DNA from: Clavelina lepadiformis
Lineage: Eukaryota; Chordata; Ascidiacea; Aplousobranchia; Clavelinidae
Length of the DNA stretch: 64,000 nt
Reading direction: 5' to 3'
Assembly: GCF_947623445.1 (NCBI RefSeq)
Contig: NC_135245.1
Span: 19,041,501-19,105,500 of the forward strand
The notes under the pieces are model-generated. The model saw only the letters and a program-made list of their open reading frames with translations, was not told the origin of the DNA and did not search any database. The position numbers and the translations under genes were made by a program. Below are positions 1-64,000 of this stretch, piece after piece (the first letter of the stretch is position 1; every line of letters begins with the position of its first letter).

Positions 1-514
1 TTGTTCAAAAGTCAGTGTTATATATTCAGTATAAGTGTGCCAGAGTCTAGCATACCAGCGCTTCAAAAATAGAGCTTACAAAATTCGGATAGATATTTTT
101 GTGTCGTCTGAGTTTAAGATTTTGTCAGCGATACCAGATAAGGGATTAATGAGGCTTCGCAAGGTTGTAATTTCATCTTAAACTTGACAAATACATTTAT
201 GCGTGGACACGGACAAGAAGAAAAAAATGTTGTTGCACAAACTGTTAATTTAAAATGATTATCCGTTCTTAAGCAAACGAGTTTTGTTCAAGGAGATATT
301 AAATGCCCATTTTATTTCTCTTTACGTTTCTTCTTTTTTATAATTCCAGGGTCTAAAAGTCATATAGCGTTGCTCGTATGACGCAAGACTCTCATATAGA
401 GCGAGTGCATTAGCAGGAGTAAGAAGTTTGGTTGGTGAAATTTTTGTGCCCGTTCACATTTCAGGCAAAACTTGCACCAACTTGACGACTTTATATCAAA
501 GGCATTTCCGAATA
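1..514. other. Upstream flank of LARP6, no gene seen
   Basis: AT-rich sequence with no convincing exon on either strand. It should hold the 5' untranslated region and promoter of the LARP6 gene, but I see no clear TATA box. If the LARP6 start I chose is wrong, an upstream exon could lie here or outside the window. Confidence 0.4.
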
Positions 515-3500
515 ATGGACAATCAGATGACCGTCACGTATTGCCCCAATGATGGCAAGGTGATTTGAGTTATGACGTCAACTGTATTTTATAACATTTT
601 ATGATCAATTTACCAGCATATGAAGCAGTTATCAAATTTTCAGATCAATATCAATGTCAAGTTTTCAATTAATACGATGGCAACGAACTTTGATTAATTG
701 ATTCTGCATTTAATTCAGTTGACGCTCTGTCATGTTATTCATCAATCGCCTTTTGATTTTAATAAATTGAACCTTTGTGCTCTTATAGGGTCATTTAGCT
801 TTTAGCATATGAAACGGTTTTTTGCTATTTTTGTTGCAGTACTTGGCCCAAACTTCACCATACCCCATAGAGAGTTCGTCTCTGCTACCCTCTGACATAA
901 CGTGGGTGCAACAGATGACTAATGGGGCTGCGGTTTACGTTCCCGTCTATACAGGTTGGTAAAATTTGCTTGTTGTAACTTTTTTATCTATATCATATTA
1001 TTGTATACGGTTATAATATGATTTACATACGCAGTGTTTGTTGTAAAAGCTAAAGCGATTATTAGCTATGGTAGCAACGAAGACATTTATTACGGTTTGA
1101 CAACAGCAAACTACAGACAATTGATATGACGTTCCAATAAAGCGACTATTAATCAAAGCTGATGGCAGCTTATCAGTTATCACTTCATTTTTCATTGTTA
1201 CATTTTCTGCAAATTCATAGATAACCCGAACCCATTAACGGAACCCGATAAACCTAACTTTACATTGAACCGGCTCGATTTGACCCATTGTTTTTGTAAT
1301 GGTAGATATTGTCACATATCATTACGATTGCAACCACATGTTATGTTGCATATTGCCTCTGATAAAGGATAAAAATAACCATGTTTGCAATGATAACTTT
1401 TTACTTGTATTTGTGGTAGCAATCGCTTCATTTGAGTGTTGGAAAACGTTGATTTTCGCAGAGATTTTTTTGATTGTGTTTTCTGATGTGATTGCAGTCA
1501 ATGAAAGTCATCAACAGATTTACCAGTACTACCCTCAACCTGGCTACGGACCATACGAATACAGGCCCGGAGCCCACATCTGCCAACCAAGGCCGTTCAT
1601 CCAATACCAAGCCACTTACCACCAACTGCCGGTAGCATGTCCAATGCTCGGACATAATGCTACGTTTATGACGGAACAAAGCGTAGAAAGATCTAAATTA
1701 GTCGGGAAAGTTCGGAATTCTTTTTCGACCACCAGCTCCAGCGACGAATGTAAACAAACGCGAAAGGTAATCACTCATGAGCAGATAAAACAACAACTGA
1801 AAAGCTTCTTAGCAATCGCCTGAGTAAGAGTGTTGTTTATGACAAATGACAAAATTACAGCTTAAGGGGAGCGGTAGATACTGATTAGGCGCTTCTTGAT
1901 CCGATCTTGTAACAATTTAATGTCCCGGAGCGAATTAAAATCATTTGCACGAGTCATCATATTTAATAAGCAACCGTTCCCTAATTGATATCATGACTAA
2001 ACATATCATCTAGTTTGATAATAATAGGAGGACCGATATGCCAAAAACTATAGGGAATGTTGTCTGAATGCCCTGGCAGTTTATACGAGCTTTGAAAGCT
2101 ATAAACTTAGTCTAAACGTTCTGTGATTGTTACGAAAGAATCAATTAAAATAGCATGGGTAAGACCCGCTTTTAGAAGCTAATAATTTCCACAATGACGT
2201 CATAAAAATTTTCAGGAAAGTCCCAAAGTCTATCAAATTCCGAAGAGAGAAACGAGGTGTGATAGCGCCGACAGCGGAATTTCTGATTCTCCTTCATCCC
2301 TGAGATCTTCGGGATCTTGGAGTAGCGACGACTCTAATCTCGATTCCGATTCGTCCGAACAGATAAAAGCGGAACAAAACCGAATTTTATCGACCAATAA
2401 TGAATCGTCCGATTGTGATATGAAAACAGATCCCTTTGTGACGTCAACAGAAGACAAGGTAAGCTGAATCCGTTAATCGCGATAAATTTAGTACAGTTTA
2501 TGAGCGACCAGGTGACTATATTCTCTCAAGTGTATGGCGTTCGGTTACTTCGGTGTGCTTGCTTGTGCGGAGGATTTTGCTGTACTTAGCTGTATGGCTG
2601 ACAGTAACTGCTGATATTTATTTCACGTGCATGGGAATTACCCGGACGAAATACATTTTGATAGGAAAACTACGACCACTGCTGGACTGTTGTAGACGAT
2701 GACAAGTACTGGGCACAACAACGTCACAGAATCCCTGACAATTTCACCCTGAACGCTATTGCCAAACAGGTTGACTACTACCTCTCAGACGACTACCTCG
2801 TGAAAGATAAATACCTATTACGTCAAATCCGGTGTAAGAAGGATGGCTACATCAGTATCAAATTGATTACGTCATTTAAGAAAGTAAAAAAGCTCACTAG
2901 AGACTGGGCAGTGGTTCGCAGCGCCATCGTGCGGAAGTCAAGCACCATTTTTGTCAGTTCGGAAGGTCTACGTGTAAGACGCAAAACAAACTTGTCAGAA
3001 TATCTGCGTAAACCAAGACTTCTCACAAGCGTACTGGTAAGTAGCTAAAATTGCTTAGAGTTTTTTGCCGGGGTAAAATATCCCTTTTACGCAGCTACAT
3101 TATAACATTTGATTTCTATCTGCAAGTAGGCTACGAATTTCCTAAATAACCTCTTATTTGTCAAATCTAGCATAGAATTGGTATCTTATGTCACGCCATA
3201 CTATTGAAAGACTACAAATTTAAAGTTTGATATTTTTAAGGTCATCCGATTACCTGACGAGTATAATTCTGTTGATCGTGTGACGTCATTGTTCAATAAC
3301 TTTGGTGAGATTGAGTACGTCAGACTGTTGCGGGCAGACAGAGAAGTTCCCGCCGATTTGCGGAACTATGCAACACAAGTGCATGATATTGGTATATGAA
3401 AGCTTGATTATTCTGCCTGTGCTGTTTAGTGTTCTGAGGAAAATAGAAATTTGTGTTTTTCGTTGTGACTTAAATAAAGATCTACAGATATGGTTGGACG

Positions 3501-4951
3501 TTTTTGAGTCATTTTAGATCAATAACAAAGTAACACCCTCAAATTGACATGAATGAATACATAGAAGTTTTACTTGCCACTTTTATAGTTACTTTAATAC
3601 TTCATTGATGTTATCCTATCCTTTGATTGCTTTATTATAATGTGTATGATGTTGTTTCAGCGATACACTTCGATGAAATTATCGTGAATTCTCAAGAATT
3701 CAACGATTCAAGTATTTTCTTTTCCGTTCAGGTGTAAGTCTTTGTGCAATCATTGACTTCGAATCAGCAGAAGACGCGTTGACCGCCGTTCGAGTTCTAA
3801 AGTTCTTTCAAAGGCAAACCGGTAGTTCGATGGACGGAGAACGTCAAGAGGAAGGTGTGACGTCACAAGACGAACCATCTTTGGCTACGATAAAATTTAA
3901 GGAAATTTTAAAAGGTAACTTCTGTGGTTTGGTGTATTGCAGTATTTAACTTTTACAAGGTTTTCAATGAGATAAATTTCGTTGGTTTGAGTAGGCTGGA
4001 GTAAAATGCTTTGATGTTAATGGATGCCACTTCAACTTTTAAACGACTATTGCGTCGCCCACTCGGTAAAAGAAAAATGTCTGCAATTTCAACTATTAAT
4101 ATCATAAACAATTGCTGTTTTTTTCACATCATTGTTTATTTTCATCGTTTGAAGGTGCATTCCTCCTCTTAAAAGGTTTTTAAGAGTCCATCTTTTGATT
4201 TTTGTTTGGATAGGATTTTCTCTCTTCCAAAACAAAATCTATTTTCCTTCTTTCTTCAATGTTATATTGAATTGCTTTGAGAGGTCTTCTGCCCAATAGG
4301 GAAAACATAATCTTTTGTTTCTTAACATTTCATCTAACTTATTTTAATTCGCTTTTTAATCGACTCATTCTTTCATTTACTCTTTTGCTTTCATGATGCA
4401 AATTCTACTTTTAGCCTTTGCAACATTTCTAACATTTGCATAAAATCTTAATCCAGAAAAGGCCTTTCGTTTTTTGTTGACTTTCACCAATCTTATGGGC
4501 ATCAACAAGGTTGTGAATTATTTTCTTTGTTTTCTCAGACCTTCCAGCTCTGCAAGACATGAGACTCGCACTACTAGGACCTCGTGTGCGTCGGACACTC
4601 TACAGACAAGATCGTTTAGGAGGAGATCAAAGTCAAAACCCATCTTCCTTCAAACCACCAAGAAGCTTTCTAGCAAGTGACTTAGAGCTGAAACACAAGG
4701 CTAACCTCGGCAGAGAAGACAGTGTCACCGATACAGCTTTTGACTTCTCAAGAAAACCGAAAATAGAACCCCGTCATCTGTCCAACTATTGTTACATAAC
4801 AAAGCACAATTCCCTTTCACACAATTTTTCTTGTCGCAGAAGTGCGGTCAAGGGGACATCATACAAAGTCATACCAAATCAGTGTTACGTAATAAGGCAA
4901 CCTAGAGGACCCGATCAAAGCATCGGTTTTACCTTGAAAAGAAATCTGTAA
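515..4951 (+). CDS. LARP6: La-related protein 6 (LARP6), RNA-binding protein
   Basis: Eight exons: 515-559, 840-954, 1498-1766, 2216-2458, 2665-3036, 3241-3391, 3732-3914 and 4539-4951. They are in phase throughout and give 596 residues. The N-terminal third is low-complexity (Tyr/Pro-rich, then acidic and Ser-rich). The La motif follows in exon 5 (around YYLSDDYLVKDKYLL and ITSFKKVKKLTRDW, the latter almost as in vertebrate LARP6). An RRM spans exons 6-7 (VIRLPDEY, FGEIEYVRLLRADREVP, then the ALTAVRVL helix). The last exon ends in a SUZ-C box (RQPRGPDQSIGF), the LARP6 signature. Family knowledge: LARP6 binds stem-loops in mRNAs such as collagen 5' UTRs and acts in mRNA localisation and translation in the cytoplasm. 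The exon 1 start (MDNQMTV) is inferred from phase and a good donor; the first two exons are the least certain. Confidence 0.93.
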
Positions 4952-5408
4952 AAGTTTTTAGATTAAGGTATTAGGTATCGTTTTGTTTTTCTTCTTTGTA
5001 GCATGACTTAAATAGATAACTTCGTAAACGATTTCATATGCATCAGTAAACGCACTTGGGTACGAAATAGCGAATCGTAGTCAAAATTTTGCATTCTGAT
5101 GTTTTGTTGCGGTGAAAACTCTGTAATTTGTTGAACATGACTAATATTTCTCTTGTAGACCGGGAAACATTAATGAAAGTTGCTGTTTCTTAATTACAAT
5201 GCCGTTTTCTCTTATTAGTTATGTTACTTTAACGCGGGTTCCATTACATCTGTTGTATTTTGCTTATCAACCTTATGTCACGACCTTTGTCAAAGCATTT
5301 CGATGCAAAGAAGTATTTCCGCGATAAAAGAATCTGACTATTATGCGGTGACAAAATCTCTTTTTAGCAACGAAAAAGAGAACTTGAAACAGATGAATTG
5401 AAAATGTA
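4952..5408. other. Convergent 3' spacer between LARP6 and the minus-strand gene
   Basis: About 460 bases between two convergent stop codons. It must hold both 3' UTRs. I see no canonical AATAAA close to the LARP6 stop; variant signals may be used. No coding content seen. Confidence 0.4.
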
Positions 5409-8400
5409 TCAGTGGTAGATAGGTTTAACGTAGTTGTACGTGTTACTGGGTCTTCCCTTGAATGGATTGCAAGGGTGAGCAAGCGTCACCAATCGCGACA
5501 AGGGCGCCCTGCAGTGGTTGCTCATCGTTAAGGAGTCGTGCATGACGTCATGTGGAAAAGGCCTAAAAAATAAATCTAATATGAACAAGAATAAAATTGT
5601 TAATCAAACCAAGATATTTTACATAGTGCTGTCAATAATTCGAACCTCTAACATAATTTGGATTTGAAAAAACTCTCCGATAAAAGCTGTAAAAACACAC
5701 AACACGAAACAATTTATTGAGCAGCAAACAGCAGAATATTAATACTTTTTACCTCATAACTTTACCAGTAGATGGCGATGATTAACTGTTTAGGTAATTT
5801 AAGTACAGTAGCATTCGATAAGTAGACTGAAACACGTTTTGACAGGTTTTGGGCATAAAAATAGGTGAAGGTAGGGCAAAATGTTTAGGGATGGTTGCAA
5901 ATAATGCTGCGGCAGGTAATCTCAACGACAAAACGACAAACATTTTTGGGTGAAATAGGCCCACATGCAGCAACTAGCAATTAAAACATTTGGATCGAAA
6001 GAACTAGGTGTGAAAAATGTGGGAATATATTAACTACGAGGTCGGTCTGACTAGTATATACCTATTGAATATAGTTTATTTTGTTTTAAAACGAACTTAA
6101 TGTTTTAGGGCATTAAACAACTGCATTTTAAACAAAGCGACCAACTTCTAAATTTTTTAAATAAATCCGCTATTGCTTTACTTTGTATCTTAACCTATAA
6201 GGCAACAATTAACACAAAGTCGACAATTTTATACCTGTAGGCTCTGTTTGTTGAGCTGCGGAATATTTCCCTCGAGTAAGGGTCGAAATTACTCTCCACC
6301 GGCTCCCTAGGAACGAAACCGCCGTATCCGGGTAACTTTCGGCTCTTGCACCTAACGCAAATATAAACATCTGCGTAAAGAAACCTTGTAAAGTAAGAAA
6401 TTTTCCACTAGCCCGTTGTCAGCTTCTTTGTATAAAAGAATTTCCAATTGATAACTTATTTACAGAAGTGAAAGTGACTGTCCAGGAAAAGTAAGGTAAG
6501 CGACATATGGTTAGTTCATATCGCTGGTAGTGTTTTCATTTTCTGTGCTTACTGCTCTGCTATAGAAATGTGACCTCCTTTTATTAAATCTTTGATTGTT
6601 TTCCTTCTTTGACGCCATAAATCATCCTCGTCCTTAGCTGTCTTCCGCTGTAAAATGCTTACACGTGACCCCTCGCTTACATTATGATTTAAAACCGATC
6701 GCAAAAAAATCTATTAAATAGTTGTTTGCTATATTTCTTATATTATAACTTAACTTTTGTATGTACTGTATTTAAAAACGTAAAAGAGAAATTATGTTAT
6801 AGCCACAAAGTGTAGACAGCTATAAAGAATAGAGCATGCACCAAAGCAAAACTACATATGCATGATGTGATAGCCTGTGCTATTTTTACTTCATTTTTTG
6901 TTGAATTTGTTTCCTGGAGGTCGCTTGAATTAGGTCGATACTGAACTCGATTCCAAGCGGTGGAAACTTTTTGCCAATCTCCAGCGCTCGTTTCGTATCT
7001 TTTAGTGCGATCTCTGACCTGTGACATGACACACACATACAGATCAATGAAGGAAAGTGACCTGATCTGACCTGACATCTGACCTGTGGCATGACACGCA
7101 TTTACAGATTTGAAGTTATAACTATGAATACTAATGAACAGTAATACTCTATGAAGTAGAGAAAAAAAAACGACGACGAAAACCCAACCGTTATATTCAA
7201 CGCATGGAATTTGTGGCGCAAAACAAAAGCATGCTAAATGAAGAATGACGAATATAATTTTATGGTTTCTACGAACCTTCCTTTTCTCACTTGTGAATGA
7301 AGCTAACTTAATTTTTAAAGGTATTTTTTTCATTACTTTTCCAAAAACCTTGCACAAACTTGTGACTAATGTCATGCTAACTTCTCCAGTCCAGGAAACT
7401 TCGTCCCGCTTTTACGGCTAGTCACAACAGCCAAACCTACAATTTCCTAAATGCCTCTATTTGTCGACAGAATTCTCATTAAAACCTCATAATTCGGAAA
7501 CAACTTCATTTTAAAATCACTTGTCGCAATCATTGCCATCACTAGAACGAATGTAAAATCAACCAAAAACCAGAACGCCGTTCACCAAGCTAATTAAGCG
7601 TTGCAATGAGCGTTCCTTGCCTCGAGGAGGGAACTAGGCGTAAATGGTGTTCGAGACAATTCCGCGCAATCGGTAAAACGAGAGACTTTCAATCACACAA
7701 CTTAAACACGTGATTACAAACAAATAATTTTCCTTAACTGCCTGCGTTCTGAATGTTATACTGGTATAAAAAATGGCACAAAAGTGTAAAGTCGAACCGC
7801 AAATTACACTTCGGGACTCCATGGAGTGGATAATGCAATTAACACAGCATGCATTTATAACTACAGCATTCTGATTGGGTAACTTTGGCTTAAATGTGCA
7901 TCTACCATGTCCGAATTTTCCTCCAAAGTTGTGTTGGGAATTTTCCACTTTGGAACTGGAAGAAAGTTGCCAATCGTCTCTCGTCTGATCGTTGAGATCC
8001 AGCGGAGTTTAGTGATCACATCCTGCAGAGTTTCTCGTTGTCTCGGACATCTTTGTTTTGCTTTAAAATATAAACCATGTAGGTAAATGGATAAATATAA
8101 CAATACCATCTAACTAATCAAGCCAACCCAGTTTATGGGAAATAAGTTAACGTCCATCAATTAATTTATTTAATTATTTAAGCGAAACATTAACCAGATA
8201 AGTTGATTTTGGTGTTGAACGTGAACATGAACGTCACATGACAACATTCCGTGATGTAACACGTTGTTTTAAAAACACCAAAAAATAGAAAGGATTTTGG
8301 CAGAATTGTTATTCCCAGAAACGTGTAACAATGAAATTGTCGTTGATATCCATGGTTGGTTAAACCAGAAAACTTAAACAACAAGTCATGGTAGAATTTT

Positions 8401-10091
8401 GAATCAATTTTACCTCCAAGTTTTGTCATATGAATTTTTAATGATTTCTATGAATTCTAGCTCTAATTAGATTTTGTTGATAAGCAAAGCACCCGACGCG
8501 CTCTTAAATAAATGAACATCGAAGTCTAAGGAACTGGAAACAGAAGGCTGAGCGATTTGACGTTGCGTGAACAGATTTTTTACAGCAAACGTTGGCCATA
8601 TAGGTCACGTTTGTACTTGAACAGTCCAACCGTGCATAATGGAATTAAAAATCTGGTAAATTATTTACGTGAGTTGACTACATGTCATTTTGCAAAATTT
8701 CAGTCAAGAACTGCAGTTTATGCAAATCATTTACTTTACAATACAGTAGCTTCCAATATAACGTCTTGTGTATTTAAAAATGTTGTAAAGACAAAGGCGA
8801 TGCTCTGCTGTAACAACATGTAATATTATAACCATAATGATTATTAACGGTAATATTTACAATATTAACTGAAAAAGAATATTTACAATATTACTGAAAT
8901 GCCATGGCGATCAAATTGATTTATGCGCCCAAAGCATATTTTTCAACGTATTATGGGAAAATTTATTTCTTGTTTTTTTTTTTACTCGCGTGCTAGCTTT
9001 TACGGCAATAACTTTTTATGTTCACCTCAGTAGCTTAGATATACTGGTATGTGCACTATTTCAAAACTATAATAAAAGATCCAAATGCTAAACAAAAACT
9101 ACACAAAGTACAAAAAAATGTAACTACAAACCCACCAAAAAACGAACCTGCGTTCGTGCTAAAATCTTTCGGGAGTTCAGTTGTTAAAATCATGTCCTGC
9201 GGTGGTGGCATTCGAACAATATCTTTGTCTGTACTGCCCAGTGTTAAAAAGAGTAAGTTAGAATACTGATATCTGAAAAGATTTGTGCAGCAATCTTTGC
9301 CAATATTTTAGTGAGCATATTGCATAAAAATGTGTATTATATTCACGCAACGTAAGGCTGGTTCGTGAACAATCAACCGTCAAAATTAGAAACATGATTA
9401 TTATGATCATTAAAGTCAGGTGATTTCAAAGATAGGCAAAACACAGTTTTTTAAGTGGTAATTGTAAATCATTAAACACGAAATACAACAAAATAACGTA
9501 AAATTATAAAATCTTGCTTTTGAGTCGATTCTTTTACGTAACTCCCAAGACCGAGACAGATGGGATAATCACTGGCGAGTCCCACCGGCCGAGCATATTT
9601 TCTAGTCCCAATGTAACCGGGATGGTTTCTTGACTCTACGTAGTTGGACTCGTTCTCACAAAGCCGTGGAACCTAAAAAGTTACAATTAAATAATGCCTT
9701 AATTTTATGTGTCTGCTACTTAATTTTATGAAGTTTTATGGCACAATTTCTGTGTAAGAAGCGAGTATATTTTCTTTTTTTTGTCACAATATAACTCGAA
9801 ATTAAAATCCATCTCTGTAGAGCATTAGATGTGAACCTGTGGTAAACACGAAAATCAAATATTAATACGCATACGCAGGAACGTAAATTTTTTTTGAAAA
9901 ACTTATGAAAGGCATGATCACGTAAAAGGGTTAAAAACCATTGCTGCAGATAAAAAATGCATAAGCAAACAAAGAAGGCTATTAATTACCTGGTGGTATA
10001 TGTATCTTTGTTTGGTATCACTTGGCTTTTTTCGATACAATGACCCATATGAAGACTTGTATAATTCTTCGCCGGTAAAAGACACGACCAT
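5409..10091 (-). CDS. PGY-motif protein, possible ciliary microtubule inner protein
   Basis: Seven minus-strand exons: 10091-9990, 9672-9538, 9196-9148, 8060-7865, 7018-6890, 6351-6235 and 5562-5409. Phases chain correctly (0,0,1,2,2,2) and total 882 bases, 293 residues plus stop. The protein starts MVVSFTGEELYKSS. It has two proline-glycine-tyrosine motifs, NHPGYIGTRKY (about residue 50) and KLPGYGGFVPRE (about residue 208), followed by SSTNRAYR, and ends TYNYVKPIYH. There is no signal peptide or membrane segment. PGY-G-(F)-(I/V)-P motifs and a nearby ST-R-AY pattern are known from FAM166/CIMIP2 and related axonemal proteins, so a role on the inside of ciliary doublet microtubules is plausible; I cannot name the ortholog. 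Exon 3 could start further upstream (to 9233), since that stretch also looks coding, but then the phase no longer fits. None of this gene stands out as a long ORF. Confidence 0.7.
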
Positions 10092-11290
10092 ATTTCATAA
10101 ATAATCTTCACTTATGAACAAGGAGTGAAAAATTAAGAAAAAATTAGCAGGATCACATCTCCAAGAAAATAAACAAACTGTTTGAATGTCTTTATGCCGC
10201 CACATTTGTTTTATGACGTCATTAACAATACAACAATTACAAAAGTGGCAATCATACTTGTTTGTGCAATGAAACGCAACAGTAGTAAATGATTGCTGTA
10301 CAATTACTACTTTAATAAGTAGATTTAGCATATACTTCGTTAGACAATTTGGACAAGATTATAAATAAGTGTTAATACTCAAAAAGCCATACACATTAAT
10401 GCATTCCGGTAAAAAGCATATTTCAGAAACAATGAATAATTGAATTTTTTACTTCTTAAACTCGTTGTTATGATGTTAAAGCGCGTAATTTCGATTCGAC
10501 AAACTAACGATAATGTGAAAACCAATTATTACCTTTAGAGGTTTGACCATACTTCTTTGCAAATGCCAATTCGGGTTATCATAAGAAATACTGCAACGTT
10601 GCCGATAAAAAAAAGAATTCCCAAAGCCGGGTCAATCACTTTTGCTGCCTAATTAACTACGAACCGCAGAATGACTTCATTCCAAATAATCCAATAATCC
10701 TGGCGGCTGTGCTTTGTGAAAATTCTTCAAACGTTATTTGCAATTATTCTTTTTTGGTTTCCATAAAATATTCAGAAGGATTACGGTCTTGCGGTATGTT
10801 CAGAACAAAACCTTTTGTCAAATATTACGAACCCAGCTTTAAAGAGCAACTTAGAAAGACAAAAAAGGGAGTTTGGCCATTTTCGCTTTAAAAGAGCGCT
10901 TGGATGGCGTCTTTAGATAACTCAGTGCCAGGATTTTATTTCGACAAGCTGCAAGCACACAAAATTGGTTTTCTTTAATGGTTTAAATGGTAATTTTACA
11001 TTAATGTGTAATGTACTTTGTAATGTAATTTATGTAATGTACTTTAAATGGTAATGTAACGGTTTTTTTCTGTAATTGTTTGTCTGTGTTTAAAAAGTGG
11101 CAAGGTGCGACTTTTACAGCACAAGTTTGCGCAGGCAACCACTTGTACAGGTTTATTAAGATAATCCTGCGCTCAAAATAATCTTGCATTCGATAACCAA
11201 AAAGTTAAATTCACAAAATACTTCAAGTTATCTGAAGCTTTTATCGTTTTCAAAGAAAGAAATCAACTTACAGTAATTAGAGCAATAAAA
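10092..11290. other. Divergent spacer between the PGY-motif gene and the first CART-like gene
   Basis: About 1.2 kb between two divergent starts. It probably holds both promoters. It contains a perfect TGACGTCA palindrome near 10213-10220. A short plus-strand open stretch at 10781-10891 has some coding look but no supporting partner exon. Short near-repeats of TAATGTA occur at 11000-11060. Confidence 0.4.
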
Positions 11291-12453
11291 ATGAACCGAT
11301 TGTTGGCAATGTTCTTATGTGCGCTGCTACTAAATGCGGAAATCGTAGCAAGTAATGACGTCAATGAAAACAATGATGATGACGTCATACAGAGAGCGAT
11401 GGATTTTTTAAAACAAACAACCAATGAAGTAAGCAGACAATCTGATTAAAACGTAATTGTTGATTTAAATTGGTTTGTAGTAAATTTCAGTATCTTTGAC
11501 AAATTGAAAACCAAGCGAATAAGAGACGCAAAAAAATTTAGTAATACGATAAAAGTAATAGTAATACGAAATTAAACTTGAGTTGAAGCAGCAGGTTATA
11601 CGGCCATATTCTTTATTTTCAAGGAGCCAGAGGACAAAAGCTTATTCGATGATTTGGACGGTAAGTTTTGACTGAAGAATACTAAAATCATCAACAATCT
11701 TTGAAGCCCAGTATTTAATAATTCTAACTATAAACAGAACAACAGTGCTAATTTTAACGTATAATTTAACTTTTAAGTTGTGAATTTTTATGCATATTAT
11801 TCCTTAAAGTTCTGATAATACTTCGCGAAACATAACCGCAGTGTTCAAACATATAATTGAATGATTTCGAATGATCTTGTGCCGGTAACATGATGAAAGT
11901 TTTCGCGAGCGAATTTTGCAGCAACTTTGTTTAATTCAGTCAAATTAGCAAACTGAAAAAAGGTAAAAACTGTTCGCGGGAGATCTTTGAATTTGAATCT
12001 TTGAATCTTTGAATTTTGAATGGATCCAGCCTGGCTATTGGTTGTTTAAAAGCATTACAACTGTCCTTGCTTGTTAAATTTAATTTATTTTCTTTCTCTA
12101 TCTATACAAGCTCGTGCTAGCAAAACTTACTGGTTTCCATACAACGACGGAGATGACGTCGATGATGACGGCAGCAATGACATCATAAAGAGAATGTATA
12201 TCGTCGTAAACAGACCAAAGGTTAGTTTTTATGAAACTTTTCAGCAAAACAATAAATGATCAATGCATGCACAGTTCACTTCAAACAAACTTCAAACTTC
12301 AAACTTCTATTTAACCAAATTTTCTCTAATCGTTAGTGTGGACTCGGCAGCCGCTGTATGCTACTTAGAGGAAGACGAAAAATCCAAAGTTGCTCATGTC
12401 CGCGTGGCAAGTCTTGCGAAATGACCAGCAGAAGCGGTTACAGATGTATTTAA
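11291..12453 (+). CDS. CART-like neuropeptide precursor A
   Basis: Four exons: 11291-11428, 11624-11660, 12111-12220 and 12337-12453 (phases 0,1,0), 133 residues. The N-terminus MNRLLAMFLCALLLNAEIVA is a typical signal peptide. An acidic, Asn/Asp-rich middle part follows, then a dibasic IIKR site, nine residues (MYIVVNRPK), and a C-terminal six-cysteine domain. Its spacing is C-x5-C-x11-C-x-C-x5-C-x9-C plus one residue. The first four gaps equal those of vertebrate CART (cocaine- and amphetamine-regulated transcript). It keeps the CSCPRGKSC core (vertebrate CDCPRGTSC) and a Gly-containing basic loop; only the last loop is longer (9 against 6). Family role: CART peptides are secreted neuropeptides released after prohormone-convertase cleavage. 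The same exon layout recurs in the next gene downstream. Two TGACGTCA palindromes lie inside exon 1. The function in this animal is inference. Confidence 0.86.
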
Positions 12454-13784
12454 GTGGCTCTGAATTCGACAGTTTTGCAATGGTTTAATTGCTACTGAAG
12501 TGTGCATATTTTTTGTGAAAACGTAAGAAATGTAATCTATAAATTGTTGTAAATTTCACCTTGAATACGTAATGGCAGTATCTAGTTTATCGAAAAAAAA
12601 ATTAAATTTAAAATTACTTTCTACTTGAAAGTAATAACGTAGTAACCTAACCTAGCCTCAATCTATCTCCTATGATCTAACAATCCAATCCAAGTTCAAT
12701 GAAACCTTCGATATAGAAACAAAGCCAGGTTTTTCATGTTCTTTCTCTTCAACTGTTAGAATGAAATGTGTTATCCGATGCTTGTATTTTTCGAGCTTGC
12801 AATGTTTTTCCGACGGAGCATTGCGTTTTACAATTGATGTTAAACACTCGGCTTTGATTTGGCACGCTTTGTGTTGCGTAACGTGTTTTACGTATTTTTT
12901 GTTTCTTCGGTTTCGTAAATTGTGTTCATTATGTTGAACAACCTGCATTGGTGTAAACATCCATTGTTCTTTGATACTCCAGCAAATTTATGAGGTCCTT
13001 CAATGACTTTCCTTTCTGAACATTGATTGATGAGGTCACACGACATATAACACAAACGACATACTGTAAGATATTTGTCTGTAGCGATCGACACTTGAAG
13101 TGGACGATGCGTCACTGAAACTTCGTATCTTCGGTATATTTTAAGTCATAATTACACCTCATGAATTATGTAGAAAGCGGTCTATTGTCAAGCACTATAT
13201 GCAGTACATGCAATATGACCATATCACTGGAATAAATTTAGTTGAAAGTTGATATTTCTCTTATTTTGCGTCGTCACTGCTATCGGTTGGCATCGTAACA
13301 CAGCTCTGTAAGAATTTATAGGCCTATGATTAACCGCTATTTAAGCAACTTGAGCATTGTGGTTGTGATGTCTGCTGTATCAACTTGCCATATTCATGAT
13401 GTTACAGCAGATGCGCTGAAATGAAAGCAACAAGTCAAATATAAATAAAAATAATAAATATTCTTGCTTACAACCTATTAACCAACCAGGTGGAGCGAAG
13501 AAGGTTAAGCAATATGCATAATACATAAGCCTTTCTGTGGTTAAAATATTTCTATGGCGCCTGACAATACTAGAAATCTTATTTTAAAACTATCTTTTAA
13601 ATAATGCATTCGAAAGTAGGCAAAATATCTGAAACATACAAAAGACCAAATTTTCCCCACATTTCAGTCAGCAATAAAACCACACCAAGACAGACGAGTG
13701 TAAAATTACAACTGACATTACAATATGCAGTGCAGAATAAACTTATATTTATTATGTAATAGAACACATTTCTGAAGGTTAAAA
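12454..13784. other. Spacer between the two CART-like genes
   Basis: About 1.3 kb that should hold the 3' UTR of precursor A and the promoter of precursor B. Minus-strand open stretches at 12670-13115 show no recognisable domain or splice support. No repeats recognised. Confidence 0.35.
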
Positions 13785-15349
13785 ATGATTTCATCTCCAG
13801 CCGTGAATTGTGGAGTTTGGTTTTTATTCATCGGTGTGATATGTTTTGCTGATGCTCTAACTTATGATGAGAATCCGGTTAACTTGATTGAACGGTTGCA
13901 AATGGTGAATATATAATTTGAAATTTATTTATTTTCTTTAAAATATTGCGATAAATTAACTTTAAAACCTTCATTATGCTTGTATTGCAATGCATGATAG
14001 CAAATATAGAACATATTTGTAATTTTTATAAATCATTTTATGGCCATTTGATTATAGGAAGATCAGGAAGACAATTCGTATCTAAACAAGGATGTTGTTT
14101 TATTGTTATGGCAACTGGAGCAAAATGGTAATCCCCATATGTACATTAGGCCTACTTTTCAGCCAACAAGATTTGTTCAATTATAAAATTTATACGTAGA
14201 TCGCGACCAAGCCTTCCTCACATACTGCTATAACAGTTGTGGCAAAAACTATTGTAATTGTTTCAGGAATTCAACAGGATGACGAAGCAGTTCCAGCTTC
14301 AAAAAGACATTTTATGGAAATGGAGCTTCCCTACGTAAGTGACTTCTGTCGTAATAGAAGTTCAATGAAATTCAAATTCCACACCGGAAACAAATTTTTA
14401 AAGTAACAAAAAAGTGATTTGCCATACAATTCGTTATGATTAATTTAACGTGACCACTTAACGCATATCAATAATTTATCCTGGGTCGTATAATGTATCT
14501 CTTTCGATTCACAGACTTTAAAAGAAAACAATTAAGAAAGGTAGCGTCGAGCACGTACAGCACATATATAGCCTACAGTATCCTATTTAGGTTAATCGTT
14601 ATCCTGAGCGACAAAATTATCAAAACTTCAAAATCGTTAGGTTATATATTTTTTCATGAAAATGCAATAAACAGCTGTTGTCTGTTGGTTTCAAAATTAA
14701 CAATGAAGGACTAACGGATTAAGGTTTATTACCAAATATTTGTTACCGGTAGGTCTATACTTCTTCAAGTAGTCTACTGAAACGCAGCTAAAATTGGTTA
14801 ACTTATAAAATTTTCGCAAACTAATAAAAGAAATTTACGTTACTCTAAAAACCTTCATCAAAAAAGACCATAAGATTGAACATAAAATTATTTTGATTTG
14901 AAACTTATTTGTTTGTATAAATTTGCAAAAACTTGACATGCGGGACATTGTCAGTAATCGAAAATATGTTGGGGAAACAGTTATTTTTCTTATAAATTTA
15001 CAACGGGTTTTAACCCTTATATATGTGTGTGTTCTGTGTGTAACTGATTTAGAATAAATAAGCAGGAAGCTAACAAGAAAAGTTCAATTGCAAACAAGTA
15101 ATTGGAAACAACCAGCACGAAACTAATCTGACGTTGGACGATAGGAGCCGTTTAGCTCTAGCCTAAACATGTACAACAAATGTAGGCTAAGCAACTTGGC
15201 GTAAACTACGCTAAAAGCTGTATAATGTTTTACAGTGCCAGCAAGGCGCAAACTGCATCAAGCGAAGAGGATGGAGATCTTGGCAATATTGCCACTGCAA
15301 CGGAGGAGCAAGTTGCCGTGGAAATCGTTACTTTTCCCGATGTTTATAG
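13785..15349 (+). CDS. CART-like neuropeptide precursor B
   Basis: Four exons: 13785-13904, 14058-14127, 14267-14334 and 15236-15349 (phases 0,1,0, as in precursor A), 123 residues. A hydrophobic leader (VWFLFIGVICFADA) serves as signal peptide. The middle region is acidic. ASKR is the cleavage site, again followed by exactly nine residues (HFMEMELPY) before the first cysteine, with the intron placed immediately before that cysteine. The last exon encodes C-x5-C-x11-C-x-C-x5-C-x8-C-Leu, with CHCNGGASC where vertebrate CART has CDCPRGTSC, and a terminal RCL (vertebrate KCL). The PRG turn is replaced by NGG, so this copy has diverged more than A. The exon also carries a longer open frame in another register, which could mislead annotation. 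It is probably a tandem duplicate of precursor A that became specialised. Confidence 0.83.
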
Positions 15350-15466
15350 AAGGTCAATTAAGATACTCTATCAATCATGTCAAGCTCAACAAAAAAGTCC
15401 CCTGCATGCATCCAAATATGGTATAGCCAACTTGAATGAGTCTTTGTTTGTAATTCGGTAATGATT

Positions 15467-15472
15467 AATAAA
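15467..15472 (+). terminator. Polyadenylation signal of CART-like gene B
   Basis: AATAAA 118 bases after the stop codon of precursor B, in an AT-rich context. The position fits a short 3' UTR. Confidence 0.6.
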
Positions 15473-15689
15473 TCAAACGAATGCATGTCGACAAATTTTA
15501 AGTGTGTCTTCATTGCCTGCATTTTTATAATGTTTATTTGGTATATTCTCACTTTATTTTATAAGCAGGCAGTCAAGCTTTTGAGCATCTAGTGCCTCTT
15601 TTCATTTAGCGGGTTCGGTGTCCATGCTAACCTACCATCTTATAGTAGGCCTACCGGTACAATTCTATTATTGTTATCTTGCATGTTTT

Positions 15690-16060
15690 CACCCCATTCG
15701 TCTACTTTCCGCCCATTAAAATGGTCCAGAGTACGGGAAATTTTTCCCATTGTAATGGCAGGAAGTATGCCTTTCTTACCCTAGAGTAAGATATATGCCT
15801 TTGGAATGGGGAGAATTTTACTTTGGCACAAATATGGTTTGTGAACCCCATTCGTCTATTTTTCCGCCCATTAAAATGGACCTGCTTTCAGCAATGGGGT
15901 TTCCCACAAACTATATTTCTGCCGAAGTAAACATCTCCCCATTCCAAATGCATATGTTTTACTCTAGGGTAAGAAAGACATACTTCCTTTCATTCTAATG
16001 GGAAAATAATACCGCATTTCCACCCATTTCAATGGGCGGAAAGCAGACGAATCGGGTGAT
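15690..16060. repeat. Foldback (palindromic) MITE-like element
   Basis: Two imperfect inverted arms (about 15690-15856 and 15900-16060) pair over most of their length. Shared blocks, seen as reverse complements, include ATTCGTCTACTTTCCGCCC, CTTACCCTAGAGTAA and TTGGAATGGGGAGA. Arms differ at perhaps one base in eight, so it is not young. No coding frame. This is a non-autonomous element or hairpin repeat between the CART-like genes and SSRP1. Confidence 0.75.
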
Positions 16061-16186
16061 GTTTTAAGACCTTGGGTTTTCCCACTTTTTCCTTCTCGTT
16101 AATTGTTTGTGAACATGTGTTTTATTGTGCTGTAACTACAACGGTTGGTATCTTAAATTTCGCTCCACACAGTTAGTTAAAAATAA

Positions 16187-16210
16187 ACAATACAATACAA
16201 TACAATACAA
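16187..16210. repeat. ACAAT pentanucleotide microsatellite
   Basis: About five tandem copies of ACAAT just beyond the foldback element, possibly the tail of a degraded retroposed repeat. Confidence 0.7.
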
Positions 16211-16517
16211 TCTAAATTAAACCACAGAGACATAAACGATAATACATGATTAATGGTGAAGGAGAAACAAATTTATCACGTGTGTTTCCCGAAACGAAGT
16301 GATTATAAAAAAAAACATTTTTCTTCGCGGTTCTTGAGCCTTGAACAACAAAATTGTCAGTTCAGGTTTTTCACCAGTGTTGGATGTGTGCAGGTCTATG
16401 GCCATGGGTCAGACTACGAACTGACAGAACACTAGAATATGACCGGTTTCAGCAAGATTTGTTTTTAACAGACAAACTGTATTAAAAACTTGTGTAATTT
16501 GTTGTTTGTTTGTAACC

Positions 16518-17583
16518 ATGGCGATGAATGGTGAATTGCTGGATTTTAAGGACATTTTTCAAGAAAGTCGTGGAGCAATGGTATGGAATTATCAATTATC
16601 ATATAGGTCGTGTCTATCTTTCCGACTAGAAAGTAAGGCAGTTTTTGAAGAGAAATCGTCCATGCAAAGCTGCAGATTTTCGTCTCATAGAGTGCACGGA
16701 AGCCTCAACTCTTGGTTTATTTATTATATATTGTCGTTAAAACAAACAGCTTTTCTTTGTTTTTTTTTTATAAATCGTATAAAAAATTCTGTGTGCACGT
16801 TAATGAATCTCGTGCGTGCAGCAGTGACACTTTCCACTGGACTAGGAGCAGGCCAGACTACAGAGTAACCTATGGCAGTTTTCGCTGAGACCTTGCTTGC
16901 GCAGGACAGTCAAAATTAGGTTGACTGGGTACAGGACGTGTAAAATGTGTGAAAAATAGTTATTTTTCATTCTGCAATAGACATTAGCCAAAACACAAAT
17001 CCTGTGGCCCCTCATTTTTAGCGACATTCGGGTGCACCAAACATAAATTTGAAAAATGTTGAGGGTACGGTTTCCATGCTTTCTACTATGGGTCATGCAG
17101 TAGTTCAAACTGAATAGAGAAATGAAAGAGTGTAATATAGCTCCTTCTTAGTTATCAGTTTGTATATTAGGTCATTAGGCCAGATATATTTGGTGCAGAA
17201 AGTTGTTTTATGCATTTATTTGCTCGTTATAAAATACAGTCATTTGACATTATGATAGAAAGTGTGGTATGTGCTCTCAAAACATCTTAACGTGTACGCC
17301 AAGCGTTTTCATGTTCACATCAGTATATACATGATAAAGAAACAAGGCAAATAAAGTCTTTTTAACACCAATTTGTAAAATTAAACAAAAATTTGAGTAT
17401 TTAATGCATGTCATTTTGCAAAACGTTTTATTTCTGCGTGGACCCTTTTTCATCAGCAACTGATTTACTTTCCATATGGACATACTGTATATAGTTGTAT
17501 ATGAACACATATTCTTCATTATATGATTGTTTGGTATTATGGTGATATAGCACAACTTATGGCATTGTAGTTAATGTTGTGTA

Positions 17584-17618
<35 letters not shown>

Positions 17619-20600
17619 AGAGAGAGTATTTAAACAAATCTTTAAAAAAAGTTGGCTGTCCGGATCTCATATAACTTTAAAGAATCAAATACAACAGCAA
17701 AGAAACTAGCAATTATTTTCACTGCTTTTGAGTTTGCTGTCTTAAAATAAAATGATTGCTAGTGTTTTTGGTCGTGCATTTATTCTTCTAATGACTTGTG
17801 CTTCTCAGAACTTAGCTCATGTAACTTAAATGTCTTTGGTACATTTCATAGCTCGATGGCAGACTCCAAATCCTCAGCGAAAAGTTTGTCTTTAAAAACA
17901 ACAAGACCGGTAAGATCGATACGATAGCAAACAGCGACGTGTCTGGTATTGTTTGGAGGAGGGTAGCACGAGATAATGAACTGAAACTAACTTTGAAAAA
18001 TGGTCACATCTTCAAATTTGACGGATTTAAAGACAAGGTTTGTTTGCATCACTTTAGATTTCTATAGAGCAGTTTTTGTAAGAAGTCAAATGCAAGATCC
18101 ATGTAACTTGATGTCAAGTCAACCTTTCATTTTGTATAGGAATTTGAAAGGATAAACAGTTTCGTCAAGTCCAGATATGGGATGGAGGTTGAGCAACAAG
18201 AACTGAGTGGAAAAGGCTGGAACTGGGGCAGTGTTGACTTTCAAGGTAAAAATTTCAGACAATATATAAATGTTATACATATATAGTTATATACCTATGT
18301 AGGCTATGTTTTAAATTTTTTTATATTTTACGGAATGAACAATCTGCTAAATTTGTGGTTTATATGGCATCATTTTTGACTTACTGGTATTTCATATACA
18401 GTATATGCATATAGATGGATAGATTTAATCAGATACCAGTGCCAGTACATGGTGAACAAAGTTTTAAGTTGTGTAATGGGGTAAATATCAAAAATTTAAT
18501 GTAAATTGTGTAATTTCAAGCATTGTAGATGACACACTTATGACGACATGCATACGTATTTAAATGATGTTTGACCGGTCATAAATTGCTTGTTGGAGTT
18601 GACTCATAAAGTAATTAATCCAATTTCTATTAATGTAGGCTATGAAATGCAATTCGACGTTGGTTCAAAATTATCATTTGAAATTCCGCTCTCAAACGTA
18701 TCCCAGTGTACTCAGAGCAAAGACGAAGTGGCGTTGGAATTTCACCAGAATGATGACTCCGAGCTTTCTTTAATGGAGATGCGTTTCTACATTCCTCCTT
18801 CACAGGACGACAGTGTTGATAAAGTGAAGGTAAACTCACCTTAAAAACTGGTTATTGCCCACAAGCTAAATTTTCAATATGTATATATTAATTATACAAG
18901 TGTATATTGTATATATTCTGCTTTAATACTTAAAATTGTATATTGTAATAATTATATGCGTACTTTCAACTTTATGTACTGTGCATACATATGCTATATA
19001 TATTCATTATCTGCTTTGATACAAAGCAGATATTGTATATTATATAGTAATAGTTATGTACACACTTTCAATTATGTTCTATATATATATATTACTTTAC
19101 TCAAACTTAAACAATCATCACCTCAGGAATTCCATGAAAGCGTCATGGCGAAGGCCGATGTTCTCCAAGTAAAAGGAAATGCCATTTGTATATTCCAAGA
19201 CCTGCAATGTCTCACACCAAGGTACCTACTATGTTGAAATATTGATTTTGGCACGAAAAATACGTTGTGTAAATGGCAAGTAAATCTGTATCTCTATCCA
19301 CTGTGCGTCTGCATTGATATTGAACCTGGAAATTATTGCAGAGGTCGATATGACATTCGAATGTACCCAAAGTTTATTCAACTTCACGGCAAGACGTTTG
19401 ACTACAAAATCACGTACACCTCAATTTTAAGACTGTTTCTTCTTCCTCACAAAGACCAGCGCCAGATTTTTTTTGTGGTACATTCATATGCGTTAAATCT
19501 AAACAGTTTCACCCAACCTTTTCCTACTTGCGGACCCCTAGCTGCAATAATTCCTTTCTTTCGGACCCCCAACTTCAGAACTGTTACTTAATACGCTATT
19601 TCTGAGGACTTAATATATAGCTCACATCCCCTTGAGACACCTTTGCTAACCCCAGGTTGGAAACCACTGAGTTATAGAGTAGACAACCTTTACATACATT
19701 TATAAATATATAATGTAACATCTATGATGTCACAAATACTTTTCTCAGGTTAGTCTTGATCCTCCGCTGAAACAAGGCCAGACACGATATCATTTTCTTA
19801 TTCTTCTCTTTTATAAAGAAGACGACCTTTTTGCCGAGTTGACTCTTTCTGAGTAAGTTGCTTTTACAGTAACAGATCCAGACAACAAAAACGTACTGAT
19901 ACCACTGTAATGTTTTGTTAATGTTTAGTAATAATTCCATCTCATGGTTGTAATTCTTAGCGAAGAGATAGAAGAGCGCTTTGATGGAAAGCTACAAAAA
20001 ACGATGTCTGGGCCAATGTACGAAGTGGTCAGTCGTGTAGTGAAACACTTGGTGCAACGGAAAATAACTGTCCCAGGTTCATATAAAGGGTAAGGAAAAT
20101 AAAGTGTTGCTCTTAGAGCATTTTTTTGAATTTAAAACGGCGTTTAAACGTATTAAAATTTAAAACGCATTCATTCGTTAAAACTGCTGTGTAGTATGTC
20201 TGCTTATGTGCTAAATACACCATGTATTTAACATGAAAAACCTGCTGTGCTTCCTGCTGTTTTAGTAATTTTTAACTCGTCATGAGCAGAGTTGGTGGCG
20301 TTCAGTCAATCACGTGCACTTACAAAGCATCATCTGGATTTTTGTACCCCCTTGAGCGAGGCTTTATGTATGTGCACAAGCCACCCGTACATATTCGATT
20401 TGATGAAATAGCGACCGTGAACTTTGCAAGAGGAACGACAAAAATCAACAGATCGTTTGATTTTGAAGTTGAAACACGAAGCAAAGGAAATTATGTCTTC
20501 AGCAATATCGAAAGGTTAAAGGTCATTCTGTTAACGTGAAATATTACTCTGTGAAATTCCAAGGAACGCTGAGTTGCTGAAATATAAAGTAAGATGAAAA

Positions 20601-23265
20601 AGATGGTTTGAAGTGCTTAAAATGCTTTTTGCAGAGACCAGTACGCCGCGTTGTATGATTTTGTGAGCAACAAGAAATTAAAGATAAAGAATATTGGAAA
20701 GGTGCTAACGTTCTATGCATTGCAATAAAAAGTGTTTTAAAACAAGAAAACTATCTAGTTTTCGTTGAACTTGTAGTTACAACACTATTATTTATATGTT
20801 GGTTTATCGACATCAGCAGCATTTCTGCTTCCAGTCAGTAACAAGTTCTTATTTAGGGTGGAATCAACTACGACACGATGCAAGAAAGTGACGATGATGA
20901 CGTCCATGACCCATATATGGAACGCATGAAACAGGAGGCGGCGGCTCGAGATGAGGAAGACAATGACGATGACGAAGAAAGTGAGGATGAGGACTTCCAA
21001 CCGACGGAACAAAACGAAAACGATGTAAGGAAACATCAAGTTCATGCTTACTACTGCCTCGCTTCGTGTTGGCGTAATATCTTAAGCAGGAGCAAAGCGT
21101 GATAAGATTTCGTCCTCTTCTGTTCCTTCAACAGTGCAGTTTTTCCTTTTTTGTTCAAGAAAATTAGAATGACTGCAATTAAACTTGCGTGCATTTGAAC
21201 CATTATTTTCTTCCCGGCTTCGTTGTCTTAGTTTTAACTCTTGAATGCAGGTCGCCGAGGAATTTGATTCTGATGCTGAGAGCTCGGAGGAAGACGAGTC
21301 AGGAAAAGAAGAAGAAGATTCGGAAGAAGAACAAAGACCTAAGAAGCGACCAAAAGAGAAGAAGGTGGTAAAAGAGAGGGCACCTAAAGAAACTGGATCA
21401 AGAAAGGTTTCATTAAAAACAGTTTTTGTTATTTGCTTAGTTTTATTCTTAAATCACAGTTATACTGCAATAGTGTTCCTATTAAAGGTGTCAAAGTTGA
21501 CCCAATTTGAAAGTTGATTTTTTTTACCACCACTCAATCAATTGGAAACAAACTTTTCAGTGTGAAATCGAATAAGAATGAACACACATTTTCACTTTGT
21601 TTTTAATTTTACTGTATTATATAACATAAAATGGTTGCTTGCACTTGCATTGATGCTTACACTACGCATCAAGTACATTTTAAACAAAACTCGCACTATT
21701 AACCTACCAAGAATGAAACCAAATCTATGTTTACTATAACGTTAACTTTTTTTTGGCAAGACTACGCAAAATAAAAATAGGAGCGAGTGGTCACAACAAT
21801 TTGACATTTCTGAGTTTATATAAATTTAGAAACCATATTTATTTTGTGCAATGAGAACAAAACAGCTCTGCACGTTGCTTCAAGCAAAATTGAGTGGATA
21901 CTTTAAAATTTTCATATTTTACACCCCTTGTTTCTATAATGGCATGGGCCTACTTTATTCAATGCTCCAATCTAATAGCTATCATGCTGATAACTGTTAA
22001 ATATATTTCTTTGTTCAACTTGGAGTTACATAAAAGGATCCTACCAACAAGTAGGTTTTAATCAAAGTTGTAAATGCAGCGCAAGGCAAAGAAAGATCCG
22101 AATGCACCAAAGCGACCCCCATCAGCATACCTGCAGTGGCTTAACGACAACCGGGCAAAACTTAAACATGAAAATCCCGGTATCAGCATAACAGAACTTT
22201 CCAAACTGGCAGGACAACAGTGGAGCAAAGTGGACCGTAGTGTTAAAGAGGTGCAATTATAAGATTGTTTGTCCATAATCTAAACAAAATGGTATCAATG
22301 TTATTCAGATCAATGTTATTTTTTACATGCTTGGTTACCACAGGGCATTATCAACTCATGTTTGCCTTCATGTAATGCATACTATATCCTTGTATACTAT
22401 TAAATAATTTAAGTGCACACTCATTGTCGTAGAAATATGAACAGAAGTATAGGAAGGCCAAAGAAGTATATGAAGTGTCTATGCGTGAGTATAAGCAAAG
22501 TGGTGGTGCCAGCACTACATCTCCACCGGTCAAGTAAGTTCATGCCATTTGTTCTGCCACGTCTGATTGTCATCATATAAAACTGATGCCTGTAGCTGTT
22601 TTAATCATTTAAGAGAGTGCAGTTAGTTGTTGGGTTACTCCTAACCATGCCAAACATTTAAATAGGTTTTTTAGCTTGTACTATGATGTTGAGTTTATGT
22701 ACTTTTATACGCAGTGGCACATTTGACAATATAATTCACTGATAAATGTTTTTGTACTATAGAAAATCTAAGTCAAAGCCGTCTAGTCAGAATACAGGAA
22801 AAGTGACGACTAACACAACGCCAACTAAGTATAAAAGTAAAGAGTTTATTACTGAGAGTGATTCTCTTTCTTCATCGGATTCCGAAGAGGAAACAAAACC
22901 AAAATCATCGTCAAAGAAGGTAAGTTACATAACGATAATTTGCTGTAGCCTCATTTGTACCCAGCTTTTTCACTTTCCTTATTAGAGGTGTAAATAACAT
23001 TCAGTGTTACTTTTGAAACTTCTATATAGAACCTTCTAGCACAGTAAAGATTGCATAATAGTTTATTGTCTTGTGATGTCTGATTAAAATGCTAACTGAA
23101 TACCAACTCTTAAAAGAATGCATTAGATTTAGTCCGTCTTCTTATTTAACTCTTGTTCTCTAGGCTCCTCCTTCTCCACAAGCTGACAGCGAGGAGGAAA
23201 GTGAAGCAGAACAAACTCCTGCTTCTTCCTCTGAAGAAGAAGATGAAGACGATGACAGTGATTAG
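16518..23265 (+). CDS. SSRP1: FACT complex subunit SSRP1 (structure-specific recognition protein 1)
   Basis: Sixteen exons: 16518-16580, 17852-18037, 18140-18245, 18639-18829, 19127-19221, 19342-19477, 19749-19852, 19961-20089, 20290-20514, 20635-20701, 20857-21024, 21251-21406, 22080-22250, 22433-22533, 22763-22919 and 23164-23265. They total 718 residues (human about 709). SSRP1 pairs with SPT16 as the FACT histone chaperone, which handles H2A-H2B during transcription and replication in the nucleus. Visible domains in order: N-terminal dimerisation domain (KGWNWGSVDF), the tandem PH-like middle domain (LQCLTPRGRYDIR, LRLFLLPHKDQRQ, ITVPGSY, RGFMYVHKPPVHIRFDEI), an acidic stretch (exons 11-12), an HMG box (KKDPNAPKRPPSAYLQWLN to ELSKLAGQQW) split across exons 13-14, and a Ser/Glu-rich tail ending in DDDSD. 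The start MAMNGELLDF matches the family N-terminus. The large first intron (1.27 kb) and intron 6 hold repeats. Complete, with no damage seen. Confidence 0.98.
17583..17616. repeat. TA dinucleotide microsatellite in SSRP1 intron 1
   Basis: A run of about 15 TA units followed by a short GA run. Confidence 0.9.
19504..19669. mobile_element. Probable hAT-type MITE in SSRP1 intron 6
   Basis: Starts CAGTTTCACCCAACC and ends, as reverse complement, CAGTGGTTTCCAACCTGG. These are imperfect terminal inverted repeats of the CAGTGGTTC-type seen in other elements of this window. Both ends carry related GGACCCC/GGGGTTAG blocks. No coding capacity. No clear 8-base target duplication, so the ends are approximate. 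Confidence 0.5.
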
Positions 23266-23475
23266 GATTTGTCAATTGAGTGACCATAGTTGAAGCTGAG
23301 TTGTACAAAGCCAGCTAAATTTCATTCTTAGATTGGACGGTCGCCTAAAACTCGCCGGACTGCCTCCATAGCATTGCTGCCAAATTGAACTAATTTTTTG
23401 CAGCTGTACGTTGTCGGTTTTTGCAACCTTATCGCCTTTGTTGAAAATTACCGTTTGTTGTAACATTGTCGTGTG

Positions 23476-23481
23476 AATAAA
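23476..23481 (+). terminator. SSRP1 polyadenylation signal
   Basis: AATAAA about 210 bases after the SSRP1 stop codon. Confidence 0.75.
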
Positions 23482-25330
23482 CTTTTACCTTGCACAATAT
23501 CGGCCGTGTTTGTTTTGCTAATAAGCGTATCCAGTTTATGTAATGACAAGTTTTTTATAAGAAACCTTCGAGTTAGGACAAGAATTGGTTTATCTTAATT
23601 TTGCTGTCATTATAGTGTGCACGACATTATGGCCACAAGGAATCAAACATTGGTAGAACTTTATGTTGATAAAATTCATGATCAATACCTTGTTGCATGT
23701 TATAACCTAAAAGCTATAGGCTATGTTATAACCTATAGGCTTGTTATAACCTAACGATTTTGTGGTTAAGGTAGAAAAAAGGAGTTTGGTTTTTTCAAAA
23801 TAATTGCGCTAAATATTATACCCAAAATTTACTTGGCCTTCAACAATTTCCAGATCGAAATTCTCCTAAAAATATGATTTCCATGAAGGTTCAGTTGCTT
23901 TGGTTGTCTGCCTTCACGGTTTCAAGTTCTAGCCCAACTTCCGATTCCAACCAAGGCGGAATTTTTTCTCACCTACTCCGACAGTTCGAAGTCAAACTTG
24001 GGGATTTGGTAGAGTAGGGGCTGAGCTATGCTTTGTTGAAATCCTTATAGCTTAATGTGAAGTAGGCTAGGCTAGTCGAAGCCTAGCCATGTGCTGTGCC
24101 TAGCCAGTCATGTGAAGAAGGTCACGTCAGTCAAAGCCCTAGGCCATAGATTTGTGGCGGTCAGTACCACACAAACATCCCACATCCCAAATGTATTGGA
24201 TAAAGTTGGACTTATACTTTAATTTTTACTCGCAGTTGTGTGACCATTCGTGACTTTGCATTCAATGTGATTAGCCCCCAGTCTCATGTGCAAATGTTAC
24301 TGTTTCCAAGAAAGCCGTTTAAAGTTTTTGGTTTGTTGAACGCAATGATGGAAAGTGAGGCATCTGCATGCAAGGGAGTCATCAACATACACGCCAAATA
24401 TTTTAATCATCACGCCAATTTGCAATAAATAAACAAACAAAATTCGTTGTTTGACCGTCAAATTATAATAAATAAACAAAGAATTGAGGCAGCGTATGCC
24501 ATCACGCCAAATTTTGCACCTTTGCAAGCACGATTTCTCATTGAAAACTGCCGAACTTTCCAGTTGGTTTTGAACATTGAAGTTATAATTTTATTTAGCG
24601 TTCATTGTGTATGCTATCTGTGAAGGGCAAGCAACCTTCTACAGGAGTCAGACGGCTTAAATGGAGTCATCATTCTGTTTATCTTTCAGTTTCTATCATC
24701 ACATACTCAATGCACCGCACTGGAGCCTCCAACGAAGCCCAGAAGGAGAAACCATCTGCATTTTCTCAACTAGAAAAAGATACTTTTATCACTTGTATTT
24801 GCAAAAATCGTGCCAGTGCAATTTCCAAGCGACTAAGCACAATGTTTACGAAGACTACAAATGTTTCGCTAAGTCGCATCTTTGTCTTTTTGCTTACACT
24901 GGCGACATTTCTCTGATAAACTCACGAACCGCCTGTTAACTTACATCCCACGAGTATGCTGTCGTTGCTTGGACTTCGTACTTGTATACGAAACTTTTTT
25001 ATTACTTTCATCTTATTTTAATGGCATACAGTACGCTCATTTACATATTTCAGCTTGGTAATCTTCCAAGCCTTATCTGCAAGTGGGGTAGTGTGACGAT
25101 CAATGCTACACAAACGTCCCACACCAATTTTTTGGATAAAGTTGGACTTGCACTTGTAATTTGTTCCACTAAAACCTAATTGAAAAGTGCTTCCTAGACT
25201 AGAAAATACTCAAAATTTGCAGTCAAGTAATTTACTCTATATGATGCTTATTTTACTTCTCTGTATATATTATATACCGGTACTGTTTAAATACTGGTAG
25301 CCCAAGTTTGTAGTTTGTTAATAATTCACA
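23482..25330. other. Spacer between SSRP1 and the coiled-coil gene, repeat-rich
   Basis: No supported gene. A block around 24160-24220 and another around 25085-25160 share ACACAAAC-TCCCACA followed by TTGGATAAAGTTGGACTT, so a dispersed or duplicated repeat is present. Two overlapping plus-strand open frames at 24605-24939 lack splice partners or known motifs. Short AGGCTA/TAGCC-rich repeats occur at 24020-24130. Confidence 0.45.
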
Positions 25331-28300
25331 ATGTCTGAAAATGAAGCAAAAAATGAAGATAATCTGGAGATGAAGGACGTGGTATATTCTAATGATGATG
25401 TTTTTCCAAATAATGAAGGTGATTGTGAACAATAAGTTATTTTTCTATTTGTATGCTCTGAGGATAAAGCTTCATACGTTCTGTTTGAAACAGTGTATGC
25501 CCTGTCATGTGGAGGAACCAGATTTAAATTTTAAATTTCTGTTTTAACTTAAAAACAAAACTTTTTTCCAGAAGGCATGAAAAACCTTGAAAAACACTGA
25601 TCCCATGTATGATATATGTATATAAATAATTAATAACAATCTATTTTTGGGTGATAATTTTGCTGTAAATTGTTTGCAGAATGTGAAAATCTTAGTCTTG
25701 TTGCTGACCCATCTGAACTGTACAAAAAATTTCAGGAGTTTTGCAAAGCAAATGGGTAAGAAGGTCTGAGAATTTGAATATTGCCAACTTGATATACACA
25801 TAAAGTGCCTAGCTCTATGGCTTGCACATGTTTAAAACTGGAACCATTTAATAACCATTAATATCATAAACTTAAACTTTGAGGTAAACAAGTAAAGTTA
25901 CACTAGCAACATTTACCAAGAACTTTGTCATGTGTTTAAACTTTTTTCTGATGCAATATTGAATTGCCATTTGTCAATATTTTTTTCTTATTATCCTGGT
26001 TTATCAAAATTTAATTTGTTTTTATATTCTTTTCAGGTCACGAAACCAAAGCACAGAATTCTGCGGTGAAGGTTGGTATCTGCTTAACTTGCTGTTTTAA
26101 TTTATCTGGTATTTGTACCATAGTGAGTACCAGTATTGAAAGAAAATTGGCTGCCTAAAGCCCTGCACAATAACACTGTATGTTTGACATGTTTGTTATA
26201 CACTCATTGAGCTATTTTTTTTTTGAGTATATGTATATAATATAGATATTGCCATTATAGATGAGTCATTCCATGTATAATCAACCAGGCCCTGTAACCA
26301 CTACTCTTGGATTTTGATAATTTCAATATATATATGTTATAGACCTTGAAAAAAGCCGAAGATTAAAAAAAAAATTTGAAAATATCTCCAGGCGTTTTCG
26401 AGCTATTCAAATTTGAAATTTTCGCCACACGATGGCCTTTGGCTAGTGAGCACTAGTCACGCTTTATGATTTTCTTTAATATCTTTATTTCTGAAGGTAG
26501 AATAATGAAACAAATGTTGAATTTACCATTTTTGGGGTCAAGGAATTCATTTAAGCACATAAAAAAACCTATATCACACCTCCTTCATGGAGTAAATTAA
26601 GTTTTTTCATTGATGTCAAAGTTCAAGTTTACGATGCAATTACAAAAATAGCAATCGCATTGAAAACATAATTTTTCCACTTTTGTGTAGCATGGTTCAT
26701 GTATTTTCATGTATCCAAAAATTGGAAACTTGTTTTTTGTTCTTTAGGAATAAAGTTGGTTTTAACAGCAAGCACGATTTTTAAGATCTTTATAAGATAT
26801 AAAATGCAGATTTGAGCAATATCGTATAACTGGTCATGCATATATGCAAGGTTGCAATTCCAAGGCACCAACTGCTAGTGTTTAAAGATTATTCACCAAA
26901 AACATTAATTACTGCCTGCTAAAGGTGCACTCTGAGAGAGGTTACAGTAAATTTGACTTCCTTTTTGAACTTTAATTTTGCCTACTCCTATTTTGATTCT
27001 TATTATTTTATTATTCTTATTATTATTTTGATTTCATCTATGTATGAAAATGATGAATTTACCCGTTTAATCCCTGGAATTAAAGATTATGTAAGTGTTT
27101 TCAAAAATGTTCATTAGCAAAAGAGGCTCATTTTGTGTAATTTGAAGGAATTATATGCCACATTTTGTGAAAAATATCCCGAGCTGAAGATTGGATTCTT
27201 AAAGTTTTGTTCACTCAGTCCCAAATGGTGTGTCTCCGTATCGTCCAAAGGCAGTCATTCTGTCTGTGTGTGCATCCAACATCAAAATTCAATCCTTCTG
27301 GTTGATGCTACCAACAACAATGAAACATACAAAACATTGATTGACAAAATAGTGTGCAGCACGGAGAACAAAATGTGCGTATTGCATCGTTGTGAACAAT
27401 GTCCTGGGTTTCAAGCACTAGAAGGCTTTTTACTTGCACAGTATGATGAGGAACTTGATGATGAAGTCCAATGCCAACAATGGAAGTCTACAGACACGAT
27501 GGATCTTATCACGGTGTTAATGATGAGATATGAATGGATTCAAGAAATTGTAAGAGTTTTGGATGATCTTACAAAGCATTCATTCATAACTAAATGCCAA
27601 TCTAGATACTTAAACTCCAGAAAGAGTTCTTTAACAGATGATAATTGTGTGATTTTGCTGGATTTTGCTGAGAATTACACTTTAACAATCCAAGATGAAG
27701 TAAAAAGCATTCACTGGAACCAGCAGCAATGTACAATCCACCCCGCTGTTGTGTATTACATGCATGATCACATCTGGTCAGATGTAGGTCTTTGTAAGCT
27801 AGCTGTCTTAACCAGTCATTTAACAGTACTTCGAACACCATCACATGGAGATTTCCCGTGACTGCTTGGAAAAAAGGACCAACACGCTTCCAGGTTGAAA
27901 TCAAACTTGTGATGGCACAAATTCAGCATATTTTTATACTGTCCAGCGCAACCGTCTGAGAAATATTCAACTTTAGTAATGGTGCTGGACAAGCTTGGAA
28001 TCAATGCAGTGAGTTTGTACAAAAGCCCATGCACAAAAGCTGTGTCATGTGTTAAGTCATCTGAAACAAAGCAAAATGACTGCTGCACAACAGCGGGGTG
28101 GATTGTACATTGCTGCTGGTTCCAGTGAATGCTTTTTACTTCATCTTGGATTGTTAAAGTGTAATTCTCAGCAAAATCCAGCAAAATCACACAATTATCA
28201 TCTGTTAAAGAACTCTTTCTGGAGTTTAAGTATCTAGATTGGCATTTAGTTATGAATGAATGCTTTGTAAGATCATCCAAAACTCTTACAATTTCTTGAA

Positions 28301-31300
28301 TCCATTCATATCTCATCATTAACACCGTGATAAGATCCATCGTGTCTGTAGACTTCCATTGTTGGCATTGGACTTCATCATCAAGTTCCTCATCATACTG
28401 TGCAAGTAAAAAGCCTTCTAGTGCTTGAAACCCAGGATATTGTTCACAACGATGCAACACGCACATTTTGTTCTCCGTGCTGCACACTATTTTGTCAATC
28501 AATGTTTTGTATGTTTCATTGTTGTTGGTAGCATCAACCAGAAGGATTGAATTTTGATGTTGGATGCACACACAGACAGAATGACTGCCTTTGGACGATA
28601 CGGAGACACACCATTTGGGACTGAGTGAACAAAACTTTAAGAATCCAATCTTCAGCTCGGGATATTTTTCACAAAATGTGGCATATAATTCCTTCAAATT
28701 ACACAAAATGAGCCTCTTTTGCTGATGAACATTTTTGAAAACACTTACATAATCTTTAATTCCAGGGATTAAACGGGTAAATTCATCATTTTCATACATA
28801 GATGAAATCAAAATAATAATAAGAATAATAAAATAATAAGAATCAAAATAGGAGTAGGCAAAATTAAAGTTCAAAAAGGAAGTCAAATTTACTGTAACCT
28901 CTCTCAGAGTGCACCTTTAGCAGGCAGTAATTAATGTTTTTGGTGAATAATCTTTAAACACTAGCAGTTGGTGCCTTGGAATTGCAACCTTGCATATATG
29001 CATGACCAGTTATACGATATTGCTCAAATCTGCATTTTATATCTTATAAGGATCTTAAAAATCGTGCTTGCTGTTAAAACCAACTTTAATCCTAAAGAAC
29101 AAAAAACAAGTTTCCAATTTTTGGATACATGAAAATACATGAACCATGCTACACAAAAGTGGAAAAATTATGTTTTCAATGCGATTGCTATTTTTGTAAT
29201 TGCATCGTAAACTTGAACTTTGACATTAATGAAAAAACTTAATTTACTCCATGAAGGAGGTGTGATATAGGTTTTTTTATGTGCTTAAATGAATTCCTTG
29301 ACCCCAAAAATGGTAAATTCAACATTTGTTTCATTATTCTACCTTCAGAAATAAAGATATTAAAGAAAATCATAAAGCGTGACTAGTGCTCACTAGCCAA
29401 AGGCCATCGTGTGGCGAAAATTTCAAATTTGAATAACTCGAAAACGCCTGGAGATATTTTCAAAATTTTTTTTTTAATTTTCGGCTTTTTCCAAGGTCTA
29501 TAACATATATTGAAATTATCAAAATCCAAGAGTAGTGGTTACAAATTTAAAAAAAATTGGTTGATTATACATGGAATGACTCAGATATAAGAAGCATTAC
29601 GGAGTATGCATATATATATGCATACATAACATAATTACTATTCTTGCTCTGTTTCATTTTAATGTTGTAGAGGAACACTCCCTTTTGTCTTCAAGCATTT
29701 GTTCGGATTATTCAAATCATTCAGCCACTGAAAACAATGACATGTAGGTTTCATTTGTTTGCTACCCATTGAAATATCAGTCTTTAGTAATTCCACATTA
29801 AATATAATGAATAAACTGTTAGTTGTTGATGTGTGCTTGATTGTGAAATATTTCATGTTTATTTATAAATTTTATTGTAATATGGAAATGTCTGAATGCA
29901 GTGAAAGAAATGACTTGTATCAACGAAATAAATCACTTCGGGAACAAAATAACGAGTTGAATGAAAAGATGGATCAGTTGATGCGTCAACTGGAAAATGT
30001 CGAAGACGAAAATAAGCAACAACGTTCAGAAATCATCATACACGAAAAAGAAATGAAAACGTAAGGAATTAATTTTTTTATATAACTAAAATCTTCTAAG
30101 CTATAGGCCTAATTATTATTTATTTCCCCACTTTATTGGCAACTTGGACAGATTTTATACATATATTCAATCCATAGCTCGTTTCTAGGCTTTTAAGTCA
30201 TATTTCTTGACTGTTATCTGTTATCAAAAATTATTTATAGCATTGTCATAATTATTAAAACCAAACGTTTAAATTATTTGTAGGTACAATGATTTGATGC
30301 AAGAATTGCAGGTTGAAAACATACAAGCACAGGCTGATCTTGCTGAAACGAAGGAGAAAGTTCTTCTGATGGAAAACAATATCAGAAGAATGAAGGCTGA
30401 TGAACTGGACCTGAGGGCTATGAACAGAAACTTACAAGATCAGGTAACCAAAGACAGGAAGTTCCTTTGCAGCCCTGCTGTAAGTCTATTCATTGATCGA
30501 TGTTTGCTGCTGTTGAAATACTGGATGAAACACGCATTGTGCTTATGCAATGTTGTATATATAAAGTTTTATAGCTTTTGCTTTGATGTTTGCAGAATGA
30601 TCATTTGAGTAATGACCTGAATGTGGCAACTATGTTGAAGTTTGCTCTCAATGAAGAAAATTCTACATTAAAAGTATTTTTCACTCTATTTAGTGTAGTC
30701 TATTCCTCTTGCAAGCTTAATCATTTAGCAATGTATTATTACAATACACTGCAAAATGAATGTGATACATTCTAAATAATTCTTTTTGTCTTAATGTAAT
30801 ATTTATGTAGATAAAGATTTTGATGAATTGGTTTATTCTAGGAAAGGTGTGAAGGCTTGGAGGCAGATGTTGATCTCAAAAACAAAGAACTTGATGAGGT
30901 AATTGCCACGTTTTGCGATTTTCTTGGGATTAATTTGGTTCTGGAGTTAACATTAGCAAGTCAATGAAAGTATAATGTGAGTTAGAAGCCACAAAGAAAT
31001 ACAATGTCTATGTTATTGCAACCAGAAATTGCAGCTTTATCAAGATCTTCGTGAACAAACAGAAGAATTTAAATCTTCAGTACAGGTAATGCAGCATTTT
31101 GTTTATTTCTGCTTTGCTTCATTATATATTAATGTTTTTTGCACTAAAGCGGTTGATTGATTGTCTACCGGACCCACTAAAGCAGTGGCTCTCAACCTGA
31201 TGTCATGTCAGGTGGAGATGCAAGCACCTTTGTTTCATTCCTGGTTTTAAGCTAAACATTTACCTAACAGATATACATTTTAGGTCTATTAATTTAAAGA

Positions 31301-34300
31301 TGTTTTACATACATTCTTGTTCTCTAGTTTGGTGCCCTGTTTGTCACTACATGATTGGTGCGGTGCCACAAACAACAAGTCAAAGACATCTAGTTTATAA
31401 AGTCACAATAAAGTTTTTAACTTGTCAATGGAACCAATGTCCACGATAGCAAACCATTTAAATTTCTACTTGACTATTTACAAATAAATTTCAAAAATCA
31501 TTCTTGTTGCATCTCTAATTGGTAGGAAAAGATTGACAACCACTGCACTAATGTTTAGTTTTGTTCTAATCTTGCGCAATAGATTCTTCGTGAAGAAAAG
31601 GATACCTTGTTGGATCAAGTACGAGAAATACAAATGGAAGTGTCCATGTCAGTGATTCATTGATTTACGGATATTTAGTGATTTACTACGTCTGAAAACG
31701 TTTGGTTCTTGACGGCTTGCTTTTCATTCATTTTCTTTTCCAGATACCAACAAAGTTATCACAAATCGCCAGACAATATTTCCCCATTAAAGTCTCCAAC
31801 AGAGAAACATCTTTTTAGCTTGCAGTCTGAAATTGCTGAAGCAGAAAAGGTTTCTGGTATCTGTTATGCTAGAAATCTTTATTTCCTTTAAACTGCAATG
31901 TTATGCTGTTGCTGTTATGCAACCTGCTTTTGCCTTGACTTCATTTATTATGAAGGAAGGAAAGGTGTTTTTTGTTTCAATTTACGTTGATGAACTGTTT
32001 TTATTGTTAGAACAATGAGTCTTTGCTGCATTGTTTGGATGACAATCAACTCACGGTTGCCAATCCATCCATGAATGAGGTAATTTTGTTATTCCTTCAC
32101 TTTTTTTAAAGTTTCGGTTAAGAAGCAATGTCAGTCAAGCAATGCCTGTGCGATGGCATGCAGGTGCAATGGAGAAGCACTGGCAAAACAATTTTCAATT
32201 AATTTGCTTCCATACTTGACATAGATGTTACAAAGCATGCTAATGGCTAGATCAGGAGCAAGCACGCCGTTGAATGTTTCACCTCGATGCTTCCCTTCTC
32301 AGAGTCAGAACATTGAAAACATTTTCTTTAGTTCTGCAGTGCAAGAAGCAGGCACTCAAACAAGCCAAGTAACACAAAATTCTCCTGTCATATTTTAGTA
32401 TGGCTGTGCTGCAACAAACATGGCTTTATTTTGTTTGTTTGAAAAATGTATGAGTATCAGTGGTGTAAAGTTTCTAAATTTAAGTATTTTGCCTATTTCT
32501 TGTTTTGTAGCATGAAATCAGAGAAACTTTTTGTCAAACTGATGAAGAGTTTGCAAGTTTAGAAGAAAGCAGCACATTGATAACCATACAGGAACTCTGC
32601 ACAGAATTGAAAGGTGAAATACGGTACAGTTGTTATATGGTTTGTTGCTTGGGTCTTAACATTGGCAATCAAAATCAACAGCTTTCTCGACACAAAATAG
32701 TTTTGTAGCACCTGTAACTGTTTTGTTATTTTACAATTGCATGAAGCCGACTTAAATACAAAGGAAAAAGAACTTGAGATCACGCTGGAAATATTGGAAC
32801 ACAATCAAAAACAGAAACAATGCCTGACCAGACAGGTACCAGGAGGCTTGTATCATATCTATTTACAATATGTATGACAGCAATCGTTGGAACATTCAGA
32901 AATAGAATATTTTCTTTTCCGTAGCTTGAAGATATTTTCAGTTCAAAAGCAGAGCTTGAGCGGTTGAATGAAAGATATCTTTCCGAAATCTCTCAATTAA
33001 ATGACATAAATGAAAAGTTGTGTACCAGCAAAATTCATCAATTGTAAGTATTGAGATGAAATTAATATTGGTTGATCTGTATATATGAAATGTATTTCTT
33101 ACACTTTTCAACCAAACCTAACCCAACTTTTCTTCGGGTATTTTTATTAGTAATTGATATTTTAGTTAATTTCCAAACCACTTGTGACAAAATTCCAAAA
33201 TAACTTGTAGCAAATTAACCTGCCATAGATTGAAAGCGTTTTTAACTAGTGTTTATATTTTAAGGTATGATGACATACAGCAGCTGACTTCAGGTATTTT
33301 TTGTGTCACAACTAACAACATAACCAATAAATAAAATCACGTATACTTGAGCTGCAATTAATTTATAACTGCTTGTAAACCATTGCTTGAAAATTTGATG
33401 TAAATGAAAATATGTTGTTGCACAAAGTTAAGATATTAGCTTCATTTCAGGAAATGAATGTGATGAAGAATTACCAGAGGTGAAACTGAATGTTCAGTAA
33501 AAATCAAAGACTCATATAAAAACCTGTTTGGTGCTTGTTTGTGTCATTGTTTACTTAGAATATTACCTACGCTTATATAATATGTATTATTTACAACACA
33601 TCTGTACACTGTGCTAATAGAATTTGACAATAAACTACAAATGGATATGTATATTGTATAATGATTTTGTTGATTATCTTAATTTGTTGTTTGCAGGGCA
33701 ATTTAATGGATATTACACTGCTTGGTAAGTAGGACTGCTCAGTCCTATCCTTGGGTAATTATATATGATTTTTATTGTCATATGTCTATAGACGCACTAA
33801 ACTTGGAGAATATGACGTGCCTTAACACAAAAACTGCAGCAAAATCTGTTCTTCCATTTATGGTAAGTTATTGCATTACAGAGGTTGCGATTTTTCCAAG
33901 ATACATTTGATTAAGGCTTATTAGAATTAGTTAGTTATTAGTATTGTAGTAGCTTATTAGTTATTAGTATTAATGTTAGCATTACTGTAGATTCATTACG
34001 CTTATTAGCTTATTATACTTTATTGTTTCATTGCTTGAAGATATTATAAATTTAATTAAATGTTCGAAAGTTGACAACTAAAGATGTTTTTATGCCCAGG
34101 AGTATGACTGGGTTGGTTTTCAAAATACCGAGCTTTCCTCAGAAAGAGACCAAGTTATTTTACATGCCAGGTTACAGGTGCTGAAGAAATGTAAATCTCT
34201 TCTTTGCTTTGCTTTGTTGAAGGTATGTAGCACTTTTGTTTGCTTTATGTTAATATATTTTAAAGATTTACGTTTTAACGTTTTGATCTTGATTTCACCG

Positions 34301-36583
34301 CAACGTTTTTCTGTTTTTAGTCATTTATATTTGTAAGTTACTTGTAGTTTTTGCTTGTTTACTGTGAAGCACTTTTGAGCTTTTTCGTTTTTTTTGTTGA
34401 GTACAGGGTGCTATAGAAATGTTGTTTATCATTATTATTAGTATGTTGTTGTTATTTGCTTTGATAAATTTTGTTATAATTTATTAGTTAGTTTTGTCGG
34501 AAAATTGGAATTGAAAATGCGAGTTGTGAATGGATGATAATAATTAATTAAAAACCATAAAAACGTAAAGTTTCTTCACTTTCTTGAACTCAATAGAATC
34601 TTTAGTGTTGTTTGACATAATACAATATATTAGCAAATGGAAGCTGTGCGTGAAGTCGCTCGAGAATGTCTTCATGGCTGTCATCTGCCTTCCAGTAGTG
34701 ATCATGTGGACCTAGCTCCGTCGAAGATCCTGTCTCAAAGCATCAGTGCCCATTTGATGAAATTAAATGATCTTTCCAGAAGAGTAGCAGCATGCTCCCA
34801 ATCTATTGGGAGTCTTGAAGCTGAAATCAAATTGCAGAATTGCTTAAAGGTCAATTCTATAGTTTTTTTGCATATTTTATAGCCAGACTGTCATTTTTTT
34901 CTGACGCTTGAGTAAGTCTAAGTTGCGACTTCAGCCAAGTAAATGCCTTTACTTTAAAAACTTTTCTGAGGTAAAAATTATGCCTTGGATTAAATTGGGT
35001 ATCATAACGTCATGGCTGTCTCCTAATTAGTCTGGTTGATAGTTAAAACAGAATTGTGTAATTTTTTAGAAAAATACCTTTTTTTACCTAAAGCTTCATT
35101 TTTTGCCGTCATAGCACGGCTCGAGTCATTTTGAACTTTAACCAGAGTCATGTGACTCGATTTATTACTACACTGCTACAAAGTATCTCAGATCTTTGCT
35201 TAAGATCACGTTCACGACTGGTGTGACTATTGATCTCATAGCATAATGTTTATAGTTTCATATATGTTTAGTTGTTCGTAAAAGGGCTTAGCAGTTCATC
35301 GCAAAGGATATCTAAACTGCAACAAGACCTTGTCAAGCTTTGTGACATCAATGGATTTGTTTCTCAAGTTGAAGAGGTATCATTTAACGGAATAAATATT
35401 CCATTAAATTTCTTTTGCATACGGACACTACATAAATGCAAGTTCTTTCTCCTATTTTAGATTCCAACTGTTGAAAATTCAATAGATTGCTTGGAAATTG
35501 TTGAAGTGTCACCAGAACTATTCCAAACTGTAATTTTTTCGTCCTATATGCCGGACTGGATGAAGGTATAATGTGGTCGTTTTTAATTTTACACTGATGT
35601 TATTTTGCTCGAATATCGCAGCAAGATATCTTGCTTTAAACGTGTCTAAGCACTCTCATGCATGCTAAATAGCATAATTATTGTCATTTGAATTTTTTTG
35701 TTTACATGTAATGAGCAAAGCTTATTTAAGAAGTGCATTTACTTACCGATATATGCTGAATATATTATATATAAAAAGATAGAAAGTATAAATAGTACGT
35801 AGAGTAGAAAATTATGCCTTATGTGTTATTCTTTAGTGTGTTCTGGACCATGAACTTTGCGCAGAGGTTGTTCAAAACGGAATTCAATTGAGGTGAGCAA
35901 ACTATAGTAGATATAGTGTTGGATGTGAACGGTATTTGATTCATAGCATTGGTTTATTGGGAACAAGCTGGGTTTTGTATGTTATCAATAACGGATACTT
36001 TATCATTATTATATCTATTTTGGTCTTCGCCTGTATAAAGTTGGTATGGTATTAATTGTTATTCTCGGACTGAAGAAAGTCTTTACAAGACTTAGACCCG
36101 GCGATGATTCTTCATCGCTTGAGCCCCAGTTACTGAGTTGGCCTTTGTGCAAGTTCCGATTGTCACACAATTTGTACTTGATTTTTTGAATGGTATTGCC
36201 CAAATTTATAACTACCCACCAGGCCCATTGAACAGGAGCAAGTGTCGTAAATGCGCTGCCCATGGACATTACATCAGTATGGCACCACTGGGTATCGAAC
36301 GTGGGCCGCATTATTGATTCTCTACAAACAATGTTTAACGACTCTGCTATATCTTGGATCTGATTTTGCTTAAGATATATTGATAATAGTTTTAGGTGTC
36401 ATTGTTGGCAAATTTTATTGAAGCTAGGTAATATGTTATGATACGTGTCATGCTTCTCTTTCCAGTTACTACTTGCAGAACAAATTCACCATCAGTCGTC
36501 GAAAGTTGCTTTGTTTTATTTTCCTCTTCTGTGCATTGTTCTCAATATCGCCAGTGGATTACCAAGTTAACTCCGTTTATTAA
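25331..36583 (+). CDS. Large coiled-coil protein with C-terminal membrane anchor
   Basis: Twenty-five or so exons joined in phase, 760 residues. Exons: 25331-25418, 25680-25755, 26037-26071, 29671-29743, 29902-30060, 30284-30443, 30596-30673, 30842-30898, 31026-31085, 31583-31647, 31744-31849, 32011-32079, 32303-32368, 32511-32613, 32747-32835, 32925-33043, 33265-33293, 33451-33479, 33697-33724, 33792-33862, 34100-34222, 34634-34849, 35272-35376, 35461-35565, 35837-35892 and 36466-36583. The acidic N-terminus (MSENEAKNEDNLEM) leads into heptad-rich coiled coil from about residue 100 to 420, then a mixed helical region, then basic SRRK, a single hydrophobic segment (LLCFIFLFCALFSI) and a tail of about 13 residues ending QVNSVY. 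It is therefore probably tail-anchored, facing the cytoplasm. The layout recalls LRMP/IRAG-type or KASH-type proteins (nuclear envelope or ER), but the tail lacks the usual PPP ending, so I do not assign a family. Intron 3 is enlarged by a palindromic transposon. Confidence 0.8.
26273..29582. mobile_element. 3.3-kb palindromic DNA transposon in an intron
   Basis: Two inverted arms of about 1.48-1.5 kb (26273-27752 and 28087-29582), almost identical, flank a unique centre of 334 bases. Both outer ends read GAGTCATTCCATGTATAATC inward, and AGAT flanks both sides as a possible 4-base target duplication. Each arm carries the same protein frame pointing to the centre (CNLKELYATFCEKYPELKIG in both). 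Only the minus-strand copy continues through the centre, reaching YFSDGCAGQYKN and SHGKSPCDG, motifs I know from transposase-like metazoan repeat proteins. I cannot name the superfamily. No reverse transcriptase, integrase or capsid features are seen, so it is treated as a plain DNA transposon. It is broken: neither copy of the frame is whole. The near-identity of the arms points to a recent inversion-duplication, or to later conversion between arms. Confidence 0.85.
31183..31545. mobile_element. hAT-type MITE with target-site duplication
   Basis: Starts CAGTGGCTCTCAACC and ends, as reverse complement, CAGTGGTTGTCAATC. It is flanked by CACTAAAG (left) and CACTAATG (right), an 8-base target duplication with one mismatch, as expected for the hAT superfamily. 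It is non-coding and 363 bases long, in an intron of the coiled-coil gene. Confidence 0.8.
33480..33634 (+). other. Possible alternative terminal exon of the coiled-coil gene
   Basis: If the donor after 33479 is not used, the frame reads on for six residues (VKLNVQ) to a stop at 33498-33500. AATAAA follows at 33629-33634. A shortened isoform of about 490 residues without the membrane anchor is therefore possible. This is inference from sequence only; the long form is supported by in-phase exons further on. Confidence 0.35.
34355..34450 (+). repeat. SINE/LINE 3' tail remnant
   Basis: The sequence runs GTGAAGCACTTTTGAGC, then GGTGCTATAGAAATGTTG and an ATTATTATTA tail. This is the familiar 3' end shared by many invertebrate LINEs and their SINE partners (GCGCTATATAAAT plus ATT repeats). 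Only the tail is recognisable. Confidence 0.6.
36050..36310 (-). repeat. tRNA-derived SINE copy 1 (Ciona-type)
   Basis: Read on the minus strand it has a B-box-like CGTTCGATACCC near its start, then blocks shared with a second copy at 38085-38346: AACAGGAGC, CCAATTTA/CTAAATTTA, and CGATTGTCACACA (plus-strand reading). Two diverged copies 2 kb apart in one orientation fit a dispersed SINE. I recall a composite SINE (Cics-1) described in Ciona but cannot confirm identity. Confidence 0.55.
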
Positions 36584-36791
36584 TACAGGTAACGGTTTAC
36601 ATTACTTTCATTCCAGTGAAATGATAAGTTAAAACTGTGTCCAATTCGTAACCATCTAATAGTGGAATTTTTTCACACAGAATCCTGTTTAGCAATTCTT
36701 GGAAAGTACCATTCTGCTGTTAGTACTCAAATACTCAGCAAGTTACACAATTTCCGTTTATTGTTGCTTTAAATATTTAAATAGTTATTTG

Positions 36792-36797
36792 AATAAA
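36792..36797 (+). terminator. Polyadenylation signal of the coiled-coil gene
   Basis: AATAAA about 210 bases beyond the stop codon. Confidence 0.6.
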
Positions 36798-37299
36798 TGC
36801 CGCTTATTAAATTTCTTGCCCCTTTTTTGAGTTTTTTAAAAAAATATTTATTCAATGTGCATTATAATTTTCTACGTTCTGCTGCCAATAATTTATTTTT
36901 CGTTCATTGTTGCTGTAAGTGATGCTAATTAAAAATGATGGCAATTACTTAATTTAAATCTAGACTCTATGGATAAGATTGACGGGTTCTTTAGTGTGCA
37001 CTGCGACTGCGCATATGAAGTGATAATGCCACTGAAAGGGTGCTTCCTCATTCTAATTTTCAAACTTGGTTAGAAAAGAGGATGTGAAATTTGATGATCA
37101 TATAAGATCTCAAACAGAACGCCTCCATAGGGATGAAAGAACTGTTTATCTCTTACATGTACTCTTTGTTAGCAAGTACAATTACGTTACAGCTTGCTAT
37201 TTGCATAATTGTGGCCCAGTAAGCCTACAAAGCATTCCAAACAGGAACAAATACTTTATTCAGAAGTGCTTTTATGCAAATGATGTTGAAAATTTGCAT

Positions 37300-37540
37300 A
37301 TTTTATACATTTTATTTGTCAATGCCAAAAACAAAACAAGACTAAAACCAAAAATTATGCACACGCTAAACATGCGAACTCAAGATATTATTCCCAAAAT
37401 TTGTAAATGCAAAATTTATTTGACAACGGCGAAAGCAAAACAAGGTTAAAAATAGGAAGCTGCCAAGAAGTGAAACTATGCACACGCTAAACATGAAAAA
37501 GCAAGATGATATTCCCAAAAATTGTAAATTTGTCAGAAGA
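37300..37540. repeat. Two-unit tandem duplication, about 120-base period
   Basis: ATGCACACGCTAAACATG recurs at about 37355 and 37476, each copy followed by CAAGAT, then ATATTCCCAAAA and TTGTAAAT. The preceding TTTATTTG and CAAAACAAG blocks repeat too. The units have diverged moderately. Confidence 0.75.
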
Positions 37541-38084
37541 AAACGAAAAAGAACAATGATATACAGCACAGGGATAACCTGAAAAATATAAGTTATAGAC
37601 ATTATATTTGTCAAAGTTGTCAGTTTGTCTTTATCATACGCAGTTACAAGTCAGTGAATATCGGTGCCGCGTTAGTCATGCGAGATAACACAGTTGTTCT
37701 CTATTTAAAACCAATCTAATTTATTCAAAACAAGTCAAAAAAACACCTCATTTCAATCGCAAAGCGTGAAAACACTGAATATACATCGTTTATTTCCATA
37801 TCATCTTTTACTGTCATTTTTGGACAGTTTATGACGAAGTGCTATAAGCTTACTGTATGTCGCGCATTTAAATACTGAAACATTTGAATAATTGAAATGC
37901 AAAATCTATTCATGCTTTTGAAATGTTAAATTTCGGGACAATTTTAAACGTCAGCAAAACGTTTCCTTGCAATTTCAAGGAAACTGCTATTTATTTAAAT
38001 AAGGAAAAACCTTTGAGGAAATATTGTGGTGCGACACGGTATGATACTTTTTATCCTCAGACGGATGGAAATGTAAGCACGACT

Positions 38085-38346
38085 TAATCCTGACGTTGGT
38101 TCATCATAACTCTAGTCCCTGTTACCGAAATAGTCTTTCTGCAAGTTCCGATTGTCACACATTATTTATTGTGGTGTTTCAATTTTTTTTATATAGCCTA
38201 GTATTGCCTAAATTTAGAACTGTCCACCAATTACACTGAACAGGAGCCAGTGTCCCAAGGCATTACAACGGTAAAGCGCCACTGGGGACAGTTCACGAGC
38301 TATATTTGATGGGAGGCCAGCGTTCGAACCACTCGGCTACCGAGTC
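38085..38346 (-). repeat. tRNA-derived SINE copy 2 (Ciona-type)
   Basis: On the minus strand it begins GTAGCCGAGTGGTTCGAACG, an A-box-like TAGCCGAGTGG fused to a B-box-like GGTTCGAACGC, so the tRNA-like head is compressed. The body matches copy 1 (CTGCAAGTTCCGATTGTCAC and GAACAGGAGCCAGTGTC in plus reading). It is too short between boxes to be a functional tRNA. Confidence 0.6.
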
Positions 38347-39305
38347 GATAAATTTGAATAAACGGAATGAATAAATTAATATTCACAGATTCAAGGAAGC
38401 ACTAAAAAAGCTTAGGCCTAATCAACGAAATTTGACTTTCAATTAAAAAGTACGTTGATGATATCAGTTGATTATACTCTTTTAGTAAATAACGTTGTCG
38501 AATTTCGAATCTAAAGTTTTCGTTTGTCATAACGATCTGGTTACAGAACGACCCAGAGCGGCAGATTCGATCTTTAACATAGGCAATATTCTTACTTTCA
38601 ATAACACATTCATTTGATTTGCATTTGGGATTTCAAATTATCCAATCCCGATTACTCTTTAAAGATTTATAAGTTCAAATCCGGAAACCAAAAGGAATGT
38701 TTGAAAAATTTAATTAGGCCTAAATACATCCGCTTTTTTCATTAATTGATTAAAATAACTTTAGTCCAACTGAATCTGAGTTAAAGCATTTTTGCGCGAA
38801 GATAAATCTGGTGTGTGGTTTGGTTTTGCAATCAAATATTATGCAACAGATGATATCAAAAAACAATAATCTTGTATTTACAATAGAAAAAAGTGTATAA
38901 CAGTACACAAGTTATTAGATACAGCCATCATATTGATGTTATTTCTCTTCTACGACCAGTTTAAGCGTATAAAAAAAATATCAAACTAAAATATTTTTTG
39001 TGATGTTTTTTAATAATTCTTCCGTTCAATATTATTCGATTACAAGTCGTATGTACATAGCATGAACTAATATTTATAGTACAGCGTTGGCACAGTAAGT
39101 ATCACGAATCTACATAGACTCAGTAATTATTTTTTAAAAGTAAGTTATCAAAACTGTCTTAAAACCTATATAGACCTAAGTTATGGTACTTTTAATTCCT
39201 TTTTAGACTTACATTTGATATATATATGCACTGAATGCGCCATTACACTTATTTATCTGAAATATTAACTTGAAGTGGTTCTATATGAAAGAAGTTTTAA
39301 ACAAA

Positions 39306-41240
39306 CTATAACTTATCGGTGGCGGAATGGGTGTTTGTCTGATTTGTTTTAGTTTGTAATTGTAGCGCACTTTTAGCGGCCTTTTTCCGCAGATAGCCTG
39401 CTTTAAAGATGTCACATATTTCATCGCGAAATTTCTGATGACGTGCACTGTAAACCATGACGTTGACCAGACTAAAATAAAAACATTCATCATCAGATCT
39501 CTTTTCATTTTCATGAAGGTATTCTGTTTACTAAACCAAAGGAATGGTGTTGGCCTACCTGTTTGCCATGCCAATGTAATATGCAATCATGTAAGCTCGA
39601 TCCAAGAAAACACAGTCGAAATTGTTGTTAAAATCGACAAATACTACAACAAAAGTCGGAACTGCAAAAAAAGGAAAAAGTTTTTGAAAAAATTCAAAAC
39701 AACAAAAAAAGCTTATTTTGCTATCAAGCTATAGTAATATCACTTGTTGTTGCAGTGAATCCAATTTGCATGTAAACAATTGTTTTTAAAGCAGTGATGT
39801 GCTTCTTTTGATCTAACAGTGAAGAATTTCTTCCGTTGCTGTTTTCTCTTTCTCCAGCAATTTTTCTTCCGTTTCGGCAGACAAAGACGACACCAGCAAC
39901 ACACGAAACAAGCTGAGAATTAAGATTTTAATGAACTTTCGTGTAAAATACACTACTTTTACTCTTAAACAACTTTCATGGAAAAATAACGCAACAAACA
40001 GCAATTAAGTTTAAAATGGTACAAGATGTTACACAACAACAACAATAAATCAATTATTTTATTCTAACAGAGCTTAGACAAACATTTCATTCGACCTACT
40101 AAGAGAATGAAGGGAATAACGTATAAGAAAACCCAGGCCGCAGTAGCAGCGGCAGTATGGCACGATTCCGTGCATCCAGGAATGAAAAGAAACAAGGCCG
40201 GAAAATAACGAAATTGATAGCTATCAGGAAACCAAGCTGAAATTTATCATATTCGAAAACGTTACTGGATGTTTAGATGAAAACTTTATGTCCTAAATTG
40301 TCCTTACATAATATAATCTAATCCAAATCTATCCAACAGTACAAAATATTTGACTGCAATATGTATAACAGCTGTAATATATCAACATTGTATAACTAAT
40401 GCAGTGATACTTTTGATCTTTTTACTTTCATTTAACAGATTTTACTGCAAAGAAGGTATTTACCTGCACCAGTTGATACTAATATAGAGGCAATCCAAAC
40501 CACCAGAAGTCCTATAATCATGGATTTGTTTCGTAACGCTGAGTAGTTCGCACTTTTAATAAGCGCATAGAACCTTTCCATTGCCACAAAAAGCAGATGG
40601 AAAATAGATGAAGTAACCCCAAACATAAGAAACATGCCCCCAACATGCGCTTCGGGAGACCTTTGCAAGACGAGCCATCTTTTAATCAACTCAGCCGGTG
40701 TAAGTTTCATGGACCAGACAATGTTGTTAGGTATTATAACCAGAAACTGAAAAGCTGTGAGATTGGAATCGTAACGGCCAAGTTACGATAAACTTCTTGT
40801 CGTTAATTTTGTGATATGCGTTATGATCTTTCGAATTTTACCAAAATTTACTCTAGTGGTTAATTACACTTGGTAGCCTATTTTACCGGTCAGAATATCA
40901 GCACACGCCAAAGATGTTTTGCAGATATCCAATCTTGAAAGGTCGTCCCGTTTCCATCTCCTGTAACCGATGCATATTACAAGAGCATTGCCAGAAAATA
41001 TCATCAATCCAATGATAATCATTCCGATCATAAACGCAGCTTCTCTTCCCACTCCACATTGTTGACAAGAGTTCCAAGTCTGATTAAAACAATTGATGTA
41101 AAGGTCTTGCATTGAACCGGAACAAAATGCGGGTATGGGACAGTCCAAGAAGAGGTTTTCGAAATGGCCATCGATGAAATTAAAACGTGATGTTATATTT
41201 TCATCCTTCATTTTGGGACAATATTCTAGGAAGTTTTTAT
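39306..41240 (-). CDS. Rhodopsin-like 7TM receptor, cluster copy 1 (short ectodomain)
   Basis: Six minus-strand exons: 41240-40887, 40754-40464, 40236-40100, 39912-39744, 39661-39559 and 39471-39306. Several match exon sizes of the other two copies exactly (291 and 103 bases). The 7TM part has TM1 with GNALVICIGYRRWKR, TM2 with LACADILTG, an ER motif after TM3 (AMERFYALIK), and TM7 ending NSLVNVMVYSAR instead of the usual NPxxY. A cysteine-rich linker (CFNQTWNSCQQCG) precedes TM1. The first exon enters in phase 1 after a good acceptor, as in the paralogs, so an upstream exon should exist. I found no CUB or sushi exon within 41241-43031. Either translation starts at the internal ATG (41211) with almost no ectodomain, or a small leader exon is missed. 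Ligand unknown; plasma membrane expected. Confidence 0.82.
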
Positions 41241-43031
41241 CTAAATCAACAGAAGTGTAAATTAAGTTTTAATCCTTCAGTACAAAAACGAAAAAAACTT
41301 TCATAAAAAAACGATTCCATTTGAAAATGTATGTTCACGGTAAAGCAACAAACTACGAAGATTTGGCAACAACTCTGCAGTCACTGAAATAAACAACTTT
41401 TTCAAGACAACGACTTATAACCTATATACAGGACTCACTGTTGTATTTTAGTTATTATGGAAAAGATCCTACTGAGAAATAGGAAGCTAATGTAATTCTT
41501 TTAAAATTAAGTCTCTGTTGAATTTATATTGCGCTGCTGGCAAACTGACGGCTGTTTGCTAAATGTTCTGCCTGAATTAAAAACTTTATATCACACTTCC
41601 CCTTTTTCTTTAAAATTGTATTGCATTAGTAGACGAGACAAAAACTGTTTATACTTTCATGCAAATGAATGGAAACTTCCAGTTCCTTGTTTTCTAGCTT
41701 AGGAAATATTGTTCCTTGAAAAAAGCTACGTGATATCCACAACCATGAATTACAGAGCACTTTACTCAAGCCTATATCCTACAATTAGCTTTTGCCTTAT
41801 ATGACGCAGAACCTTTCTCCTTGCAATATCGTGGAACATTTTCAGAGAAATTTAGTGCTGTACACAATAAGCTTGTTTGCAGTTACCCTACAGTTAACAA
41901 TTAAACCTAAAAACATGTGGCATAAGATTCCAAGTTAACGAAACACAGTCTTGCAACAACGTTTCCAGAAAGTCGTGCTTACGTCAAAAGTAAGCGTTTA
42001 ATTTATTCTATACATAAGACATGGAGTAGAAATAGCGCCTTCATGCGGAGTTATTGCAAAGGTTTTCCCAAAAGTTAGTTTAAATTAGATAAATAGAACG
42101 TGTTTGTGATGTTTTTGCCAACGTAGCTTTTACGTAAAATCGTTTTTCCCCAAAAAAGTCCTAAAACCGTTGTTGCCGATGCAGAAACTAAAGCTTTCTG
42201 TACTTACTGTAATCACTTAAAGATATTTTGGCAACGTATATTTTCAAATTGACTAGAACTTAAACACGTGGATTTCAAAAGACGTTTTTGAAACGTTGCG
42301 TTATTGGTAAGATTTCAGCTTCCACTGAAAAACTTTGCAAAACATCGCACACTTCACAAAACAAATACATAAGAAATAACAAAGCAATCAAAGAAATCAT
42401 GTCTTACTCAACTAATAGGTGAGCTTTTACTTTGCGAGAACGTTCACCTTGTAAAAACAAGCTGTAAAGCATGTTGGAATGTGTTTGCTGTGAACTTCAA
42501 CTGTGGTTATATGGCTATGGCTTATTTCCAATCAAAGTCGCATTAGCTAGCCTACAAATTACAATACCAAGATAATGGCAATAATGGCTACTGTGCAGTA
42601 AATTATATACGCATTGGTACATTGCTATTGTTATCATGGAAGACTCTCCAAGTGCGTCAATAAAACTGCTGTAAATATGAACGACTGTCTGTCTTGTTGA
42701 ATGCTTTCAGTTTTGTAATGTATTTCAAAAATTAATTTATACCCCGGTCTATATCTATTGCAACGAGCTGTGAAAATGCTATATGTTATCGATCAATGAA
42801 GATACATAACCGTAAAGAAAGAACGTTTTTTTTGGGATAAACTGCACAAAATGACATGAAAATAAAACAGTTTAAAAAAAAAACGGATTAAAAGAATAGC
42901 AATATCGTTGGTATAGTTAAAAATAGGCATAGGCTGCCATTAGGCTACACAACATTAATAAGTTGTGCAATAGTTGCAATAATTGCAAGACGGAGATTGC
43001 CAGCTGTTAGGACATTGCTTTTTCACAGTAA
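41241..43031. other. Spacer between receptor copies 1 and 2
   Basis: About 1.8 kb. I looked on the minus strand for a leader, sushi or CUB exon belonging to copy 1 and saw none. AT-rich, with no recognised repeats. Confidence 0.4.
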
Positions 43032-46000
43032 CTAAAGCATAGCAGTTTTGCTGGTAGGTAAAGATACTGTTGTTTGGGCTGTGTGCTTTGCTGAGATCTG
43101 ACTTGCAAATAGACTTTTGTTCTTTTTATTTGTCGTAGAATTAGAGGCTTTACTGGCACCACCTCGTGAATAACCAGGTCGAAATATGTTAACGATGTCT
43201 CGGCGAAAATCTTTTTCTCTTACACTGTAGATGATGACGTTGACAAGACTACAACGAATAAATGAGTTATTGGTTAGCACGTTTTTATTGTAGTTTTACA
43301 AAGTCATCAAGTAATGATGATTCCTTGTTGCCTTGTAATTACCTGTTGGCCATGCTTAGATAAAATCCGACCAGGTAGGGTTGGCTGAGACTGTTGCAAT
43401 CCAAGTGTCCAGAATAAAACAGAGAGACAACAACAACAATAGGAACTACAAATATAACATAGTGTTTATCCACGACGATTTCTCATTAATGAACATCTCC
43501 CGAAGAAAATCGTTTTGGATTTTGTGTTAAGTTTTTCATATTTTCACATTTTATGATTTTCTAAGAAAACAATTTAATCATTTGCTATAAATTTAAATTA
43601 TTTTAGTCATACTCAGCGTTGCAGTGAATCCAATCTGCATCAAGGTTATTGTTTTAAGAATAGACCTCAGCTGTTTTCTCTTGGAGTTTAACAGCGTGGT
43701 ATTTGCCAAATTATCCCAAGATGTCTTCTTCACACCACGATGTATAAAACCAACAGTGAAAACACACGTAGCAGTCTGTAAATATTGATAACAATTAATA
43801 ACTAATCAACTGACGAAGTACCTTGCAATAAAATAAATCAGATTTAGGAACTTGAAGACATGAAAACATATTTACAGTTTCACTTGGCAACGACACATAG
43901 TTTAGCCAAACTTACCAGACATAGGAACGGAATAAGATAGAATAGAACCATCATCACAATGGCAACTGTGTAGTCATCATGATGAGGATCTTCATGAAGA
44001 GCAGGATAGAAGAGAAATGTTGTCGTCATGTAGTTGAAGATGAATTTTCCAGGAAACCAAGCTAACAATAATACAGATACTTCTATGTACTTGCAACAAA
44101 CTTGAAGACATAGGAAAGAAATGACAACATACAGAAAAAAATTTTGTGAAGATTTAAATGATCAGTAAAATATAAAGTGCATTGTCTATGTTTTGTAAAA
44201 AGTATTGTAATTTTTATCTACTTTCAAGCGTACAGCTTAAACCAACCCATATAGCCGTGTTAATAGTTTGTCAAAAACAATGTTTTTTCGCTTACTCTCT
44301 CACCAAATACAGAAGCTGTTACGACAGAAAATATCCACACCAGACTTAGACCGTAATACGTGGCCGATTTGCCGCGCCATCTATATTTAAGTGGTTTTGT
44401 AATGGCATAGACTCTCTCTCCTCCCATGTAAAGCAGATGATAGAGGGATGAGGTTAAACTGAAGATGAGCAAAATTCCACCCACATATGCTTGTGCTGAT
44501 CCCTGCAGGACGAGTTGTTGTTGGTCGAGCTCAATCGGAGTAAGATTCATGGACCAGCTGAAGTTGTACACCATCACGACCAGTATTTGAACGCCTGTGG
44601 TTACATAATACAAAATCTAACCGGCTTTCATCTATGTATTAAAAACAATCGAAAATAAAAAAGTTGAAGAAGTAAGTTAATATCAAGTATCTATTAAAAA
44701 TTTATTTCTTAAATTTATATTTTCACTTTTTACGAACCAACGACAAAGAAAACGAATATTGCACCTGTCAAAATATCAGCCACAGCAAGCGATGTTTTAC
44801 ATATGTCTAACTTGGTCGCATTTCTTCGCTTCCATCGCCTGTAACCGACGCATATAACAAGAGCATTGCCGACGAATATCATCAATCCGAAGATAACCAT
44901 CAAGATGAGGAAGACGATTGCTCTTCCTACTCCACATTGTTGACAGGAGAGAAGAGTTTGGTTGAAGCAGTTGATGTAAATATCACGTATTGTACCCACA
45001 CATATTCCCGGAAACCCACAAACGGTCGAAATTCGTGATGTAACGTTTGGTTCGTTTGTGCTGGTCCTTTCATTCGACGTGTCGTTAGATCGATCATAAA
45101 TGACGTCAACTAAAATTGACGTAGTCGTGCTGTCAAATGAATGATGTGGATAGTAGAATAACTCTTCCACGGGTCCATAAAATATGAAGCGAGCTGGGAC
45201 TTGCCCAGGTGCTAATGAATAAAAGTCTAAAAACGAGAAATTAGTTAAGTTTAAGAACTTGTACTATTTTCAATAGACCTGTATGTTATAACTATTTATG
45301 CTGTTGATAGAACTTACAATTCTGCAAACGAAAGTATGGAAATATTATACTTTCACTTGCTAAATTATTAGCCTTAATGCCTGTATTAGCAGACTTGTAT
45401 TTTTGGGTGTTCAGGTCAGTGGGTTCTAGAAAGTTAACTTTATAAAAATCGTGAATCAAAGTCTTGGCTTCCAATGAATACCAGCAAGCATGGTGTGAAA
45501 GAAATAATATCAATCATATCTTTCAATGATAAAACTTACAACAACGAGCTAAACCTTTGCTCTCATCACTCTTACGCCAAACATTGTTCCCTTCGCATGT
45601 GTTATTACCGGCTTCATAACTTCCTAAAACGTTTTTACACGTGTATGTCACAGTTTCTCCTTTTAAGTAGGAACCAACCTTTCCTACGGCTGGACCGGCT
45701 AATGCTTTCGGGGGATTGCCACACCCTGCAGTAAATAGGAAAGATCAAATAAAAGATCAACACGTACAGATTGGAAATAAAACCATGTCATAAACAGACA
45801 TCTTCTACAATCCAGTATTTTCACGCGTTGCAGCCTTAAATTTGTGCAGAACGATAGCGTGTGAAAATAAATTTATAAAGGCGCTCTTTTACTTTTCACC
45901 AGCACCGCTACCAAATATGTCAACTCCTAAGCAACTTGATAACTTTACAATTGTATTTTAACCACCTGTTTCAGGAACCGAGCATGTGGGGACAACTTTC

Positions 46001-47149
46001 AAATCCCAAAACAATGTGAAGTACCCGCTCCTTCGGCAAGTGGTTGCGGTGACGTCATTAGTAAAAAGTCCGGGGTCGCAGACGTAACGAGCAACAGAGT
46101 TTTCCGTGGTTGACGTCACAATTATTGTGGCGTTTAGTGCGGCGGGCGGCTCTCCACAGTCATCTGATAAAAGAAAATTTCGCCAAGGTTTGTTTTATCT
46201 TTAATTGAAAACTTATTTTTTTGCTGAAACACATTTGTGAGTTTGTTGTTCATCACTACATAACAACTACACACCTGGTTGGCATCTGGGAAAATCCGAA
46301 GAACTGCGATTTAAACTCCACCTGTTGCCTTGAAGGCAAGTGCTGGTGTGTCCAGCAGGAGCGTCCAATTTAAATCCGTATGTGCAGAAATATTCTATTT
46401 CTATGTCTGGCATGAATGCCCCGTTTGACGCAAATGACAAGAAAAGGTGAGCACTGAACCCGCCATTAGTAATCAATGCTGGATTCCCGCAGCCTGCATT
46501 TCAAATATAATTAGTTAATTTATTACAATAAATCCGGAGAAGGTTAACTTCTATAAACAAGAAAATTTCATAACTTACTTGCAAAAAACTAATAAAAAAG
46601 AAGCGTTTAACTCACCGAAGGACGGTTCTACGCAGGAAAAATTTCCCGATGTTTGACAACAGGTCACTGAACTCCTCTCATGGGATCTAGAAGATAAAAT
46701 TCTCTCTTCACAGAAAACATGAGATGCTTTCGCATCGTCCGGGATTAAACCGGTATCGCAGTAGTAATGTGCTTGGTAACCACTTGGAGAATGATACGGG
46801 CCGATGAAAGTTGCTCTTGGCACTTGTCTTGGTGGGTGGCACGCTGTGGAGAGCACGAAAATAACATTCCATTGATACGAATTAGCTTTTTTTCATCTAA
46901 CAGATGCACTAAAGGGTAACTGCGGCCAAATTTTCATGGCTGTCTTCTTTTTGCAAAGACGTGAATGCCATAAATTAAGTAACCTTCATTTATTCTTTCA
47001 CTTTAAACCTTGTCCTAGTATTAGATTGCATTTAGCGTACAGTAAAATATGATACAACTTTATAAAACTGTTTATTTCTTACGTTGAGGCTGAACACACG
47101 GCGAGAAATAGCTTAGAATTAGAATCCATGTTTTCCACGATTGATCCAT
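43032..47149 (-). CDS. Sushi-domain 7TM receptor, cluster copy 2
   Basis: Eleven minus-strand exons: 47149-47083, 46843-46616, 46493-46275, 46163-45966, 45725-45540, 45226-44765, 44594-44304, 44061-43916, 43775-43613, 43445-43343 and 43248-43032. They total 759 residues. A signal peptide (MDQSWKTWILILSYFSPCVQ) is followed by four cysteine-rich modules, one per exon, all in phase 1. The first is an atypical module with CC, the next three are sushi/CCP-like (CGNPALITNGGFS, CGEPPAALNATI, CGNPPKALAGP). A Ser/Thr-rich stalk and the CFNQTLLSCQQCGVG linker precede the 7TM region: GNALVICVGYRRWKR (TM1), LAVADILTG (TM2), GGERVYAITKPLKY after TM3, NSLVNVIIYS (TM7). The C-tail is Lys/Ser/Thr-rich. Class A receptor by TM1/TM2 motifs, but with no CWxP in TM6 and no NPxxY. 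It faces copy 3 head to head. No CUB exons seen upstream. Confidence 0.88.
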
Positions 47150-50100
47150 TGAGTTTCCTTTCCCTTTCACACACACGTAAAGCTTTTCGGTTATCGTTGC
47201 AGCAAATTATGACATTACCATTTTACTGAAACATGAGTCCATAAATCATAAACGTCATGCTTTGTAAACTACAGCAAAAGGGATCAGCGCTGTATATTTA
47301 TTACAAGGAGGAATTTGCATATTTGGTTCTATTTTGAAAAGCGCACTTTGCAACGGAGTTTAGTATGTAAGCTGGCAAAACATAAAACTAAATTTCTTAT
47401 TAGGCTTTTCATTATTATATGGCATTTTCATAACGTTTAACATTCTTACATTTATCCATTTCTTACCACATGTTGTTTTGTATGCTATTTTTTTCTGCAC
47501 TTTTGTAAAGAACTCCTGCAAATCTGTCAAAAATATTTTTTTATTATTACGCATCTTTTCTTCATAAATCTAGAAAATTTCTTTCTGGCAGCGTATCATT
47601 GACAAGTCTCTAATTCATTTATATCAGACACTATCATTTTAGCACAAAGCTGACATTTGCCAGGCCTCGAGCTGTTATGTTGATTTTAAAGTACAGACCA
47701 TTTACACTGTGTTTAATATCTTTGCGCTTCGCTTGTGTAAATAGATTAAACGTAAAACCCTTATTTACCCAGTTTTAACCCTATCTACACTATGTGTGAC
47801 CCTGCACACAGTCACAGCAAAACGTGGGGTTACAGTTGCACTGTTTGCTGTGGAAACTTTAAATTTGGTAACTTGTCCTCAAAAATATTCAACTTATCTG
47901 TCCATGTTTGTTTTATAAAGTTTGGTTTTGTAATTTTTGAGATATTGTTATATTGTCATAGTTTTGCTCTTTGTTGCTACCATGAGCGCATTGAAGCGTA
48001 TCGTTTTCGTTTACTCATTCACGCACAACTAACTCGATTAACTGTTCTACCGTTTTTTTTTTCTCGCGGTCAACTGGTTTTCTAGGCACTTAAGCAGCGG
48101 CGGAACAAAGAAGAACTTCTTCACTTGTACAAATACTTAATTAACACTAAATGCACTTTCTTTAGTTTTACAATTATGCTGTATACAAGAAGCCAGATGT
48201 TTTTGCTACTAAACTATAAAAATCCGATCAGTTTACGACGTATAGTTTTCGAGTAATTAACGATTGAAAATTTATGTGCAGTGTCGGCCACACATAGTTA
48301 AAATAGTAATGTCGCGCACCCGGTTTAGATAAGGTTAGTTTATTTTCTTTGGATTCAATCCATGAAATTCAACATATTGCTAACTCGAAGCGCATTGTAT
48401 CATGTCTGGTATGAGTCTTTAGGTCTGACGTAAATCATTATATGAGCATATAACCAGAATATTAAATTAGTAATAATATTAAATCAGAGTCAATAATTTA
48501 AGATATTCCTATTATCTGATGTACAACTCAAACTGACTATAAACAATTAAGTACAAAAGATAGCGTTGGCTGCAGAGAAATTTGTCCCAGCGCTAAAAAG
48601 TTGCAACTGAAGCAAAAGTTTGTTTATTCTACCTGTTACAATGCCATGTAACCTGCTTGCCCTACTCGTTCTCTTGTTGTTTGTGCGCCGTTGTCTAACT
48701 CACGACTGGACCCGCTTTTCTACCTCACAAATGAACCTCAATTGAAGTTGTGCATGATGTGGCTATCTGCAAACTTCCGTAGTGACACATTTCGTTCATG
48801 AATTAATCACAACACACTCTGTTTCACCAAGAGGAAGTGATTAATTTATCCACGACCTCCGTTGAAAAAGTGCGTGGTCTCAATCGTCACGTTTCCAAGT
48901 GCGGCAATTCAAGTTCTTATCTCCTTCCATGTTATGAGCTAATGAAACGTTCGACTGACCATGTCACGTGACAATTAAAAGGACGACGTTTTTCCTGTTT
49001 GTTTTGTTCCGTTTTGCAAGCAATTGATGGGGGGTTTGGGGGTATGTAAGTATACATTTTTCTCATGGTCTTAGAGCATGACTAGTTTCAAAGAAAAAAG
49101 TTAACTCGCGATAACACTCTGCTAATGACAATGACGTCACGTGCGCTGTTTAAATGTTGAAAACAATGCCAAATCATGTGACCACAAACTGAAATTCAAC
49201 CCCATGACACGCGGTAGCCTGCAGGAAAAGCGGCCAGAGCTAACACGATGATGTCACAGAGCAACTCTGATCAATCCACATTTATTTTTCCAAATTAACC
49301 CGGAAGCAATGATGACCTCTCTGAGTGTTACGAACTTCGCTTCTCAAATATCATTTATTAAATGTAAACGTTAAGCGAGTATCTTTCAGAGGTTGGTCGG
49401 TATCTTACTGATGGACCATAATTGTGGCATCAAAAAGATCGCGGTTCACCATAAACTTGAAATTAAACCTGGTGTTATAGACGAGGGAATTCCGTTACGC
49501 AAGCACCGCACGTTTTAGTAACATGCTAAAACATTTTAACATGGTATGAGAGATGCTCCGAATTTCTACAACATCAACAGTTTTCATCATACAGTAAAAC
49601 CGTTTTATTTCGTGGAAACAATGACCTATGCAAATGCATACTCAGCAAAATAAATCCTGATTAGGCCATGCTTTGCTAAGGTGAAAGGTCATGGTGACGT
49701 CATGCTTTGTATTGCTGCTTGTTTTTTGCGACTACCTTTGGCTGCCAGCTTTATCATATTCAGAAAAAGATGAATATTTGCCTCTAGAATTTTCAATTTT
49801 TTTTTCATAATCTCAGCTGCCTTTTCATGTCACTTGGACACCAGCGTCCGATTTAGTTCAAGATTTAGTCAGTGCAAGATTTTTCCAATGCACTGAATGC
49901 GCTATAAATGCAACTGCGCCTATTGTAGTATCATTTGTCGAAATAATTTTACCTTTTGCCTGTACAGTATAAGAGTTTGTGAAATCCTTGTAAAGTTTAG
50001 AACTTAAGCGAACTGAACATGTACAAAATATTTGTTTACTCATAAGATGTTCATGCAATGAAATGCTACCAACTTGCTGCAAAAACAAAACTATTTTTCA

Positions 50101-51284
50101 TTGTTTCCAATTATTTTGCATTCAAGAAAAAGGTCGGTTTATATATGGTCGGTTGCTATATGGCTGGTTGGTCGTGTACTGCAAACCTGTTTACTATTTG
50201 CATCTATTTATGTTCATTAAAAGGAAATACATTTGAATAAGTTCAAACAGGAAAGATTTTAAATTTTTCTACGATAAATGGTTGATTCGCTTGTTACGTC
50301 TTGCTTAAAAGCATGATTAACTAGCTATTTTTTTCATAAACAGGGTGGGGTTATTTCGAAAGCTTTGTTGTCATAATCTCTCAAGCAAACAAATTGTCGT
50401 GAAGATTTTGGCATTGATGGATAGCGAGATTGTAAAATCATTAAAGCTTATATTTCAATACCTATAGTGTTGTCAATGATAGAACTATGGAAATGTCCCT
50501 GGTAATAATCCATATGTTTTGATTTATACTTTCAACTCCTAAATTATTTCAGATTGCACGTGATTTCCAGGTGGCCAAACTCCATCTTGTCTTCAATTTT
50601 CGATCGACGCCAGGTGGAAGACGAACCTGAGTTTTATTGCAACGCCTCGCAGGCATCGGGTATATTTTTCACGCCACTGCCACAGAAAAGAACCTTTGCA
50701 AATATTGTGGAAAGATACATGACCGGTGTTTGCTCTCTCGTATTATATAAAAGCTAGGTACTCAAGGATGGCGTATAAGTAAGTAACGACAGCGACAGTA
50801 ACGACAATTCGCGAGTATACCGGGTTTATACAGCTGAATTATACTGTAGGTGACTCGTTACACATAAGTGATTCTTGACTTGAGGGGGGATGTAGCTGTT
50901 TCGTTAGAAGTGTGGCGTTTTTTCGATTTCAAACAAGTATTATCGTTTTTACTAAAGTGTTCGCTCATTGTAATTTATTGTCTTTTGTTTTCTGTCTGTT
51001 ATTTCCTCTCCAACAACTGTCGTTCCTTTAACTTCGTGGTATAATTATTCCTTTGTTAAAGTGTCCAATAAAACATCAAAATTTCAAATCTATTTATAAT
51101 GTATTACAATTTCGCCTTTATAGTGTGCGTCCTACGCAATATAAAGTATTATGAAAACAAGCGCTCAAATTTGACATTTGTTTAAACTGAAATTTTGACA
51201 ATTATTATTAATTAAGTATTTTTAATTAATTATCAAATTATCAGGTGTTAATTTAGTGTAACTGTATAAATCAAGTCTGCTCGA
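47150..51284. other. 4.1-kb region between the divergent receptor genes
   Basis: Lies between the start codons of copies 2 and 3 and so probably holds both promoters. TGACGTCA palindromes occur near 49131 and 49694. The plus-strand open stretch 50554-50757 has no partner exon. No recognised repeat apart from simple AT tracts. Confidence 0.4.
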
Positions 51285-54200
51285 ATGGGATTCTTGTGGT
51301 TGGTTCTGACGCTCAGCTGTTTTGCGGTTTTCAACAGAGCATTTGGTAAATTTTAAAAAAATAGCTAATTATTTGGAGTAAGTTGTTGAAAAAGATTTTG
51401 AGATTTGTAAGTTAACAAATTAGAAAAAGTTCAAGAATTTTTTGAACTTTCTTTACGGCAATCTTGAAACCAAAGCGAGTTTCAACATGTGTAACAGAAT
51501 TTTGCACGACTACTCTTAAGCTATACATCAAGTATGCACGGTAAAGATAAAGTTACATTAAGCCGTGTGTTGGCTCATGGTCACCGCCACTTGTACATAA
51601 AATGGTTTCACCAGGTAAAGTTACTTCCCACGCAAGATTAAACAGTATACAACACCGCGTTACCGATACACATGTAGATGCATGTCATGTTGTATAACGT
51701 TTTGTACTTTTTAAACAGCTTTAGTATTTCACATTTTAGGCCATGCAAATGACACGATTGTACTTGCAGGAAGTATATTTAGTTTGGGTTTGGTTCCCGA
51801 CCGAGAAGGTCTTTGTATGCTGTTGTTAATGAATTACCTGTTAATAAATTGAGCTTAAGTTTTGGTTGATGTGATTGGCGGTTAGCGGTAAAAGATCTGG
51901 AAAAATTCCAACGTTACACATGCATATATATATATATACTGTAAAATACGAAAATCCATTTAAGTTTATGCTATTAAATTCTTATATAATTACCATGCAA
52001 AATGCAAATCAATAAAGATGAAGGATGATATCATTATACATCGACATCAACAATTTTAGGTAACTTGTAGATTCAACTTGTAACCTCATTGTTTCAAAGA
52101 TACAAGTTCCTGTGGAAACGAATTCACAGCAACCAACGAGCAGCAGACTTTCACATCACCCGGCTGGCCCGATGATTATGAAAATGATCTTTTCTGTTTA
52201 TGGACAATCACTGCAGAGACTGGAAAGGTTATACGACTGGAATTTTTATCGTTCGCCACCGAAGACGGTTTTGATTTTCTTGAAGTGGGTTTTCAATAAT
52301 TCCCTTAAAATTAATGTAAAATTATCAAAATTTTGACAATGAATTTCAAAATCTATTTTTATTTTTTAAGTTAGCTGCTGGAGAATTGTGTTTTTTTACA
52401 AGTTTACACTATTTTTTTTGATGATATTTTTTTTATGATTTTAATGCTCATGTTTTTTAACAAGCAAAAATATGTATATACACTTGGTATTAGATTCGCA
52501 GCGAAAATGGGTCAACACTACTTCATATAAGTGGCAGCGACATACCAGATCCATTATACTCCGCTGACGATGTGATCGAAATACTTTTTGATTCGGACTT
52601 CTTTGTAGCAGACAAAGGTTTCGAAATCGCGTTTTCTGGTAGGTTTATTGATCAGTAACTCGCAAAATAGTAGACTTAACAACTTATCATTCAGACACAT
52701 GTGAGAATATTATTGAAGTGAATTTCCGCAATGAAAATCTAGTAAGAACAAAAGGTTCATAAATTTACAAGTTGTAATTGCAATCACTTCACAATTTGAT
52801 ATTGTTGGACACTTGACCTTGAGAAAGTGTACATTATATTTCGTACTACGCTTTCCGACTCTGCTGATCAAATCTCAGCATAAGTAACTGAATCCACCCA
52901 GCGAACGCCAATGAAATTTCACGACAAACATAATTTTTTTTCAGAAACACAACTTCTTTCCTCGCCACCTACATCTCAAAGTGCAGGTTTGATTAATTGA
53001 TAAACATTTCCCACTGTCTTGTGTTCGTTTGAAATAACAACTTGACAGTTCACTGTTAACTTCTCATAGCGCTTTCAATGCTTTTATCTGGCTTGGCACA
53101 GCTGATCTCCCAATGAACAAAACTTTTTACTAGCCTGCGGGGACGAATTAACTGCAACCAGTGAAATCCAATCTTTCCGCTCTCCCGGTTGGCCTCATTA
53201 CTACCAAAATAATGTGTCGTGTTTGTGGACGATGAACGCCGAAGCAGGAAAAGGAATTCAACTCAAAATTCGTTACTTCATCACGGAATGGTGCTGCGAT
53301 GTATTGAGCGTAAGTCTACTGTATATTTCCAGGAGGCCAAGGTCATCTTATCTATAAACTCTACATAGTGGATAGTGTATACCTACGTTTAATGAGAATT
53401 TAGAGTACAAAGGTTGCGCTTTCAATTAATTGTATATCGAGTTTGAAATTATTCTATTATTGCTGTGGAGTTTATATTTATCCAAGTTACGTTTAATTTA
53501 AGATTCGCGACAAAACTGGGTCGACGCTTTATGAATTAAGCGGCAATGTTGTTCCAGCCGCAGTAGTTATTCCTGAAAAGGAGATCGAAATAATTTTTAT
53601 TTCAAATCCAACCACAAGAAGTGAAGGTTTTGAGATTCTGTTTACTGGTAAATAGGCAGTCATATTGTTGGACTTTCTTGTTTAGGAGATCATTTGTTTT
53701 GAATGACATTAAAAAATGGATAATTTAACGTTTTTAGAAACCGAAAAAGAACCACCAGCTCTTCTTATAATTGCGACAGGTAATTGATTTAAATTTACGC
53801 TTGTTTGTATAAATGTGACTATGATACTGGTCTCAGGTGTAACTTTTAAAACTGAAAAATTTGTTTAACTGTACGAAATATTGGATAGAAAGAAAGTTAA
53901 AATACCGGGATTTTGAGAATAGGGTATTTTCCTGAAATCAAACACTACAGTATCGCATAAAGCAGCGATCAACTTAATATTCTTTATTTAATATTTTAAT
54001 ATTCAACTTATTTAATATTCGCCCTGAATTTTGCAATTGTACCCCTGGGGGTGCAAGTATGTCCCAGTTTGGGATTTGTGCTTACAGTAGCCTATTATTT
54101 TGAAACGATGGAAAGTATGACGGATAGATTTGATCGATCATCATCTTCATCAAGAGTTTTTGGTTATATTTTGACTTCTAGCGCCTACGTGCGGAGATGA

Positions 54201-57200
54201 ATTTTCAGCAACCGATGAAGAACAGACACTTACATCTCCGGGTTGGCCCGATGACTATGCCAATAACCTGCATTGTTTGTGGAGAATCACCACCGAGACC
54301 AAGAAACGAATAAGACTGTGGTTTCTCTCGTTTAACACAGAATGGTGTTGCGATATGCTTAGTGTCAGTTAAGCTGCTATTTATGTTTTTATCTTTCATT
54401 TCATTTACTATGGCTTTTTACCTGAAATGTCAAAGGTATTTTACGTTCACAAACTTCTAAAAATGAATTGTAAAGATTTTTTTATTTTTTACCATTATCA
54501 GCATCGATGTATATTTTTTTTGATGCTTTTATATAAATATTTCAAAACAATGTCTTGTTATTTTGTGCTTTAAGTTTAACAGTTAACTTTAACTTTACCA
54601 GCCGTATGAGATGATAAATTTAGTTTATCACCATTTATTAAAACATTATCTTTGTTATAAAAACTAAATAATAAATATTATACGAAAGATTCGCAATGAA
54701 AATAGATCAATAATCTATGAGATGAGCGGACCTATATATTGGCCTGAGCAAATAAGCTTTGCTGAAAACAAAATTGAAATTGTTTTCATCTCTGACCGAA
54801 ATGTTGCAGAAGCTGGATTTCAGATTTCGTTCGATGGTAAACTATAATAGATAATAAAGTTTACGTATTTATAGGTTTGTGGCGAGAGAGATCTATTGTA
54901 ATTTATACATGTGTAAATTTCAATTGCCAATAATGTGCATATTATGATATAAATGTGTATAGCATCGCTACTAATTACCTGATGATTACTAAGACATTAA
55001 GTGAGACATCAATTAGTTTTTATAGTAAATGTTTTACACTTCTAATTTCATCATTAAATAAGTCTTGTCAATTTAAGAGTTGCCAAAATTAGACAAATTT
55101 TTTAAAGTAATAGAAACTATCCCATGCGGAGGCGAATTCGCGGCAAGTAATGAAAGTCAAAGACTAAGAACTCCCGATTGGTCAGGTGATTACGGAAACT
55201 ATCTTTCTTGTTCATGGAAGATCACATCGGTGACGACGGCCGCAATACAACTGGAGTTTTTATTATTTAAGATTGAAGAGTGCTGCGACAAGTTTAGCGT
55301 AAGATAGCCTTTAAGTATCAAGAATGTGTTTTAAAGAAATATTTAACTTTTAAAGTTTTTTAATTCCTACATTCCTTGTCTGCCAAAATGCACTGATAAG
55401 TTTTCATATTTTACGAAATTTTTTACAAATTTATGGTTTTTGTAGATTCGAAACGAAAAGGGAATAACTATAAAGAACATTAGCGGTGGTGATGTTCTCC
55501 CAGACACACTCATGTTGTCTGAGAATGTAATTGAAATAATTTTTATTTCACAAAAGTTCAGGAGAGCGACAGGATTTGATATTAGTTTTGTTGGTAAAAT
55601 CAAATTATTTTCTACATATTTGAGCTGCTGCTGTCGGAAATCTTCCATTTTAAAAACATCGCCCAAGTTTTGAGCTAAAATTTAACTTTTTAAGACGCCC
55701 GGGCTTAACACTCTATGTACCAGCATCAGTTATTTTTTGCTCAATTGCCACAAATGGGAAAGTCGAAGTCTTCCTGTCTCTAGTAATACAGAAGCACGAC
55801 TCAATTTGTAGTCTCGCTGTAAAGATGGAAGGTTCCCGACACAGCTGTGTACTTCGCATAATCTGTCGGTTGTTAAGTAATATCGGTCGAATCTAAGCTA
55901 TCACGTAATTCATGTCCAAATAAATGAAACGTTTTTCTTCTTAGATTCCAGTCTAGAGTCTGCGCCCTTTGCAAGTAAGTGATAGTAGTAACTTTTTCAC
56001 CGATTAGGTGTTTGTCGTAATATATCTAATTTGTCAAAATTTCTAATTGGTGAATTGTTTTGGCAAAATGATAAATCGTTTTAATTCATTTGTTTGCAAT
56101 GATGTTTACTAAATTTTTTCGTTACAAGAAATAACAAATAATTTTAAGCAGTGTTTAGTTGACTATAGGTCAAACTTTGTTATTAAATACTAACAAATAA
56201 AATATTAATCTTTAATAAACGTTTTTATGGAAGCTCGGTGTTAAAATATTTACTGCAGGTTAATACCAGGCGCTGTAGGTGTTATAGGTTTTATGTAATT
56301 TTATTGGCTGTAAACAAACATTTTAAGTAAAGTAATCATAAGTCAGTAACAAAAAGTTTTGACATTTAATAACTGCTAAATTTTGACATTTATGGAAACC
56401 TTTGTCTATATTTATAGCTTGTGAAAGTCTGCCAATTGTCAATAACGCAGCTTTTGTAGCTGCGAATTTGCTGTCCAGCCATTATTATACGGCGTACTAC
56501 TTCTGTGACTCTGGATTGATAGCTGATAACATATTGGCAACTTATGTAAACTGTAGAAACTCCAACAACATTTTTGAGAAAATTGAAATGTGTTGTCAAG
56601 CGCCAGGCAATTTCTCATGCATGGAACCTTCTTTCGGTAAATTTATATTTTATATTTAGATTCTTAACTCACGTCAAATATGTCACAAAATAAGTAAATA
56701 TGTCGCAAAACCTTTATTCGTTTTCCTCTGCAGGTTGCGGTAATCCTCCGTTGCTCGTTAACGGTGGGTTTAGTGCCGATGTGGGGGTGGTTACCCAGCC
56801 AAACGAGCCCTTTCCATTGGACACACAAATAGAATATTTCTGCATCGATGGATTTAAATTGGACGATCCTGATGGATTCACCAGCACCTGCCTTCAAGAC
56901 AACAGATGGAGTTTGATTCAAAGTTCACCTGAATTTCCAAGATGCCAATCAGGTTCTTTGTCACGTCATGTTGTTAGGCTTCTAGCAGTTCGAGCAAAGC
57001 AAAGTTTTTAAGCACAAGCTTGCTGACGATATTGCTTAGTCTTGAAGCATCCATTGAGCATCGGTTAAACTTTACCTTGGCCGGATAAGCATATAAATGT
57101 GCTGGCTCAAACAAACCCAACCCGAAAGCATTGACGCATGCCTTTAATTTTTATCTGTGTTCACAAAATTTTCCGTCGATATCATGGAGATGTTAAATAA

Positions 57201-60200
57201 ATTTTATTTTGTCTGATAAGCCATTGTTCTCTTAGATGATTGTGGATCACTTCCAGAAGCTAAAAACTCGGTTATTATTGCGACGTCAACCACGGAAGGT
57301 TCTGTTGCGAATTACGTCTGCGATCCCGGATACTTTACTAATGACGTCACAGAAACCACCTGCCGACGAAGCGGATATTTTACCTTATTTTGGGATTTGG
57401 AAGTTATTCCCATATGCTCGCTTGCCGTAACAGGTGAAAATAGACTTGGACAATTTATGAACTGGTTTAGGCTTTGGGGCATTGCGTGCTCTTGCAGTAA
57501 AATTTAAACATCTCCGCGATAACTTTGCTCGATATCACAGCTGGAAAGCGATGTAGTTATAACTTATAAGTCCATTTCCTCTGTTGTGATTCAGGTTGTG
57601 GAAACCCACCGCGATTAAAAGGCGGCGTGGCTGTCGGAAAACGTGGAACATATATAGAGGGCGACATTGCTTGGTACATGTGCCCGGGAGAACAAACCTT
57701 TGATCCGATGGTAGAAGTTGGTAAGACGACATGTTTAGACAACAATCTCTGGAGTGTCATAGAAACAGGACCGTGTGCCGGTGAGGTTTTGACAGGTTTA
57801 CTGCGGTTGCAAATTTCCTTGAGCAAGTAACAGAAGTTACAGTTTTCATGCATTTTACCTATACTCTGAGAAGAAAGTATCGACCAATATATTATGTTAA
57901 AAGCTGTGGTGTATTGAACTTGACATAAAGTTTTGTTTTAGCCTATCTCCTGACCAGTGAAAGTACAATAAATAAATGACCAGCTGAGTAAAAAGCGAAG
58001 TTTTTTCTAGATCATTATGACCCTGGGCTAACTGTTTCGGCTCGTTTTGTATTTTTTGGACCCAGGGAAGACCTGTCATACTTCCCCAATCACGTGGCTC
58101 ACACCAATGAGATTGTTGAAAACGGTCTCGAGTTTCCTACGGTGGAGAACGTCCTGATGTTTCCAGTAGCAATAAACACCGCACCTCCGACAAAATTGTC
58201 CACAGTAAATGCATCCAGTGCGCAGCTCACCAGGGCCAAAATAACTGAAGCCCAGGTAGCCAGCGCAGAGGAATCTGGACTGGATGTCTCCGGTACGCCC
58301 TTAATCGGTGCGAAAATCTCAAGCGTTTGTGGGTTTCCGGGAATATGTGTGGGTACAATACGTGATATTTACATCAACTGCTTCAACCAAACTCTTCTCT
58401 CTTGTCAACAATGTGGAGTAGGAAGAGCAATCGTCTTCCTCATCTTGATGGTTATCTTCGGATTGATGATATTCGTCGGCAATGCTCTTGTTATATGCGT
58501 CGGTTACAGGCGATGGAAGCGAAGAAATGCGACCAAGTTAGACATATGTAAAACATCGTTGGCTGCTGCTGATACTTTAACAGGTGGATTGGTCTATGTA
58601 CATGTACTTTTGATTTGCTGGAAACACTTTACCATCAGGAAGATAATTATTCCACTTGTTCATTTATGTACCCACAGGCGTTCAAATACTGGTGGTGTTG
58701 GTCTATAACTTCAGCTGGTCCATGAACCTTACTCCGATTGAGCTCGACCAACAACAACTCCTCCTGCAGGGATCAGCACAAGCATATGTGGGTGGAATTT
58801 TGCTCCTGTTCAGCTTAACATCATCCCTCTATCATCTGCTTTACATGGGAGGAGAGAGAATCTATGCTATCACCAAACCTTTACAATATAAATGGCAAAG
58901 TAACACATCTCTATATGCTGGACTTGTTTTGGTTTGGATTGTCTCCATTATAACAGCTACAATATTTGGTAAGACAGTTTTTCAATGCTCCTTTATTCCT
59001 AATTGTGCAAGGTAAAATCTCATAAGACAACAAGCCATGGATTATTGCCTTCAACAAAACGGCAAAAGAGACTTCTTACAAAAATCACAGTAGTAATTAT
59101 AAAAATATTGTCAAACTTAAATGTTTTTTAATTAAAAAGAAGATAAAAGCTATCAAGTTGTTCTAACTAAAATAAAATGAAACAAAAGCACTTCTTGTTC
59201 TTATTTTGTTACAAAGTTTGTTTTATAACTTATTGAAAGCAAAATGGCTGTTAACAATTTTTGGATGGGTTCAGTTATTTGCTCGCTAAAGCAGAAAACC
59301 TGTTCTTACAACAGAAAAAAGCATTGCTAAAATTAAAAAAATTATAGAATGTTGTTTTCTAAATCTCAGCTTGGTTTCCTGGAAAATTCATCTTCACCTA
59401 CATGACGACAACATTCCTCTTCTATCCTGCTCTTCATGAAGATCCTCAACATCATGACTACACAGTTGCCATTGCGTTGATGGCACTATTTTATATTCTC
59501 CCTTTCTTGTGTCTGGTCAGTTGATTGAAATTTCCCAATGAACGAACAATTTGTTGAAGATATTTTACTTGACCGTTTATAAAATATTTTGCGTTCTAAT
59601 TTTATTAGATGCTGGAATACAGACTTGTGAATAGAATGCTTTGTATAACTTTGAAAATTGTAAATTATTTTCAACAGAGTGCTTCGTGTGTATTCGCTGG
59701 TGTGTTCATCTTTCATAGCTGGAGAAATGAGCCTTTAGTTGGGAAAGAAAACAGCAAAATCTCAGACTCCAAGAGAAAACAAAGGGTTTCAATTCTGAAA
59801 ACGATATCCTTGATGCAAATTGGATTTACTATAACTTTATGTAGGATTAGTTTTGCAACGTTTTGTTAAGTCGGCATTAATCTCCAAAATTTACCAAAAA
59901 TGTCAATATTATTAAAAAACAATTAATATTATACTCCGTGAAGATTACGCTTTAAATTTCGAATTTTATAAAGAAACGAAACTAAAAGTGAAAGTTTTTG
60001 TTTCCAGTTCCCATCGTGGTAGTTGCTGGTTTGTTTTATTCGGGACACTTGGATTGCAACAGCATTGGTCAACCTAACATGGCTGCATTTTATGTCAGCA
60101 TGAGTAACAGGTATATTGGCGATTGTCCGATATATTGTAGCTTGATGCACTTTAAACAAGTAAACTTTTTTACGTCTATTTCAATATTTTTTTCTTATAG

Positions 60201-60291
60201 TTTGGTCAACTTCGTCATCTACAGCGCTCGAGAGAAGAATTTTCGTCAAGACAGTATCGACATATTTCGACCTCGCTCGATTACCCAGTAA
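51285..60291 (+). CDS. CUB-sushi-7TM receptor, cluster copy 3
   Basis: Twenty-two in-phase exons, 1237 residues: 51285-51345, 52100-52284, 52494-52638, 52945-52986, 53134-53309, 53503-53647, 53738-53779, 54182-54363, 54689-54836, 55078-55298, 55446-55593, 55945-55974, 56418-56636, 56734-56952, 57236-57433, 57595-57780, 58011-58583, 58678-58968, 59370-59515, 59678-59840, 60008-60110 and 60201-60291. The signal peptide is MGFLWLVLTLSCFAVFNRAF. Four CUB domains follow, each from two exons (CGNEFTATNEQQTFTSPGWP; CGDELTATSEIQ; CGDEFSATDEEQ; CGGEFAASNESQ), then four sushi-like modules matching those of copy 2 exon for exon. A stalk and a class A 7TM region follow, with GNALVICVGYRRWKR, GGERIYAITKPLQY and NSLVNFVIYSAR. 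CUB and CCP modules normally bind proteins or carbohydrates, so they may capture ligand for the 7TM part. I do not know this domain order from vertebrate receptors. AATAAA follows at 60298. Confidence 0.9.
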
Positions 60292-60297
60292 TCGAAA

Positions 60298-60303
60298 AAT
60301 AAA
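60298..60303 (+). terminator. Polyadenylation signal of receptor copy 3
   Basis: AATAAA only seven bases after the stop codon, implying a very short 3' UTR if it is used. Confidence 0.5.
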
Positions 60304-62529
60304 TGTTGGAATAGGCCTATAACTGAAGAAATTCTAGTGATTATAATGCTTTGATCCTTTCCGCAAGTTAGTGTCCGAAAAGCAATGCAAGCCAAGGAGT
60401 TTTTGAACTGTGATAACCAACAAAGCAACATTGTCCATCTTTTCATTTACTTGATAAGAAAATCAGCATTGCACGATTTATTATTAATATTATTATTATA
60501 ATTAATGTATCATAGTTACACGTGGCTGCTTTAAATTCGTTTTTGTATAGTAGAAGTTCGTTGTGATAGGCTAGTATACGGTGTTGTAGCTACATTGTGT
60601 TATATATCTGCTCACTCAGCGCTGGAATTAAGCAAAATACTTTTTTGTCATTTTAGTATTGCAAAACGACATTACACTTTTTCTGGTGTACTCATTTAAT
60701 TATAATTAAACTTACGTGCAGTCGATCCTTCTATCTGTTGCTACACTTTAGTTTGAAGCTTTTAGAAAAGCAATGCTATTAAATTGTAACAGACTGTTAA
60801 GAGAAAATTATTAGTGTTGTAACTAAAGCGTTTTCTTTCAAAAAATATTTTGTGAGTTTCTATGCCGGTAGCAGTTCTGAGACAATTTGCAGTTGTCACC
60901 AATAAGAAACGTGAATAACAAAGTAAAACCTGAGCTTGCTTGGCTTGAAGCCTAGTGTAGTAAACGAAGAAAATAAAAATAAGCGTAAAGTAATAATTAA
61001 AAGAGAATCTTTTTCAAAAAAGAATGTCTCAACTACTGTAATACCGAACCGGACCGAACTACTACAATACTACTATAATATCAAAAAATTTGAATTAAGT
61101 ATTTGTTAAATTTCGTATTGTATGAAAATTGCATTAAAATCATTTCAAAATCGATGAAGATCGGAAATACTGCTTGTTTGTGGAGTTGCTTGCTGCTAGT
61201 TTGTCTTTGAGTTTGTTCATTTTGTATTTAACAACTGAAACCTGCTTCCCACGCTTAGTTTATACGGTTGTGTCTTTAACCGCCACCACGTTGACTGGGA
61301 ATACAAATACCCCAATACTTTATGCAGTACAGTAAGTAAGTACGTCGTCTAAACACGGACGAAGTGACGATAGTACTTACAGCAATATATAGGTTATATT
61401 TAAACATGTACTACAATATGTAGTATTTTAAATGCTAGCTTAGTATCTATGGTAAACCGCAGAGAAACAAAAAAATTAAAGAACTACGAAGGGGAATCCC
61501 CAATATATGAGGTTACTGAACACTTGGGCACAACAGCTACAGTGTAGTTGGAGGCTATGCGTAGAAAGCATTGGGTAAGTCACTAGGTCAGGCTTAACCT
61601 TACCGTATTTGTCAAAGAATGCAATTGCCATGCCTCTCGTTATGGCCTAATATAATAAACGCAAAGAGTAACCAAGTTTGAAACGTTTTGTAAGCTGACA
61701 TATTGTTGCCGGTGGGCCTGTATAATTTATTATTCTTTTCGGGTCCAATTCCAAAAAAGACAATGTATAATACCTTAGATACAGTCTTAGTTGTGTAAAA
61801 AATTTAGAAAAAAGGATTAAATTTGCAAAGTTATATACCATATATATCAGAACATGTGATGATTGCAGTAACAATGTTGGTTGTTTTAGAATTAAGGCAG
61901 TGACTTTCTGAAACTAACGTAAAACGATAGAGAACTGATAGATAGGAACCAGTTGTCAGCATATGTTGAAGTGGTCCTGAGCAGTAACCAGTAACTCATG
62001 CAGAAAGATACGTAATCAGTGGATGAGAGAAATACTTGGCAGATTGCTAATGCTTTAAACCTTCAAAATAGTAGGTACCGGTGCCCATAAAATTGGTGCT
62101 GAGAGAGAGAATTTATTGTTATTGTATTACACAATACAATTCTACACAATTGATTGGTGTGGGGCAGCGAAAAAACCTCTCGGTCACCCAGGTCAGTTGC
62201 CCCTTAAAATGGTTGATTTTTAAACGCTATGTTACTTAGCGTAATATAATTATAAACCTGAACATGTGCCAATTTTACAGGTATCACCGATTCATTTTAG
62301 TAGTAAGGCTTATGGAACTATGACAGTGAGTCAGAAAATACAAGATGAGAATTACAGACCACCCAACCAGTTTGAAAATATGAACCTTATTTGCTGTAAT
62401 ATTGCTTGTTGTACTTCTGCATGGTGATGGTTTCAGGAACTGATTTTGATCATGCTAAATGATGAATGACATCAATATAAAACTACCAGTCCGACATGCC
62501 AAAATTTGGTTGTATTAAGAAAGACATTA
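60304..62529. other. Spacer downstream of receptor copy 3
   Basis: AT-rich, no supported exon on either strand. A GAGAGAGAGAAT tract followed by partly palindromic ACAATACAATTCTACACAATT sits near 62100-62155 and may be the end of a degraded repeat. Confidence 0.4.
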
Positions 62530-62978
62530 CACTAGGCGATATAGCTGCTTATTATGATATTAAGGTGAACTTGTTTTGCTTTTATTTGTAACTAACTTTT
62601 ACTTATAACTTGTGTGATTCCCAAACTGCGTGCCGCCACAGATTCTCAGGTGTGCCGAGAATCTTTTTGGAATTTTGGAAAAGAACTGTGTAAATATTTA
62701 AAATAAGGCATGTAGACAAGCATATGCGACTTAAAAGCGCTCTAACTGCTTCAATAGCTGATAACTAAGCACATGTCCATCCAATAAGCACATCCATTGC
62801 ATTAACACCTGAAAATAAATTTTTTTAAAGCAACTTTTTTTATTTTGTACGTGTGCCGCGAGCATTTTATAATTTTTCTAGTGTGCCACAAGCTGAAAAA
62901 GTTTGGGAACCACTGCACTAGGCGATAAAACTGATTGTTATGATATTAAGGTGAACTTGTGTTGCTTTTATTCGAGAT
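62530..62978. repeat. Duplicated flank, about 60 bases, 386 bases apart
   Basis: CACTAGGCGATA, then TATGATATTAAGGTGAACTT and TTGCTTTTATT, appears at 62530-62590 and again at 62916-62978 in the same orientation. The second copy abuts the right end of a hAT-like element. Confidence 0.7.
62616..62915. mobile_element. Probable hAT-type MITE
   Basis: The right end, as reverse complement, reads CAGTGGTTCCCAAACTTTTT and GTGGCACAC. The left end carries ATTCCCAAACTGCGTGCC. GTGTGCC blocks occur inside both ends. No coding capacity. The left terminus is degraded, so its boundary is approximate. Confidence 0.6.
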
Positions 62979-63136
62979 ACGTAGACAGCATGCTTACACT
63001 TTTTGTACTTTTTAAGAGATCGTAGATCATCGAGAACAGTTCAACAACTCTCCGGCAATCCATAAGCTAAACTTTACATACCGATGTACCAATACCAAGT
63101 AGGCAACTTGTCATCGAGCTTTTATCTGTTTTCAGG

Positions 63137-63300
63137 CAGAGTCGGCAAGAGTTTTGCTTCATGCACGGTGCCTTTTCATCATAGCTCTCAAAAGATCGGA
63201 GTTTACCGGATTCATTCATTTCATGATAAATCAAGAAGCCTGGAAGATTTTTGTTATGTGGAGACGGACTCTGGTGGGTTTATGGTGGGAGACAGTGTGG
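63137..63300 (+). other. Coding-like stretch, unresolved
   Basis: A pyrimidine-rich acceptor (CTGTTTTCAG) is followed by about 160 bases open in two plus-strand frames, one reading SFASCTVPFHH and CYVETDSGG. A donor (GTATGA) ends it. I could not chain it in phase to a neighbouring exon, and no known domain is visible. It may be an exon of an unfinished gene or chance. Confidence 0.25.
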
Positions 63301-63790
63301 TATGACCTGATATTGCAACAACTCTCCTGAATCAAGTTATATTCAACTTAATTTTTGCATATTCTTAGCTAATTCAATGAAGAATGGACGGTTCGGTCAG
63401 CTTCTACAGAAACTGAAAAGGCTACAAATTTGGTTTTGGCAACATCAGTGGACAACAACAACAGCAGTAGGTGCGTTTGCTTTTTGATTTTTATGTTGAT
63501 TAGATGAAATGTATGTAAAAAAATAATGTGTTACAGATCAGAATATGACTTTGCACTTGTATCTATGCGCAGGTCTTGAAACATTCATGAAATAACAAAT
63601 ACAGCCGGCTATAAACTTCGCATCGATATGCAAGATTTTAAAAACCAAAAGAGATTTGCGAAACACAGGTTAACGACATTATTAAGTTTTGCCTGAGTTA
63701 TACGAATACGTTTATCGATGTATTTAACAACGTGTTTTTGTAGTGAGTTTAATGTTGGTTCAGAAGCAACCCATTGAACATTATACATAG

Positions 63791-64000
63791 ATGGTTACTT
63801 GGGCACTGCAGGTAACATTATTTTCGATCCTGTTTAACCTGCTTGGTTAATAATATTTTGTCAATACAACCCTGCATGGCAACTTTCTTGCACTGCAGGC
63901 GATAATCTTTTACTGGCATAGAAAGATGAAATTTTTCATCTACGATTCGGACAACGACCCAAAACGGCAAGAAAATTGCAGTTTCCAAAGCGCATGGTGG
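63791..64000 (+). CDS. Possible 5' end of a gene running off the window
   Basis: A short exon (63791-63811, MVTWALQ, donor GTAACA) joins in phase 0 to an open stretch from 63899 to the window end after a strong acceptor (TTGCACTGCAG). The joined sequence continues AIIFYWHRKMKFFIYDSDND. No domain recognised. The reading stays open at the edge. Confidence 0.3.

Follow-up and report, generated by a model that had tools for sequence, protein, structure and literature searches.

A sushi-bearing class A receptor of Clavelina lepadiformis with a probable block of four CUB modules at its 5′ end

Does a single gene of the ascidian Clavelina lepadiformis place complement-type recognition modules directly on a rhodopsin-type 7TM core, or does an apparently continuous exon chain run across two neighbours? 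The question arises from a 64,000-nucleotide stretch of chromosome 6 (the window), in which positions 51285–60291 of the + strand had been predicted to form 22 exons encoding 1237 residues. Exon chaining preserved a chain in which all exon phases are compatible, 22 of 22 introns are GT–AG and the single stop is at the end, but it gave 23 exons and 1245 residues. Skipping of exon 4, which has a weak donor (AAG/gttcat), stays in frame and leaves 22 exons and 1225 residues; the length of 1237 was not reproduced. The content of the original prediction stood: one intact chain encodes a signal peptide, four CUB modules, four sushi modules, a stalk and a 7TM region, in that order. Pfam supports this with matches to CUB (E 4e-67, four stretches), Sushi (E 1.6e-11, only two of the four modules being individually above threshold) and 7tm_1 (E 2e-15, residues 947–1223).

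The chain opens with a signal-peptide exon that ends in phase 1 (51285–51345). Each CUB is interrupted internally by a phase-0 intron: CUB 1 (52100–52638) consists of exons 52100–52284 and 52494–52638, CUB 2 (53134–53647) of 53134–53309 and 53503–53647, CUB 3 (54182–54836) of 54182–54363 and 54689–54836, and CUB 4 (55114–55593) of 55114–55298 and 55446–55593. CUB 1 lacks the CC pair present in CUBs 2–4. The optional exon 4, of 20 residues (52695–52754), and a 14-residue linker, exon 5 (52945–52986), lie between CUB 1 and CUB 2, and a further 14-residue linker, exon 8 (53738–53779), follows CUB 2. Next come a 30-nt phase-1 linker, exon 13 (55945–55974), a degenerate sushi 1 (56418–56636), sushi 2 (56734–56952, also recognized by Pfam), sushi 3 (57236–57433) and sushi 4 (57595–57780). 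Exon 18 (58011–58583) encodes the stalk, a five-cysteine hinge, TM1 and TM2. The AlphaFold model assigns TM3 and TM4 to exon 19 (58678–58968), ECL2 and TM5 to exon 20 (59370–59515), the end of TM5, ICL3 and the start of TM6 to exon 21 (59678–59840), the end of TM6, ECL3 with an invariant cysteine and the start of TM7 to exon 22 (60008–60110), and TM7, helix 8 and the stop to exon 23 (60201–60291). Consistent with the shuffling type of border proposed earlier, the CUB and sushi modules have phase-1 borders, and CUBs of the same two-exon layout occur on chromosome 8; the phases of the TM exons are mixed.

The sushi–7TM fusion is secure, because three lines of evidence agree. The deposited protein of this locus, P0026, equals residues 574–1245 and agrees exactly with exons 14–23, of which exon 14 is covered from an internal Met onward; a head-to-head neighbour has the same layout and phases; and sushi and 7tm_1 occurred together in all 11 matches of a search for relatives. 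A pseudogene reading of exons 14–23 is ruled out by the identity with P0026. Transcripts ending before the 7TM exons, raised earlier as evidence that would speak for two genes, are excluded for the sushi and 7TM parts by P0026 and the paralogues, P0026 itself beginning after the CUBs. A 7tm_1 family search listed no site in the window and is uninformative either way, because the gene is split into exons.

The head-to-head neighbour, paralogue 1, lies 4 kb away on the − strand (43032–47149) and encodes a signal peptide, four sushi modules, a stalk and a 7TM region, without CUBs, in 11 exons and 759 residues (deposited as P0001). Module order and phases are alike in the two genes, and seven exons are equal in length (219, 198, 186, 291, 146, 163 and 103 nt). 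Paralogue 2 (39306–41240, − strand) encodes a hinge and 7TM region, and its span, as read without a fixed 5′ end, yielded no sushi or CUB module. Between positions 58315 and 58586 of the + strand the DNA is 96.3% identical to paralogue 1 (45033–44762), and dS from hinge to TM2 is 0.07. We read the hinge–TM2 tract as recent gene conversion between the neighbours; TM5–TM7 were not converted. The ectodomains, meanwhile, are diverging within the family. The 20-kb flanks of the window yielded no further copies with the family's TM, CUB and sushi queries (E 1e-4), and the sushi clusters of chromosome 1 (11 tiles at 7.81–7.89 and 8.01–8.04 Mb) gave no match to the family TM or CUB queries and one to sushi. 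On sequence grounds, the sushi–7TM receptors constitute a Clavelina family; since they do so and the sister gene in the window is CUB-less, the CUB block is the special feature of the gene studied here.

Relationships within this group were examined in a tree from which 14 of 30 protein records were left out: fragments (P0015, P0017, P0019–P0021), distant proteins (P0022, P0023, P0025), apparently faulty models (P0008, P0011) and fish CUB proteins (P0027–P0030). Four of its 15 inner branches are well supported. These do not include the grouping of our receptor with paralogue 1 and P0002 (94/86 and 82/89).

What kind of 7TM core is this? Profile scores and conserved positions place it in class A rather than in the Adhesion family. 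Its 7tm_1 score is 57.3 bits against a curated cut-off of 30.5, and all seven relatives scanned reached 59–79 bits. Neither GAIN/GPS nor 7tm_2 is among the six Pfam families matching the protein at E up to 0.1. Adhesion membership was rejected on the missing GAIN/GPS match, which agrees with the predicted fusion of complement-type modules to a class A core without GAIN and reduces the earlier term "adhesion-like" to an analogy of layout. NCBIfam gave no meaningful match for six proteins. The AlphaFold model of P0026 has seven long helices and helix 8 (mean pLDDT 65, pTM 0.50; TM1–TM4 good, TM5–TM7 weaker, with block values of 46–80). Among its 50 listed PDB matches, 47 are class A GPCRs, with TM-scores by target of 0.55–0.78 among the matches listed, and three are complement-control (SCR) chains or complexes.

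The family alignment, in which GPCR position numbers were assigned from motifs, retains D2.50, R3.50, W4.50, P5.50, P6.50, N7.49 and Y7.53 in 15 of 15 rows and N1.50 in 14, the remaining row being incomplete there. C3.25, W6.48 and P7.50 each occur in no row, and 12 of the 15 lack a cysteine between W4.50 and P5.50. The C3.25–ECL2 disulphide, W6.48 and P7.50 are usual in class A, though not universal; given the loss of W6.48, P7.50 and C3.25, G-protein coupling is uncertain. Five cysteines before TM1 are common to 14 of the 15 rows and the ECL3 cysteine is invariant; perhaps the hinge is disulphide-linked to ECL3.

The presence of four CUB modules in front of the sushi–7TM part is probable rather than secure, because P0026 starts inside sushi 1 and no protein with these CUBs was found. 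None of the proteins found (434–1382 residues) contains the CUB block, and none confirms the join of exons 1–13 to exon 14. We nevertheless consider it rather probable that one transcript carries both parts. A possible but doubtful alternative is that a secreted four-CUB protein (exons 1–12 or 13) is followed by a separate sushi–7TM receptor starting at or just before exon 14. Such an arrangement would accord with the absence of the CUB block from the proteins found and with the deposited model of the locus, which omits the CUBs and has Met 574, within exon 14, as its first residue; however, that start falls within a sushi module and lacks a signal peptide. Moreover, the signal-peptide exon of paralogue 1 directly precedes sushi 1, and no DNA match to it was found in the 824 nt that separate CUB 4 from sushi 1. 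This gap contains the phase-matched linker exon; when its sequence was shuffled 500 times, an equally strict exon arose by chance in 29 cases (about 6%). Two start codons in the gap give four start/donor combinations as signal-peptide candidates; three of these were discarded as poor or as having a non-typical donor. The fourth, at 55825–55876 (donor GTAATA), is weak and has arginines in its core, but its hydrophobic peak of 2.01 lies between those of exon 1 (2.40) and the paralogue 1 signal exon (1.74), so the sushi–7TM part might have a separate start there. An AATAAA at 55919 could likewise end a first gene, but AATAAA/ATTAAA sites are common in this AT-rich stretch (26 in 10.5 kb).

Two promoters in one gene, one giving a long CUB4–sushi4–7TM product and the other, in intron 13 or exon 14, a short one, would account for both the intact chain and the short deposited model, but the short product would have a sushi ectodomain without a signal peptide, and we regard this reading as unlikely. 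Decay of the CUB exons, as an inserted block or pseudogene whose expression has been lost, might be suggested by their absence from the proteins found but is very unlikely, because frames and splice sites are intact save for one weak donor and dS exceeds dN in 12 of 12 comparisons of the CUB repeats, an average over the repeats' whole history.

The explanation that we favour overall, with a probability of roughly 0.6, is a tunicate class A GPCR that gained a CUB block at its 5′ end and signals through its ectodomain. In this tunicate family the conserved five-cysteine hinge joins the 7TM core to the ectodomain; many Clavelina members carry sushi arrays, and this one would also have gained a signal peptide and four phase-1 CUB modules. 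The CUB and sushi modules may bind a large extracellular ligand, such as a matrix or complement-type protein, by analogy with CUB in ADGRG6 and sushi in GABA-B1a, the latter a class C heterodimer. In LGR/RXFP receptors, ectodomain and hinge relay binding to the helices and the G protein; the Clavelina hinge, if disulphide-linked to ECL3, might act similarly. Sushi, and probably also CUB, on a rhodopsin-like 7TM core is an unusual way for binding outside the cell to be coupled to G-protein signalling. Provided that the long form is made, it places complement-type recognition modules directly on a class A core, a solution distinct from those of the Adhesion (GAIN) and LGR (LRR) receptors. The hinge and the lost switches offer a testable case of a large ectodomain driving such a core, with the CUB-less sister 4 kb away as a natural deletion control.

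More tentatively, a chordate lineage may have used a class A core to build an independent counterpart of the Adhesion GPCRs. CUB/sushi arrays and a cysteine hinge would be combined with hinge-driven activation in place of the lost switches (C3.25–ECL2 bridge, W6.48, P7.50), and conversion would keep hinge–TM2, and partly TM3–TM5, alike while ectodomains diversify. A role in allorecognition or gamete recognition seems improbable. The diverging ectodomains would suit it, and such recognition has been proposed for polymorphic sushi proteins of Ciona and Botryllus, with vCRL1 and fester as tunicate examples (PMC5465252, PMC9265791, PMC3549757). However, vCRL1 was later found to have no role in fertilisation self-recognition, according to PMC9265791, and none of nine differences between paralogue 1 and deposited P0001 falls in the signal–sushi part (residues 1–299; one comparison).

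The nearest precedent that we have seen is the Ciona intestinalis LDLRR-GPCRs, described in PMC2396169 as class A receptors bearing LDL-A repeats in tandem; 14 further Ciona members have short N-termini. Like the Clavelina family, they are a class A expansion specific to a tunicate lineage, with shuffled extracellular modules arranged in tandem and without an LRR, but they carry LDL-A rather than sushi/CUB; the words "cub", "sushi" and "ccp" do not occur in the main text of the paper. Their TM region is described there as INSL3/relaxin-receptor-like, whereas the Clavelina profile retrieved no LGR/RXFP among the best 60 of 162 PDB matches; together with the lack of an LRR or LDL-A Pfam match, this led us to reject LGR/RXFP membership. 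Two Phallusia mammillata proteins, P0016 (deposited under the name trace amine-associated receptor 9-like) and P0018 (relaxin receptor 2), belong to the same 7TM family and share its odd motifs, P0016 also aligning at the hinge cysteines. Unlike our receptor, their deposited sequences lack sushi and CUB, P0018 being apparently 5′-incomplete. The closest PDB matches are cubilin for the CUBs (E 7e-35) and CD55 (E 2e-10) and CD46 (E 1e-7) for the sushi modules; cubilin and complement regulators are not 7TM receptors. GABA-B1a is likewise a GPCR with a sushi extension, which binds matrix and secreted proteins according to PMC7378325, but has a 7TM region of another family. ADGRG6/GPR126 differs in its HormR-GAIN ectodomain (PMC13197933), its lack of sushi and its Adhesion class, but shares a CUB in a 7TM receptor ectodomain, and this CUB is among the PDB matches of ours (6v55, E 4e-11).

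The window covers positions 19041501-19105500 of chromosome 6 (20,771,506 bases). Passages of the Clavelina lepadiformis genome note give 210.1 Mb in nine chromosomes, with chromosome 6 at 20.77 Mb (PMC10884593); the assembly that we searched amounts to 209.06 Mb. Rebuilt from its splice sites, the CUB-sushi-7TM candidate gene (window 51285-60291, + strand) has 23 exons separated by 22 GT-AG introns of 56-754 nt and encodes 1245 residues (1225 if the weak exon 4 is skipped). The original prediction of 22 exons and 1237 residues is thus revised, but its in-phase chain of CUB, sushi and 7TM modules stands. Pfam detected CUB in four stretches, Sushi and 7tm_1; two of the four sushi modules pass on their own. 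The six Pfam families with matches at an E-value of 0.1 or lower do not include GPS, GAIN, LRR or LDL-A, in line with the predicted lack of a GAIN domain. Phase 1 likewise holds at the module borders, but every CUB is also split internally by a phase-0 intron.

The sushi and 7TM half is a single gene. The possibility of two genes, with transcripts ending before the 7TM, fails for this half, since both parts are present in P0026 (LOC143463502), the deposited protein of the locus, which is identical to residues 574-1245, and in paralogue 1, the head-to-head CUB-less neighbour (47149-43032, minus strand). Paralogue 1 comprises a signal peptide, four sushi modules, stalk and 7TM in 759 residues; compared with the target, its phases are identical and seven exons are equal in length. 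Its deposited version, P0001, differs at 9 of the 759 residues and has 34 additional ones. Sushi and 7tm_1 occur together in all 11 matches to a stalk-7TM query, eight labelled Clavelina and the others, apparently from Clavelina too, being P0003, P0006 and P0009. The matches seemingly come from two annotations, and some may represent one gene; the search scored the 7994 candidates with most words in common and says nothing on absence elsewhere. A profile search returned 14 matches, including Clavelina proteins with 7TM only and two Phallusia mammillata proteins without sushi. Among deposited Clavelina proteins, P0002 is named 'CUB and sushi domain-containing protein 3-like', and by Pfam it has nine sushi stretches and 7tm_1 but no CUB. 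The ectodomains of the family are plastic: Clavelina P0012 (558 aa), which has the family's 7TM, carries a proline/glutamate-rich repeat in place of sushi at its N-terminus. Two others, P0008 (TM7 piece first, end after TM4) and P0011 (TM4 directly to TM6-TM7), probably reflect incorrect annotation of neighbouring sushi-7TM genes.

The CUB half is a probable part of the gene, and we put the probability that CUB and sushi-7TM share one transcript at about 0.65. Alternatively, the sushi-7TM part might have a separate start. P0026 indeed starts after the CUBs, within sushi 1, but this start is in mid-module and the protein lacks a signal peptide. A search among proteins of 434-1382 aa found none carrying the target CUBs. 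The 824-nt gap between CUB 4 and sushi 1 contains a weak signal-peptide candidate (55825-55876), which lowers our confidence in one transcript. However, DNA comparison revealed no similarity in the gap to the signal exon of paralogue 1, and the gap contains one strict phase-1 micro-exon (exon 13, 55945-55974), such as also arose in 29 of 500 shuffles. Moreover, dS exceeds dN in 12 of 12 comparisons of CUB repeats (dS 0.86-2.5 in seven, saturated and not computable in five).

The tree places the target alongside P0002 and the CUB-less paralogue 1, which suggests, with moderate support only, that this gene gained its CUB block. Outside the window, the matches with the best E-values lie in a chromosome 8 cluster at 4.20-4.33 Mb and are CUB exons (45, 42 and 42% identity); in the three tiles examined, these exons stop at the residue at which the first CUB exons of the target also stop. 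Elsewhere on chromosome 8, a CUB-like exon occurs ten times among the places listed at 1262745-1274118, spaced by ~1247 bp, which we read as a probable recent tandem amplification. Sushi exon pairs of equal score at 18635243-18806417, ~79.4-79.5 kb apart, may be either a recent segmental duplication or an assembly duplicate.

The target and paralogue 1 have 272 bp at 96.3% identity in common. Over 85 codons of hinge, TM1 and TM2 (exon 18, 58011-58583), dS is 0.07, compared with 0.53 in exon 19, 0.28 in exon 20, 1.1-1.5 in the last three exons and 0.79-1.84 or saturation in the sushi exons; in the stalk next to the hinge it is saturated. This contrast along the pair indicates that gene conversion homogenised the stretch from hinge to TM2 and, partly, TM3-TM5, but not the end of TM5 to TM7.

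We aligned the core of 15 family proteins, including P0026 and P0001 (both from window loci), and assigned position numbers from motifs. D2.50, R3.50, W4.50, P5.50, P6.50, N7.49 and Y7.53 are retained throughout, position 3.25 is invariably A, and W6.48 and P7.50 occur in none of the 15. Five aligned cysteines precede TM1 in 14 rows, the stretch being missing from the fifteenth, and one invariant cysteine lies between TM6 and TM7; we infer three disulphides, one linking the hinge to ECL3. In the AlphaFold model of P0026 (pTM 0.50, mean pLDDT 65), pLDDT is ~51-77 in the sushi blocks, ~25-35 in the stalk, mostly 74-92 in TM1-TM4 and 46-80 in TM5-TM7. Class A GPCRs account for 47 of its best 50 of 1466 PDB matches. 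SCR (sushi) chains or complexes, including CD46 and CD55, rank 18, 48 and 49 among these 50 and superpose poorly (rmsd 13-14), as expected because sushi arrays are flexible.

On the favoured reading, the CUB and sushi modules would bind a large ligand outside the cell, and the cysteine hinge would pass this binding on to the helices. Analogues of the proposed mechanism are the ADGRG6 CUB, GABA-B1a sushi and the ectodomain plus hinge of LGR/RXFP receptors. Excerpts of the respective sources describe a CUB in the GPCR ectodomain of ADGRG6 (PMC13197933) and sushi on a GPCR in GABA-B1a (PMC7378325), analogous to the target's CUB and sushi modules. A role in allorecognition is less likely, as all nine differences in the one comparison, paralogue 1 versus P0001, lie beyond residue 299, that is, in the stalk, 7TM or tail.

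In the sections consulted, a Ciona GPCR survey describes tandem LDL-A repeats on class A receptors as an innovation of tunicates; CUB and sushi do not occur there (PMC2396169). The target is likewise a tunicate class A receptor with tandem modules, but these are sushi and probably CUB. An amphioxus GPCR survey, in the portion available, places CUB in Adhesion receptors. Searches of titles and abstract openings for CUB or sushi class A receptors and for Clavelina GPCRs, with most subscription journals outside their scope, yielded no description of one.

Elsewhere in the window, an inverted repeat at 26348-29491 (arm length 1406 nt, complementarity of the two arms 99%, spacer 332 nt) contains two copies of one ORF and may be a mobile element, a palindrome or an assembly effect. 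At 2665-4951 (+ strand), one ORF encodes a La domain (E 9e-22) and a later ORF a SUZ-C motif (E 7e-7), together resembling a LARP6-type gene.
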